A DNA stretch of 64,000 nt from Closterium sp. NIES-65 (lineage: Eukaryota > Streptophyta > Zygnematophyceae > Desmidiales > Closteriaceae): NCBI GenBank assembly GCA_948144175.1, contig CANXME010002067.1, positions 1,426,001-1,490,000 of the forward strand. Reading direction: 5' to 3'. This document shows, one piece after another, positions 1 to 64,000 of the stretch (positions within the stretch are counted from its first letter, which is position 1; every line of letters starts with the position of its first letter). The position numbers were made by a program, and so were the translations under genes. The notes below the pieces were generated by a model. That model saw only the letters and a list, made by a program, of their open reading frames with translations. It made no database searches and was not told the origin of the DNA.

Positions 1-845
1 GGGATTTAAGAACGAGAAGGGGGGATATGTGGGGGAGAAGGGGGGGGGAATGAGAGGGAGCAGGAGGGGGAACGATGGTGAGTAGGGAGGGAGCTGAGAG
101 GGAGCAAGGGGGGAAATGAGAGGGAGCAAGGGTGGAAGTGAGAGGGAGTAGGGGGGAAAATGAGGGCGAGAAGAGGGGGGGGGATGAGGGGGTGAAGGGG
201 GGGGGGGTGAGAGGGATAAGAGGGGGATTTGAGAGCGAGTCGGGGGGAATTTGAGAGGGAGAAGGGGGGAAATGAGGGAGAGAAGGGGGAGCAATGAGGG
301 GAGAAGGGGGGGAAATGAGGGGGAGAAGGGGGGGAAATGAGGGGGAGAAGGGATGGTAATAAGAGGGAGAAAGGGGGGAAATGAGGGAGAGAAGGGGGGG
401 GGGAATGAGGGGGGGCAGGTCGTGAAATGAGAGGGACGATACCAGAATGAGGGGGAGAAGGGGGGGAAATGAACGCGAGAAGGGGGGGGGGGAATGAGGG
501 GGCGAAGGGAGGGGGGGGGGGGTGAGAGGGATAAGAGGGGGATTTCAGAGCGAGTCGGGGGGAATTTGAGAGGGAGAAGGGGGGAAATGAGGGGGAGAAG
601 GGGGGGAAATGAGGGGGAGAAGGGGGGGAAATGAGAGAGAAAAGGGGGGTTAATGAGAGGGAGGAGGGAAATGAGAGGGAGAAGGGGAGGAAATGAGGGG
701 GAGAAAGGGGGAGATTAAAGGGAGAAGAGAGGGTAATAAGAGGGAGAAAGGGGGGAAATGAGAGAGAGAAGTGGGTGAAATCAGGGGGACCAGGTCGGGA
801 AATGAGAGGGAGAAGGGGGGAAATGAGGGGGACGAACGAGAGAAG
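1..845. repeat. Purine-rich G-run minisatellite (block A)
   Basis: The plus strand is almost free of C and T, with degenerate units of about 20 bp built on GAGGGAGAAGGGGGGAAAT and many runs of 6-12 G. Long open frames on the minus strand (Pro/Ser/Phe/Leu-rich) are compositional, because a C/T-rich complement contains few stop codons. I do not regard them as genes. The G-runs could form G-quadruplexes (inference). Confidence 0.9.
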
Positions 846-884
846 GCGGTCCTGATGAAAGCGAGACGTTTTGACGAACGAAGT

Positions 885-1525
885 GGCTTGTGAGGCGAGC
901 AGCGCGTGAGACGAGCAGCGTGTGAGGCAAGCAGCGCGTGAGACGAGCAGCGTGTGAGGCGAGCAGTGCGTAAGGCGCGCAACGAGTGAGGCGCGCAGCG
1001 CGTGAGGCACGCAGCCCGTGAGGCGAGTCGCGGGTGAGGCGCGCAGCGCGTGATGCGAGCAGCGGGCGATGCGAGCAGCGGGCGATGCGAGCAGCGGGTG
1101 ATGCGAGCAGCGGGCGATGCGAGCAGCGGGTGATGCGAGCAGCGGGTGATGCGAGCAGCGGGTGATGCGAGCAGCGGGCGATGCGATCAGCGGGCGATGC
1201 GAGCAGCGGGCGATGCGAGCAGCGGGCGATGCGAGCAGCGGGCGATGCGAGCAGCGGGCGATGCGAGCAGCGGGTGATGCGAGCAGCGGGTGATGCGAGC
1301 AGCGGGTGATGCGAGCAGCGGGTGATGCGAGCAGCGGGTGATGCGAGCAGCGGGTGATGCGAGCAGCGGGTGATGCGAGCAGCGGGTGATGCGAGCAGCG
1401 GGTGATGCGAGCAGCGGGTGATGCGAGCAGCGGGTGATGCGAGCAGCGGGTGATGCGAGCAGCGGGTGATGCAAGTAGCGGGTGATTCGAGCAGCGGGTG
1501 ATGCGAGCAGCGGGTGAGGCGCTAA
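885..1525. repeat. 16-bp tandem array (block A)
   Basis: About 40 tandem copies of a 16-bp unit, GATGCGAGCAGCGGGT. The first part (885-1040) is more diverged (GAGGCGAGCAGCGCGT type) and 1043-1525 is nearly perfect. Copies end in GGGT or GGGC, giving a traceable variant pattern. Block B has one unit fewer. Minus-strand open frames over it repeat every 16 residues and are not genes. Confidence 0.95.
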
Positions 1526-2454
1526 GCTGTAAGCTGGTGAGGCGCGCAGCGGGGTAGGCGAGAAGCGGGTGACGTGCTAAGAGGGTGTCGCGAGCTGCTT
1601 GTTCGGCGAGAATTACTTGGCGAGGACAACGAATGGATCGCGGCGAACCTGCCTAATGCTATTGAATGATCCAGACGGCGCTGGAGCTGAAGGGAGTTGG
1701 CGGGCACTAGACGGTCCTTGTCGTGACTACGTGTGCAATCTAACACCAGCGACTGTGTAAGTGGTTGCGCTGTTCCAGTCACTGCCTCGTCGCCTCCCGT
1801 GTAGTTCTATCGCAGCCCCGTTAGTAACATCGCGACTTGTTTTTGTATCAGTGAGCACCATTTTGTAGTTTGGGTGACGGGAGGGTGTTAGTGCCCTGAC
1901 AACGCAACCCTCACTGGACGCTTCAAACTTTCGCCAACCTCTCGCCAAGCTCATTCGATCTCGTTGTGGCGAAATCTTTTTGGACACTGTTCAAACCGCA
2001 ACAGTACTCTCAAATGTATACAAAAGCTTTAATGGTTAGAGAAGTACCACGGTTGTAAAATGGGCTGTTGGGTCAATGGAAGCAGAAGGGGGGGGGGTGG
2101 GGGGTTGGGGGGTTATTGGTGGGTGGGAACTGGATACGAGACATGGATGTTAACGGAAGAAACAGGAGGGAAAAAAGGGTTGGATGGAGGAGAGGGGCAT
2201 TGGGGGATTCTGACCAGCGTGCAGTGAGCTTCTTCTGCCACGCGAAAGAAGTGAATTTGTTAGACATCTAAGAAATTCACTTCTTTCGAGAGGGGTCTTG
2301 GGAGAGGAGAGATGCAGATTCCGACCAGCGTGCAGCCAGCTTCCGCCCCCCTCTTCCCTCCCATGCCTACTTATCTGCTGCCTCCACCCACTCGCCACTG
2401 ACTGCCTCCACCCACTCGCCCACTTGCCAGTGACTGCCTCTGTAAGGATCAGAA
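1526..2454. other. Unrecognised spacer with one perfect hairpin (block A)
   Basis: From 1526 to about 2050 there is complex sequence with short open frames on the minus strand (86 codons at most) that I cannot match to a family. A G-rich patch follows at 2085-2125. The 20-mer AATGTATACAAAAGCTTTAA at 2013-2032 recurs exactly at 27357-27376 in the LRR gene. No gene is supported. The counterpart in block B is about 35758-36686. Confidence 0.5.
2243..2288. repeat. Perfect 16-bp inverted repeat
   Basis: CGAAAGAAGTGAATTT (2243-2258) and its exact reverse complement (2273-2288) flank a 14-base loop. The identical structure is at 36475-36520. It sits between a G-rich patch and a C/T-rich coding-like repeat. 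No poly-T or other sign of a Pol III terminator is seen. The function is unknown; it may be a small foldback or a miniature element remnant. Confidence 0.85.
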
Positions 2455-2825
2455 GAAGCACTGCTGCCTCGCCTTCTGCTGCCTCGCCTTCTGCTGCCTC
2501 GCCTTCTGCTGCCTCACCTTCTGCTGCCTCGCCTTCTGCTGCCTCACCTTCCGTTGCCTCACCTTCCACTGCCTCACCTTCCGCTGCCTCACCTTCTCCT
2601 CACCTTCTGCTGCCTCACCTTCTGCTGCCTCACCTTCTGCTGCCTCACCTTCTGCTGCCTCACCTTCTGCTGCCTCGCCTTCTGCTGCCTCACCTTCTGC
2701 TGCCTCACCTTCTGCTGCCTCACCTTCTGCTGCCTCACCTTCTGCTGCCTCACCTTCTGCTGCCTCACCTTTTGCTGCCTCACCTTCAGCTGCCTCGCCT
2801 TCTGCTGCCTCACCTTCTGCTGCCC
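2455..2825. repeat. 15-bp tandem array, CTGCTGCCTCACCTT unit (block A)
   Basis: About 24 copies of a 15-bp unit. Because 15 is a multiple of 3, each open frame gives a pentapeptide repeat (LLPHL and SPSAA on plus, EGEAA and KVRQQ on minus). The openness is a by-product of the unit rather than evidence of coding. It is followed by three copies of a 24-bp unit (about 2866-2937). Confidence 0.9.
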
Positions 2826-3104
2826 CCCTCTTCTCTCCCATGCCTACTCGCCTGCTGCCTCCACCCACTCGCAAATGACTGCCTCCACCCACTCGCAAAT
2901 GACTGCCTCCACCCACTCGCAAATGACTGCCTCTACTGCAGCTTCTGCCTAGGTGAGGAATAGGGTGAGAAAGTGTTTCAAATATCACCACCTACTCCGC
3001 TTCTCTCACCTCCGCTTTGGCATGTCGCCCTGCCTGCCATCAGCTGAAGAGCCATCCACAACCTCATACCCATGGCTTATGCTGCCTCAACCTGCCCCCC
3101 CCTC

Positions 3105-3200
3105 TCACCCATGTGTCGGCCTCCCATGTGTCGGCCTCCCATGTGTCGGCCTCCCATGTGTCGGCCTCCCATGTGTCAGCCTTCCACGTGTCAGCCTCCC
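3105..3200. repeat. 15-bp tandem array, CATGTGTCGGCCTCC unit (block A)
   Basis: Five good and one or two decayed copies of a second 15-bp unit, unrelated in sequence to the array at 2455-2825. The block B counterpart is at about 37337-37432. From 3200 to 3620 I see no gene. Confidence 0.9.
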
Positions 3201-3627
3201 ATACCTCCCTCCTGCCCGCCTCCACCACACTCCTTGCTGACCGCCTTCACCGCCAGCACTGCTGCTGCATCTCACGAGCATGCAATCGTTAGCAAAGTGA
3301 CATCTGGGTGGGGCAAGAAGATGGTCCTGTGATATCCTGTTAAGCTTCTCTTACTTCTGCCACCCCTGCCGCTACCAGCTAAGAGTCTGACATCTCATAA
3401 CGAGACCTCGTTTTCGCAAAGACATCAACCCTAGGGCAGAATACGGTAACCTCGTCCGACTTGCCACCTTTTCAATCCATGGTTGGTTGAATATTGGGCG
3501 TGACGACACCATCAAGCCAGTGCAAATGCCAACTAAAAGACACCATGGCCCGAGCAGGTGCGTGCCTGACCGCATAGGGTGTGTGCCTGACATAGACTGT
3601 GTTGCTAACCTTTAGGTGTGGTTCGGC

Positions 3628-6514
3628 CTAAGTTGGAATATACGCTACTTTCATTTTGCGTTTTGCGTTTATACGCTTGTCGAACTCGTACGTTGCGTAT
3701 AGTTTGAAAATTCGCCGAGTTGAATTTCGGGCAGACCGAAAAAAAAAAACAAAATTTCAATCTGAAGCTCGCGACGTGGCGATCTCAATTCCGAGTCGCA
3801 GATGTCGCGAAATGAACTCAAATTTTGAATTTCGAGCACCAAACCTCATCAACCCCTCCCCTCAAACGTTTCACACCCCTTTGAACCACAGCATTCCACC
3901 ATCCCCTCCAAGTGCTACTTTACTGGTTGGGAGCTCAACCCAACCCAATCTCCCAGGCATAAAGAGAGGCGTTTGTTCCCTCGACATTCATTCTCTCGCT
4001 TCCTAGCTATGTCCTTTCCCAAGCCACCATGGCTTCCACTCCTACAGCAACCACTTCTCGTACGCCACCCTCAGAGTCTCCTGGTAGTTCCGCTGGTGGG
4101 ACCTCTTCTAGTACGTCTTTGGTCTGCATGGACAGCAAGCACGCAGTCTACCGTCACTTCAAGGTGCCGGCCAATAGCGTTGGCGAGAACGGCACCAAGG
4201 TGTGTGCCTACTGCAACTTCACGTTTGTTGGCGGGGTTCACCGTTGCGCGCAACATATCACCAGCTGGAACGGCATGCGCCGTCGCGAAGTGCATCTCTG
4301 CACTGCAGCGCCGAAGACTGCACGTGACGCCGTGAAGGCGCTTTACGAGTCTAAGTTGAAGGCCCATGAAGCGAAGCGTGCGGCTGAAATTGCGGCGGTC
4401 CGCGCAGTCAACGGTAGAGGTTCGGACAAGAAGAAGAGTCGGATGACCGACTTCTACGGCGACGACGCCGCGTGCGCGAACCAAGCTGCGGACGAGGCCA
4501 TAAGTCTCTTCTTTGCCGCTCTTCATGTGCCGGAGCATCACGCGGACCACCCACTGTGGCGGAATGTGGTCTCTAGCATCCACCGCGCGGGGCCGAATTA
4601 CGTCGCGCTGAAGAGACGCTACATCGGTGGCGTCGGTCTTGCAAAGTGTCGCCAGCGCATTGAGGCGGCGCTCGCTCCTATCTCAGCAAGCTGGCGCCGT
4701 GACGGTGTCACCGTGGCAAGCGACATGTTCTCCGACAAGGCCGACCGCCCGCAAGCCAACGTGCTCCTCATCAACGATAGCGGTGCGGTGTTTGTGGAGT
4801 CGATCGACACGAAGATGGAGATGAAGACCGGGGGCTACATCGCGGGCATCTTGCGGCCCATCATCGAAAAGGTCGGCCACGAGAATGTCGTCGCCTTGTG
4901 TTTTGACGGCGGCTCCAACTACGCGGCGGCATGCAGGGTGTTGATGCGCGAGTATCCCCACATTGAACACATCCCTTGCACGACCCATGTCCTCGATCTC
5001 CTGATGGAGGACATCGGGAAAAAGGGATGGGCGAAGGACATCGTCACGCGCGGGGACACCCTCATCTCGTTCGTCCGCAACCACCACTTCACCCGGGGAT
5101 ACATGCGGAGTCCGCTCGTGAACGGCGGCAAGGGGAAACAGGTTCTCAAGCCAGCGGGAACCCGATTCGGCACCAACTACATCGCCATCAACCGCCTCTG
5201 TGAAGTGCGCGCCGGCCTGACGCAGATGGTCCTCAGCGATGAGTGGGCCGAGTGGACTGCGGCTGTAGACAGGGCTGGGGCAGACACATTCAAAGACAAC
5301 ATCCTCGATGCCGCGTGGTGGACGCGCGCCGAGTTCTTCGCTAAGCTGATGAGGCTGCCATTCGTCGTCATGTGCAAGACTGACTCGGATTCGAAGGGCA
5401 TGATGGGTCGTCTCTACGACCTCATGCTCCAGCTCACCGAGGACATCCGCGACTTCCTCGACGAGCATGCGGACGGGGTCCTGACAAGCGACGAGGTGGG
5501 GGATATTCGGGAGATCGTGCAGGACCGCTGGGACAACGGGCTGGCGTGCAACCTGCACGTGATTGGCCGCATCCTCTACCCCACCAACCAGGAAGAGTGC
5601 ATTTTCCGCACCGACCTGGAGTGCACGAGGGTCTTCAAGCAGTACGTCTCCAAGCACCATGGTGACAAGACGGTCACCAGGAAGGACGGGGTCGAGCGCC
5701 GCGCCTCTCTCGTCATCCAGGAAGGCCTCAATGCCTTCATGAACCTCCAAGGCAGCTTCGGCATGCCCGACGCTATTGCCGACCGCCAGGCAGTGAAGGA
5801 GGGCAAGATGACGGCGGTGGACTGGTGGACATGGCACGGGACCGATCATCCTGAGCTCACCACCATGGCTTGCCGCGCCATCACGCAGCCGGTGTCTGCG
5901 TCTCCATGTGAGCGTAACTGGGCGAAGTTTGATGCAGTGCATACGGCAAGGAGGAACCGCCTCGGCGCGGTGAAGCTTCGTGACCTGGTGTATGTGACGC
6001 ACAATTGGCAGGTGGTGCACAACTGGCACAAGGCCCTTGAAGGGTTGAGGGTGGTGAAGGGAAACATCGAGGACCCCCCCACTCCGGCTGGCTATAATGT
6101 CCCGGAGGAGGTGGAGGAATCTGAGGAGGGGGAGGATGATGTGATGGCAGATGAGTACTAGTGGATGGAAGGCTCCATGCATGAGCGGCAGGCGGGGGAT
6201 GGAGGGTGGACCTGAGTAGAGTAGGGGATGGGGGGGTAGTAGCATGATTAAGGTGGGTGAAGTTGTAGCGGCAAATTAGTTTTAAGGGTTTTTTTTTTCC
6301 TGTAACTTTCATATTAATACAAAGGGGATGGGGGTTACAACACCCCCCCATCCCCACCTCTTACCCCAAAAATCTGCCCGGGGAAAAGTTTTTTCCTGCC
6401 CGGGCAAGCGGATTCTTGTGCGTACCAGACCCCTCAGGGACTGCGGTTTGCGCATATACTCTAGCATTTATACAGCAAGCGTACAAAACGCTAAACGCGT
6501 ATATTCCAACTTAG
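3628..6514 (+). mobile_element. Complete hAT DNA transposon (block A copy)
   Basis: The element is 2887 bp long. Its terminal inverted repeats are perfect over 18 bp: CTAAGTTGGAATATACGC at 3628-3645 and its reverse complement at 6497-6514. An exact 8-bp target duplication, GGTTCGGC, flanks it at 3620-3627 and 6515-6522; 8 bp is the hAT hallmark. Subterminal bases also resemble each other (GCGTTTTG, TACGCTTG motifs). It contains one uninterrupted transposase gene. Ends, target duplication and reading frame all look intact, so it could be autonomous (inference). Confidence 0.95.
4029..6161 (+). CDS. hAT-family transposase with BED zinc finger
   Basis: This 710-residue protein should cut and paste the surrounding element by binding its ends in the nucleus. 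The start is favoured because GCCACCATGG is a textbook strong initiation context. The N-terminus is Ser/Thr-rich. A BED-type finger follows at about residues 50-80 (KVCAYCNF, then HRCAQH). A DUF659-like RNase-H-fold core spans about 220-380, with candidate catalytic aspartates in ASDMFSDK (about 231) and CFDGGSN (about 292). The C-terminal hAT dimerisation motif, VSASPCERNW, is at about 620. The tail is acidic (EEVEESEEGEDD). There is no stop, frameshift or visible intron. The block B copy differs by one Ala-to-Val change at about residue 148. No host gene adjoins it; it lies between the two TIRs. Confidence 0.95.
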   Translation: MASTPTATTSRTPPSESPGSSAGGTSSSTSLVCMDSKHAVYRHFKVPANSVGENGTKVCAYCNFTFVGGVHRCAQHITSWNGMRRREVHLCTAAPKTARDAVKALYESKLKAHEAKRAAEIAAVRAVNGRGSDKKKSRMTDFYGDDAACANQAADEAISLFFAALHVPEHHADHPLWRNVVSSIHRAGPNYVALKRRYIGGVGLAKCRQRIEAALAPISASWRRDGVTVASDMFSDKADRPQANVLLINDSGAVFVESIDTKMEMKTGGYIAGILRPIIEKVGHENVVALCFDGGSNYAAACRVLMREYPHIEHIPCTTHVLDLLMEDIGKKGWAKDIVTRGDTLISFVRNHHFTRGYMRSPLVNGGKGKQVLKPAGTRFGTNYIAINRLCEVRAGLTQMVLSDEWAEWTAAVDRAGADTFKDNILDAAWWTRAEFFAKLMRLPFVVMCKTDSDSKGMMGRLYDLMLQLTEDIRDFLDEHADGVLTSDEVGDIREIVQDRWDNGLACNLHVIGRILYPTNQEECIFRTDLECTRVFKQYVSKHHGDKTVTRKDGVERRASLVIQEGLNAFMNLQGSFGMPDAIADRQAVKEGKMTAVDWWTWHGTDHPELTTMACRAITQPVSASPCERNWAKFDAVHTARRNRLGAVKLRDLVYVTHNWQVVHNWHKALEGLRVVKGNIEDPPTPAGYNVPEEVEESEEGEDDVMADEY

Positions 6515-6522
6515 GGTTCGGC

Positions 6523-7560
6523 TGGGCCCTCAATAAATACATAATTCACCAGTCTTGCCTGCATGGGACCTCCTGTTGGCTTAACAGCTCTACGTCTGAC
6601 CTGTATCAGCACCATATATGCCTCGCCTATCCTCTATGCCTGACCTAACCTAACCTGTATGCCCCACCTGGTATGTATGCCCGACCTGACAAGTATGTTT
6701 GACCTAGGGTGTGTGTCTGACTTAAGGTGCATTCCTGACGAAATATATTGTGTGCCTTTATCCACTTGCTGCTGCCTCAAGGTGTGCTTGAACTCGCATG
6801 TGAGCATGGCATGTGCTCGCCCCTCAACATGCTTCACGTGCTTGAAAGACCCGCCTCCACGACTGCCGCTGCTGGACTGGAACGGTGTCGCATCCACAGC
6901 TGCTGCCTCGCTCCTCCCTCCCACGCCTCTCCTGCCTGCCTCCACCCACTCGCCGCTGACTGGTTTTGCCACCACGACTGCTGCTGGCTGCAGCCTATGG
7001 CTCTGCCATGCCGCCCCGCTGTGTGTCCAGGCGATGAGATGGGCTCTCACGGCTAGTGAAGAGCGGGTGCTGCTGATGTGGGAAAGGGATGGGAGTGGGG
7101 AGAGAGAGGGGGCGGCGAAGGAGGTGCTGTGCCATGCTGTGTGCCGCAGTGATGAGCTGTGCTCCTCATGGTTAGTTCAGGGCAAGTGCTGTTGGTGTGG
7201 GAAGGAAAAAGGGTAGGGAGAGGGTGGGGAGTGCAAAAGAGGTGCTCTGCCATGCCGTCCCGCTGTGTGTCGCAGCGATAAGTTGGGCACCTCACGATGA
7301 GTTCATGGTAGGTGCTGTTGGCGCGGGAAGGGAAGGGGTGGGGAGAGAGTGGGGAGGGGGAAAGATGTGCCGTGCCATGCTGTGTGTCGCAGCGATAGGT
7401 TGGGCACCTCACGATGCGTTCATGGTAGGTGCTGTTGGCGCGGGAAGGGAAGGCGAGCTGGAAGGAAAGGTAAAAGAAAGGGGCGGAGTTCAGACGAGGA
7501 GGAGGGAGGGGAGGGGGGGTGGGGGGTGTTGATGAAAGCTGATGGTGCATACTAAAATGT
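6523..7560. repeat. Spacer with four diverged ~120-bp tandem units
   Basis: Four degenerate copies start near 7008, 7131, 7248 and 7374. Each contains a GCCATGC..TGTGTGTCGCAGCGAT core and ends in GTGCTGTTGG.G.GGGAAGG. Spacing is 117-126 bp. The 6523-7000 part has short CCTGACCT-like motifs but no gene I can support. Overlapping open frames on both strands are not credible as proteins. Confidence 0.65.
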
Positions 7561-8583
7561 AGCATTGAAACATTCCGATTCGGCAGCACACTGGGACCAG
7601 CAACGCCACTTTGACCATGGATAGGAGACGGCGAAAGGGAGGGATGGAGAACGGCGACTAATATTCACTTTCCGACGTGGCCGCGGTGGTGCCATTTCAT
7701 CCAACTCGGCTTCGCTCACCTCTACAAAATGTGTGACACCACAGCCCATGCCCAAAACTGGATTTTCCCGATCTTTGCGCACAGACTATTGAACAAGCAA
7801 TGACTAGGGTTACTTGAAACATTGTTTAGGAGGGTACGCATTGCTGAAACATGGATCACTTTTCAAAAACTATGTCCCCCCTTCCCCATTGTATCCCACG
7901 ACGTCTAGCAGTTCGAATCGAACTAGCCCCGCACGTGCCAATTTCGATTCACACAGCGAATCCATTTCGGTTCTGCTGGATGTCGGGTGGTTTCCTTGCG
8001 CAACACCAAGCCCACAGAATTTGATTGAACCTGAGATCTAAAATCGCATCTGCAGAAATTCCCTGGTGTTATAGCAAACGCACCTATAGCGAGTCATGAA
8101 CCAGATAAGATGTTGCTGACGCGTCAGAAACAGTGTCACTCTGAAGGTGTGGTGTCACAAATGGATGTGACAGCGCGGATTGGTTTAGACATCCTCGCGA
8201 ATAGAAACTCAGACCAATAAGGGTTTCCGTTTTTTGCCTAGCTTCGTTGTGGCCTGTCTGAACCCTCTAGCAGTGGTACATTCCAACCCACACGAGATTT
8301 TGACGATCTCGCAAACCCAGTCGCCAACATTTGGTGTGCGAGATGCTTTTCCCTCCCTCAGCTAGTCAAAATCCACCCATAGCTCAATATGCGTTGTTTT
8401 TCTCTTGCACGATCTCATTCTCCATTCTCTTCACTTGCTTAGCTAGCACGGTGCTGTGGCTGCTGGTGTCTATCCGTTCCTCCCTAATGGCCCCGTTTCT
8501 AACATATGTGCCTATTTCCTGTTCTTACACCTTCTCTTTAGCAGGATATCGAAAGTCCGGGGTGGTGGACAATTAGTGCTGTG
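7561..8583. other. Complex sequence, possibly a promoter region
   Basis: Base composition is ordinary and there is no repeat. CCAATAAGGGTTTCCG near 8213-8228 combines a CCAAT-like box with an AGGGTTT (telo-box-like) string of the kind seen in plant promoters. A possible 3' splice site (TTCTCTTTAGCAG near 8532-8544) would end a 5' UTR intron before the ATG at 8584. All of this is inference. No protein-coding gene is recognised. Confidence 0.3.
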
Positions 8584-8815
8584 ATGGCTGCACGAAACCC
8601 GTTATTACGCTACCTTCTCACACCCTACGCGTGCCGGTCCATTCTTGTGAGTTTCTGTTCCAGGTACGTAAGCATTGGCTAATGCGACCTTGTGAGCACC
8701 TCTTTCTTTGCAGAATGCTAGGGCTCGTCACAAGGCTCTACATCAGCGATTTCCGAGACTATCGTCAAGCGTCCGTGAATATTATTGGCCATTTAACAGT
8801 TTTATTTTTCGATAA
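8584..8815 (+). CDS. Possible small two-exon gene, function unknown (block A)
   Basis: Exon 1 (8584-8646) starts at ATG and reads MAARNPLLRYLLTPYACRSIL. It ends at a strong donor, GTGAGT. A 67-bp intron (8647-8713) has a CTAAT branch-like string and a TTTCTTTGCAG acceptor. Exon 2 (8714-8815) stays in frame, reads NARARHKALHQRFPRLSSSV and onward, and stops at TAA. The predicted 54-residue product is very basic with an Arg-rich N-terminus, as in mitochondrial presequences or small organelle proteins. I do not recognise it. An alternative donor at 8664 gives a different, longer exon 2 frame. The identical locus is at 42817-43048. It may be a non-coding transcript or chance. Confidence 0.35.
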
Positions 8816-10540
8816 GTTGAATCGCCAATCTATCGCCGAGTTTATCACGGTTTTTGGAGGTGCTTCCTGCGGTGTAGGGCGGAGCTTATAAACGGCATAC
8901 ATGATCGGTAGGTTCATGTCGCAGGAGTCATTTTTCTAACTTATCTCTGCTGTGTGTGTTGGTGCTCGGTGCAGAACCCGCTTCCGGTCCGAAATAAGCT
9001 GCTCGTATCGGGATGTTACAAATATTGTGTGTGGATTTGTTGTGCGGGGGTATTTATCTAGGATGTTAGGTTTTTTCTTCTTTTTGTAAATTGGTAAGGC
9101 AGGCTAGGTCTTGTGACAATGGCTATCATCGTTGTAATGTTGAGTTCAAATATAAGACATGAGGAACCATGAAAAGTGTTAGCAGAAACATAATTCATGA
9201 GTGTCACGATTGGATATTGGCACCCAATTGGCAGGCTGTAATATGTGATTTCCGGTTTATTTTTTTGCGCTTGTATTTTCTCCAATTGAGAGCATGGAAT
9301 GTGATCATTGATCCGCTATAGTAACTTATTGTAAATGTTCTCCTGGTTGCTATAGTGAGGATGAGCAATGTTTGCGATGTGCTGAAGCACTCGTTGCCGA
9401 GCCTACTCAAGTTTGCACATGCACACGTTGTTATGATTCCTCGAACATACCTCAACTGTTAAGCACTCATCATGATAAACCACAAGCATTGATGGCAGGG
9501 GAAAACATCAAACAATCCCCGTGAAATGTTTTTTCATTCCTTTTCCTTCTGACATTTTGTAGAGACCTCCGCATTTCGCACTTCAATAGTCGCGCCTCCC
9601 GTTAGGTTTCCCGCGTTATCCGCTTAGAGATTCCCCATGCCGGTTTCAGCCCTCGGGAGGGAAACAAAACAAACGGCATGACGCGCGTTACACCAAGCTC
9701 ACGCGCACGAGAGCACAAAGAATCGGAATCCCAGGCGAGGAGCAAGGAGGATGGGACTCCTGGCAATGCGAGGTTACGTGCTCCGCTCTAGGCGATGACG
9801 CGCATTCTGACTGCTTCTACAGCGCATCGGTGCGCCGCGGCGCGTGCGTGAGGCAATTTGCAGTGCTGCGAGGGAACGATGGAGTTGCGGGCTCACGCGA
9901 AAACAATGGCACGAAGGCATCGCTTCGCCATCACGCTCCTCGCATGCGGCTTCTAACCTTGCAATAACTACATCGCATGCACGCTGAAGGCGTAGGGGTC
10001 TCGCGAAGAGAGGATCATGGGTCCCAGTGCGCGCAGCGACGTCGTTAAATCTCGCAAGCCGGCAATGCAATAAAACGGCGAACCCTTGGAGCTGTGCATG
10101 GCAACATCCTTCGCGGCGCGCTATGGGGAGTCTGGCGAGAGCGACGTTGTATTGTTAGGTTCGGGTCGCAGCGCTCGAGACACGTGTCGAATGCCTTTCG
10201 ACCGTGCAGAGATTTAGCTGTTTGAGCGGTAGCACTGAGTCCAGAACTAAGGCCAGAGAGCCAGCAGATAACTTGTCGGCAAGAAGCATTTGCGAAAGTG
10301 AACGAATCAGATTTGCATCCAGCAAGGCAAATGTGGAAACATCTTTGTAATAAAACATGCATTAACGAGAGAAGCTGGAACTTCGTTTGCGGTTACAATT
10401 TCTTGACGAAAAGAGCGCATCTTGAAACATGTTCGCGCATCCTCTTTCATAAGTTCGTGCACCACGTCCCCAGCGCCTGGATTTTGCGCCAAAACCAGCA
10501 AAACCTTGCCAAAACCTCCCCGAAGCCAAACCAAAGCAGA
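8816..10540. other. Unannotated 1.7-kb stretch (block A)
   Basis: A further donor/acceptor-like pair (GTAGGTTC near 8909, CTCGGTGCAG near 8974) hints at transcript structure continuing from the small gene. Otherwise I see only short open frames (105 codons at most) with no recognisable motif, no tandem repeat and no RNA gene. The counterpart is 43049-44773. Confidence 0.4.
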
Positions 10541-12499
10541 GCAAGCAACATATTAGCAGAGCGGATGACACGACCCTCCTGCTGCAGGGCAAGCAACATA
10601 TTAGCAGAGCGGAGGAGGTGTTGGAGGAGTTCAAAAGCATCTCTGGCCTGGAGACGAACAAAGGAAAATCGGTAATATTGCCGTTGGGCGCTAACCTGGG
10701 AAGGAAGGCCTGGCGCGCAGATGGGTTTCGCTGGGCCGGAGCAGAGGAAGCGGAGCGGCTTCTGGGAGTCTGGGTCACGCCGAATGGTAGCTGTCAGCCG
10801 ACATGGGATAAAGCGCTGCAGAAGATCGCTGGGAAAATGTCGCTGTGGCAGCCGCAATACCTCCCCATCAAGGCCCGCACGGCGGTGATGGATGGCTACA
10901 TACTGCCGATCGCGTGGTCACAAGCTCAAGTGTACCCGCCGCCGGCGCAAACATGGGGGGTGATCACTAAGATGACGCATAATTTTATGTCAGCGAACAA
11001 GGTTACATCTGAAAAATGTTTCCGACTCTGGAGCAAGGAGCTCCTATTTACACCGGTGCTGGAAGGAGGAGTGGGAGCAAAGAACCCGGAGACGATGCTC
11101 ACCTGTTTGACCGCCAGAAGGATTGGAACGATACTCACCGAAACAAATCAGCTGAAGCGGGAGCTGATGCGCCAGGCAGCCGACTTACCACGGGGTCTGG
11201 AGACATTCATGGCACATGAGAAACTTCTGAAAACCTGGGAGGGGAAGAGTCAGAGGTGGAAATTGGCATGCGCGAACTTCATGCGTTCGCCGTTAGTGAC
11301 GACCACGGAAGCCCGCGAAACAACAGAGCTACTGCTGGAGAGAATTACGTTCAACAGGCACATCCTCCTGAAAGGAACCACGCCTGTGGGGGGGCAGTTA
11401 GCAGCGAAGCGGCTCCTTGGCGTTCGGCTGGGAGATCTCATCACCAGAGATGCGGAAGGGCGTGGGACGCTGAAAAGCATTGAAACCCTTGAGAGAGAGC
11501 TGCGGGGGAGGGACTCGGCAAGCCTTGCACTCAAGGCCTTTGCAGCAGCGCCTGAAGAGTGGAGGAACCAGCTTGTCTCTGTCGTGCTTCCCAACGTGGA
11601 ATTTGCGGAAGAGTTTGATGTGGGGAGAAGGGGTCCCCTCCAGCTCCGGAGGAAATTGCTGGCGGAAGGAGGTGTGGCTCCACTGCGCGCGCTCAGAAGG
11701 TATTGGAAACATGGTGACAGCGGGGAAATTAGGCGGAAGAAGTGGGCGAGCCGTTGGGGTGGCAGCATCGACTGGAAGCGGGCAGTGCAGATCCGGGAAT
11801 CTCTGGTCACCCCGAGTCGTCCGAGGGACGTTCTGCTGCGCATACACTGCCTTAACTTACAAGTTGGGGAGAGGCTGGAGTTTCTCAGCAACGAACCAGC
11901 CTGCCCGCACTGCAACGAGTTTGAAACTCTGGAACACTGTTTTTTGGCTTGCCCAAGAATTCAAGGGGTGGTGTCGGCGGTTAAAAAGGCTTTACGAGTG
12001 ATCAACCCGTCCAGGAAAGGGGACTCGCTTGGTGATTGGCTGTTTGGGAAGGCGGGATCCCTGTCAGCCTTCCCGGAGGCATCATTGGTGGCGATCGCCC
12101 TTCATCAGCTGTGGGCGGAAAGGTGTGAAGGGGCATTCAGGGGCTGCAAGTTCCGCACGCGGAGAGTGCTGCGGAGGATTGAGTCAGCTTTCCGCATGCA
12201 CGTGAATGTCTATCTGCGTGCCTCGGCGGTGAGGGTACAACGGCGGGGAAAGAGTCAGCATGCCAGGTGGCAAAAAATGACGGATCAAGAACGCAAACTT
12301 CTGGACCGTATCAGAGTGGTGGATGGCAAAGGCTGGAAATGGACCAACAGCTTCGCGGCAATATGGGGCAAACCACGCAGGCCCCGGATCCATGCTTGAG
12401 GATCGAATTTGTTTCTGAGGCGGGCCTTCCGGTCTCTCATGCACAGTTACGACTGTTTATGGGCTGTACACTTGTCTGTTCCAGTGTATAATTCATATA

Positions 12500-12531
<32 letters not shown>
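10541..12531 (+). mobile_element. 5'-truncated LINE (non-LTR retrotransposon), block A copy
   Basis: It begins inside the reverse transcriptase domain just before the catalytic ADD of the F/YADD motif and ends in a 29-A tail (12503-12531). 5' truncation with a poly(A) end is typical of target-primed reverse transcription. At the 5' edge a 25-bp sequence is directly repeated (10541-10565 and 10589-10613), probably formed when the first strand jumped during insertion. I could not define target-site duplications beyond an 8-bp ACCAAAGC match. Block B has a tail one A shorter. Confidence 0.88.
10561..12399 (+). pseudogene. LINE ORF2 C-terminal fragment (RT thumb plus zf-RVT)
   Basis: This is an open frame of about 610 residues with no start codon of its own; the frame is open from the ADDTTLLLQ motif at 10561. 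It contains the end of the reverse transcriptase domain, a long connector, and a zinc-binding zf-RVT motif near residue 430 of the open part (CPHCNEFETLEHC). A Trp-rich tail (GWKWTNSFAAIW) follows. The endonuclease and most of the polymerase are missing, so it cannot act alone. The frame has no stops, so insertion is fairly recent. Tryptophan and arginine richness and the CX2C..HX4C pattern fit plant L1-like ORF2. Confidence 0.88.
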
Positions 12532-12649
12532 CAGACCATACCACACCAAAGCTGCCGAGCCGAAACCAAGTAACCGATCAGAGTCCTTCGGTACCAGTCA
12601 GATTTCACATTTGTTGTTCCCCGAACTCCTGCTCTGTCCTGACTTTCTG

Positions 12650-13375
12650 CTTCACCAAATTTCTTCGGCCATTATCTCCGATACTCAAATTTGCCTGAGC
12701 ACGTTCTCAGGTGTAATCACCAACAGAAAACAGTTTTGCTATATAGTAGGAAGCTTTTCTGTCTCGTAATTATATACAGTCACTAAAAAATTGCAGCGCT
12801 TGCACAAAAGTAAATATAAAACCCGTAGCAACCCCGGATGATTTCCGGGAAGGATCAACCCTAAATACCGAAAGCCGCCCAATATTTTGGAAAACATATT
12901 CCAACCCACTTGACAAAAAACAAATAAAACCCAATCGGAAAGGGATGCGACTCGGGAGGCATCAAACCTAAAAACAATTTCCATTCCTGTATTTAGGGTT
13001 AACCCCTCTCAAAAATGCATCCAGGTTCCCTACGGGTTTTATTTTTTTTCTACCATGCCCGAATAGTTTTCAGTAGCGTCGTCTAGTGCTTTCGGTAGCT
13101 TTCTTTAGCCGTCGGTTGCGCTACCGAGCACTACCAAGTGAATTATATGGGCTTCATTCTCTTAGTACCTAAATTTGGGTTCTTATATCGAAGTCGGGAG
13201 GGTAAACTGGATGTTTCTGTTTTTGTCACTTCCTAATGAGTTCGACCAGTGTAAGAAATGTGACTATAAAGCGACGACCAATCAACGTTGAGAAAGTCCA
13301 TGTTGATTACACCTGAGAACGCGCTCAGGCAAAATCTGAGTATCGGAAATAATGGCCAAAATTTCTTTCCGCGTG
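12650..13375. repeat. Foldback element with nested inverted repeats (block A)
   Basis: An imperfect inverted repeat of about 70 bp pairs 12653-12724 with 13302-13375; both contain GGCCATTAT..CCGATACTCA and CCTGAGC.CGTTCTCAGGTG in opposite orientation. Inside, AACCCTAAATAC (about 12859) pairs with GTATTTAGGGTT (about 12990), and AAAACCCGTAG (about 12819) pairs with CTACGGGTTTT (about 13031). No coding frame spans it. It resembles a MITE or foldback element immediately next to the Copia-2 insertion site. The counterpart is about 46882-47607. Confidence 0.6.
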
Positions 13376-13396
13376 TACCATCCTTAAAGTGTTGCG

Positions 13397-13522
13397 TGAA
13401 AAAACTGAAACGAGAATAGAATCACTACGTAAAAGTTGGGTACAAATACAACCCTAGAAAGCTGTACACTATATGTGCTACCACACTATAGCCTACAACA
13501 GCTATGTAGTACAAATCTGACA
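13397..13522 (-). repeat. Copia-2 3' LTR (block A)
   Basis: This is a 126-bp LTR reading TGTCAG...TCA on the minus strand. It is followed on the plus strand by CACCCCCAT, which is a polypurine tract (ATGGGGGTG) on the element strand. The same LTR is at 47629-47754, and its diverged 5' partner is at 55213-55338. Confidence 0.92.
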
Positions 13523-13732
13523 CACCCCCATAGGCAAAGTGGGGGAGAACAAAGGGTCACAAGACCAGTCAAACAAAGCAAAGCAAAGCTCAAGGTGGAT
13601 CACAAAGTCACCACACATTCCGAGCACAAGTTCAAGGCCAGACGGCCAGTTCACATGCAGGAGCACACATATATATGTTAAAGGCTAAACAAGCAAGAGC
13701 AGGAGTATATATATGTGACAGTACAAGCAAGG

Positions 13733-15678
13733 TCAAGAAGTGAGCAAGTGAGGGAAGACAGGCACAAGACCAAGCTGAATACAGAAGCGCTGATGATCAC
13801 AAGGCGCAAGAGCCTTAGTTAAGATATCAGCAGTGTTGGCCTCAGAGGCCACGTACGCAAGTCGCAACTGACCACGCTGCTGCAGCTCACGAGCAAGAAA
13901 GTAGCGGAGAGCAATGTGCTTCGTTCTGTGCTCCAGGCGCTGCTCCCGACACAAGGCCAGCATGGCCTTGTTGTCTACGTACAGCACTGGAGGAGAACGA
14001 GGCGGCTCTCCGAGGTCAGTCAACAGGTAGGTGAGCCAGCGGAGCTCCTGTGCAGCCATGGCTCTGGCGTAGATCTCAGCCTCACAACTGGAGCTGAGAA
14101 CAGAAGACGAGCGAGTAGCCCGCCACGAAACAGAGCCGGAACCAAGGCTGAAGGTGTAACCCTGTGAGGACTGCTGCGTAGCTTGGTCGTCAGCCCAAGA
14201 AGCGTCTGCGTGCCCTGTGAGGACCACTGGACTCTGCCCTCCAAGCACTAGCCCCATGCCCGACGTAGTGCACAAGTAGCGCAACACCCTCTTCGCTGCA
14301 GCCATGTGCTCTGGTCTGTGTCTCCCAGGAGCAACATAGCGTGCAAGAATGCTAAGAGGGTATGCAAGGTCAGGTCATGTGCAGGTCATCAGGTACATGA
14401 GGCAGCCAACAAGCTCTGGGTACGGGCCACTCGACTCTACGGACTCATCTGAAGACAGAGCTGAGAGCAAGTGGCGAGTAGACAGAGGAGTGGCCTGAGG
14501 CGAGGAGTACGTGAAGCGGAAGCGCTGAAGGACCTGCTGCACCATGTGTGACAAAGTCAGGGTAATGGTGCGGCGTGCTCTGTCCAGGGTGATCTGCAAG
14601 CCAAGGTAGCTGCGCAGTTCACCCAGGTCTGTGCACGTGTGTCTGTTCTGCAACTCGGACTTCACGTGGGCGAGTCTAGCAGTGTCAGCAGTGGCAAAGA
14701 CCAAGTCGTCGACGTACACGAGGATGTAGAACGGCGGCAAAGAGGTGTGGGTGCGTAGAAACAGCGCCGGGTCGGCAGTAGAGGGAGCAAACCCAAGAGC
14801 CGCAAGCGTAGTCCTCAGTGTGTCGTGCCACTGACGGGGCGCCTGGCGGAGAATGTAGACTGGCCGTCGGAGGTTCCACTGGGTGCCAGGAGGAAAAGTC
14901 CCAGTGAAGCCAGGTGGACGGCGCAGCCAGATCTCCTCGTGAAGGCTACCCTTCAAGAAAGCAGTGCTGAAGTTAAGGGAGTGAAGCTCGTAGTCACGCT
15001 GAGCGGCTATGTGCAGCAGCACCCAAAGAGTGGTCATCTTCGGGGTGGGAGAGAAGGTCTGAAAGTAGTCAACTCCCTGCCGCTGACTGAAGCCACGAGC
15101 CAAGTGACGCGCCTTGAAGACAGGTCGAGAACCTGGCGGCCGCTTCACCCTGAAAATCCACATGCCACTGACGATGTTCGCCCCAGGTGGGGGAACCGCG
15201 TCAACGTAGGTGACTGTGGACTTCCAGGAAGCCATCTCTGCATCCATAGCTGCCTGCCACTAAGAGGAGTAGGGACCCTCTACGGCCTCCGCGTAAGAGC
15301 GCGGAGTCGGGATGTGAAGTGCATCCGGGTCTCCCTCAGGGGTAAGCAGCACGGACACGAGATGGGGTGAAGCAGCAGCTAGACACTGGAACTCGTCCTG
15401 CCTGTCCTCAAGGACGTCCGTGCCAAGAGCACACTCACCCCCGACGGACGGAGGACAGACAGACGTAGACTCAGCGACAAGACTAGCAGCGTAGTCGAGA
15501 CGATAGCGAGCAGCAAAGTCGACGAGCTCAGCAACAAGAGCAGACGCAGCAGTGGACTCAAAAGAGGGGTCAGTGACGACAATAGCAAGGAGACGCGTGA
15601 CAGCATGACTGGCAGCAAGAAGAGAGTCCGACTCTGGGTCGGCAAGTGCGGGAAGAGAGGACTCAGGAGGAGAAGGCA
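13733..15678 (-). pseudogene. Copia-2 RT and RNase H remnant (block A)
   Basis: Reading on the minus strand, the integrase-RT linker (15260-15678) ends at TAG. The RT core (14375-15247) has the motif FKARHLARGFSQ and the catalytic YVDD box (LVYVDDLVFA), and ends at TGA. RNase H follows (13733-14305), with DASWADD, SSCEAEIYA and LYVDNKA motifs. The stops fall between conserved blocks in the same frame, so this was one polyprotein. RT motif A reads LNFSTAFLKG where this clade is expected to have LDF, losing a catalytic Asp. It is non-functional and identical in layout to block B. Confidence 0.92.
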
Positions 15679-15704
15679 TCGCTTCTAAGCCAAGTACTGA
15701 CATC

Positions 15705-18700
15705 GGCCAGGCATGATTCAGGTAGGCATGATATAGCCAGGCATGATTCTGCGAGGCATGATTCAGCCAAGCATGATTCAGCCAGGCATGATTCAGTCAG
15801 GCATGATTCAGCCAGGCATGATTCAGCCAGGCATGATATAGCCAGGCATGATTCAGCGAGGCATCCATGATTTAGCCAGGCATGATCCAGCCATGCATGA
15901 TTCAGCCATGTATGATTCAGCCTGGCATGATTCAGCCAGGCATGATATAGCCAGGCCTGATTCAGCCGGGCATGATTCAGCCAGGCAAGATTCAGCCAGG
16001 AATGATTCAGCCCGGCATGATTCAGCCAGGCATGATTCAGCCAAGCATGATTCAACCAGGCATGATTCAGCCAGGCAAGATTCAGCCAGGCATAATTCAG
16101 CCAGGCATGATTCAGCCTGGCATGATTCAGCCAGGCATGATTCAGCCAGGCATGATTCAACCATGCATGATTCAGCAAGGCATGATTTAGCTAGGCATGA
16201 TTCAGCAAGGCATGATTTAGGTAGGCATGAGTCAGGCAGTAATGATTCAGCCAGTCATGATTCCACCTGGCATGATTCAGCAAGGCATGATTTAGTCAGG
16301 CATGATTCAGCCAGGCATGATTCAGCCAGGCAAAATTCAGCCAGGCATGATTCAACCAGGCATAATTTAGCCAGGCATGATTCAGCCAGGCATGATTCAG
16401 CCAGGCAAGATTCAGCCAGGCATCATTCAGCCAGGCATGATTCAGCCAGGAAAGATTCAGCCAGGCATGATTCAGCCAGGCATGATTCAGGCAGGAATGA
16501 TTCAGCCAGTCATGATTCAACCTGGCATGATTTAGCCATGCATGATTCAGCCAGGCATGATTCAACCAGGCATGATTCAGCCAGCCATAATTCAGCCTGG
16601 CATGATTCAGCCAGGCATGATTCAGGCAGGAATGATTCAGCCGGTCATGATTCAACCTGGCATGATTTAGCCATGCATGATTCAGTCAGGCATGATTTAA
16701 CCAAGCATGATTCAGACAGCATGATTCAGCCAGGCATGATTCAGCCAGGCATGATTCAGCCAGGCATGATTCAGTCAGGCATGATTCAGACAGGCATGAT
16801 TCAGCCAGGAATGATTCAGCCAGGCATGATTCAGCCAGGCATGATTCAGCCAGGCATGTTTCATCAAGGCATGATCCAGTCAGGCAAGATCCAGACAGGC
16901 ATGATTCAGCCTGACATTATTCAGCCAGGCATGATTCAGCTAGTCATGATTCAACCTGGCGTTATTCAGCCATGTATGATTCAGCCAGGCATGTTTCAAC
17001 CAGGCATGATTCAGCCAGGCATGATATAGCGATACAAGATTCAGCCGGACATAATTCAGCCTGGCATGATTCATGAATGCTTGATTCTGCCAGGCACAAT
17101 TCAGCTAGGCAGGCATGATCGAGCCAGGCATGATTCAGCAGGCATGATTCATGCATGCAGATTCATGCATGCATGATTCTGCCAGGAAAAATTCAGCCAG
17201 GCATGATTCGGCCAGGCATGATTGAGGAAGGCATGATACAGCCAGGCATGATATAGAAAGGCATGATTCAACGAGGCATGATTCAGCCAAGCATGATTCA
17301 GCCAGGCATGATTCAGCCAGGCATGATTCAGCGAGGCATGATTCAGCCAGGCATGATTCAGCCAGGCATGATATAGCCAGGCATGATTCAGCGAGGCATG
17401 CATGATTTAGCCGGGCATGATTCAGCCATGCATGATTGAGCCATGTATGACTCAGCCTGGCATGATTCAGCCAGGCATGATATAGCCAGGCATGATTCAG
17501 CCGGGCATGATTCATCCAGCCAAGACTCAGCAAGAAATGATTCAGCCAGGCATGATTCAGCCAGGCATGATTCAGCCAAGCATGATTCAACCAGGCATGA
17601 TTCAGCCAGGCATGATTTAGCCAGGAAAAATTCAGCCAGGCATGATTCAGCCTGGCATGATTCAGCCAGGCATGATTCAGCCAGGCATGATTCAACCATG
17701 CATGATTCAGCCAGGAATGATTTAGCTTGGCATGATTCAGCAAGGCATAATTCAGGTAGGCATGGTTCAGGCAGGAATGATTTAGCCAGTCATGATTCCA
17801 TCTGGCATGATTCAGCCAGGCATGATTTAGTCAGGCATGATTCGGCTAGGCATGATTCAGCTATGCAAAATTCAGCCAGGCATGATTCAACCAGGCATAA
17901 TTCAGCCAGGCATGATGCAGCCAGGCATGATTCAGCCAGGCAAGATTCAGCCAGGCATGGTTCAGCCAGGTATGATTCAGCCAGGCATGATTCAGCCAGG
18001 CATGATTCAGCCAGGCATGATTCAGCCAGGCATGATTCAGGCAGGAATGATTCAGCCAGTCATGATTCAACCTGGCATGATTTAGCCATGCATCATTCAG
18101 CCAGGTATGATTCAACCAGGCATGATTCAGCCAGGCATGATTCAGCCAGCCATGATTCAGTCAGGCATGATTCAGACAGGCATGATTCAGCCAGGCATGA
18201 TACAGCCAGGCATGATTCAGCCAGGCATGATTCAGACAGGCATAATTCAGCCAGGGATGATTCAAACAAACATGATTCAGCCAGTCATGATTCAGCCAGG
18301 CATGATTCATTAAGGCATGATTCAGCCAGGCATGATTCAGCCAGGCATGCTTCAGCCAGGCATGATTGAGCTAGGCATGATTCAGCAAGGCATGATTCAG
18401 TCAGGCATGATTCAGACAGACATGATTCAGCCGGGCATGATTCAGCCAGGCATGATTCAGCTGGTCATGATTCAACCTGGCATGCTTCAGCCATGTATGA
18501 TTCAGCCAGGCATGATTCAGCCATGTATGATATAGCCAGAAATGATTCAGCCAGTCATCATTCAGCTAGGAATGATTCAGCCAGTCATGATCCAACCTGG
18601 CATGAATAAGCCAGGCATGATTCAGCCATGCATGATTCAGCCAAGCATGATTTAACCAGGAATGATTCAGATAGGCATGATTTAACCAGGCCAGATTCAG

Positions 18701-21600
18701 CCAGACATAATTCAGCCAGGCATGATTCAGCCTGGCATGATTCAGCCAGGCATGAGTCAGCCAGGCATGATTCAACCATGCATGATTCAGCCAGGCATGA
18801 TTTAGCTAGGCATGATTCAGCAAGGCATGATTCAGGTAGGCATGACTCAGGCAGGAATGATTCAGCCAGTCATGATTCCACCTGACATGATTCAGCCAGG
18901 CATGATTTAGTCAGGCATGATTCAGGAAGGCATGATTAAGCCAGGCAAAATTCAGCCAGGCATGATTCAACCAGGCATAATTCAGCCAGGCATGATTCAG
19001 CCAGGCATGATTCAGCCAGGCAAGATTCAGCCAGGCATGATTCAGCCAGGCATGATTCAGCCAGGCATGATTCAGCCAGGCAAGTTTCAGCCAGGCATGA
19101 TTCAGCCAGGCATGATTCAACCAGGCATGATTCAGGCAGGAATGTTTCAGCCAGCCATGATTCAACCTGGCATGATTTAGCCATGCATGATTCAGCCAGG
19201 AATGATTCAACCAGGCATGATTCAGCCAGCCATAATTCTGCCAGGCATGCTTCAACCAGGCATGATTCAGCCAGGCATGATTCAGCCAGGCATGATTCAG
19301 CCAGGCATGGGTCAGCCAGGCATGATTCAGCCAGGCATGATTCAGCCAGGCATGATTCAGCCAGGCATGATTCAGCCAGGCATGATTCAGCGAGGCATGA
19401 TTCAGCCAGGCATGATTCAGCCAGTCATGATTCATCCAGGCATGATTCAGCAAGGCATGATTCAGCTAGGCATGATTCAGCCAGGCATTATTCAGCCAGG
19501 TATGATTCAACAAGGCATGATTCAGCCAGGCATGCTTCAGCCAGGTATGATTCAGCCAGACATGATTCAGCAAGGCATGATTCAGTCAGGCATGATTCAC
19601 ACAGGCATGATTCAGCCTGGCATGATTCAGCCAGGCATGATTCAGCGGGTCATGATTCAACCTTACATGCTTCAGCCATGTATGATTCAGCCAGACATGA
19701 TTCAGCAAGGCATGATTCAGTCGGGCATGATTCAGACAGGCATGATTCAGCCTGGCATGATTCAGCCAGGCATGATTCATCTGGTCATGATTCAACCTTA
19801 CATGCTTCAGCCATGTATGATTCAGCCAGTCATGATTCAGCCATGTATGATGTAGCCAGAAACGATTCAGCCAGTCATCATTCAGCTAGGTATGATTCAG
19901 TCAGTCATGATCCAAACAGGCATGAATTAGCCAGGCATGATTCAGCGATGCATGATTCAGCCAGGCATGATTCAGCCAGGCATGATTCAGCCCGGAATGA
20001 TTCAGCCAGGCATGATTCAACCAGGCATGATTCAGCCAGGCATGATTCATCCAGGAATGATTCAGCCAGGCATGATTCAGTCAGGCATGATTCAGGCAGG
20101 CATGATTCAGCCAGGCATGATTCAGGCGGGCATGATTCAGCCAGGTATGATTCAGCCTGGCATGATTCAGCCAGGCATGAGTCAGCCAGGCATGATTCAA
20201 CCATGCATGATTCAGCCAGGCATGCTTTAGCTAGGCATGATTCAGCAAGGCATGATTCAGGTAGGCATGACTCAGGCAGGAATGATTCAGCCAGTCATGA
20301 TTCCACCTGACATGATTCAGCCAGGCATGATTTAGTCAGGCATGATTCAGCCAGGCATGATTCAGCCAGGCAAAATTCAGCCAGGCATGATTCAACCAGG
20401 CATAATTCAGCCAGGCATGATTCAGCCAGGTATGATTCAGCCAGGCAATATTCAGTCAGGCATGATTCAGCCAGGCAAGATTCAGCCAGGCATGATTCAG
20501 CCAGGCATGATTCAGCCAGGCATGATTCAGGCAGGAATGATTCAGCCAATCATGATTCAACCTGGCATGATTTAGCCATGCATGATTCAGCCAGGCATGA
20601 TTCAACCAGGCATGATTCAGCCAGGCATGATTCAGCCAGGCATGCTTCAACCAGGCATGATTCAGCCAGGCAAGATTCAGCCAGGCATGATTCAGCGAGG
20701 CATGGTTCAGCCAGGCATGATTCAGCCAGGCATGATTCAGCCAGGCATGATTCAGCCAGGCATGATTCAGCGAGGCATGATTCAGCCAGGCATGATTCAG
20801 CCAGTCATGTGATTCAGCCAGGCATGATTCAGCAAGGCATGATTCAGCTAGGCATGATTCAGCCAGGCATTATTCAGCCAGGTACGATTCAACAAGCATG
20901 ATTCAGCCAGGCATGCTTCAGCCAGGCATGATTCAGCCAGACATGATTCAGCAAGGCATGATTCAGTCGGCATGATTCAGACAGGCATGATTCAGCCTGG
21001 CATGATTCAGCCAGGCATGATTCATCTGGTCATGATTCAACCTTACATGCTTCAGCCATGTATGATTCAGCCAGTCATGATTCAGCCATGTATGATATAG
21101 CCAGAAATGATTCAGCCAGTCATCATTCAGCTAGGTATGATTCAGTCAGTCATGATCCAACCAGGTATGAATTAGCCAGGCATGATTCAGCCATGCATGA
21201 TTCAGCCAGGCATGATTCAGCCAGGCATGATTCAGCCCGGAATGATTCAGCCAGGCATGATTCAACCAGGCAAGATTCAGCCAGGCATGATTCATCCAGG
21301 AATGATTCAGCCTGGCATGATTCAGGCAGGCATGATTCAGGCAGGCATGATTCAGCCAGGCATGATTCAGGCGGGCATGATTCAGCCAGGTATGATTCAG
21401 CCGGGCATGATTCAGCCAGGCATGATTCAGCCAGGCATGATCCAGCCAGGCATGATTCAGGCAGGCATGATTCAGGCAGGCATGATTCAGGCAGGCATGA
21501 TTCAGGCGGGCATGATTCAGCCAGGCATGATTCAGCCGGGCGTTATTCAGCCAGGCATGATTCAGTCAGGCATGATCCAGCCAGGCATGATCCAGCCAGG
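15705..21600. repeat. 5.9-kb satellite of a 15-bp unit (GCATGATTCAGCCAG)
   Basis: About 390 head-to-tail copies of GCATGATTCAGCCAG with scattered substitutions (CAGCAAG, CAGTCAG, CAACCAG variants). The period is so regular that open frames persist on four of six frames as pentapeptide repeats (HDSAR, MIQPG, LAESC, WLNHA). The other two frames stop at the TGA inside the unit. Longer-range duplication is visible: a variant block containing GATTCCACCTG recurs near 16260, 17790, 18875 and 20307. The block around 19780-19920 recurs about 1.25 kb later near 21030-21170. So higher-order repeats of roughly 1.1-1.5 kb are superimposed. None of the long open frames is a credible gene. Confidence 0.97.
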
Positions 21601-24086
21601 GAAAGTGTGCTAGTTATGGGTCACCAGCAGGTCGCAAGTAGTGAGGCTGCTGGGTGCGAGGAGATTTCTACATCAAGGCGGTGTGCTCTGTGAGGGAGGT
21701 GGCAGGTCAGTGGCAGGTCAGTGGCAGGTCATGACGATCGATAGAAGCGAAAAGGGTGCAATGAGGGTGAAGAGGGCGAGGAGGGTGATCAGGGGGGATG
21801 GAATCGTGAAAGGTGATCTGGGAAGGTGATCTGGGAAGGTGATCTGGGAAGGTGATCTGGGAAGGCAGGGTGGCAGGAGGAGTAAGATGGAGTTCTTGGC
21901 TGGTGGCGACTGGGTGAGGCTGGCTGGAGGGGCTGTGGATGAGAGTGATGGCGACCCTAAAGGATTTATTCACTGCAAAATCGCTACACCTTTCCACCCA
22001 CCCGTTCCCCTCCACCCTTGCCACTGTACCCGTTCCCCTCCACCCTTGCCACTGTACCCGGTCCCCTCCCATCTGAAATCGTTGTTAGCTCGTGTTCCCT
22101 ACATGCATGCATCCCCTCCTCGCCGCGCCTCATGTCCGTTCTATCTCTCCCGTTGCTCCCTCCCGCCGTCCCCTGTTCCCTATGTTGCCTGTGCTTGTCT
22201 GCCCTCCCCTCCCCCCCTACCATAATGTCAGCAGTTTCATAAAACAAGCTCATTGTGCCATGCCATTTGTCTCATCCTGTTGTGGCCCTTGTTGACGTTT
22301 GAGGTATGAACGAAGCAAGTGTTCCTTCCTATCCTGGATGCTCGCTCTCGTCCCACCATCACCTTGATCCGCATGCATTTCTCCGTCTACCAATCACGAG
22401 CTCCACATCCTTCTCACTTCCACACAACTCTTCTCCCTTCTTCGCCATCACCTGCATCACCACCGACTGCTATCACCCACTCCCCCCTCCATGCCCCTCT
22501 CTCCCTCCTTTACCTGCTCCCATGTCTGCCTGTCCCTTCCTTCCTCCCACCCTCCACAACCCCATACCCCACCCCAACCTCACCACCTCGTCTCCCCCGC
22601 ATTCCCTCCTCCCCAGCCCCGACTACCTCACCCCCACCCTCCTCTGCTCTTTGTGGTTGGTTATGAGTGGCAGCAGAGAGCTGCTATACTCCAACTGTCT
22701 TTGAAGGATTGCACTCACCCAGGATTGCACTCCCCCCCAACTCCACGTACCCTTTCCCTGCCTCACCTCCTCCCCCTCACCACCCCCCACACCCTATCTC
22801 CCGCAGATGCTTTTAGAAGCCGCCTCGACATTATCATATGGCATGCAGTGAGGTGAGGCTCCCAGGGAGATGATGCTTGGAGCACGGGCATAGCTAGAAT
22901 GGCTGGATCGGGGATTATCAGCACTTCAATTCGCTCATGGTGAAAACATACGACATGTCGAGCCATATCAGCAGCCACATCTGAGTGCTTTAGGCAGCTG
23001 TGCAAGCACGCCTCATTCCATGGCTCATTCCCAACATGCAACCCATTGCTCGTCCCATCCCTGTTCTGCCGTATACCCATTTCCACTGTTCTCTTGATGC
23101 CCGTTACCTATATTGTGCAAAGAGTGAAGTTAAGTACAATGGGGTAGCCTTTCTGAAGCATGTCAATGTGTAGTGGTGAATGGTGGCGACACACAAGGGC
23201 CTTGAGGAGAGGAGGACGAGGTGTTTGCATCGCCGCAGCTCACACTGGGATACGTTCAAGGGAGATGCAGCTTGCAGGTCTTTGTCCTGCATGCATGCCA
23301 CTCGAATCAGTCGCTTCAAACTCCAGGGATTCAGCCCCTCTCCCTGTGTTGCCACCTGCTGCCATTCACAGCAGCCTGCTAGGGGAGGTGGACCACCTCA
23401 GGTGGTGTGAGAAAGATGTTTTGAGGGACAGGGGATGATTGTTAGGAGGGGCAAATATAATTGATGTTCTCAAGTGCGCTGCAGCATGCATCACATTTGC
23501 TCTATTCCCGTTCTCACGCAGGTCCACTTCTCTTTCCCATTTGTGCCGTCCGTGATTCCATCTCATCCCATGCCACGCCACCCACCCTTACATATCAGCC
23601 AACGCAATTTCCTCAAGGTAGCCATGGGAGTATGGGGCTCTGTATATAAAAGACGTACCATTGTCTCTTAAAGTGTTTATGCAATGTACGGGTAGCATTG
23701 TTTGATAGATATACTGGAGCATCATCATGTGACCACGATGCGGTTATCATGAATATTTGTGTCACGCTACGGTATTCCAGTTAGATCATACGGTACAATC
23801 CCTGCTTGTTGGGTATCACGGCAATACCGTTTTCACTGAATGATCATATATATATCCTAGGTAACATTCTGAAAGCTGTGAACAGAAGGGCATACACGAT
23901 TTTCCTACTCATGAAACATGCCCTATCCTCTGTGGAGGATATGTGCAGCCTGCACCCATAGGCACCCGAGCATGGCTAATGCAGCCTATCATACGCATGC
24001 CCTATAAAGAACAATATGAACGAACATAATCAGAATGTGGCTCTTACTAAGGTACTAATAATCCCTCTAAACATTACCTCAGGTAC
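21601..24086. other. Low-complexity and unassigned region left of the LRR fragment
   Basis: A 13-bp unit GGTGATCTGGGAA is repeated four times at about 21812-21863, and a roughly 27-bp C-rich unit is duplicated near 22002-22060. From 22320 to 22800 the plus strand is strongly C/T-rich. Two minus-strand open frames (22763-23086, 23104-23355) have mixed composition and could be exons of an unknown gene, but I see no motif. TATATAAA at 23643-23650 is a good TATA-like string with no assignable gene. In the original locus this would be the 3' flank of the LRR gene. Confidence 0.4.
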
Positions 24087-24092
24087 TTTATT
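24087..24092 (-). promoter_or_regulatory. AATAAA polyadenylation-like signal of the LRR fragment
   Basis: AATAAA on the minus strand, about 73 bases downstream of the LRR stop codon, in the position expected for the 3' UTR. It supports the view that 24165 is the true end of the LRR reading frame. Confidence 0.4.
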
Positions 24093-24164
24093 TGAAGGTA
24101 CGGTATGCCCTCTCCTTTGAGAAGAGGATATGTATAGGCAGGCACTATTCACAATGAAACGCAA

Positions 24165-24311
24165 TCACCATGGCATGCCGGTTTTGAACCTGAAAATTGT
24201 CAGCCCATGCATGTCTAGGAGGCCATAGCGCAGTGCACGTGACATGCCCTCAATTGCTTGCTTACACCCCTTGACATTCAAGTGTTGCAGCGCCTTCAGT
24301 TGAGTCAAATC
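24165..24311 (-). pseudogene. C-terminal coding end of the split LRR gene
   Basis: Read on the minus strand from GATTT (24307-24311), the sequence continues LTQLKALQHLNVKGCKQAIE and ends MPW-stop (TGA at 24165-24167). This is a leucine-rich-repeat continuation. Placed after the plus-strand fragment ending at 29344, with the 5-bp GATTT counted once, the frame is kept and the LPED-LTQLKALQ join gives a normal LRR. The fragment directly abuts the 5' LTR of Copia-1 at 24312. It is therefore the 3' exon part of the same gene, cut off by the insertion and now in opposite orientation to the rest. Confidence 0.88.
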
Positions 24312-24874
24312 TGTTAGAGGGCCCTACGACAGCAAGGGCCCTCGACGACCTTTGACTTGGCAGGTCGGCGCCTAACGACTGAGTCTACTCGGCACCGACG
24401 CACGAGTTCGGTGGCGGTCATTAGTGACTACGGGTGACTGTGAGCTACTGCAGCGAACTCGGCGGAATCGGTGCTAGGAATGACGAGTCTTGGGGGTCGT
24501 AGGTGCCTTGCTTGTGAGGCATGCTGCTCACTTGCTGTGTTGGCAGGAGTAGCGTGCACGGTGAGACATTCCGGTGCCGAGTTGGGTTGGAAATGTGCGG
24601 GGCTCGTTCACCCACCTCACAGCACTTTCGTGTGGGTTGGGTTACTCGCAGCGCCACGCAACAATTGTGCAACTCTTGCTTGCCTATATATGTTTGTGTT
24701 TGCTTGTGTGTTTGATAGTTGATATTGCAATTCTACTTGGCCCAAATGCTACTTCAATTCTCACAAAGTCCTTAGAGGCAAACGCTACCAAAACTCTACC
24801 AAGTTGCTGGCGCAACATCATTCCCATAGCAGAGACTCTCTCGCTATCGCTACGCTCTCTAATATATTCCTTCA
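24312..24874 (+). repeat. Copia-1 5' LTR
   Basis: This 563-bp LTR starts TGTTAGAGGG and ends ATATTCCTTCA. It is preceded by AAATC (target duplication) rather than a polypurine tract and followed by a primer-binding site, so it is a 5' LTR. A TATATATG string near 24685 could be its promoter. Compared with 29345-29908 on the opposite strand it shows about 14 substitutions and one 1-bp indel by eye (about 2.5%). Confidence 0.93.
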
Positions 24875-24892
24875 TGGTGCGGTGAGCGTGGA
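24875..24892 (+). promoter_or_regulatory. Copia-1 primer-binding site (non-initiator tRNA)
   Basis: TGGTGCGGTGAGCGTGGA directly follows the LTR. The same 18 bases follow the LTR end of Copia-3 at 59040-59057, although the two LTRs are unrelated in sequence, so it is functionally conserved. The complement fits a tRNA 3' end: CCA, discriminator A, acceptor strand TCACCGC, T-stem CACGC with the invariant C61. The primer would be a tRNA beginning GCGGTGA. It is not the usual initiator-Met site; I cannot name the tRNA. Confidence 0.8.
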
Positions 24893-25929
24893 ACGAACAC
24901 GCATAGATTTCCGTCGTCGTTGATATTCGCGTTCGTATACTCGCCTTGGCATGCGGCGTTAGTGAAGGGCGCTTATTTATCTAAGTTGAACCTCTCTTGA
25001 TTTCCCTCCAGTTACGTTCTCGGACCCAAGGATAGGGCGTTTGGTAATTTATTACCACTCATCTGAGGACCCTTGTGAGGTGACCCCAAGACGAGGGATT
25101 TAAGGAAGGGGCACTTTATTTTAATTTGTGGTACCTTATAGAGACGTCGTAGAGGATGAGTACAGAGGAGGCAAACGTGGAGGTCGGTAATTTGCGCGCA
25201 GTCATCAGATGCCCACACCCATCCCCACCCCTCTCATGCCCACCCTTCCCTTGCTCCGTACCTGTTTTTTTGGCTCAGGCACATGTGCGGCCACTCGTGC
25301 ACCTCTCTCTTTGCGCCTACTTCTTCTGTCCCTACCCCTACTGTCACTGCTGCTGCCATTGCCGGAGCTGCCCCTGCTGCCTCTGCCAGTGTTCCTTCCT
25401 CAGGCACAAGACCCCCACAACCTCCGTCCCAATCCCCCCACTCCTCTCACTAGCAGGTCCACCAACCGGCCCACTCTCTCGCTCCCCTCTGCTACACACC
25501 AATGCCAGGCATGCGACAGCAAACCCTACAGCACGTGCGGCATCTTGCTTAGTTGACGGCTTCTAATCTTGATTCAACCCCCATGCATACACTTCCAATT
25601 GTGTGTTGTCGAGCTCGCTTAGCCGTACGATATTAGCAACTTCTATGAGTTTCATTGTCCATTTAGGTATCTGCACTTCAACAAGTTTGGTGTAACGATT
25701 TCTCATTTCCCATTACACTAAATACATAAAAAATAATGATTTGGAAACCCATTTTCCAGAGTAAAAGCTGGGGACGTCAATAGAGGATGCTCATGATGCA
25801 GAGAACGATGAGAAGGGTACGGGAGGGCCAGGATGGGATGGAGTGGGTGTGAACGTCACGCAAATAAGGAGATCGGCAGTACAGGGAGGAGGGCATTAGG
25901 GGGAATGCATACGATTCAACACACCCTCT
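24893..25929 (+). mobile_element. Copia-1 leader and possible start of gag
   Basis: From the primer-binding site an untranslated leader of about 260 bp runs to ATG at 25156 (MSTEEANVEVGNLRAV), a plausible gag start. A C/T-rich Pro/Ser/Ala-coding stretch to about 25560 follows. No gag core, zinc knuckle or pol is present on this strand. The matching pol half lies inverted at 30071-33860. From 25570 to 25929 I see AT-richer sequence with no gene. Confidence 0.5.
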
Positions 25930-26375
25930 AGATATTTTATTGCCGGGGTGGGAGGGACTGAAAGAGGATCGAAGGGGCTGGAAGGGGATGGGATGAGAGG
26001 GGTTTGAAGGGGATGGGATGAGAGGGGTTTGAAGGGGATGGGATGAGAAGGGCTGGAAGGGGATGGGATGAGAGGTTTTGAAGGGGATGGGATGAGAAGG
26101 GCTGGAAGGGGATGGGATGAGAGGGGTTTGAAGGGGATGGGATGAGAAGGGCTGGAAGGGGATGGGATGAGAGGGGTTTGAAGGGGATGGGATGAGAGGG
26201 GTTTGAAGGGGATGGGATGAGAGGGGTTTGAAGGGGATGGGATGAGAAAGTCTGGAAGGGGATGGGATGAGAGGGGTTTGAAGGGGATGGGATGAGAAGG
26301 GCTGGAAGGGGATGGGATGAGAGGGGTTTGAAGGGGATGGGATGAGAGGGGTTTGAAGGGGATGGGATGAGAGGT
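25930..26375. repeat. 25-bp G-rich tandem array
   Basis: About 17 copies of a 25-bp unit composed of GAAGGGGATGGGATGAGA plus GGGGTTT, alternating with a shorter GGGCTG variant. The 25-residue periodicity of the minus-strand open frames confirms the unit length. It lies at the proposed left inversion breakpoint. Confidence 0.9.
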
Positions 26376-26459
26376 GATGCGAAGGCAAGGAAGAGAGATG
26401 AATAGGTAGGGATAGCTGATGCATAGGTAGGGAAAGGAGATGCATAGGAGGTGGAAGGA

Positions 26460-26870
26460 CGAATATGGTTCAAAGAAATGAGTGATGGGGAGGTGGGAAG
26501 GGGAGATGGGGAGCGGGATGGGGAAACGGGGAGGCGGGAAGGGGTAATGGGGAGCGGGAAGGGGAAGCAGGGAGGTGGGAATGAGTAATGGGGAGGCGGG
26601 AAGGGGAAATGAGGCGGCGGGAAGGGGAAATGGGGAGCTGGAAGGGGAAACGGGAGGCGGGAAGGGGAATTGGGGAGGCAGGAAGGGGAAACGGGGAGGC
26701 AGGAAGGGGTAATGGGGAGAAGGAAGGGGAATTAGGGAGGCGGGAAGGGGAAACGGGGAGGCGGGAAGGGGTAATGGGGAGCGGAAAGGGGAAACGGGGA
26801 GGGGGGAACGCAAATTGGGGTGGCGAGAATGGGAAACGAGGAGGCGGGATGGTGTTGGGAGCTCCCGTTT
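26460..26870. repeat. G/A-rich minisatellite (GGCGGGAAGGGGAAACGGGGA type)
   Basis: About 18 degenerate units of roughly 20-25 bp built on AGGCGGGAAGGGGAAACGGG, with many GGGG runs on the plus strand. It is distinct from the 25-bp array just before it. Minus-strand Pro/Phe-rich open frames over it are compositional. Confidence 0.85.
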
Positions 26871-27251
26871 CTGCAGTCGTTCGCGACCTCAAGTGCAGCT
26901 GCCGAGGCTAGTGCGGAAACGTGGTAGCGAGGCTGTGCGATCGAGCCGTGACTGTGATTGTCCGTGTTCGGCAGTTTGAGACGACGTGACGGACGACGAG
27001 GCGAGGCCATGAGGGAAGGTCCGGCGGGATCGCTGCGTGAGAGGGCAAAACTGAAGTTGGCTTATCCCTATAATTTTACTAAAATGCCCCACGCGTCTAG
27101 GTTTGTGTCAGAAACGGGGGTAATTTTCGCTGGCGGTTGAGTCGCGTGCTTAGCTACGTATTATGCTGCCTGTAGAGCCTAGTGGGGTAGATCTCTCAAA
27201 GGCTGGATTTCGTATACTTTTGTAGACCCAAAAGTTTTGAATCACCTGTGA
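26871..27251. other. 5' flank of the LRR fragment
   Basis: Complex sequence between the minisatellite and the LRR open frame. Short open frames are present on both strands, with no motif. It probably contains intron or upstream exon sequence of the LRR gene, because the LRR frame opens at 27252 without a convincing ATG. Confidence 0.35.
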
Positions 27252-29344
27252 GTGCTGGGAGTCCGAGGGATATCCCTCCCTTGTAGAGCAAGTGAACTGG
27301 CTGTAATAGGGTTACCAATCTTTCAAATTTCAAAACTTTTGAACCTCCCTCATTCGAATGTATACAAAAGCTTTAAGCGTCAGGTCACTAGTCTCTCAGT
27401 CCAAGAAAACCAATTCGTATTTCGTCAAGATTTGGCGAACGCAGTGGCGCTTCTCGACAACCTCGCGAATCTTCATCTGAGCGACGGAAGTGTCAAGATG
27501 ATGGACAACGCTTTCCTCCCTTGCCTTGCTTCGTCACGGCCTAAACTGAAAGCTCTTCACATGGGTCGCAGGATCACACCAACGGAGTGTGGAGGAAGCA
27601 AGGATGAGCACCCAATTACTCAAGTTGGCTTGGATGATTTTTTCTTGAAGTGCACTCAGCTGGAGGAGATTTCGCTTCACTGCCTTCATGAGAATACCAG
27701 GTTGCCGGATTCTTTCTTTCAGCTGCAGCATATCCACACGGTTCTTCTAACCGACGTTTCAGCCTTGACACTTCATCGATTTGCAGTGCTATCGTCTCTC
27801 ACTTCTCTCCATATTGCAGTCCAGAAGTTGACGCGCCAGCAACTGTCAAGCCTCGCTCGCATCCCAAGGCTCTCCATACTTTCAATCTCCAGTGAAATTT
27901 GCCTACTTAAGAATACTTCATCATTTGCAACTTTTCCAGCTGCTCAAGTACCTCATCTGAAGACTCTCGAGTTCCTGTCCGCGAGTCCTGATTTCGCTTC
28001 AATGTTTTATACAGGATCACCGTGCATCCGTCTAGAACAGCTCGTGATCACCAATTCTGCCAACCTCCGGCGCATTCCTGATGAATTCGGGGAGCTGTTA
28101 CCAATTCTGCGTGAGCTGACCATTCGGGATTGTTCCGAGCTTGACCAACTCCCCGATAGCATCACTTCCCTGAGTGCATTGGAGTGCTTGTCCATCATTG
28201 GGTGCATCCGGCTTCACAGCCTTAACGACTTCGGAGAGCTTCCTTCCCTCAAGTCACTGGTGCTGCACACCCTGCGTGGTTTAAACCCACCTGAATCCCT
28301 TTGCCAAGCAACTTCTCTGGAGACGCTGTCGCTGCATTGCTGTGGCCACATGCGACTGCCAGCAGAGTTCTGGAGTCTAACATCTCTCAAGACACTGAGC
28401 TTCGAGCACTATATTAAGATGGTGCTTCCAGATAGGATTGGGTGGCTCAGTAACCTCGAGACTCTTCACTTACACAGCTTCAGGGAGCAGTTTCCCCCTT
28501 CATTCACGCAGCTGGTTTGTTTTACAAGTTTTGAGCTTTCCAAGTGCTCAGTTGTCAAGCTCCCGGAGGGTCTGTACAAGTTGAGTAACCTGCAGCATTT
28601 CTGCATTCGTCAATGTTTTGCTCTGAAAAAGATTCCAGGTTCTATTACACGGCTCACGAGGCTCACAACCCTGATTGTTGAATGTTGTGGCCGGCTTTCT
28701 GTGCTGCCACGAAGGCTAGGGAGCCTTGGGTAGCTAAAGAGGTTGCAGGTAACAGGGTGCAAAGGGCTGTGTGAGTTTCCTATGTCATTGCCACTCTCCC
28801 TTGAGGTCCTGATTTGGGACGAGAATGGCAAGACAAATTCGCACACTCGGATATTACTGCCGTCCCGTTTGAGGCACTTGAAGTTGGAGTTGGCTGACAA
28901 TTTTGACAAGCTTTCTAATTCCTTGGACCCGCTTTCTTGGCTCCAAGACTTTATTATCTGGAATGTTGGAAGGATTCGGACCCTTCCAGGAAGCATTGGT
29001 TCCTCATTGCTGCAGCTGCGAAATCTGCAGATATGCCACTTCAAGGAGCTGCCAGAAATGGTATCACAGCTCCAACACCTGACATCGTTGAAGGTCAATG
29101 CACGCAAGATGGCTGCTATACCCGATGGCATTGGTGCATTATCCAGGCTCCGTCAGCTGGATATGTCGGGGTGTAATGCCCTGCAGCAACTACCACCTTC
29201 GTTGACACAGCTTCGCTTCCTCTGCATGCTTAAGCTTGAGAGAACATCCATCAGCTCACTTCCTCCCGGGTTTGCACAGCTGACACGGCTGAGGATTCTC
29301 AGCCTGCTGGGCTGCGTGCGATTGAAGGCCTTGCCAGAGGATTT
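27252..29344 (+). pseudogene. Plant-type LRR protein gene, N-terminal part (interrupted)
   Basis: This frame of about 697 codons is made of leucine-rich repeats of the plant disease-resistance style, for example LPDSITSLSALECLSIIGC, LPSLKSLVLHTLRGL and LPPGFAQLTRLRILSLLGC. Such repeats mediate protein recognition, often as the C-terminal domain of NLR immune receptors; no NB-ARC or TIR is visible here, so the class is unproven. There is no good ATG near 27252; an upstream exon is likely. An in-frame TAG at 28731-28733 interrupts SLG-stop-LKRL (probably a former CAG). The frame is cut at 29344 by the Copia-1 LTR, directly after GATTT. The last 48 codons lie at 24165-24311 on the other strand. 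It is non-functional as assembled. Confidence 0.9.
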
Positions 29345-29908
29345 TGAAGGAATATATTAGAGAGCGTAGTGATGGCGAGAGAGTCTCTGCTATGGGAATG
29401 ATGTTGCGCCAGCAACTTGGTAGATTTTTGGTAGCGTTTGCCTCTAAGGACTATGTGAGAATTGAAGTAGCATTTGGGCCAAGTAGAATTGCAATATCAA
29501 CTATCAAACACTCAAGCAAACACAAACATATATAGGCAAGCAAGAGTTGCACAAATGTTGCGTGGCGCTGCGAGTAACCCAACCCACAAGAAAGTGCTGT
29601 GCAGGTGGGTGAACGAGCCCCGCACATTTCCAACCCAACTCGGCACCGGAATGTCTCACCGTGCACGCCACTCCTGCCAACACAGCAAGTGAGCGGCATG
29701 CCTCACAAGCAAGGCACCTACGACCCCCAAGACTCGTCATTTTTAGCACTGATTCCGCCGAGTTTGCTGCAGTAGCTCACAGTCACCCGTAGTCACTAAT
29801 GACCGCCACCGAACTCGTGCGTCGGTGCCGAGTAGACTCAGTCGTTAGGCGCCGACCTGCCAAGTCAAAGGTCATCGAGGGCCCTTGCTGTCGTAGGGCC
29901 CTCTAACA
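29345..29908 (-). repeat. Copia-1 3' LTR
   Basis: A 564-bp LTR on the minus strand with TG...CA ends, reading TGTTAG...CCTTCA. On the element strand the bases before it are GGCAGGGGAG, a polypurine tract, so this is the 3' LTR. The base context on its outer side is GATTT (29340-29344), the reverse complement of AAATC next to the 5' LTR at 24307-24311, meaning one insertion event. It ends the LRR frame. Confidence 0.93.
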
Positions 29909-30070
29909 CTCCCCTGCCATACTACAGCAAGGCCCTTTATAATCACAGGGCATGCATACACACATACACACCAAAACAAAGGGATACACACAAACGAAAC
30001 ACGCTCAAAGTGTAAACACGCACCGCACCAGCCATGGATAGGCCATGTCACCATCCACATCATGGAGTGT
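29909..30070 (-). other. Copia-1 3' untranslated segment with polypurine tract
   Basis: Between the RNase H stop (30071) and the 3' LTR. The ten bases nearest the LTR read GGCAGGGGAG on the element strand, the expected plus-strand primer. Nothing else is recognised. Confidence 0.75.
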
Positions 30071-33000
30071 CTAGGTCTCACTCCCCTCGCTCGAGAGCCG
30101 CACCTGCCCCACAGCCTCGAAGCAACGACTCAAGGCGGGGAAATGCAATGCCTTCGTGAGGTAGTCATCAGGCTGCTCGCTCGTAGGGATGTACTGCAGC
30201 TGCAGCTTCCTGCGCTTGACCATGTGCTGCAGCCACATGTGACGACGCTCCATGTGCTTGAGGCTCCCCTTGAGCCCCATGCCACCTGCCACTGAAATGG
30301 CGGAGGAGTTGTCCACAAAGAGAGTCGTGGGCTCCTCACTCCTCAGCAGTTGAAACTCTGCCAGCAGGAAGCGCAGCCTGCGCGCCTCCTTCCCAGCCTC
30401 CACAGCAGCAACGTTCTCAGACTCGGTGGAGGAGAGGGTGGCGCAACGAATCCTCTGGCTCGCCCATGAGACAGCAGCACCCCCGAGCACGAAGACATAG
30501 CCACCTGTGCTGGTCCTGTTCTACTTGTCCCCTGCATCATCAGCATCGGCGTAGCCCACCAGCTCCAAGGACTCCGGCCCACCACCAAACTCCAGCGCCA
30601 CATCCCTGCTCCCCACCAAGTACGTCAAGCACCGGTCCAACTCCTTCCTGTGCTGATCACTCTGCACAGTCTGGCCCGACCCCAGCTTGCTGCAGGCGAA
30701 CGAGATGTCAAGACGGGTGGTACAGGCCGCGAACTGCAAGGATCCCACCGTCTGCCTGTACTCCTCCTCCTGGCGAGACAGCCATCCCACATCCTCGAAG
30801 TTCTGCACACTAAAAGGGTCAGAGGAAAGAGGGGTGTGAGGCACTCGCAGCGCTGCTCCCCGTCAAAGAAGCGCCCATGGACCTTGTCCACATAGGCCCC
30901 CTGGTGCAGCCACAGCCTCCTCGTGGGCCTGTCCCGAATCAGCTGCAACCCCAGACATTTCTCCACAGGGCTAATCTCCCGCGGCTGAAAGGCACTCTGC
31001 AGCAGGTCACGCAGCTCCGCTAGCATGCTTTGACTGCGGCTGGCAGCAAGCAGGTCATCCACATACACCAGCAGCCAGCACATCTCCCCCTCAGCATCAG
31101 TCTTGAAGTGCAGAGCCTCATCCACCTTGCTCTTCTTCCATCCATCCCCAAGCAGCACCCCATCCAAGGCCTCATACCATAGCATCGGGCTCTGCTTGAG
31201 CCCATACAGACTCTTCACCAACTTACAGACACGAGGAGTCCCATCCTCGTAGTAGCTCGGCTGCTCCATGTAAAGGTCTCGGTCCAGCACGCCATGGAGG
31301 AACGCGTTCTTCACATCGGGCTGCATCAGGTCCAAATCAAGTGCAGCTGCAATCGCCAGAAGCACACGCGCCGTCACATAGCTTCCCACAGGGGCGTACG
31401 TCTCCTCATAGTCCACCCCTGCCACCTGCGTGAATCCCTTCACCACCAGCCTCGCCTTCTCACGCTCCACTATCCCATCAGGTCGGAACTTGGTGTTCAA
31501 AATCCAGCGGTTCTTCATCACATTCACCCCTGGCGGACGCGGAACCAACTCCCACGTCCCCTGCTCAATCAAGCTCCGCATCTCCTCATCCATCGCCTCC
31601 TTCATCTTGTCTCCCTTCCAGCAGCCCAAGGCCTCCTTCACTGTCATTTTTGCTATGTCCCACTGCCTCTCAGGATCAGCTGCCACGTCCGGGTCCAGGT
31701 TAGTCCACTCCTCGTCCTCCTCCTCGTCATCCAAGCCCACTAGCTCAACCACTACAGCCCAAGCGTATCGAACAGGCGGGACACCACGAGTGATGCGAGT
31801 GGAACGACGCAGTGGTGCAGTGGTTGTCCCAGAAACCAACACATGACCACCATCTCTAATTCCCCATATCTCCTGCTCCCCTGTCTGCGGCTCCCCTGTT
31901 TGCTGCTCCCCAATCTGCTGCTCCCCTGTCTGCTGCTCCCCAATCTGCTGCTCCCCTGTCTGCTGCTCCCCTGTCTCCTGCCCCCCACTCTGCTGTACTC
32001 CATCCATACTGCTCTCGTCCTGCAGCTGCTCAGTCTCAAGGCGCTGCCCGTCGGTGATCTCCACAGACGGTGGCACCTCCATCCCCCCCTCACCAACGGG
32101 CGGCGCCGTGGAAGACGAAGAAGAGGGCGGAGCAGGTGCATGAGGGATGGAGGGTGGAAGGGGAGATGGAATAACAGGAGGAGGAGGGGAAGCCAAGGGG
32201 TGTGAGGAGGAAGAAGGCGGGGCAGGGGGAATCACACGAGGGTAGACTGAAGGCGGAGGTGGGGTGGGGACTGAGGTAGGGACATAGGGCATAGCAGGAG
32301 GTGCGACCACCTCCTCCTCCTCCTCCGCCTCCTTGAGAGTGATCGGGAAGAGTGAGGGAAGGGGCTCATAGGGCATCGAACGCCCCCCATGCTCCTGCTG
32401 ATGCCAAGCCTTCCATCCTGCTAGGGACATGGTCTCATAGAACACAGCTTCCACAGTGGTGATGAGGCGGTTGGACTCCAAGTCCAGCACGGTCCAGCCC
32501 TTGCTCGCATCTGACACACCCAAGTGCAACCCCCAGCGAGCCTTAGGCGCCAGCTTCCCCCCACGCTGCGACTGTGGTACCATGTACTGCAGCATGCAGC
32601 CCCAAACATGCACCATACTGACATCAGGTTTGCGTCGGAAGGCGAGCTCGTACGGCGTCACACCAGAGGGTAGTGAGGCGTGCTCCACGCGGTTGCGCAC
32701 CCAGACGGCCTGAGCCAACGCCAGGTGCCACCAGTGATGCTGCACACCCATGTGCAGCAACATCGTCCGCACCGCCTCCACAATGCTGCGCATCTCCCTC
32801 TCGGCCATCCCGTTCTGCTCCGGCGTGTACGGGCATGTGAGGTCATGGATGATGCCTTTACCGTCGTGCCCCAGGAACTCGCCACCCCGATCAGTGCGCA
32901 CCGCCTGCACCGTGGTCTTGCACTGTCACTCTGCCATCGGGAGCCACTTCTGGAACGCCGCCAGCGCATCACTCTTCTGGGCCAAAGGGTAGGCCCAGAC

Positions 33001-33860
33001 ATATCGCGTCTTGCGATCCTTCAGCACCAAGAAGTAGCGGCTGCCGTCCTTAGCTGCTTCACGGAAAGGGCCACACAGGTCAGCATGCACCACCCCGAGC
33101 AACTCATCCTCCTCCTCTCCCACAGAAGGAAAGGTATGATGAGTGATCTTTCCCCCAACACAGGAGACACAAGGTATGCCTGACTTGCCCCCCTTCTCCA
33201 AATCCAAGCCCTTCACTGACCCGTGAGCCGCTGTGCGCTCGATGGCATCAATACCAACGTGTGCCATACGCGCATGCCACAGGTCCCCCTTAGACCGTAC
33301 GCTCGTCGCCAAGGTACGAAGTGCCACTGTTTCGCCTTCCTGCTGCTGGGTCGAACACGGCTGGAAGTTCGTGTAGAGAACACGCTCCTTGAACCCCGCA
33401 CGACCAAGGAGCGATCCATCTGGTGCCCGCAGCAAAGTCACATCCCCGGCATCCAGCAGCTGCACTCCACTATCATGCAGCTGCCCAGCAGAGAAAAGAC
33501 TCGCCTGCACTCTTGGTACGTACAGCACGTCCGGCACCAAGACACACCTGCCCCCCTCCCCAAGAAGAGCGACTGTGCCTCGCCCCTGCACCTCCTGAAG
33601 GGCGCCGTTGAAGCCGGTAACCTGCTTAATGCTGCCGCCGCTGCTCATCTCCACAAAGACAGAATGATCTCCCATGAGATGGTGGGAGCATGCGCTATCA
33701 AGCAGCACGACGCTCGGGTTCGCCTTCACAGCAGTTGCAACAGCCTGTAAGCCCTCCCCGGCCTCAGGCTCTAGCACAACGAGAGGAGTCTGCTCCACAA
33801 CTGGCTTCACCATCGCACATGATGACTGCCCGCTCCCCTTAGAGCAATCACCCCCCTTAA
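30071..33860 (-). pseudogene. Copia-1 pol polyprotein (protease, integrase, RT, RNase H)
   Basis: Order on the minus strand: a short gag tail (CSKGSGQSSCAMVKP); protease site VLLDSACSHHLMG; GAG-pre-integrase zinc region (WHARMAHVG, CVSCVGGKITHH); integrase with HADLCGPF, RTDRGGEF and PEQNGMAERE; a linker with GEQQT pentapeptide repeats (15-bp units, about 31870-31985). RT follows with VVKGFTQ, DVKNAFLHG and LLVYVDDLLAA, then RNase H (ADADDAGDK, STESENVAA, LFVDNSSA). Disabling changes: TGA at 32926-32928 in integrase, a frameshift near 30840 and TAG at 30521-30523 in RNase H. The protease has DSA instead of DSG. Homology to copia ends near 33860 at a CCCCCCTTAAAGGGGG palindrome, where the purine-rich array begins; most of gag is absent. 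Confidence 0.95.
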
Positions 33861-35095
33861 AGGGGGAAATGAAAGGGAGTAGGGGGGAGAATGATAGGGA
33901 GAAGGGCGGGAATGAGGGTGGGAAGAGGGCGAAGTGAGAGGGAGAAGGGGGGTAAGTGAGGGGGAGCAGGGGGAGAACTGAGGGCGAGAAGGGGGGGGGG
34001 GGGGGGGTGAGAGGGAGCAAGGGGGGAAATGAGAGGGAGAAGAGGGGGGGGGGAAGAGAGGGAGAAAAGGGGGATTTGAGAGCTAGAAGGGGGGGATTTG
34101 AGAGGGGGAATGGGGACAAAATGAGATGGAGCAAGGAGGGAAAGGAGAGTTGAGAAGGGGGGGAAATGAGGGGGAGAAGGGGGGAAAATGAGAGGGAGAA
34201 GAGGGGGAAATGAGAGGGAGAAGGGGGGAGGGGATGAGAGGGATGAGGGGGGGATTTAAGAACGAGAAGGGGGGATATGTGGGGGAGAAGGGGGGGGGAA
34301 TGAGAGGGAGCAGGAGGGGGAACGATGGTGAGTAGGGAGGGAGCTGAGAGGGAGCAAGGGGGGAAATGAGAGGGAGCAAGGGTGGAAGTGAGAGGGAGTA
34401 GGGGGGAAAATGAGGGCGAGAAGAGGGGGGGGGATGAGGGGGTGAAGGGGGGGGGGGGTGAGAGGGATAAGAGGGGGATTTGAGAGCGAGTCGGGGGGAA
34501 TTTGAGAGGGAGAAGGGGGGAAATGAGGGAGAGAAGGGGGAGCAATGAGGGGAGAAGGGGGGGAAATGAGGGGGAGAAGGGGGGGAAATGAGGGGGAGAA
34601 GGGATGGTAATAAGAGGGAGAAAGGGGGGAAATGAGGGAGAGAAGGGGGGGGGGAATGAGGGGGGGCAGGTCGTGAAATGAGAGGGACGATACCAGAATG
34701 AGGGGGAGAAGGGGGGGAAATGAACGCGAGAAGGGGGGGGGGAATGAGGGGGCGAAGGGAGGGGGGGGGGGTGAGAGGGATAAGAGGGGGATTTCAGAGC
34801 GAGTCGGGGGGAATTTGAGAGGGAGAAGGGGGGAAATGAGGGGGAGAAGGGGGGGAAATGAGGGGGAGAAGGGGGGGAAATGAGAGAGAAAAGGGGGGTT
34901 AATGAGAGGGAGGAGGGAAATGAGAGGGAGAAGGGGAGGAAATGAGGGGGAGAAAGGGGGAGATTAAAGGGAGAAGAGAGGGTAATAAGAGGGAGAAAGG
35001 GGGGAAATGAGAGAGAGAAGTGGGTGAAATCAGGGGGACCAGGTCGGGAAATGAGAGGGAGAAGGGGGGAAATGAGGGGGACGAACGAGAGAAGG
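33861..35095. repeat. Purine-rich G-run minisatellite (block B, extended)
   Basis: Same array as 1-845, but here its left edge is visible. About 390 bp precede the duplicated part and abut Copia-1 gag/pol. On the minus strand the frame is open from 35259 through this array into the copia protease, giving a chimeric 777-codon frame with a Pro/Ser/Phe-rich N-terminal half. I treat that as accidental. This is the proposed right inversion breakpoint. Confidence 0.9.
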
Positions 35096-35134
35096 CGGTC
35101 CTGATGAAAGCGAGACGTTTTGACGAACGAAGTG

Positions 35135-35757
35135 GCTTGTGAGGCGAGCAGCGCGTGAGACGAGCAGCGTGTGAGGCAAGCAGCGCGTGAGACGAGCAGC
35201 GTGTGAGGCGAGCAGTGCGTAAGGCGCGCAACGAGTGAGGCGCGCAGCGCGTGAGGCACGCAGCCCGTGAGGCGAGTCGCGGGTGAGGCGCGCAGCGCGT
35301 GATGCGAGCAGCGGGCGATGCGAGCAGCGGGCGATGCGAGCAGCGGGTGATGCGAGCAGCGGGCGATGCGAGCAGCGGGTGATGCGAGCAGCGGGTGATG
35401 CGAGCAGCGGGTGATGCGAGCAGCGGGCGATGCGATCAGCGGGCGATGCGAGCAGCGGGCGATGCGAGCAGCGGGCGATGCGAGCAGCGGGCGATGCGAG
35501 CAGCGGGTGATGCGAGCAGCGGGTGATGCGAGCAGCGGGTGATGCGAGCAGCGGGTGATGCGAGCAGCGGGTGATGCGAGCAGCGGGTGATGCGAGCAGC
35601 GGGTGATGCGAGCAGCGGGTGATGCGAGCAGCGGGTGATGCGAGCAGCGGGTGATGCGAGCAGCGGGTGATGCGAGCAGCGGGTGATGCGAGCAGCGGGT
35701 GATGCAAGTAGCGGGTGATTCGAGCAGCGGGTGATGCGAGCAGCGGGTGAGGCGCTA
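35135..35757. repeat. 16-bp tandem array (block B)
   Basis: Counterpart of 885-1525 with one 16-bp unit fewer. It lies between the purine-rich array and the unrecognised spacer 35758-36686, which holds the second copy of the perfect hairpin (36475-36490 / 36505-36520). Confidence 0.95.
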
Positions 35758-36686
35758 AGCTGTAAGCTGGTGAGGCGCGCAGCGGGGTAGGCGAGAAGCG
35801 GGTGACGTGCTAAGAGGGTGTCGCGAGCTGCTTGTTCGGCGAGAATTACTTGGCGAGGACAACGAATGGATCGCGGCGAACCTGCCTAATGCTATTGAAT
35901 GATCCAGACGGCGCTGGAGCTGAAGGGAGTTGGCGGGCACTAGACGGTCCTTGTCGTGACTACGTGTGCAATCTAACACCAGCGACTGTGTAAGTGGTTG
36001 CGCTGTTCCAGTCACTGCCTCGTCGCCTCCCGTGTAGTTCTATCGCAGCCCCGTTAGTAACATCGCGACTTGTTTTTGTATCAGTGAGCACCATTTTGTA
36101 GTTTGGGTGACGGGAGGGTGTTAGTGCCCTGACAACGCAACCCTCACTGGACGCTTCAAACTTTCGCCAACCTCTCGCCAAGCTCATTCGATCTCGTTGT
36201 GGCGAAATCTTTTTGGACACTGTTCAAACCGCAACAGTACTCTCAAATGTATACAAAAGCTTTAATGGTTAGAGAAGTACCACGGTTGTAAAATGGGCTG
36301 TTGGGTCAATGGAAGCAGAAGGGGGGGGGTGGGGGGTTGGGGGGTTATTGGTGGGTGGGAACTGGATACGAGACATGGATGTTAACGGAAGAAACAGGAG
36401 GGAAAAAAGGGTTGGATGGAGGAGAGGGGCATTGGGGGATTCTGACCAGCGTGCAGTGAGCTTCTTCTGCCACGCGAAAGAAGTGAATTTGTTAGACATC
36501 TAAGAAATTCACTTCTTTCGAGAGGGGTCTTGGGAGAGGAGAGATGCAGATTCCGACCAGCGTGCAGCCAGCTTCCGCCCCCCTCTTCCCTCCCATGCCT
36601 ACTTATCTGCTGCCTCCACCCACTCGCCACTGACTGCCTCCACCCACTCGCCCACTTGCCAGTGACTGCCTCTGTAAGGATCAGAA

Positions 36687-37057
36687 GAAGCACTGCTGCC
36701 TCGCCTTCTGCTGCCTCGCCTTCTGCTGCCTCGCCTTCTGCTGCCTCGCCTTCTGCTGCCTCGCCTTCTGCTGCCTCACCTTCCGTTGCCTCACCTTCCG
36801 CTGCCTCACCTTCCGCTGCCTCACCTTCTCCTCACCTTCTGCTGCCTCACCTTCTGCTGCCTCACCTTCTGCTGCCTCACCTTCTGCTGCCTCACCTTCT
36901 GCTGCCTCGCCTTCTGCTGCCTCACCTTCTGCTGCCTCACCTTCTGCTGCCTCACCTTCTGCTGCCTCACCTTCTGCTGCCTCACCTTCTGCTGCCTCAC
37001 CTTTTGCTGCCTCACCTTCAGCTGCCTCGCCTTCTGCTGCCTCACCTTCTGCTGCCC
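36687..37057. repeat. 15-bp tandem array, CTGCTGCCTCACCTT unit (block B)
   Basis: Counterpart of 2455-2825. At least two substitutions differ between blocks inside this array (CTCGCC for CTCACC, and CCGCTG for CCACTG), so the copies are not simply the same reads placed twice without change. The CATGTGTCGGCCTCC array follows at about 37337-37432. Confidence 0.9.
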
Positions 37058-37859
37058 CCCTCTTCTCTCCCATGCCTACTCGCCTGCTGCCTCCACCCAC
37101 TCGCAAATGACTGCCTCCACCCACTCGCAAATGACTGCCTCCACCCACTCGCAAATGACTGCCTCTACTGCAGCTTCTGCCTAGGTGAGGAATAGGGTGA
37201 GAAAGTGTTTCAAATATCACCACCTACTCCGCTTCTCTCACCTCCGCTTTGGCATGTCGCCCTGCCTGCCATCAGCTGAAGAGCCATCCACAACCTCATA
37301 CCCATGGCTTATGCTGCCTCAACCTGCCCCCCCCTCTCACCCATGTGTCGGCCTCCCATGTGTCGGCCTCCCATGTGTCGGCCTCCCATGTGTCGGCCTC
37401 CCATGTGTCAGCCTTCCACGTGTCAGCCTCCCATACCTCCCTCCTGCCCGCCTCCACCACACTCCTTGCTGACCGCCTTCACCGCCAGCACTGCTGCTGC
37501 ATCTCACGAGCATGCAATCGTTAGCAAAGTGACATCTGGGTGGGGCAAGAAGATGGTCCTGTGATATCCTGTTAAGCTTCTCTTACTTCTGCCACCCCTG
37601 CCGCTACCAGCTAAGAGTCTGACATCTCATAACGAGACCTCGTTTTCGCAAAGACATCAACCCTAGGGCAGAATACGGTAACCTCGTCCGACTTGCCACC
37701 TTTTCAATCCATGGTTGGTTGAATATTGGGCGTGACGACACCATCAAGCCAGTGCAAATGCCAACTAAAAGACACCATGGCCCGAGCAGGTGCGTGCCTG
37801 ACCGCATAGGGTGTGTGCCTGACATAGACTGTGTTGCTAACCTTTAGGTGTGGTTCGGC

Positions 37860-40747
37860 CTAAGTTGGAATATACGCTACTTTCATTTTGCGTTTTGCGT
37901 TTATACGCTTGTCGAACTCGTACGTTGCGTATAGTTTGAAAATTCGCCGAGTTGAATTTCGGGCAGACCGAAAAAAAAAAACAAAATTTCAATCTGAAGC
38001 TCGCGACGTGGCGATCTCAATTCCGAGTCGCAGATGTCGCGAAATGAACTCAAATTTTGAATTTCGAGCACCAAACCTCATCAACCCCTCCCCTCAAACG
38101 TTTCACACCCCTTTGAACCACAGCATTCCACCATCCCCTCCAAGTGCTACTTTACTGGTTGGGAGCTCAACCCAACCCAATCTCCCAGGCATAAAGAGAG
38201 GCGTTTGTTCCCTCGACATTCATTCTCTCGCTTCCTAGCTATGTCCTTTCCCAAGCCACCATGGCTTCCACTCCTACAGCAACCACTTCTCGTACGCCAC
38301 CCTCAGAGTCTCCTGGTAGTTCCGCTGGTGGGACCTCTTCTAGTACGTCTTTGGTCTGCATGGACAGCAAGCACGCAGTCTACCGTCACTTCAAGGTGCC
38401 GGCCAATAGCGTTGGCGAGAACGGCACCAAGGTGTGTGCCTACTGCAACTTCACGTTTGTTGGCGGGGTTCACCGTTGCGCGCAACATATCACCAGCTGG
38501 AACGGCATGCGCCGTCGCGAAGTGCATCTCTGCACTGCAGCGCCGAAGACTGCACGTGACGCCGTGAAGGCGCTTTACGAGTCTAAGTTGAAGGCCCATG
38601 AAGCGAAGCGTGCGGCTGAAATTGCGGCGGTCCGCGCAGTCAACGGTAGAGGTTCGGACAAGAAGAAGAGTCGGATGACCGACTTCTACGGCGACGACGC
38701 CGTGTGCGCGAACCAAGCTGCGGACGAGGCCATAAGTCTCTTCTTTGCCGCTCTTCATGTGCCGGAGCATCACGCGGACCACCCACTGTGGCGGAATGTG
38801 GTCTCTAGCATCCACCGCGCGGGGCCGAATTACGTCGCGCTGAAGAGACGCTACATCGGTGGCGTCGGTCTTGCAAAGTGTCGCCAGCGCATTGAGGCGG
38901 CGCTCGCTCCTATCTCAGCAAGCTGGCGCCGTGACGGTGTCACCGTGGCAAGCGACATGTTCTCCGACAAGGCCGACCGCCCGCAAGCCAACGTGCTCCT
39001 CATCAACGATAGCGGTGCGGTGTTTGTGGAGTCGATCGACACGAAGATGGAGATGAAGACCGGGGGCTACATCGCGGGCATCTTGCGGCCCATCATCGAA
39101 AAGGTCGGCCACGAGAATGTCGTCGCCTTGTGTTTTGACGGCGGCTCCAACTACGCGGCGGCATGCAGGGTGTTGATGCGCGAGTATCCCCACATTGAAC
39201 ACATCCCTTGCACGACCCATGTCCTCGATCTCCTGATGGAGGACATCGGGAAAAAGGGATGGGCGAAGGACATCGTCACGCGCGGGGACACCCTCATCTC
39301 GTTCGTCCGCAACCACCACTTCACCCGGGGATACATGCGGAGTCCGCTCGTGAACGGCGGCAAGGGGAAACAGGTTCTCAAGCCAGCGGGAACCCGATTC
39401 GGCACCAACTACATCGCCATCAACCGCCTCTGTGAAGTGCGCGCCGGCCTGACGCAGATGGTCCTCAGCGATGAGTGGGCCGAGTGGACTGCGGCTGTAG
39501 ACAGGGCTGGGGCAGACACATTCAAAGACAACATCCTCGATGCCGCGTGGTGGACGCGCGCCGAGTTCTTCGCTAAGCTGATGAGGCTGCCATTCGTCGT
39601 CATGTGCAAGACTGACTCGGATTCGAAGGGCATGATGGGTCGTCTCTACGACCTCATGCTCCAGCTCACCGAGGACATCCGCGACTTCCTCGACGAGCAT
39701 GCGGACGGGGTCCTGACAAGCGACGAGGTGGGGGATATTCGGGAGATCGTGCAGGACCGCTGGGACAACGGGCTGGCGTGCAACCTGCACGTGATTGGCC
39801 GCATCCTCTACCCCACCAACCAGGAAGAGTGCATTTTCCGCACCGACCTGGAGTGCACGAGGGTCTTCAAGCAGTACGTCTCCAAGCACCATGGTGACAA
39901 GACGGTCACCAGGAAGGACGGGGTCGAGCGCCGCGCCTCTCTCGTCATCCAGGAAGGCCTCAATGCCTTCATGAACCTCCAAGGCAGCTTCGGCATGCCC
40001 GACGCTATTGCCGACCGCCAGGCAGTGAAGGAGGGCAAGATGACGGCGGTGGACTGGTGGACATGGCACGGGACCGATCATCCTGAGCTCACCACCATGG
40101 CTTGCCGCGCCATCACGCAGCCGGTGTCTGCGTCTCCATGTGAGCGTAACTGGGCGAAGTTTGATGCAGTGCATACGGCAAGGAGGAACCGCCTCGGCGC
40201 GGTGAAGCTTCGTGACCTGGTGTATGTGACGCACAATTGGCAGGTGGTGCACAACTGGCACAAGGCCCTTGAAGGGTTGAGGGTGGTGAAGGGAAACATC
40301 GAGGACCCCCCCACTCCGGCTGGCTATAATGTCCCGGAGGAGGTGGAGGAATCTGAGGAGGGGGAGGATGATGTGATGGCAGATGAGTACTAGTGGATGG
40401 AAGGCTCCATGCATGAGCGGCAGGCGGGGGATGGAGGGTGGACCTGAGTAGAGTAGGGGATGGGGGGGTAGTAGCATGATTAAGGTGGGTGAAGTTGTAG
40501 CGGCAAATTAGTTTTAAGGGTTTTTTTTTTTCCTGTAACTTTCATATTAATACAAAGGGGATGGGGGTTACAACACCCCCCCATCCCCACCTCTTACCCC
40601 AAAAATCTGCCCGGGGAAAAGTTTTTTCCTGCCCGGGCAAGCGGATTCTTGTGCGTACCAGACCCCTCAGGGACTGCGGTTTGCGCATATACTCTAGCAT
40701 TTATACAGCAAGCGTACAAAACGCTAAACGCGTATATTCCAACTTAG
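37860..40747 (+). mobile_element. Complete hAT DNA transposon (block B copy)
   Basis: 2888 bp. The 18-bp TIRs are identical to block A (37860-37877, 40730-40747), as is the GGTTCGGC target duplication (37852-37859, 40748-40755). One extra T in a poly-T run explains the length difference. A shared target duplication means it was copied with the block, not inserted independently. Confidence 0.95.
38261..40393 (+). CDS. hAT-family transposase with BED zinc finger (block B)
   Basis: An intact 710-codon frame, matching the gene at 4029-6161 except Val for Ala at about residue 148 (GCG to GTG at 38702-38704, a CpG to TpG change). The substitution lies in the linker between the BED finger and the catalytic core, so activity need not be affected. 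It has the same strong start context and acidic tail. Confidence 0.95.
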   Translation: MASTPTATTSRTPPSESPGSSAGGTSSSTSLVCMDSKHAVYRHFKVPANSVGENGTKVCAYCNFTFVGGVHRCAQHITSWNGMRRREVHLCTAAPKTARDAVKALYESKLKAHEAKRAAEIAAVRAVNGRGSDKKKSRMTDFYGDDAVCANQAADEAISLFFAALHVPEHHADHPLWRNVVSSIHRAGPNYVALKRRYIGGVGLAKCRQRIEAALAPISASWRRDGVTVASDMFSDKADRPQANVLLINDSGAVFVESIDTKMEMKTGGYIAGILRPIIEKVGHENVVALCFDGGSNYAAACRVLMREYPHIEHIPCTTHVLDLLMEDIGKKGWAKDIVTRGDTLISFVRNHHFTRGYMRSPLVNGGKGKQVLKPAGTRFGTNYIAINRLCEVRAGLTQMVLSDEWAEWTAAVDRAGADTFKDNILDAAWWTRAEFFAKLMRLPFVVMCKTDSDSKGMMGRLYDLMLQLTEDIRDFLDEHADGVLTSDEVGDIREIVQDRWDNGLACNLHVIGRILYPTNQEECIFRTDLECTRVFKQYVSKHHGDKTVTRKDGVERRASLVIQEGLNAFMNLQGSFGMPDAIADRQAVKEGKMTAVDWWTWHGTDHPELTTMACRAITQPVSASPCERNWAKFDAVHTARRNRLGAVKLRDLVYVTHNWQVVHNWHKALEGLRVVKGNIEDPPTPAGYNVPEEVEESEEGEDDVMADEY

Positions 40748-40755
40748 GGTTCGGC

Positions 40756-42816
40756 TGGGCCCTCAATAAATACATAATTCACCAGTCTTGCCTGCATGGG
40801 ACCTCCTGTTGGCTTAACAGCTCTACGTCTGACCTGTATCAGCACCATATATGCCTCGCCTATCCTCTATGCCTGACCTAACCTAACCTGTATGCCCCAC
40901 CTGGTATGTATGCCCGACCTGACAAGTATGTTTGACCTAGGGTGTGTGTCTGACTTAAGGTGCATTCCTGACGAAATATATTGTGTGCCTTTATCCACTT
41001 GCTGCTGCCTCAAGGTGTGCTTGAACTCGCATGTGAGCATGGCATGTGCTCGCCCCTCAACATGCTTCACGTGCTTGAAAGACCCGCCTCCACGACTGCC
41101 GCTGCTGGACTGGAACGGTGTCGCATCCACAGCTGCTGCCTCGCTCCTCCCTCCCACGCCTCTCCTGCCTGCCTCCACCCACTCGCCGCTGACTGGTTTT
41201 GCCACCACGACTGCTGCTGGCTGCAGCCTATGGCTCTGCCATGCCGCCCCGCTGTGTGTCCAGGCGATGAGATGGGCTCTCACGGCTAGTGAAGAGCGGG
41301 TGCTGCTGATGTGGGAAAGGGATGGGAGTGGGGAGAGAGAGGGGGCGGCGAAGGAGGTGCTGTGCCATGCTGTGTGCCGCAGTGATGAGCTGTGCTCCTC
41401 ATGGTTAGTTCAGGGCAAGTGCTGTTGGTGTGGGAAGGAAAAAGGGTAGGGAGAGGGTGGGGAGTGCAAAAGAGGTGCTCTGCCATGCCGTCCCGCTGTG
41501 TGTCGCAGCGATAAGTTGGGCACCTCACGATGAGTTCATGGTAGGTGCTGTTGGCGCGGGAAGGGAAGGGGTGGGGAGAGAGTGGGGAGGGGGAAAGATG
41601 TGCCGTGCCATGCTGTGTGTCGCAGCGATAGGTTGGGCACCTCACGATGCGTTCATGGTAGGTGCTGTTGGCGCGGGAAGGGAAGGCGAGCTGGAAGGAA
41701 AGGTAAAAGAAAGGGGCGGAGTTCAGACGAGGAGGAGGGAGGGGAGGGGGGGTGGGGGGTGTTGATGAAAGCTGATGGTGCATACTAAAATGTAGCATTG
41801 AAACATTCCGATTCGGCAGCACACTGGGACCAGCAACGCCACTTTGACCATGGATAGGAGACGGCGAAAGGGAGGGATGGAGAACGGCGACTAATATTCA
41901 CTTTCCGACGTGGCCGCGGTGGTGCCATTTCATCCAACTCGGCTTCGCTCACCTCTACAAAATGTGTGACACCACAGCCCATGCCCAAAACTGGATTTTC
42001 CCGATCTTTGCGCACAGACTATTGAACAAGCAATGACTAGGGTTACTTGAAACATTGTTTAGGAGGGTACGCATTGCTGAAACATGGATCACTTTTCAAA
42101 AACTATGTCCCCCCTTCCCCATTGTATCCCACGACGTCTAGCAGTTCGAATCGAACTAGCCCCGCACGTGCCAATTTCGATTCACACAGCGAATCCATTT
42201 CGGTTCTGCTGGATGTCGGGTGGTTTCCTTGCGCAACACCAAGCCCACAGAATTTGATTGAACCTGAGATCTAAAATCGCATCTGCAGAAATTCCCTGGT
42301 GTTATAGCAAACGCACCTATAGCGAGTCATGAACCAGATAAGATGTTGCTGACGCGTCAGAAACAGTGTCACTCTGAAGGTGTGGTGTCACAAATGGATG
42401 TGACAGCGCGGATTGGTTTAGACATCCTCGCGAATAGAAACTCAGACCAATAAGGGTTTCCGTTTTTTGCCTAGCTTCGTTGTGGCCTGTCTGAACCCTC
42501 TAGCAGTGGTACATTCCAACCCACACGAGATTTTGACGATCTCGCAAACCCAGTCGCCAACATTTGGTGTGCGAGATGCTTTTCCCTCCCTCAGCTAGTC
42601 AAAATCCACCCATAGCTCAATATGCGTTGTTTTTCTCTTGCACGATCTCATTCTCCATTCTCTTCACTTGCTTAGCTAGCACGGTGCTGTGGCTGCTGGT
42701 GTCTATCCGTTCCTCCCTAATGGCCCCGTTTCTAACATATGTGCCTATTTCCTGTTCTTACACCTTCTCTTTAGCAGGATATCGAAAGTCCGGGGTGGTG
42801 GACAATTAGTGCTGTG
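40756..42816. other. Block B spacer with ~120-bp tandem units
   Basis: Counterpart of 6523-8583. Four diverged units start near 41241, 41364, 41481 and 41607, followed by complex promoter-like sequence. No gene is supported. Confidence 0.6.
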
Positions 42817-43048
42817 ATGGCTGCACGAAACCCGTTATTACGCTACCTTCTCACACCCTACGCGTGCCGGTCCATTCTTGTGAGTTTCTGTTCCAGGTAC
42901 GTAAGCATTGGCTAATGCGACCTTGTGAGCACCTCTTTCTTTGCAGAATGCTAGGGCTCGTCACAAGGCTCTACATCAGCGATTTCCGAGACTATCGTCA
43001 AGCGTCCGTGAATATTATTGGCCATTTAACAGTTTTATTTTTCGATAA
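42817..43048 (+). CDS. Possible small two-exon gene (block B)
   Basis: Exact counterpart of 8584-8815: exon 1 42817-42879, intron 42880-42946, exon 2 42947-43048. No difference from block A was noticed, so duplication gives no evolutionary test of coding. Function unknown. The following 43049-44773 has nothing recognisable. Confidence 0.35.
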
Positions 43049-44773
43049 GTTGAATCGCCAATCTATCGCCGAGTTTATCACGGTTTTTGGAGGTGCTTCC
43101 TGCGGTGTAGGGCGGAGCTTATAAACGGCATACATGATCGGTAGGTTCATGTCGCAGGAGTCATTTTTCTAACTTATCTCTGCTGTGTGTGTTGGTGCTC
43201 GGTGCAGAACCCGCTTCCGGTCCGAAATAAGCTGCTCGTATCGGGATGTTACAAATATTGTGTGTGGATTTGTTGTGCGGGGGTATTTATCTAGGATGTT
43301 AGGTTTTTTCTTCTTTTTGTAAATTGGTAAGGCAGGCTAGGTCTTGTGACAATGGCTATCATCGTTGTAATGTTGAGTTCAAATATAAGACATGAGGAAC
43401 CATGAAAAGTGTTAGCAGAAACATAATTCATGAGTGTCACGATTGGATATTGGCACCCAATTGGCAGGCTGTAATATGTGATTTCCGGTTTATTTTTTTG
43501 CGCTTGTATTTTCTCCAATTGAGAGCATGGAATGTGATCATTGATCCGCTATAGTAACTTATTGTAAATGTTCTCCTGGTTGCTATAGTGAGGATGAGCA
43601 ATGTTTGCGATGTGCTGAAGCACTCGTTGCCGAGCCTACTCAAGTTTGCACATGCACACGTTGTTATGATTCCTCGAACATACCTCAACTGTTAAGCACT
43701 CATCATGATAAACCACAAGCATTGATGGCAGGGGAAAACATCAAACAATCCCCGTGAAATGTTTTTTCATTCCTTTTCCTTCTGACATTTTGTAGAGACC
43801 TCCGCATTTCGCACTTCAATAGTCGCGCCTCCCGTTAGGTTTCCCGCGTTATCCGCTTAGAGATTCCCCATGCCGGTTTCAGCCCTCGGGAGGGAAACAA
43901 AACAAACGGCATGACGCGCGTTACACCAAGCTCACGCGCACGAGAGCACAAAGAATCGGAATCCCAGGCGAGGAGCAAGGAGGATGGGACTCCTGGCAAT
44001 GCGAGGTTACGTGCTCCGCTCTAGGCGATGACGCGCATTCTGACTGCTTCTACAGCGCATCGGTGCGCCGCGGCGCGTGCGTGAGGCAATTTGCAGTGCT
44101 GCGAGGGAACGATGGAGTTGCGGGCTCACGCGAAAACAATGGCACGAAGGCATCGCTTCGCCATCACGCTCCTCGCATGCGGCTTCTAACCTTGCAATAA
44201 CTACATCGCATGCACGCTGAAGGCGTAGGGGTCTCGCGAAGAGAGGATCATGGGTCCCAGTGCGCGCAGCGACGTCGTTAAATCTCGCAAGCCGGCAATG
44301 CAATAAAACGGCGAACCCTTGGAGCTGTGCATGGCAACATCCTTCGCGGCGCGCTATGGGGAGTCTGGCGAGAGCGACGTTGTATTGTTAGGTTCGGGTC
44401 GCAGCGCTCGAGACACGTGTCGAATGCCTTTCGACCGTGCAGAGATTTAGCTGTTTGAGCAGTAGCACTGAGTCCAGAACTAAGGCCAGAGAGCCAGCAG
44501 ATAACTTGTCGGCAAGAAGCATTTGCGAAAGTGAACGAATCAGATTTGCATCCAGCAAGGCAAATGTGGAAACATCTTTGTAATAAAACATGCATTAACG
44601 AGAGAAGCTGGAACTTCGTTTGCGGTTACAATTTCTTGACGAAAAGAGCGCATCTTGAAACATGTTCGCGCATCCTCTTTCATAAGTTCGTGCACCACGT
44701 CCCCAGCGCCTGGATTTTGCGCCAAAACCAGCAAAACCTTGCCAAAACCTCCCCGAAGCCAAACCAAAGCAGA

Positions 44774-46732
44774 GCAAGCAACATATTAGCAGAGCGGATG
44801 ACACGACCCTCCTGCTGCAGGGCAAGCAACATATTAGCAGAGCGGAGGAGGTGTTGGAGGAGTTCAAAAGCATCTCTGGCCTGGAGACGAACAAAGGAAA
44901 ATCGGTAATATTGCCGTTGGGCGCTAACCTGGGAAGGAAGGCCTGGCGCGCAGATGGGTTTCGCTGGGCCGGAGCAGAGGAAGCGGAGCGGCTTCTGGGA
45001 GTCTGGGTCACGCCGAATGGTAGCTGTCAGCCGACATGGGATAAAGCGCTGCAGAAGATCGCTGGGAAAATGTCGCTGTGGCAGCCGCAATACCTCCCCA
45101 TCAAGGCCCGCACGGCGGTGATGGATGGCTACATACTGCCGATCGCGTGGTCACAAGCTCAAGTGTACCCGCCGCCGGCGCAAACATGGGGGGTGATCAC
45201 TAAGATGACGCATAATTTTATGTCAGCGAACAAGGTTACATCTGAAAAATGTTTCCGACTCTGGAGCAAGGAGCTCCTATTTACACCGGTGCTGGAAGGA
45301 GGAGTGGGAGCAAAGAACCCGGAGACGATGCTCACCTGTTTGACCGCCAGAAGGATTGGAACGATACTCACCGAAACAAATCAGCTGAAGCGGGAGCTGA
45401 TGCGCCAGGCAGCCGACTTACCACGGGGTCTGGAGACATTCATGGCACATGAGAAACTTCTGAAAACCTGGGAGGGGAAGAGTCAGAGGTGGAAATTGGC
45501 ATGCGCGAACTTCATGCGTTCGCCGTTAGTGACGACCACGGAAGCCCGCGAAACAACAGAGCTACTGCTGGAGAGAATTACGTTCAACAGGCACATCCTC
45601 CTGAAAGGAACCACGCCTGTGGGGGGGCAGTTAGCAGCGAAGCGGCTCCTTGGCGTTCGGCTGGGAGATCTCATCACCAGAGATGCGGAAGGGCGTGGGA
45701 CGCTGAAAAGCATTGAAACCCTTGAGAGAGAGCTGCGGGGGAGGGACTCGGCAAGCCTTGCACTCAAGGCCTTTGCAGCAGCGCCTGAAGAGTGGAGGAA
45801 CCAGCTTGTCTCTGTCGTGCTTCCCAACGTGGAATTTGCGGAAGAGTTTGATGTGGGGAGAAGGGGTCCCCTCCAGCTCCGGAGGAAATTGCTGGCGGAA
45901 GGAGGTGTGGCTCCACTGCGCGCGCTCAGAAGGTATTGGAAACATGGTGACAGCGGGGAAATTAGGCGGAAGAAGTGGGCGAGCCGTTGGGGTGGCAGCA
46001 TCGACTGGAAGCGGGCAGTGCAGATCCGGGAATCTCTGGTCACCCCGAGTCGTCCGAGGGACGTTCTGCTGCGCATACACTGCCTTAACTTACAAGTTGG
46101 GGAGAGGCTGGAGTTTCTCAGCAACGAACCAGCCTGCCCGCACTGCAACGAGTTTGAAACTCTGGAACACTGTTTTTTGGCTTGCCCAAGAATTCAAGGG
46201 GTGGTGTCGGCGGTTAAAAAGGCTTTACGAGTGATCAACCCGTCCAGGAAAGGGGACTCGCTTGGTGATTGGCTGTTTGGGAAGGCGGGATCCCTGTCAG
46301 CCTTCCCGGAGGCATCATTGGTGGCGATCGCCCTTCATCAGCTGTGGGCGGAAAGGTGTGAAGGGGCATTCAGGGGCTGCAAGTTCCGCACGCGGAGAGT
46401 GCTGCGGAGGATTGAGTCAGCTTTCCGCATGCACGTGAATGTCTATCTGCGTGCCTCGGCGGTGAGGGTACAACGGCGGGGAAAGAGTCAGCATGCCAGG
46501 TGGCAAAAAATGACGGATCAAGAACGCAAACTTCTGGACCGTATCAGAGTGGTGGATGGCAAAGGCTGGAAATGGACCAACAGCTTCGCGGCAATATGGG
46601 GCAAACCACGCAGGCCCCGGATCCATGCTTGAGGATCGAATTTGTTTCTGAGGCGGGCCTTCCGGTCTCTCATGCACAGTTACGACTGTTTATGGGCTGT
46701 ACACTTGTCTGTTCCAGTGTATAATTCATATA

Positions 46733-46763
<31 letters not shown>
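44774..46763 (+). mobile_element. 5'-truncated LINE (block B copy)
   Basis: Counterpart of 10541-12531, with the same truncation point, the same 25-bp direct repeat at the 5' edge and a 28-A tail (46736-46763). It contains the ORF2 C-terminal fragment at 44794-46632 with the zf-RVT motif CPHCNEFETLEHC. No stop codon. Confidence 0.88.
44794..46632 (+). pseudogene. LINE ORF2 C-terminal fragment (block B)
   Basis: The same open frame as 10561-12399, starting at the ADD of the reverse transcriptase catalytic box and ending with the Trp-rich tail. It lacks the endonuclease and most of the polymerase. The predicted protein appears identical to block A. Confidence 0.88.
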
Positions 46764-46881
46764 CAGACCATACCACACCAAAGCTGCCGAGCCGAAACCA
46801 AGTAACCGATCAGAGTCCTTCGGTACCAGTCAGATTTCACATTTGTTGTTCCCCGAACTCCTGCTCTGTCCTGACTTTCTG

Positions 46882-47607
46882 CTTCACCAAATTTCTTCGG
46901 CCATTATCTCCGATACTCAAATTTGCCTGAGCACGTTCTCAGGTGTAATCACCAACAGAAAACAGTTTTGCTATATAGTAGGAAGCTTTTCTGTCTCGTA
47001 ATTATATACAGTCACTAAAAAATTGCAGCGCTTGCACAAAAGTAAATATAAAACCCGTAGCAACCCCGGATGATTTCCGGGAAGGATCAACCCTAAATAC
47101 CGAAAGCCGCCCAATATTTTGGAAAACATATTCCAACCCACTTGACAAAAAACAAATAAAACCCAATCGGAAAGGGATGCGACTCGGGAGGCATCAAACC
47201 TAAAAACAATTTCCATTCCTGTATTTAGGGTTAACCCCTCTCAAAAATGCATCCAGGTTCCCTACGGGTTTTATTTTTTTTCTACCATGCCCGAATAGTT
47301 TTCAGTAGCGTCGTCTAGTGCTTTCGGTAGCTTTCTTTAGCCGTCGGTTGCGCTACCGAGCACTACCAAGTGAATTATATGGGCTTCATTCTCTTAGTAC
47401 CTAAATTTGGGTTCTTATATCGAAGTCGGGAGGGTAAACTGGATGTTTCTGTTTTTGTCACTTCCTAATGAGTTCGACCAGTGTAAGAAATGTGACTATA
47501 AAGCGACGACCAATCAACGTTGAGAAAGTCCATGTTGATTACACCTGAGAACGCGCTCAGGCAAAATCTGAGTATCGGAAATAATGGCCAAAATTTCTTT
47601 CCGCGTG
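46882..47607. repeat. Foldback element with nested inverted repeats (block B)
   Basis: Counterpart of 12650-13375. It ends about 20 bp before the Copia-2 3' LTR. Confidence 0.6.
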
Positions 47608-47628
47608 TACCATCCTTAAAGTGTTGCG

Positions 47629-47754
47629 TGAAAAAACTGAAACGAGAATAGAATCACTACGTAAAAGTTGGGTACAAATACAACCCTAGAAAGCTGTACA
47701 CTATATGTGCTACCACACTATAGCCTACAACAGCTATGTAGTACAAATCTGACA
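47629..47754 (-). repeat. Copia-2 3' LTR (block B)
   Basis: Same as 13397-13522. On the plus strand it runs TGAAAAAACTG to ATCTGACA and is preceded by TTGCG. Confidence 0.92.
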
Positions 47755-47964
47755 CACCCCCATAGGCAAAGTGGGGGAGAACAAAGGGTCACAAGACCAG
47801 TCAAACAAAGCAAAGCAAAGCTCAAGGTGGATCACAAAGTCACCACACATTCCGAGCACAAGTTCAAGGCCAGACGGCCAGTTCACATGCAGGAGCACAC
47901 ATATATATGTTAAAGGCTAAACAAGCAAGAGCAGGAGTATATATATGTGACAGTACAAGCAAGG

Positions 47965-50229
47965 TCAAGAAGTGAGCAAGTGAGGGAAGACAGGCACAAG
48001 ACCAAGCTGAATACAGAAGCGCTGATGATCACAAGGCGCAAGAGCCTTAGTTAAGATATCAGCAGTGTTGGCCTCAGAGGCCACGTACGCAAGTCGCAAC
48101 TGACCACGCTGCTGCAGCTCACGAGCAAGAAAGTAGCGGAGAGCAATGTGCTTCGTTCTGTGCTCCAGGCGCTGCTCCCGACACAAGGCCAGCATGGCCT
48201 TGTTGTCTACGTACAGCACTGGAGGAGAACGAGGCGGCTCTCCGAGGTCAGTCAACAGGTAGGTGAGCCAGCGGAGCTCCTGTGCAGCCATGGCTCTGGC
48301 GTAGATCTCAGCCTCACAACTGGAGCTGAGAACAGAAGACGAGCGAGTAGCCCGCCACGAAACAGAGCCGGAACCAAGGCTGAAGGTGTAACCCTGTGAG
48401 GACTGCTGCGTAGCTTGGTCGTCAGCCCAAGAAGCGTCTGCGTGCCCTGTGAGGACCACTGGACTCTGCCCTCCAAGCACTAGCCCCATGCCCGACGTAG
48501 TGCACAAGTAGCGCAACACCCTCTTCGCTGCAGCCATGTGCTCTGGTCTGTGTCTCCCAGGAGCAACATAGCGTGCAAGAATGCTAAGAGGGTATGCAAG
48601 GTCAGGTCATGTGCAGGTCATCAGGTACATGAGGCAGCCAACAAGCTCTGGGTACGGGCCACTCGACTCTACGGACTCATCTGAAGACAGAGCTGAGAGC
48701 AAGTGGCGAGTAGACAGAGGAGTGGCCTGAGGCGAGGAGTACGTGAAGCGGAAGCGCTGAAGGACCTGCTGCACCATGTGTGACAAAGTCAGGGTAATGG
48801 TGCGGCGTGCTCTGTCCAGGGTGATCTGCAAGCCAAGGTAGCTGCGCAGTTCACCCAGGTCTGTGCACGTGTGTCTGTTCTGCAACTCGGACTTCACGTG
48901 GGCGAGTCTAGCAGTGTCAGCAGTGGCAAAGACCAAGTCGTCGACGTACACGAGGATGTAGAACGGCGGCAAAGAGGTGTGGGTGCGTAGAAACAGCGCC
49001 GGGTCGGCAGTAGAGGGAGCAAACCCAAGAGCCGCAAGCGTAGTCCTCAGTGTGTCGTGCCACTGACGGGGCGCCTGGCGGAGAATGTAGACTGGCCGTC
49101 GGAGGTTCCACTGGGTGCCAGGAGGAAAAGTCCCAGTGAAGCCAGGTGGACGGCGCAGCCAGATCTCCTCGTGAAGGCTACCCTTCAAGAAAGCAGTGCT
49201 GAAGTTAAGGGAGTGAAGCTCGTAGTCACGCTGAGCGGCTATGTGCAGCAGCACCCAAAGAGTGGTCATCTTCGGGGTGGGAGAGAAGGTCTGAAAGTAG
49301 TCAACTCCCTGCCGCTGACTGAAGCCACGAGCCAAGTGACGCGCCTTGAAGACAGGTCGAGAACCTGGCGGCCGCTTCACCCTGAAGATCCACATGCCAC
49401 TGACGATGTTCGCCCCAGGTGGGGGAACCGCGTCAACGTAGGTGACTGTGGACTTCCAAGAAGCCATCTCTGCATCCATAGCTGCCTGCCACTAAGAGGA
49501 GTAGGGACCCTCTACGGCCTCCGCGTAAGAGTGCGGAGTCGGGATGTGAAGTGCATCCGGGTCTCCCTCAGGGGTAAGCAGCACGGACACGAGATGGGGT
49601 GAAGCAGCAGCTAGACACTGGAACTCGTCCTGCCTGTCCTCAAGGACGTCCGTGCCAAGAGCACACTCACCCCCGACGGACGGAGGACAGACAGACGTAG
49701 ACTCAGCGACAAGACTAGCAGCGTAGTCGAGACGATAGCGAGCAGCAAAGTCGACGAGCTCAGCAACAAGAGCAGACGCAGCAGTGGACTCAAAAGAGGG
49801 GTCAGTGACGACAATAGCAAGGAGACGCGTGACAGCATGACTGGCAGCAAGAAGAGAGTCCGACTCTGGGTCGGCAAGTGCGGGAAGAGAGGACTCAGGA
49901 GGAGAAGGCAAAGGGGCACGCAGAGTAGCAGTGGATGGACGCAGAGACATTCGATGCGTGCCAGGGACAGGAGGAGGACGCTGACGCGAACCGCGACTAC
50001 TAGTGCGAGCAGCACGAACAGGCGACGCAGGACGAGACGCAGGCTCACGACACTCAGCAAGACCTCCAGTAGGACCAGTGTAGGGAGAAGGAGCAGGCAA
50101 TGGGGAGGCCGGCAGTAACTGTGACTGTGACTGGACAGGCGGTGGACACTCTAAGGGAGGAGGAAGACCAAGAACCTGCTGAAGGAGCGGAACGAAGTAC
50201 GGTCGAGGCCGCGCGACGACTCCAGACAC
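47965..50229 (-). pseudogene. Copia-2 RT and RNase H (block B)
   Basis: Linker and RT N-terminus lie at 49492-50229 (ends YSS-TAG), the RT core at 48607-49479 (YVDD intact, motif A LNFSTAFL lacking the usual Asp, ends CT-TGA), and RNase H at 47965-48537 (DASWADD, CEAEIYA, YVDNKA, and a TKAL tail). The stops sit in frame between conserved blocks, as expected for CAG-to-TAG and CGA-to-TGA changes. It would encode cDNA synthesis and RNA removal if intact. Confidence 0.93.
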
Positions 50230-51712
50230 AGCAGGGATAGCACCAGCACCCTCAGCGGCAGCACCAGCGCCAACAGCACCTCCAGCTGCAGTACCTCCGG
50301 CAGCACTAGCAGCACCCGCAGCACGACCGCCGCTAGGACTAACAGCAGTAGCCCCAGCTCCAACACCCTCAGCAGGTCCAGCTCCAGTTGCACTCGCACG
50401 CCTAGCACCCTTAGCACTCCCAGGACGAGCACCTCCGAGACCGGCGGCACTAGCACCCTCAGCAGCCGAAGAAGCACCAGCCCCAGCAATACGCCGCCAG
50501 CGGCGGGCAAACCACTCGCGCAGCTCTTATGGAGAGAGTGGCTCCCGCCGAGACGAAGCACCCGGAGAACCTCCAGGCCCAGCACCGCCAGACGTCACAC
50601 TAGCAGGTCCAGCGGCCGCTGGCTCCGCACCCCCAGGCTCAGCAGCTCCAGACGTGGCAACCCCAGGCTCAGCAGCTCCTGACGTAGCACTCCCAGGCTC
50701 AGCACCCCCAAGCGAAGGACCTCTGGGCTCAGCACCCCCAGTCTCAGCACCCCCAGGCTCAGCACCCCTAGCCTTGGAGGATGGAACACGACGAGAGAAG
50801 GGGTGGTAAAACTGCCACCCTGGCGCGTCGGGGGGGAAGCCGAGGAAGACACAAGGAGCAGCACGAGGGGACAGCTTGTCCGCAGACAAGTCGCGGACAA
50901 ACGCCCGAGATCCCCAGACACGGGATGCAGACGCATCGCCTACCTTCCCAGTCCACAGCAAAGCTGGGGAGGTCTCCGGCATGGAGACCCTGGGGTGAAG
51001 GTTGATCTGATGCGCCGCGTACCGAACCGCAAACGGCCACCGAAAATGGGGGGGCAGCCGCATGCATCATAGACGTACGAGCGACGTCCATGACCATGCC
51101 AATGCGGCGCTCAGCAATCCCATTTTGTTGTGGAGAGTCCGGAAGCGTAAAGGTCTGGCGGATGCCTCACGCACGGTAGTAGGCTCGCAGAAGGCCAGAG
51201 GAGAACTCTCCGCCTTGGTCAGGATGGAGACGCAGAAAAGGAAGGTCCGAGCCAAAGCTCCTCTTGAGCTGGAGACGAGCTGCGCGGATCTAGTCGATCA
51301 ACACCTCAGTGACATCACCCTTGCTGCGCAAGGGGAAGAATGTGGTGTAACGCGAGTAGTCGTCAACCACCAGGAGGAAGTAGCGCTCGTGACCCTGTCC
51401 ACGGACGCGGGCCGGGCCCCACACGTCCATGTGAAGCGTCTGCAGCGGGGCCTCTATCGGGGGAAACTGAGAGGAGTGAGGGGCAGCCCGGAGCCGCCCC
51501 TCGACACAGGGTACGCAGGAAGGATTAGGTCCTGGAGGAAGGGGAGGGAGGGACCGGGGAAGACCAGAGACAAGGACACGGGAAGCCATGCCTCGGAGAC
51601 GAGGCAGGGAGGGGTGACCAAGACGCTGGTGCCACAGGAGAGTCTCGTGAGACAGGAGGCGACACGAGCAGGGGGCAGACTCAGGACCAGACCTGGACGC
51701 TGCAGCAAACAC
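50230..51712 (-). pseudogene. Copia-2 integrase and repeat-rich linker
   Basis: The GAG-pre-integrase motif is at about 51580-51650 (LLWHQRLGHPSL, then CVPCVEGRL). The integrase core follows: DVWGPARV, then YSRYTTFFPL, then SPQQNGIAERRIG (around 51110). A frame change and a TGA (GVRA-stop-GIRQTF region, near 51150) break it. The C-terminal region (50527-51063) retains LSPRAAPCVFLGFPPDAPGWQFYHP. The linker carries GGAEP pentapeptide repeats encoded by 15-bp units (about 50600-50770). A TAA near 50527 follows LSP. Confidence 0.9.
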
Positions 51713-51787
51713 CTGACCCGACGCAGCTACATGGCCAGACGCAGGGATTGGAGGAGACTCAGTGGTCAGAGTGTAGAGGCTCGACCC

Positions 51788-52249
51788 CTACCGAAGCGTA
51801 AACGTGGCTAGGTGCCTGCCTGTGCGAGCGTGCGAGCAGTGGGTCACCCGCTGACTCGCAGGAGTAAACCGGTGAACCCCCGCATCCTGTAGGTCAGCAC
51901 CACTCACCAAGTTCGTCGAGAATGAGGGGAGGTAAAGACCACACAAGGTGCCAGAGTGGGCAGCCGGACACGGGAGGACAGTAGAGAAGTGAGAGAGGAC
52001 AGGGCCCCCAGAGGGGTATGCCAGGGAGACTGCAACCGGCCGACCAAGCGGCGTGAGTGTGGTGCGGTCTCGAAAGAAGGAGCGAGAAGCCCCAAAGTTA
52101 AGTGTGAAGGTGAGGGAGGCCGAAACCGACGTGGTACCTGAGAGCGCAGACTCACCAACACCTGAGGATGCAGACGCACTGGCACCTAGAGCAGCAGCCT
52201 CACCAGCACCTAGAGTAGCAGTCGCAATGTCGGGTCGGGCGGAAAACAC
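51788..52249 (-). pseudogene. Copia-2 protease with broken active site
   Basis: Aspartic protease region of a copia polyprotein. The expected catalytic motif LDSGAS reads LNFGAS (FTLNFGASRSFFRD, near 52095), with Asp replaced by Asn and Ser by Phe. Both fit G-to-A or C-to-T changes on the coding strand. Flanking family sequence (SGGPVLSHFSTVLPCP, LYLPSFSTNLV) is kept. It cannot cleave. Confidence 0.88.
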
Positions 52250-52383
52250 CGGTAACAGTCACCCTCATCACTTATAGTCACAGCATACATGGCAGCAAGG
52301 ATAGCATCAAAGTCAAGATCATAGATAGCTACACCCGCCCTAGATAGCTCTCCCCAGCGGGGGATCTCACTAGCCTCCGGGAA

Positions 52384-53623
52384 CTACTGACGCCAAGCGT
52401 CCGTCAGGCGGCCAAAGCAGCGCTGGGTGGGGTGGGCACCCCCACACTGCTCACCCGCGCGGTCGCCGGTGCGAAGGACGTAGGTGCACGGACCAAAACC
52501 CCCACCACGCTGACGCCGCGTACCACTCACGGAGCTGCTGAGAAGGGGGGATGTCCCGAGAACGGTGCTGCTGCTGCTGCTGGCGCTGACCACCACCGGA
52601 GCCGCTCCGCTGCGAAGCGCCACCCCGACCAGCTCCACCTCCTCCACCACCGCCTCCTCCACCTCCGCCACCACCGCCGCCTCCGCTCTGACCGCTACCG
52701 CCTCCGCCGCCTTCGCCTCCATTGCTGCCACCGACACCTCCACCCCCGCCACCACTCCCACCGCCACCCCCACTCCCTCCGCCGCCTCCACCGCCACCTC
52801 CACTACCCTCGCTAGCTCCACCCGCGCCCTTGCCCCCCTTGCCCTTGCCAGAGCAGCGTCTCCCGCTAGGGGTAGATGCTGCACCGACCGATTCAAGACC
52901 AACGAGGTCGGCCGCAGCAGCAGAGGCGACAGAGGGCAAAAGGGGGGAAGGAGAACACCCCTCAAAGATGGGGTGCGAGGGTCACCACGAGAGGCTCCTA
53001 CAGCGACTATGCTCTTCTCTGCTGCTAGGAGGGCCTTCTCTAGGAGGTCAACAGTGAGAGTGGTGGGACAGGCTGAGAGGAAGTGGTTCCTGACTACACG
53101 AAGGGAGTCAGGGAGGCGGGTGACTATGTAATAGAGAGTGATGTACATGGGGGGGGGGGGGGTTCTTGGCGCAGAACTCAGCAGGAAGCGCGTCGCGGTA
53201 GCGAGTGTCACTAGTGCGGAGGTGCGTAATGAGGTCAGCGACTGTGGGAAAGGCAGCAAGGTCAGGGAAGAGGTACGGTAGCATGAGGCGGCTTAGTGCA
53301 GCAGTGGCACGGGAAGAGTAGCGCACAACTACAGCGTCGTACAAGGTCTGAGCACTCTTGTACTGACTAAAGTGCGCGCGCTCAGTGGTAGGTAGGTGGC
53401 GACGCACAGCAAGACGTGCAGCAGCATCGCGCGTGGCCCATTGAGAGCGAACAGTGGCACTCGCGTCAGTAGTAGGGGCAGGAGAGGCGCCAGAGGTGAG
53501 GTCAAAGAGGGAGAGACCGTTTTCCCTATCGCACTGTAGGAAAAGCTGCAGGTCATCTACCCAGACCTCAAAGTCAATGGCCCGACCCTCAGCGTCAAAA
53601 GCGAGAACACTGGGGGTAGCCAT
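52384..53623 (-). pseudogene. Copia-2 gag with homopolymer frameshift
   Basis: Starts at ATG 53623 (MATPSVLAFDAEGRAIDFEV) and encodes the retroelement capsid-like domain (VWVDDLQLFLQC, then RYSSRATAALSRLMLPYLFP). Near 53150-53162 a run of 13 G on the plus strand shifts the frame. The frame continues at 52384-53259 (YIVTRLPDSLRVVRNHFL), then a Gly/Val/Ala-rich low-complexity part, and ends FGRLTDAWRQ. No CCHC knuckle of standard form is seen. Confidence 0.88.
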
Positions 53624-54486
53624 GACAGCAGTAGACTAGCAGCAGTAACTGTAGGACAGGGGCAGTGCAGTGACTGAAGCGCTGCTCTCACCAGACAGGG
53701 CGGTTCGGGCAGCTCAGCAGCACAGCAGCTCGGCAACATGGCGGCTCGGGCGACTCGGACGGCTCAGAAGCAACTGCAGCTCTACGGCACCAGCGGCTCG
53801 GCTCCTCGGCGGCTCAGGCGGCTCGGGCGGCTCGGGCGGCTCGGGCGGAACGGGCGGCTCGGGCTGCTTAGCGGTGCGGGCGGCTCGGAGGCGTAGGGCG
53901 GCAGGGTCGTTGGTAGGGCGGCGGGGCCGCAAGGTAGATGGCGGGGCCGCAGCGAGAGAGGCGGCGGGGCCGTAGCGAGAGGGGCGGCGGGGCCGCAACG
54001 AAGGGCGGCGGGGCCGCAAGGTAGGCGGCGGGGCCGTAGTGAGAGAGGCGGCAGGGCCACAGCGAAGGGCGGCGGGGCCGCAGCGAAGGGTGGCGGGGCC
54101 GCAGTGAAGGGCGGCGGGGCCGCAGTGAAGGGCGGCGGGGCAGCAGCGATGGGCGGCGGGGCCGCAAGTTAGGCGGCGGGGCCGAAGCGAGAGAGGCGGT
54201 GGGGCCGTAGCGAAGGGCGGCGGGGCCGCAGAGAAGGGCGGCGGGGCCGCAGCGAAGGGCGGCGGGGCCGCAGCGAAGGGTGGCGGGGCCGCAGCGAAGG
54301 GCGGCGGGGCCGAAGAGATGGGCGGCGGGGCCGTAGTGAAGGGCGGCGGGGCCGCAGCGAAGGGCGGCGGTGTCAGTAGATCTGCACTGTGGATGCCCGA
54401 TTGATCCTGGAGAGGGTTACAGGCGCGTTCGCCTGGGGGGTTATGGGCGCACTAACTCGCTACTGAAACAAGCCCTTTTATCCCAA

Positions 54487-54545
54487 TGGTCTAGTGGTTG
54501 GGATTCTGAGATGGTATCCAGAGCGAAGGTCTCGGGTTCGAATCC
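54487..54545 (+). promoter_or_regulatory. tRNA-type A and B boxes, TRIM unit 1
   Basis: A box TGGTCTAGTGG (54487-54497, inside the LTR end) and B box GGTTCGAATCC (54535-54545, inside the internal domain) both match Pol III internal promoter consensus; starts are 48 bp apart. The primer-binding site lies between them. A TTTT run just upstream of each A box (54476, 54685, 54919) could terminate transcription from the preceding unit. Transcription is inferred, not shown. Confidence 0.55.
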
Positions 54546-54695
54546 CGGTGTATGCACTTCGGGCATCCCAGTGCGGGGGGGTGTCAGAGGTCCACTGGTG
54601 ATCCCCGATCGATCCTAGGGAAGGGTTACAGGCACATTTGCCTGGGGGGTTATGGGCGCACTGACCCGCTACTGAAACAAGCCCTTTTATCCCAA

Positions 54696-54750
54696 TGGTC
54701 TAGTGGTTGGGATTCTGACATGGTATCAGAGCGGTCTCGGGTTCGATTCC
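54696..54750 (+). promoter_or_regulatory. tRNA-type A and B boxes, TRIM unit 2
   Basis: A box TGGTCTAGTGG at 54696-54706 and B box GGTTCGATTCC at 54740-54750, 44 bp apart, the spacing of a real tRNA gene. The T-arm can fold (TCGGG, TTCGATT, CCCGG). No acceptor stem pairs, so it is not a functional tRNA gene. Part of the B box could instead derive from extended complementarity to the primer tRNA. Confidence 0.55.
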
Positions 54751-55212
54751 CGGTGTATGCACATGTAGGCCGTTGCCGCTGTGCTTAGTCCTGGACCTCC
54801 CAGTGTGGGGGGGTGTCAGTAGATCTGCACTGTGGATGCCCGATTGATCCTGGAGAGGGTTACAGGCGCGTTCGCCTGGGGGGTTATGGGCGCACTAACT
54901 CGCTACTGAAACAAGCCCTTTTATCCCAATGGTCTAGTGGTTGGGATTCTGAGAGGCGGGTCCGCAGCGAAGGGCGGCGGGGCCGGGACAGGGCGGGGCC
55001 GGGGCCGTAGGGCTAGGCGACGGGGCCGCTAGGGCGATAGGGTTGCTAGGGTGATGGGGCCGCTAGGGCGGCGCGACGCAGTCGCTAGGGCGGCTCGACG
55101 AGATGAGAGAGAGGAGCGCGACTCGGGCTGAGCACGCTACGGGCAGGAAAAAAAAAGTTTCGACTTGGTGGGCCCTAGGCACAGTTCCCACTACGGAACC
55201 TGCTCGATACCA

Positions 55213-55338
55213 TGAGAAAACTGAAACGAGAATGGAATGACTAAGTGAAAGTTGGGTACAAATACAGCCCTAGAAAGCTGTACCCCATATGTGCTACCCC
55301 ACTATAGCCTACAACAGCTATGTTATACAAATCTGACA
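55213..55338 (-). repeat. Copia-2 5' LTR
   Basis: 126 bp, TGAGAAAACTG...ATCTGACA on the plus strand. About 11 substitutions separate it from the 3' LTR by eye. The primer-binding site lies at about 55195-55212. The outer flank is TTGCG. Confidence 0.92.
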
Positions 55339-57134
55339 TTGCGCGGGTCAGCATTCCTATTTTAGCGTGCATCTGCTTGGCTCATGCCAACTAACACGAA
55401 TGCTGACGTTACCGTTACAGACAAGTATAGTCCCTGTTATGAATGAACTTGCAGAGTGCGCAGAATATCGAATAACGAGAAAGAGAATTACAGAATGACG
55501 ATACAATGGAAGTGACGAGGCCTAAATAGGGGAAGACCTAGCTAGGCGGGGAGGTTGGGGGACGATGGCTCAGTGATGGTTGCGATTGGTGCAGAGGCGA
55601 CTCGGGAGTGGTTCAGTGCGACGAAATAGGAAGAACAGGTTCATCGCGTGACCCTTGGGAGGGCCTCGCTAACGAGTGCCTCAGTAAGGATTTTGTAAAT
55701 CCTTACACTCTCCCCCCTTGTAACTAAGGCAGCCCTGTACCGACACAGGCCACACACTAGCGAGGAGTCCGTAGATCTCCTCTTCAGCTGAATCGACGGC
55801 TGAAATGCCTTTGACAATATTTTTGAAAAGGTTGGAATGTAGGCCGTTTAGAAAGTCCAATTTCGATCTGACGGTCAACGATGAGCTGGCCCAAAATGAA
55901 GTAGAAGTTGGAATGTGGGCCGTCGATGAAGCAGATGTAAATCTGACGCTCGAAGACTGACACGAGAAGGGAGGGAGCCTGGTGACGCAAATTCAAGCGC
56001 GATTGAGCAGGAACCGTTGATCTTGTCGGTTGATCGCGATCGTCCGTCGTGCTGACGCAACCTGACAAAGTCAGAAAGGACCGAGGAAAACGCCAAGGAA
56101 AGAACAGTGCAAAGCACTTTCTCCCCCCCCCTCCAAGAAAGGAGTCACAGAAAAGTGTCGCAGCTGCGCCGAGATGAAAACAACAAAAAGAAACCAGATG
56201 TTAAGTCCCACAGAGAAAACCATTGAACGGAGAAGTCCAGCCGAAAGTGTGTTGGTGTGGAAAATCGATGACGAATCCAGGTATTCCGCGCCCAAAATTC
56301 TTCAAGGGCAAACCAGCAAACGTAGACCAGTAACCGCGACGGAGAATGTGCGTTGCTCGAACTGAACTTGTTTTGTCTTCATGTCGCTGGAAATCAGGCG
56401 ATATCTTCAGCAGTTGTAGTTGGCAGCATCTGACGTGGTGAAATTAAATGCTGTTGTCGTAGGCGGGTCGAGTTGGGCGAGTTGTCGTTCATAGAGTTGA
56501 AGCGGTCGTATCCCGAAATCCTCTGGCCGTGAAATCGGGGATGGTACGAAATGTTAGTCAATGAAGGCGATTGGCAGCGAATCGTTAAATGAGAGTTGGC
56601 GATGGTCGTCGAAGCAGTAATCAAATCGAATGTCACTCCAAAAATATTGTCGAGCGTCGATCCAGTGTCAGATGATGTCAGCACCTCCAGCGGCTTTGTC
56701 CAGACTCGCCGAGAGATTTGTCGTAGTGCGCCGAGGGCTTCTGTGCAGAGATGAAAAATTGCAGCTGTCTCTCCCCCCCCTGTACTATTGTTGCCGCCTT
56801 CTTCAGTTTGTCGTAAGTTGTTCGTACCCCTTGAAAACTCTGTGTAGTTCCCGCGGTGTTGCCCCACGGAAATGTCGCGCGCATTCAACCAAACGCCGCA
56901 ACTACTCCGAAATTGTCGGCACTCCTTGCCGTAAAACTGGTAAGTCCCCACGTAGCAAACTCCGAAATTGTCGCCCGAATCAAACTCCGTAAATGCGCAG
57001 TTGCAGTTGCAGTTCGCCTCCGAAAATCTCGGACGTGCTATAGCCGCCCACTCGGTCACCAGTTGTTTCTTTCGGTGCACCAGAACCCATCTGGGGGAAA
57101 ATGTGGAACCGGGGACTAGCCCTGGGTTATTTGC
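55339..57134. other. Unassigned region with a candidate LTR end
   Basis: At 55707/55708 the minus strand reads GGGGGGAGAG followed by TGTAAGGATT, a polypurine tract plus LTR start, suggesting a reverse-strand 3' LTR ending at 55707. Its other end and partner LTR are not seen. A 228-codon minus-strand frame (56394-57080) has no recognised domain. Two short C-rich stretches occur (56125, 56772). This may be the degraded 3' part of the element whose gag is at 57135-57985. Confidence 0.45.
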
Positions 57135-57985
57135 CTACACAGCTGCAGCAACCACTTGAAAATCTTCACCCGCTTCAGGCGCCAGCGAAATTGGGGTCTT
57201 CGTGGATGGTGAAGCGCACGCGATCTTTCCCACCATCGCACACAAAGCTTGGCCCGTGCCATTCGTGCTCGTGGTCGTTGTCGCGTTTGCAACCGCGTTT
57301 GAGTTGCCACCATCAGCAGCATTCGCGCGCTGTTGTCCACGGGCATTGTTCGTGGGATGATTCGGGGAGTCGTTGTACTTGTTTTCGCGCCGAGATTGTC
57401 TGGCATTCGACCGTTCGCGTGGGCCCTCGTGCTCATCGCCTGAATCACCACCGACACGATCCGGATACACGTAGGGGAGATGATCCGGGTCGCCACAGAC
57501 AAAGCAGTAGCGCTTGCGCTGGCCACGACCGCGATCATCCTTCTTGCTCGGCTTCCCGCAATTGTCCTCGTTTTTTCTCCCCTTTCCACCTCCACGAAAT
57601 TTTTGTCAGTAGATCTGCACTGTGGATGCCCGTTTCGAGGTTCGTTAGGCGCTGCTCCAGCTGTCCGAGGTACAAGTCGTCCGTGGCCTTGTACGTCTTC
57701 ATGATGAACTGCCACGCTTGGAATCCCGCGTCCTCCCGTATACGGCACGGTTTCAAGGCGACTTGAACCACTGGAGAGCAGCACCGCGAAATCACCATGA
57801 ACGTCAGCAGTTGTGCAGAGTGGAACTAAGAGATGCGCTCGTAGTCGTCGTCTGGTGGAGGTACCACGGAGCCATCCACGAATTTCTTCAGTTGCGCAAT
57901 TTCGAGCTGTGGCTCAATCGATTCCACACACGTTGTCAGGTCGTGGCTGTTAACACGAATGGAGTGTTGGTCCCGCCCTCGCTTG
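57135..57985 (-). pseudogene. Copia-4 gag fragment with internal deletion
   Basis: On the minus strand, ESIEPQLEIAQLKKFVDG and LTFMVISRCCSPVVQVAL closely resemble Copia-3 gag (ESIEPQLEVAGLKGFADG, LTFMVISRCCSPVVQLAL). About 200 codons present in Copia-3 are then missing, and the frame resumes before a zinc knuckle, CFVCGDPDHLPYVY, in which the last Cys is replaced by Tyr. After ISLAPEAGEDFQVVAAAV it stops where protease would begin. TAG near 57829 is a further break. The 29 bases at the deletion point match a TRIM LTR end. Non-functional. Confidence 0.85.
57604..57632 (+). repeat. 29-bp shard of the TRIM LTR 5' end
   Basis: Identical to the first 29 bases of the TRIM LTR (54371-54399), starting TGTCAGTAGATCTGCACTGT, then diverging. 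It sits exactly at the internal deletion of the Copia-4 gag fragment, in the orientation opposite to gag. Confidence 0.8.
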
Positions 57986-58169
57986 GGCAACGCCGACAAC
58001 TTGGTCGGATGTACGGAAGTAGCAGCCGACCGCTCACAGTGGGATAGCTGCTCGACAGGTTACGACGAGCTGCAGCGGACCGCTGTGGTGTTGCTATCGA
58101 CCAGGATGCTCGACAGCTGCAACTGACTGGCCTGGGCGACGGGTGAGCCGTCCGGGAGATCGACGAAGC

Positions 58170-58335
58170 AGTCCGTCGACCTACAGTTCGACGGGGAAGT
58201 CTACGGGGCATCCCGTCGAACTGCAGCTCGACCGGGGAAGTCTACGGGGCATCGCATCGAACTGCAGCTCGACCGGGGAAGTCTATGGAGCATCCCGTCG
58301 AACTGCAGCTCGACCGGGAGGTCGACGGAGCAGTT
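58170..58335. repeat. ~41-bp tandem repeat rich in TCGA
   Basis: Three to four copies of a 40-41-bp unit containing GAACTGCAGCTCGACCGGGG and AAGTCTACGGGGCATC. The surrounding 58040-58520 is unusually dense in GTCGAC. No gene. Confidence 0.8.
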
Positions 58336-59039
58336 CTGGTCGACGGAAGGGGTCCGTCGACCAAGGGGTAGCTTGACGGGAGGTGTGGTCGGCCAGGAGC
58401 GCCCGGTGGTCGACCAGATGGACTTAGTGGTCGACGGGAGGCACCTGGGAGTCGACCAGAGCACCAGGGGTCGACCAGGTCGACCGGGTAACCTGCTCGA
58501 CGAGTTCTGCGGAGGCACGCGAACGTTGTCGAGACTGCGATGGCGCAGGCGACTTCGGGCTGGTATCCCAAAGTCGATGTGGCTCATCAGGCGCAGTCAA
58601 CAGCTGACGGATGCCCAGCAAGGCAAGTTGGGCCAATCGTCTGCACACACCTGCGAGCGTGCACACTGCTGCGTTCTACGGGGCAACGCTGGACAGCCGC
58701 TCTGCTGCAGCGTTGGCACGCCGTCGACTTGCTCCGTTGGCAGGCCGCCTTTCTGCAGTACTGGCATGACTCCTCTACGCAACGCTGGCAGGCGGTCGAC
58801 CGAGCTGTGCTGGCGGTCAACCAGGCTAGCAGCAGGGTTGCTAGGTGTCTGATGTAGTCATTGTTGCCATCTCTTGTTGTATGATTCTGGAATTCCAACT
58901 TTGCTAGTAAAAAAACTCTTGCCAAATTCTTCCGTGAATGTGCAAACACTAAGGAACCAAGCAAAGCTATGATCACCTCTAGTAGTTCGTGCCAGCCCCT
59001 GTAGTCTAGCTCACTACCGTTGTAGAGTTTATCTCCACA
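58336..59039 (+). other. Repeat-rich region ending in the Copia-3 5' LTR
   Basis: From about 58620 to 58850 irregular repeats of GTTGGCA/GCTGGCAGGC type occur. The sequence before the primer-binding site ends ATCTCCACA, a CA LTR terminus, so the 5' LTR of Copia-3 ends at 59039. Its start cannot be set, because the 3' LTR lies beyond 64000; a TGT near 58848 is one candidate. Confidence 0.5.
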
Positions 59040-59057
59040 TGGTGCGGTGAGCGTGGA
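59040..59057 (+). promoter_or_regulatory. Copia-3 primer-binding site
   Basis: TGGTGCGGTGAGCGTGGA, the same 18 bases as at 24875-24892, right after a CA LTR end. It indicates that Copia-1 and Copia-3 use the same non-initiator tRNA primer. Confidence 0.8.
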
Positions 59058-59270
59058 TCGAAGATGCGACCTTCAGATAGGAGCTGACTTTTGCACCTAC
59101 TAAGTCGTTCGTAGGCCGGCAGCAGTGGTAGTCCCCATGGTCGACCCCGTAGTTGATGCGGGTGTAGCGGACACCTTGGAGGCACGTTTGGCTTACGCGA
59201 GGAGACGCCACGCGAATGGCGAGTACGGGACGATCCCCCTGGTGATCGCCGAGTTGGGCATCCGGTCGCA

Positions 59271-62237
59271 GTGGGCGACGGAACACCCTTCCCGTCCTAC
59301 TTCTCCTCGACCGGTGCGCAACGAAGGTGGCGTCGACGACGAGGTCGACGGTGGTGCATGAGTCAGCGGCAGCGAAGGCACGAGGCAGAGAGGAGTGATC
59401 AAAGTCGATGGTGGTGTCGACGGAATCCAGGCGCGAGTGCAGCGGTCGACGGCGGCTGCAGGCAGCTCGCGTGCCAACGTCGCTCTCCCCTACGAAGCGG
59501 TGGAGGGCTCTCGGTGACGACACACGTGACGGCGGGCGAAATTGCACCGGCGTATGGCTACTTTAAGTTCTCGCTGGACCGGATCGCCGTCGCACCGCTG
59601 CAAGGTCGACGGGACCTCATCACCTGGAGGGAGTCGATTGAACCTCAGCTAGAGGTCGCCGGGCTAAAGGGCTTCGCCGATGGCACCGTGCCCTTTCCGC
59701 CCGAGGAGGATGTCCAGCTATGCGGGGAGTTTCGTTCTGCTCACTTGCTCACCTTCATGGTCATCTCGAGGTGCTGCTCGCCAGTGGTGCAGCTAGCGCT
59801 CAGGAGCTGTCGAGAGCGACTGGATGCTGGTCACCACGCATGGCACTTCATCTTGTCGACATACCAGGCCAGGGAGGACCTGTACATCGGACAGCTAGAG
59901 GAGAAGATGACTCACATTCGGATGGGCGAGCAGGAGTCGGCGACGGACTACTGCAACCGAGCTCGACGGATCCTAGCTGAGATAAGGATGGCGGGCGCCG
60001 AATACTCGACGATGTCCTACATCACCCACGTCCTCAAGGGCCTGCCGCGCAGCTACAACCTCATGAAGAGGTTTACGATGGTGCCCGGCACACGTGAGTC
60101 CCTCGACGAGGACTCCCTTACCAGCTACATCCTCCAGGATGAGGCGATGCAGGAGGCAGAGCAGCCCACGGAGTTCCTTCCGCAGGCAAGTTACGCTGCA
60201 CCGACGAAGCCGAATAGCCAGCGGGAGCAGCGCGGGAAGCCAGGCGGAGGTGGTAGCGGAGGTGGGCGGTTGACAAAGGACGTCGACGAGAGGAGGTCCA
60301 CGTGGGACAAGGGTCGACGAGGTGGTGGTCGACGACGGGAGTGCTGGATCTGCGGCGACCCCGACCATCTCTCCTTCGAGTGCCCCGACCGCGATGACAG
60401 CGACGAGAACAACAACAAGGAAGGCCGCGGTCGATCGGCCAGTCGTCGCCCCCGTCGAGTTGAGAAGCCACGCAAGGAGAAGCAAGCGTCAAAGAAGACG
60501 TCCTTGACAAAGGACGTCAACAGCTCCAGCGGCAAGAGCCAAGGCAAAGGGGAGGCGTCGTGCTCGATGGTCGGCGTGGTGGAGCCGACGGTCTCGCTAG
60601 CACCAGAGGTTGGCGAGGACTTCCAGGCAGTGGCAGCAGCTGTGCAGGCCAACCCGATGGCGGTGCTGCTCGACAGCGGGTGCTCCCACCACCTGATGGG
60701 GACGAAGTCGGTCTTCGTCGACATGGGGCCGAGCGACGGAGTGAAGCACGTGCGTGGGTTCAACGGGGCATTACAGTTTGTCAAGGGTCATGGAACTGTC
60801 GCTCTGCAAGGGGAGGCTGGGAAGCGGGTGCTCATCCCAGACGTGCTCTACGTTCCGGGTGTTCAGGCGAACGTGCTGTCAGCTGGCCAACTGAAGGAGA
60901 GCGGAGTGCAGCTGCAGGGTGATGGCGATGAGATACTGCTCGTCGCTACGACCGGGGAGGTGCTTGGTCGAGCACGCTACACCGGACGAGTCCTGTGCAC
61001 CGACCTTCGCCCCTGCTCGACGCGGTTGCCATCGACCGAGGTGGTGGCTCTGCGGACGATCGTTTCGGCGACAAAGGCGACCCCTGATTGGCTGCATGCG
61101 AGGCTCGCACATGTCGGTGTCGATACGATCAAGAGCTCGGCAAAACATGGAGTTGCTGTTGGGCTCGACATCACGCCGTCGACCGGAGCAGACCCGCCAT
61201 GTGTCTCGTGCGTCGAAGGAAAGCTGGCACGGCACACCTTCTCTGCCAAGGGCTCGGACGCAGCGGAGGCGCTGGCTGTCGTGCACATTGACTTGTGCGG
61301 ACCATTTCGAGTGGCTGCCAAGGATGGCAGCTTGTACTTCCTGCTGTTAAAGGATCGCCATACTCGATTTGTATGGGCAATGCCGGTCGCCAAGAAGAGC
61401 GATGTGCTGCGGGAGTTCCAGCGGTGGCTAGTGCTGGTGGAACGGCAGACGAAGAAGTCGGTCCTATCGCTTCGCTCTGATCGAGGAGGGGAGTTCCTCG
61501 GGAAGGCATTCACCGACTTCATCGACGGGAAGGGCATCGTCCATGACCTGACGTGCCCCTACTCTCCGCAACAGAATGGCATGGCTGAGCGGGAGATGCG
61601 CACGGTCGTCGAGTCCGTGCGGACGATGTTGCTGCACATGGGCGTGCAGCACCATTGGTGGCACCTTGCTCTACGACAAGCTGTCTGGGTGCGCAACTGC
61701 TTGGAGCGGTCGACGACGCCGCCGGGGACGACTCCGTACCAGCTGCTGACCAGGCAGAAGCCCGACCTTACGCTGGCGCGGGTGTGGGGCTGCATGGTGC
61801 AGTTCATGGTTCCCGAGCAGCAACGAGGTGGGAAGCTGGCGCCGAAGGCTCGCTGGGGACTTCACCTGGGTGTGTCGCCAGAGAGCAAGGGCTGGGAAGT
61901 GCTCGATCTGACCGACAACAAGGTGGTCACGTCGGTCGAGGTGATCTTCTACGAGACGCTGTCGCTGGAGGTGTGGAAGGCGAAGTATGGGCCGGCGTCG
62001 AAGCGGACGCAGGCGCACCCGCCAACAGATACATCGACAGTGACGGTTCCGTTGCTCGCCGAAGTCGACGGACCCGGTGATGAGGATGTTGTGGAGGTTC
62101 TTTCCCCTCCCCCTGTCTTTGCTCCTCCGTTCCGCGATGCAGATCGGCTTGGGTCGGCACCTGTGTCGCCCACCGTCGATGAGGGGAGCCTTGAGGCGTC
62201 GCCTGTGGCGCCGGCCCATGGCATCGCCGGCGGTTGA
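59271..62237 (+). CDS. Copia-3 gag-protease-integrase polyprotein
   Basis: This is an open frame of 988 codons. The first ~80 residues are Arg-rich and probably out of frame; the real gag may start at ATG 59138 with a frameshift before 59520. Recognisable gag begins at VTAGEIAPAYGYFKFSLDRI. Domains: capsid-like gag (to about residue 320); CCHC knuckle CWICGDPDHLSFEC (about 358); protease LLDSGCSHH (about 466); GAG-pre-integrase (WLHARLAHVG, CVSCVEGKLARH); integrase with catalytic Asp in VHIDLCGPF and LRSDRGGEF and Glu in QNGMAERE; then the integrase C-terminus (GGKLAPKARWGLHLGV). The frame ends at TGA 62235-62237, short of RT. Catalytic residues look intact. Confidence 0.92.
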   Translation: MGDGTPFPSYFSSTGAQRRWRRRRGRRWCMSQRQRRHEAERSDQSRWWCRRNPGASAAVDGGCRQLACQRRSPLRSGGGLSVTTHVTAGEIAPAYGYFKFSLDRIAVAPLQGRRDLITWRESIEPQLEVAGLKGFADGTVPFPPEEDVQLCGEFRSAHLLTFMVISRCCSPVVQLALRSCRERLDAGHHAWHFILSTYQAREDLYIGQLEEKMTHIRMGEQESATDYCNRARRILAEIRMAGAEYSTMSYITHVLKGLPRSYNLMKRFTMVPGTRESLDEDSLTSYILQDEAMQEAEQPTEFLPQASYAAPTKPNSQREQRGKPGGGGSGGGRLTKDVDERRSTWDKGRRGGGRRRECWICGDPDHLSFECPDRDDSDENNNKEGRGRSASRRPRRVEKPRKEKQASKKTSLTKDVNSSSGKSQGKGEASCSMVGVVEPTVSLAPEVGEDFQAVAAAVQANPMAVLLDSGCSHHLMGTKSVFVDMGPSDGVKHVRGFNGALQFVKGHGTVALQGEAGKRVLIPDVLYVPGVQANVLSAGQLKESGVQLQGDGDEILLVATTGEVLGRARYTGRVLCTDLRPCSTRLPSTEVVALRTIVSATKATPDWLHARLAHVGVDTIKSSAKHGVAVGLDITPSTGADPPCVSCVEGKLARHTFSAKGSDAAEALAVVHIDLCGPFRVAAKDGSLYFLLLKDRHTRFVWAMPVAKKSDVLREFQRWLVLVERQTKKSVLSLRSDRGGEFLGKAFTDFIDGKGIVHDLTCPYSPQQNGMAEREMRTVVESVRTMLLHMGVQHHWWHLALRQAVWVRNCLERSTTPPGTTPYQLLTRQKPDLTLARVWGCMVQFMVPEQQRGGKLAPKARWGLHLGVSPESKGWEVLDLTDNKVVTSVEVIFYETLSLEVWKAKYGPASKRTQAHPPTDTSTVTVPLLAEVDGPGDEDVVEVLSPPPVFAPPFRDADRLGSAPVSPTVDEGSLEASPVAPAHGIAGG

Positions 62238-64000
62238 CAGGGTGCCGAGCTCGTCGACCAAGATGCCAAGCCGACGACGACAGGGGAGCACCAGACAGGG
62301 GAGCCGGTCGAACAGGAGGCAAAAGCAGGGGTACACTCGACAGGGGAGCAGCAGCCGGAGCGGTCAACAGGACAGTTGTCAAAGGCAGCAGCAGACGAAC
62401 GGCCGGTCGAAGGGTCGAAGCAGCCGGTCGATGACGCTCTCGCTGATGAGAAAGGGGAGCAGTCGCGGATGAGGAGTCCACCGACAGCGACGTGATGGAA
62501 GTGCCGATCACGAAGCCTGAGCTGCGACGCTCAAATCGAGCTCGACGGCCGCCAGAGCGGTTGAGCTTCCACGCATGCCTACCGCCAGCTGCCTTCACCA
62601 CGGTGTACGACAAGGTCGACGACGACCTGCTATACGATGATGCCGAGGAGGATGAAGATCTGCCGGAGCTCGACCCCGTTGTGCATGCTGACCCCGAACA
62701 CTGCTGGGACATCGCCACGATGACGGTGAAAGAGGCACTGGCGAGCTGGAAGGGCGAGGCGGTGAAGGCCGCCATGGAAGAAGAAATCCGTAGCCTCATC
62801 GCTATGGGGACTTGGGAGCTGGTCGAACGCCCACGCGGGGTGAACATCATGAAGAACCGGTGGGTGCTGACGACCAAGTACCGCATTGACGACACCGTCG
62901 AGCACGAGAAGGCGAGGCTAGTCGTGAAGGGATTCACGCAGGTGTACGGCGCCGACTACGATGAGACGTACTCACCGGTGAGCAGCTATGTCACATTGAC
63001 GATCTTCCTCAGCATCGTTGCCGTCCTCGATCTCAACCTGATGTAGCTCGACATGAAGAACGCTTTCCTGCAGAGCAAGCTTGATAGGGTGCTCTACATG
63101 CATCAGCCGTACTACTTTAACGACGGGACCGGCCGGGTGTGTAAGCTGCTGAAGAGCCTCTATGGGCTAAAGCAGTCGCCGCTGCTGTGGTACAGGGCTC
63201 TCGACGGTGTGCTGCTGGGCGCTGGCTGGAAGAAGAGCCAGGTCGACGAGGCGCTCTACTTCAAGGCCAGCGATGAGAGAGTGACCTGCTGGGTGCTGGT
63301 CTATGTCGACGACCTGCTGGCCGCCAGCAGCAGCACCACGATGCTGAAGGAGCTGCTGGAGGCCGCCTTCGAGCTACGTGAGATCTCGCCGGTGGTGAAG
63401 TACCTTGGGCTGGAGATCGTGCGCGACAGGCCAGCCAGGAAGTTGTGGCTGCACCAGCAGGGCTATGCTGACAAGCTGCGCAGGCGCTTCATCGACGAGG
63501 AACAGGGCGGTCGAGTCCCGAAGACGCCGGTCTCAGTCGACGCCTACGCTCAGCTGACGTTCGACGAGGAGGAGGCTCAAGAGCGCGAAGAGGAGGAGTA
63601 CCGGCAGAAGGTCGGCTCGCTGCAGTTCGCGGCGACGACAACGAGGCCGGACATTGCGTTCGCCTGCAGCAAGCTGGGGAGCGGCCTCACGGTGAGGACC
63701 AACCAGCATTGGCGTGAGGTCGACCGTTGCCTCGCCTTCCTCGCCGACACCCGCGACACCGCCCTGGAGTTCGGCGGTGGACCAAAGTCGTTGGAACTGA
63801 TCAGCTACGTCCATGCCGACGACGCGGGCGACAAGCAGAACCGGACAAGCACGGGAGGCTACGTGTTCCTCTACGGAGGGGCCGCCGTCTCCTGGTCGAG
63901 CTCGCGCATCAAGTGCGCGACATTATCATCGACCGGGTCGGAGTACGTGGCGGCCACGGATGCCGGCAAGGAGGGGCGTCGACTTCGCTTCCTCCTTGCG
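62238..64000 (+). pseudogene. Copia-3 RT and RNase H (broken, runs off the window)
   Basis: After TGA at 62235 the frame continues as a Glu/Gln-rich linker. A frameshift near 62470 leads to 62492-63046, with the RT start (WVLTTKYRIDD, LVVKGFTQ). TAG at 63044-63046 interrupts motif A just before LDMKNAFLQ. RT then continues (LLKSLYGLKQSPLLWY, LVYVDDLLAAS) into RNase H (HADDAGDKQNRTSTGGYVFL, SSTGSEYVAA) to the window edge. Copia-1 has CAG where this TAG lies, so the stop is a recent lesion. The 3' LTR is outside. Confidence 0.93.

Follow-up and report, generated by a model that had tools for sequence, protein, structure and literature searches.

The 64-kb window, by which we mean the whole stretch of Closterium DNA that was analysed, contains a 15.7-kb direct duplication (positions 1-15678 and 34251-49910, 99.8% identical and 34 kb apart), which is either a segmental duplication or an assembly artefact. 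A hAT-type transposase gene at 4011-6158 (DUF659 and hAT dimerisation domain) has a second copy at 38195-40393 in the duplication. The array at 15706-21600 (5.9 kb) consists of about 392 copies of a 15-bp unit and is open in several frames. For the leucine-rich-repeat gene at 27252-29360 the 20 best relatives are all from Closterium, the top one from NIES-53 at 69% identity, and weaker matches include plant resistance proteins. Copia-type genes (RVT_2) lie at 14378-15259, 30628-32925 and 59157-63998. The last of these also has integrase and gag domains, and its primer binding site (PBS), TGGTGCGGTGAGC near 59040 (read by eye), seemingly differs from that of the element described below.

The element occupies 584 bp (54371-54954) and is built of three LTRs (141, 139 and 141 bp) around internal domains of 70 and 93 bp. 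Read on the plus strand, LTR1 (54371-54511, 141 bp, subfamily a, TGTCAG...CTGAGA) contains an outer TTTT at 54476-54479 and an A box, TGGTCTAGTGG, at 54487-54497. It is followed by PBS1 (54512-54524), which is of the initiator-methionine (iMet) type with one extra C, by a B box, GGTTCGAATCC, within internal domain 1 (I1) at 54535-54545, and by a polypurine tract (PPT) in the form of a G run at 54575-54581. The inner LTR2 (54582-54720, 139 bp, subfamily b, TGTCAG...CTGACA) contains the inner TTTT (54685-54688) and the second A box (54696-54706), and behind it stand PBS2, TGGTATCAGAGC, at 54721-54732, a B box, GGTTCGATTCC, at 54740-54750 and the second G-run PPT at 54807-54813. LTR3 (54814-54954, 141 bp, ending in CTGAGA) has a TTTT at 54919-54922 and an A box at 54930-54940, with no B box behind it. 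LTR1 and LTR3 are identical at 141 of 141 bp, and LTR2 departs from them at 19 of 142 columns, of which 16 fall in its first half. The first 29 bases of LTR1 and LTR3, counted from the TG end, recur exactly at 57604-57632 inside a minus-strand open frame without a Pfam match.

On both strands of the window, the A box TGGTCTAGTGG is found only at 54487, 54696 and 54930 and the B box GGTTCGANTCC only at 54535 and 54740. The A-to-B distances are 48 and 44, and the two A/B pairs at tRNA-like spacing compare with 0.005 pairs per shuffled window (200 dinucleotide shuffles). The A box lies inside the LTR, the B box inside the internal domain and the PBS in between. Within the element, TTTT occurs at 54476, 54685 and 54919 and at no other site. 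An earlier note on this DNA had drawn the outer boundaries at 54371 and 54954, which the GGCGG on either side (54366-54370 and 54955-54959) shows to be correct to the base. The coordinates also bear out the three LTR-like copies that it described, its internal domains of 70 and 93 bp, its exact boxes spaced 44-48 bp across the LTR/internal junction and, with seven Gs directly before TGTCAG at the close of each internal domain (at LTR2 and LTR3), its polypurine tracts and TG ends. As for the initiator-Met primer site that it named, TGGTATCAGAGC is exact once in the window, at 54721, and the first copy at 54512 has the additional C.

The insertion itself can be followed at the window site, since the element lies in register within a 21-bp minisatellite. 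The joined flanks are back in the minisatellite register only after loss of exactly 5 bp (8 mismatches in 36 positions), against 17-24 mismatches for every other length from 0 to 9 bp. An origin of the three LTRs by unequal crossing over of one insertion was rejected, as it would have left an inner LTR nearly identical to the outer ones. Outer LTRs that are identical around a diverged inner LTR are instead what reverse transcription of one RNA with two different units is expected to produce. I1 and LTR2, the first body, belong to subfamily b, whereas the second body, I2 with LTR3, is of subfamily a. This suggests that the growing strand switched from one packaged RNA to another, or that transcription read through from one copy into its neighbour.

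We searched the organism's own genome (874 Mb in 2400 contigs); scoring 40 of 1316 candidates returned 47 matches. Among these scored candidates, query bases 1 to at least 577 are matched at no fewer than 38 places, one of which is the window. The sample was selected by likeness to the window and its copies have a common descent. Exactly three LTRs are held within the stretch taken at 25 of the 37 other places fetched, a form favoured in the sample because the query was itself a three-LTR unit. Perfect 5-bp target-site duplications (TSDs) flank 22 of these 25 units, with 19 different 5-mers; L023, L026 and L045 are three-LTR units without one. TSDs are common to the members of two pairs, L024/L025 and L039/L041, which are probably duplicates. 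The 12 remaining places are longer arrays of 4 to 9 LTRs (2-kb flanks), and perfect TSDs were found for seven of them, which have 4-7 LTRs. At the partial places L058-L060 matching flanks were not found. The TSDs at 22 of 25 places indicate that the three-LTR unit itself integrates. The "dimer" of the earlier note is a dispersed mobile unit and no local accident.

With LTRs around short non-coding internal regions, a total below 1000 bp, and internal regions that open with a PBS (in 13 of 26 units PBS1 has the additional C) and close with a PPT, the element has the size and structure of a TRIM. Tested on the genome copies, this architecture holds: the TSDs are constant at 5 bp, and the outer LTRs are identical or nearly so in the window and several copies. 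The same observations bear on the idea of a tRNA-derived SINE that is simply repeated in tandem, with which the element shares its small size and a type-2 polymerase III (Pol III) promoter made of A and B boxes. A SINE differs in that the Closterium element has LTRs with TG...CA or TG...GA ends, a PBS, a G-run PPT, (nearly) identical outer repeats and constant 5-bp TSDs. For the copies examined the TSDs and LTR structure refute the SINE array, and we give it practically no weight.

The extra-C form of PBS1 reads TGGTATCCAGAGC and is present in the window (54512-54524) and in 12 fetched units. Most units with it nevertheless have TSDs, and a variant primer tRNA is possible; we count the extra C against the model presented below. 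L035 and L039/L041 are three-LTR units with perfect TSDs, yet their outer LTRs come from different subfamilies. Gene conversion or recombination may account for this mixture, which also argues against that model because plain reverse transcription does not yield it.

Copies of the element are also embedded in predicted proteins. When the open frames of the element were used as queries, 43 predicted proteins matched at E <=10 (40 at E <=1e-3), and all 43 are from Closterium, 34 from NIES-54 and nine from NIES-53. We regard these as gene models that swallowed the element; the public NIES-53 and NIES-54 proteins with translated element pieces (P0082-P0125) are likely annotation artefacts. LTR ends in the translated copies lead into a PBS and B box, or into unrelated sequence. 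In one frame, sequence compatible with a B box occupies 31 of 33 sites. The A box, some of whose sites are in inner LTRs, is exact in one frame at 17 of 26 sites and in another at four of four, a result that we count against the model presented below. The sample is biased because matches must have words in common with the query. The sequence of one protein (P0083) looks like a one-unit element, and that of another (P0088) like an LTR within a Copia RNase H gene. Under the genetic code, P0083 permits a TSD of 5 or 7 bp and P0088 one of 5 bp alone; of the lengths from 3 to 8, 5 is therefore the sole one that fits both. The minus-strand frame of the element had one weak Closterium protein match (E 4e-3). 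One exact element pattern gave no matches in viral contig and genome contig collections, and a peptide scan of the viral contig collection matched eight stretches, none confirmed as an element copy.

Rates of change were compared over 24 units, using the window unit as reference and leaving out L025 and L041. The earlier note had taken TSDs, LTR structure and A and B boxes conserved among genome copies as the points on which its reading would stand or fall, and in the copies examined all three are present. The A box of LTR1 has 0.004 changes per site and R 0.009, whereas U3 has 0.098 and the remainder of U5 0.031-0.043. The corresponding values for the A box and U3 of LTR3 are 0.016 and 0.095. 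Within I1 the B box (0.012) and the PPT side (0.017) change less than PBS1 (0.047) and the stretch from the B box to the PPT (0.056). The inner unit has a different profile: U3 0.056, R 0.057 and the A box 0.075 in LTR2, then 0.152 in PBS2 and 0.099 in the B box with its free N position counted in.

The contrast is repeated in the counts of exact motifs, with Fisher P values in which related copies are taken to be independent. An exact A box stands in 23 of 24 copies of LTR1 and nine of 24 inner LTRs (P = 2.8e-5), TTTT is present in 24 of 24 outer and 13 of 24 inner positions (P = 2.2e-4), and the PBS is exact in 20 of 24 and six of 24 (P = 1.1e-4). The B box, exact in 21 of 24 I1 domains and 17 of 24 I2 domains, differs little, which weighs against the model; among all 26 units it is found in 23 I1 and 19 I2 domains. 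No TTTT was found in any of the 52 internal domains. In 10 of 24 units the inner A box, TTTT and PBS are all lost together, mostly through common changes (TTTT to TTCT, GTGGTT to GTGACT and TGGTATC to TGGTGTC).

Placing an equal number of changes at random in LTR1 would be expected to destroy 6.3 TTTT motifs and 14.2 A boxes of 23; the observed losses are zero and one. For the inner LTR the expectation is 4.5 and 11.1 of 23, and the observed losses are 11 and 15. The 11 of 23 inner TTTT losses equal the maximum among 2000 random runs with independent changes, and the A-box losses are not in excess. The unit tree is poorly resolved (one of 21 inner branches well supported); it needs five changes, of which the strong branches force two. 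From these patterns it is clear that the promoter and terminator of the outer unit are constrained, and equally clear that constraint is relaxed in the inner unit. Active selection for loss of the inner TTTT is only suggested, and we grade it lower because the independent events are few and the copies are of common descent.

Our preferred reading, to which we assign a probability of roughly three in four, is that the element is a non-autonomous TRIM that Pol III would transcribe from a type-2 promoter (A and B box) spanning the LTR/internal border. The inner unit provides an internal control, and constraint on the outer boxes, of a kind that the A box, terminator and PBS of the inner unit lack, favours a working promoter of this type. 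It is unlikely that the element is an ordinary Pol II TRIM with an LTR end and leader of tRNA-like ancestry, its boxes being relics or being kept for RNA packaging, folding or priming. This reading would account for a tRNA cloverleaf that is not preserved and for a conserved R-U5 stretch that exceeds the A box and can form the hairpin ATCCCAA...TTGGGAT. It fits poorly with an A box and R in LTR1 that are better conserved than other parts of U5, with a B box in I1 better conserved than its neighbours, and with a TTTT, for which Pol II has no known use, that is retained in all 24 copies of LTR1.

The B box might also be no promoter element but a side effect of the leader being complementary to the primer tRNA's T arm. 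The tRNA T arm is nearly palindromic, and the B box stands directly behind an iMet-type PBS. The by-product reading is nonetheless quite improbable, given that the A-to-B spacing of 44-48 is that of tRNA genes and that the B box of I1 is exact in 21 of 24 units although variants of the PBS occur.

Under the Pol III reading, transcription would begin in the 5' LTR at the CAA about 17 bp upstream of the A box (54469-54471, with the start at 54470); a CAA triplet is reported as an initiation site of Arabidopsis tRNA genes in the available text of PMC11700998. The polymerase would pass through U5, the PBS, the B box, the PPT and U3 and would stop at the TTTT just within R of the next LTR, which would make the outer TTTT both terminator and end of R. 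The predicted RNAs are 219 or 244 nt long with a 10-nt repeat, AAGCCCTTTT, at both ends, and passage over the inner TTTT would give a 453-nt RNA over both units (54470-54922). Reverse transcription would be primed by an iMet-type tRNA. The enzymes that copy the RNA and integrate the cDNA, with duplication of 5 bp, would come from an autonomous element, probably Copia. Copia as enzyme source fits the 5-bp TSDs and the iMet-type PBS. No autonomous partner was identified in the window: no iMet-type PBS adjoins the Copia genes there and the exact PBS is found only in the element. Because the B box stands behind the PBS, the promoter is complete only where an LTR joins an internal domain. The 3' LTR and solo LTRs hold half of it and, with no B box behind them, would be silent. 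The three-LTR form would unite subfamilies a and b and spread as a unit, with the inner A box, terminator and PBS decayed in many copies.

The tRNA resemblance is uneven. The half that contains the A box is identical to a 5' fragment of tRNA-Glu at 19 of 20 positions. Against the Pol III model count a score of 15.3 bits for the Rfam tRNA model on the element (cut-off 29), the absence of any tRNA in the window with ARAGORN at default settings, and a start that would place TTTT within the first ten transcribed bases. A functional tRNA was rejected: ARAGORN produced only forced cloverleafs at a 50% threshold, and the Rfam match is below threshold. A hairpin resembling an anticodon arm can be drawn at the LTR/PBS junction; it is absent from the minimum-energy fold of a longer piece and is suggestive only.

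TRIMs of Pol III type, tRNA-like TRIM LTRs and tandem TRIM arrays are already known, and the split promoter is the variation on them. Kojima (2024) defined Helenus, TRIMs with tRNA-like LTRs, together with TRIMp3 for Pol III TRIMs; Helenus has 5-bp TSDs in fungi and plants, and its use of Pol III was inferred, not shown (PMC10886601). The sole plant family in that paper is from Selaginella, with an LTR of 120 bp and an internal domain of 85 bp, and no algal member is reported (PMC10886601). Like Helenus, the Closterium element is a TRIM of a few hundred base pairs with tRNA-like A and B boxes, a PBS, a PPT and 5-bp TSDs. The tRNA-like part of Helenus, A and B boxes together, is described as lying within the LTR (PMC10886601), whereas in Closterium the A half is in the LTR, the B half is in the internal domain and the PBS is between them. 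The earlier note knew of no described family like this; TRIMs with tRNA-like LTRs had in fact been published, but they have their tRNA-like part in the LTR.

Cassandra, as described in the available text of PMC7215508, is likewise a TRIM with a Pol III promoter; it has the PBS TGGTATCAGAGC and a short repeat at the RNA ends in common with the element, and it forms short arrays of about three LTRs (PMC7215508; PMC10886601). It differs in having a 5S-type promoter that, according to the same text, is complete within each LTR (PMC7215508). We found no 5S sequence in the window at the Rfam gathering threshold and none in the element at E <=10. The available text of Gao (2016) describes plant L3I2 TRIM arrays with 5-bp TSDs, L3I2 being the commonest form in maize (63 of 93; PMC4717578), and the three-LTR form and 5-bp flanks of the Closterium element are of this kind. 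Its main text contains neither "polymerase III" nor "tRNA", and the available text does not mention decay of the inner unit (PMC4717578). Among the matches listed in a search of the open-access literature, we found no tRNA-type promoter split over the LTR/internal border around the PBS, no TRIM with a tRNA-type promoter in a zygnematophyte alga, and no TRIM whose inner unit has decayed at promoter, terminator and primer site.

As to origin, we tentatively suggest, at somewhat less than even odds, that a tRNA-type Pol III unit gained a PBS in the place of the anticodon arm, with the LTR border cutting through its promoter. A second-order element of two units would then have arisen, its inner terminator, A box and PBS switched off and Pol III reading through. 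If this is true, each full copy has one complete promoter, at the 5' end, and the 3' and solo LTRs are silent. Inert 3' and solo LTRs are a prediction of the split promoter that sets the family apart from Cassandra and Helenus.

Whether tRNA-type TRIMs are truly Pol III elements is an open question, and their Pol III nature cannot be concluded without experimental validation (PMC10886601). The Closterium family offers an internal control on this question, in that the 5' A box, the first B box and the terminator are constrained and a second copy of them about 200 bp away largely is not. It also provides a three-LTR array that acts as a mobile unit. In a streptophyte alga near the land plants, a tiny parasitic element with retrovirus-like copying often moves as a linked pair.
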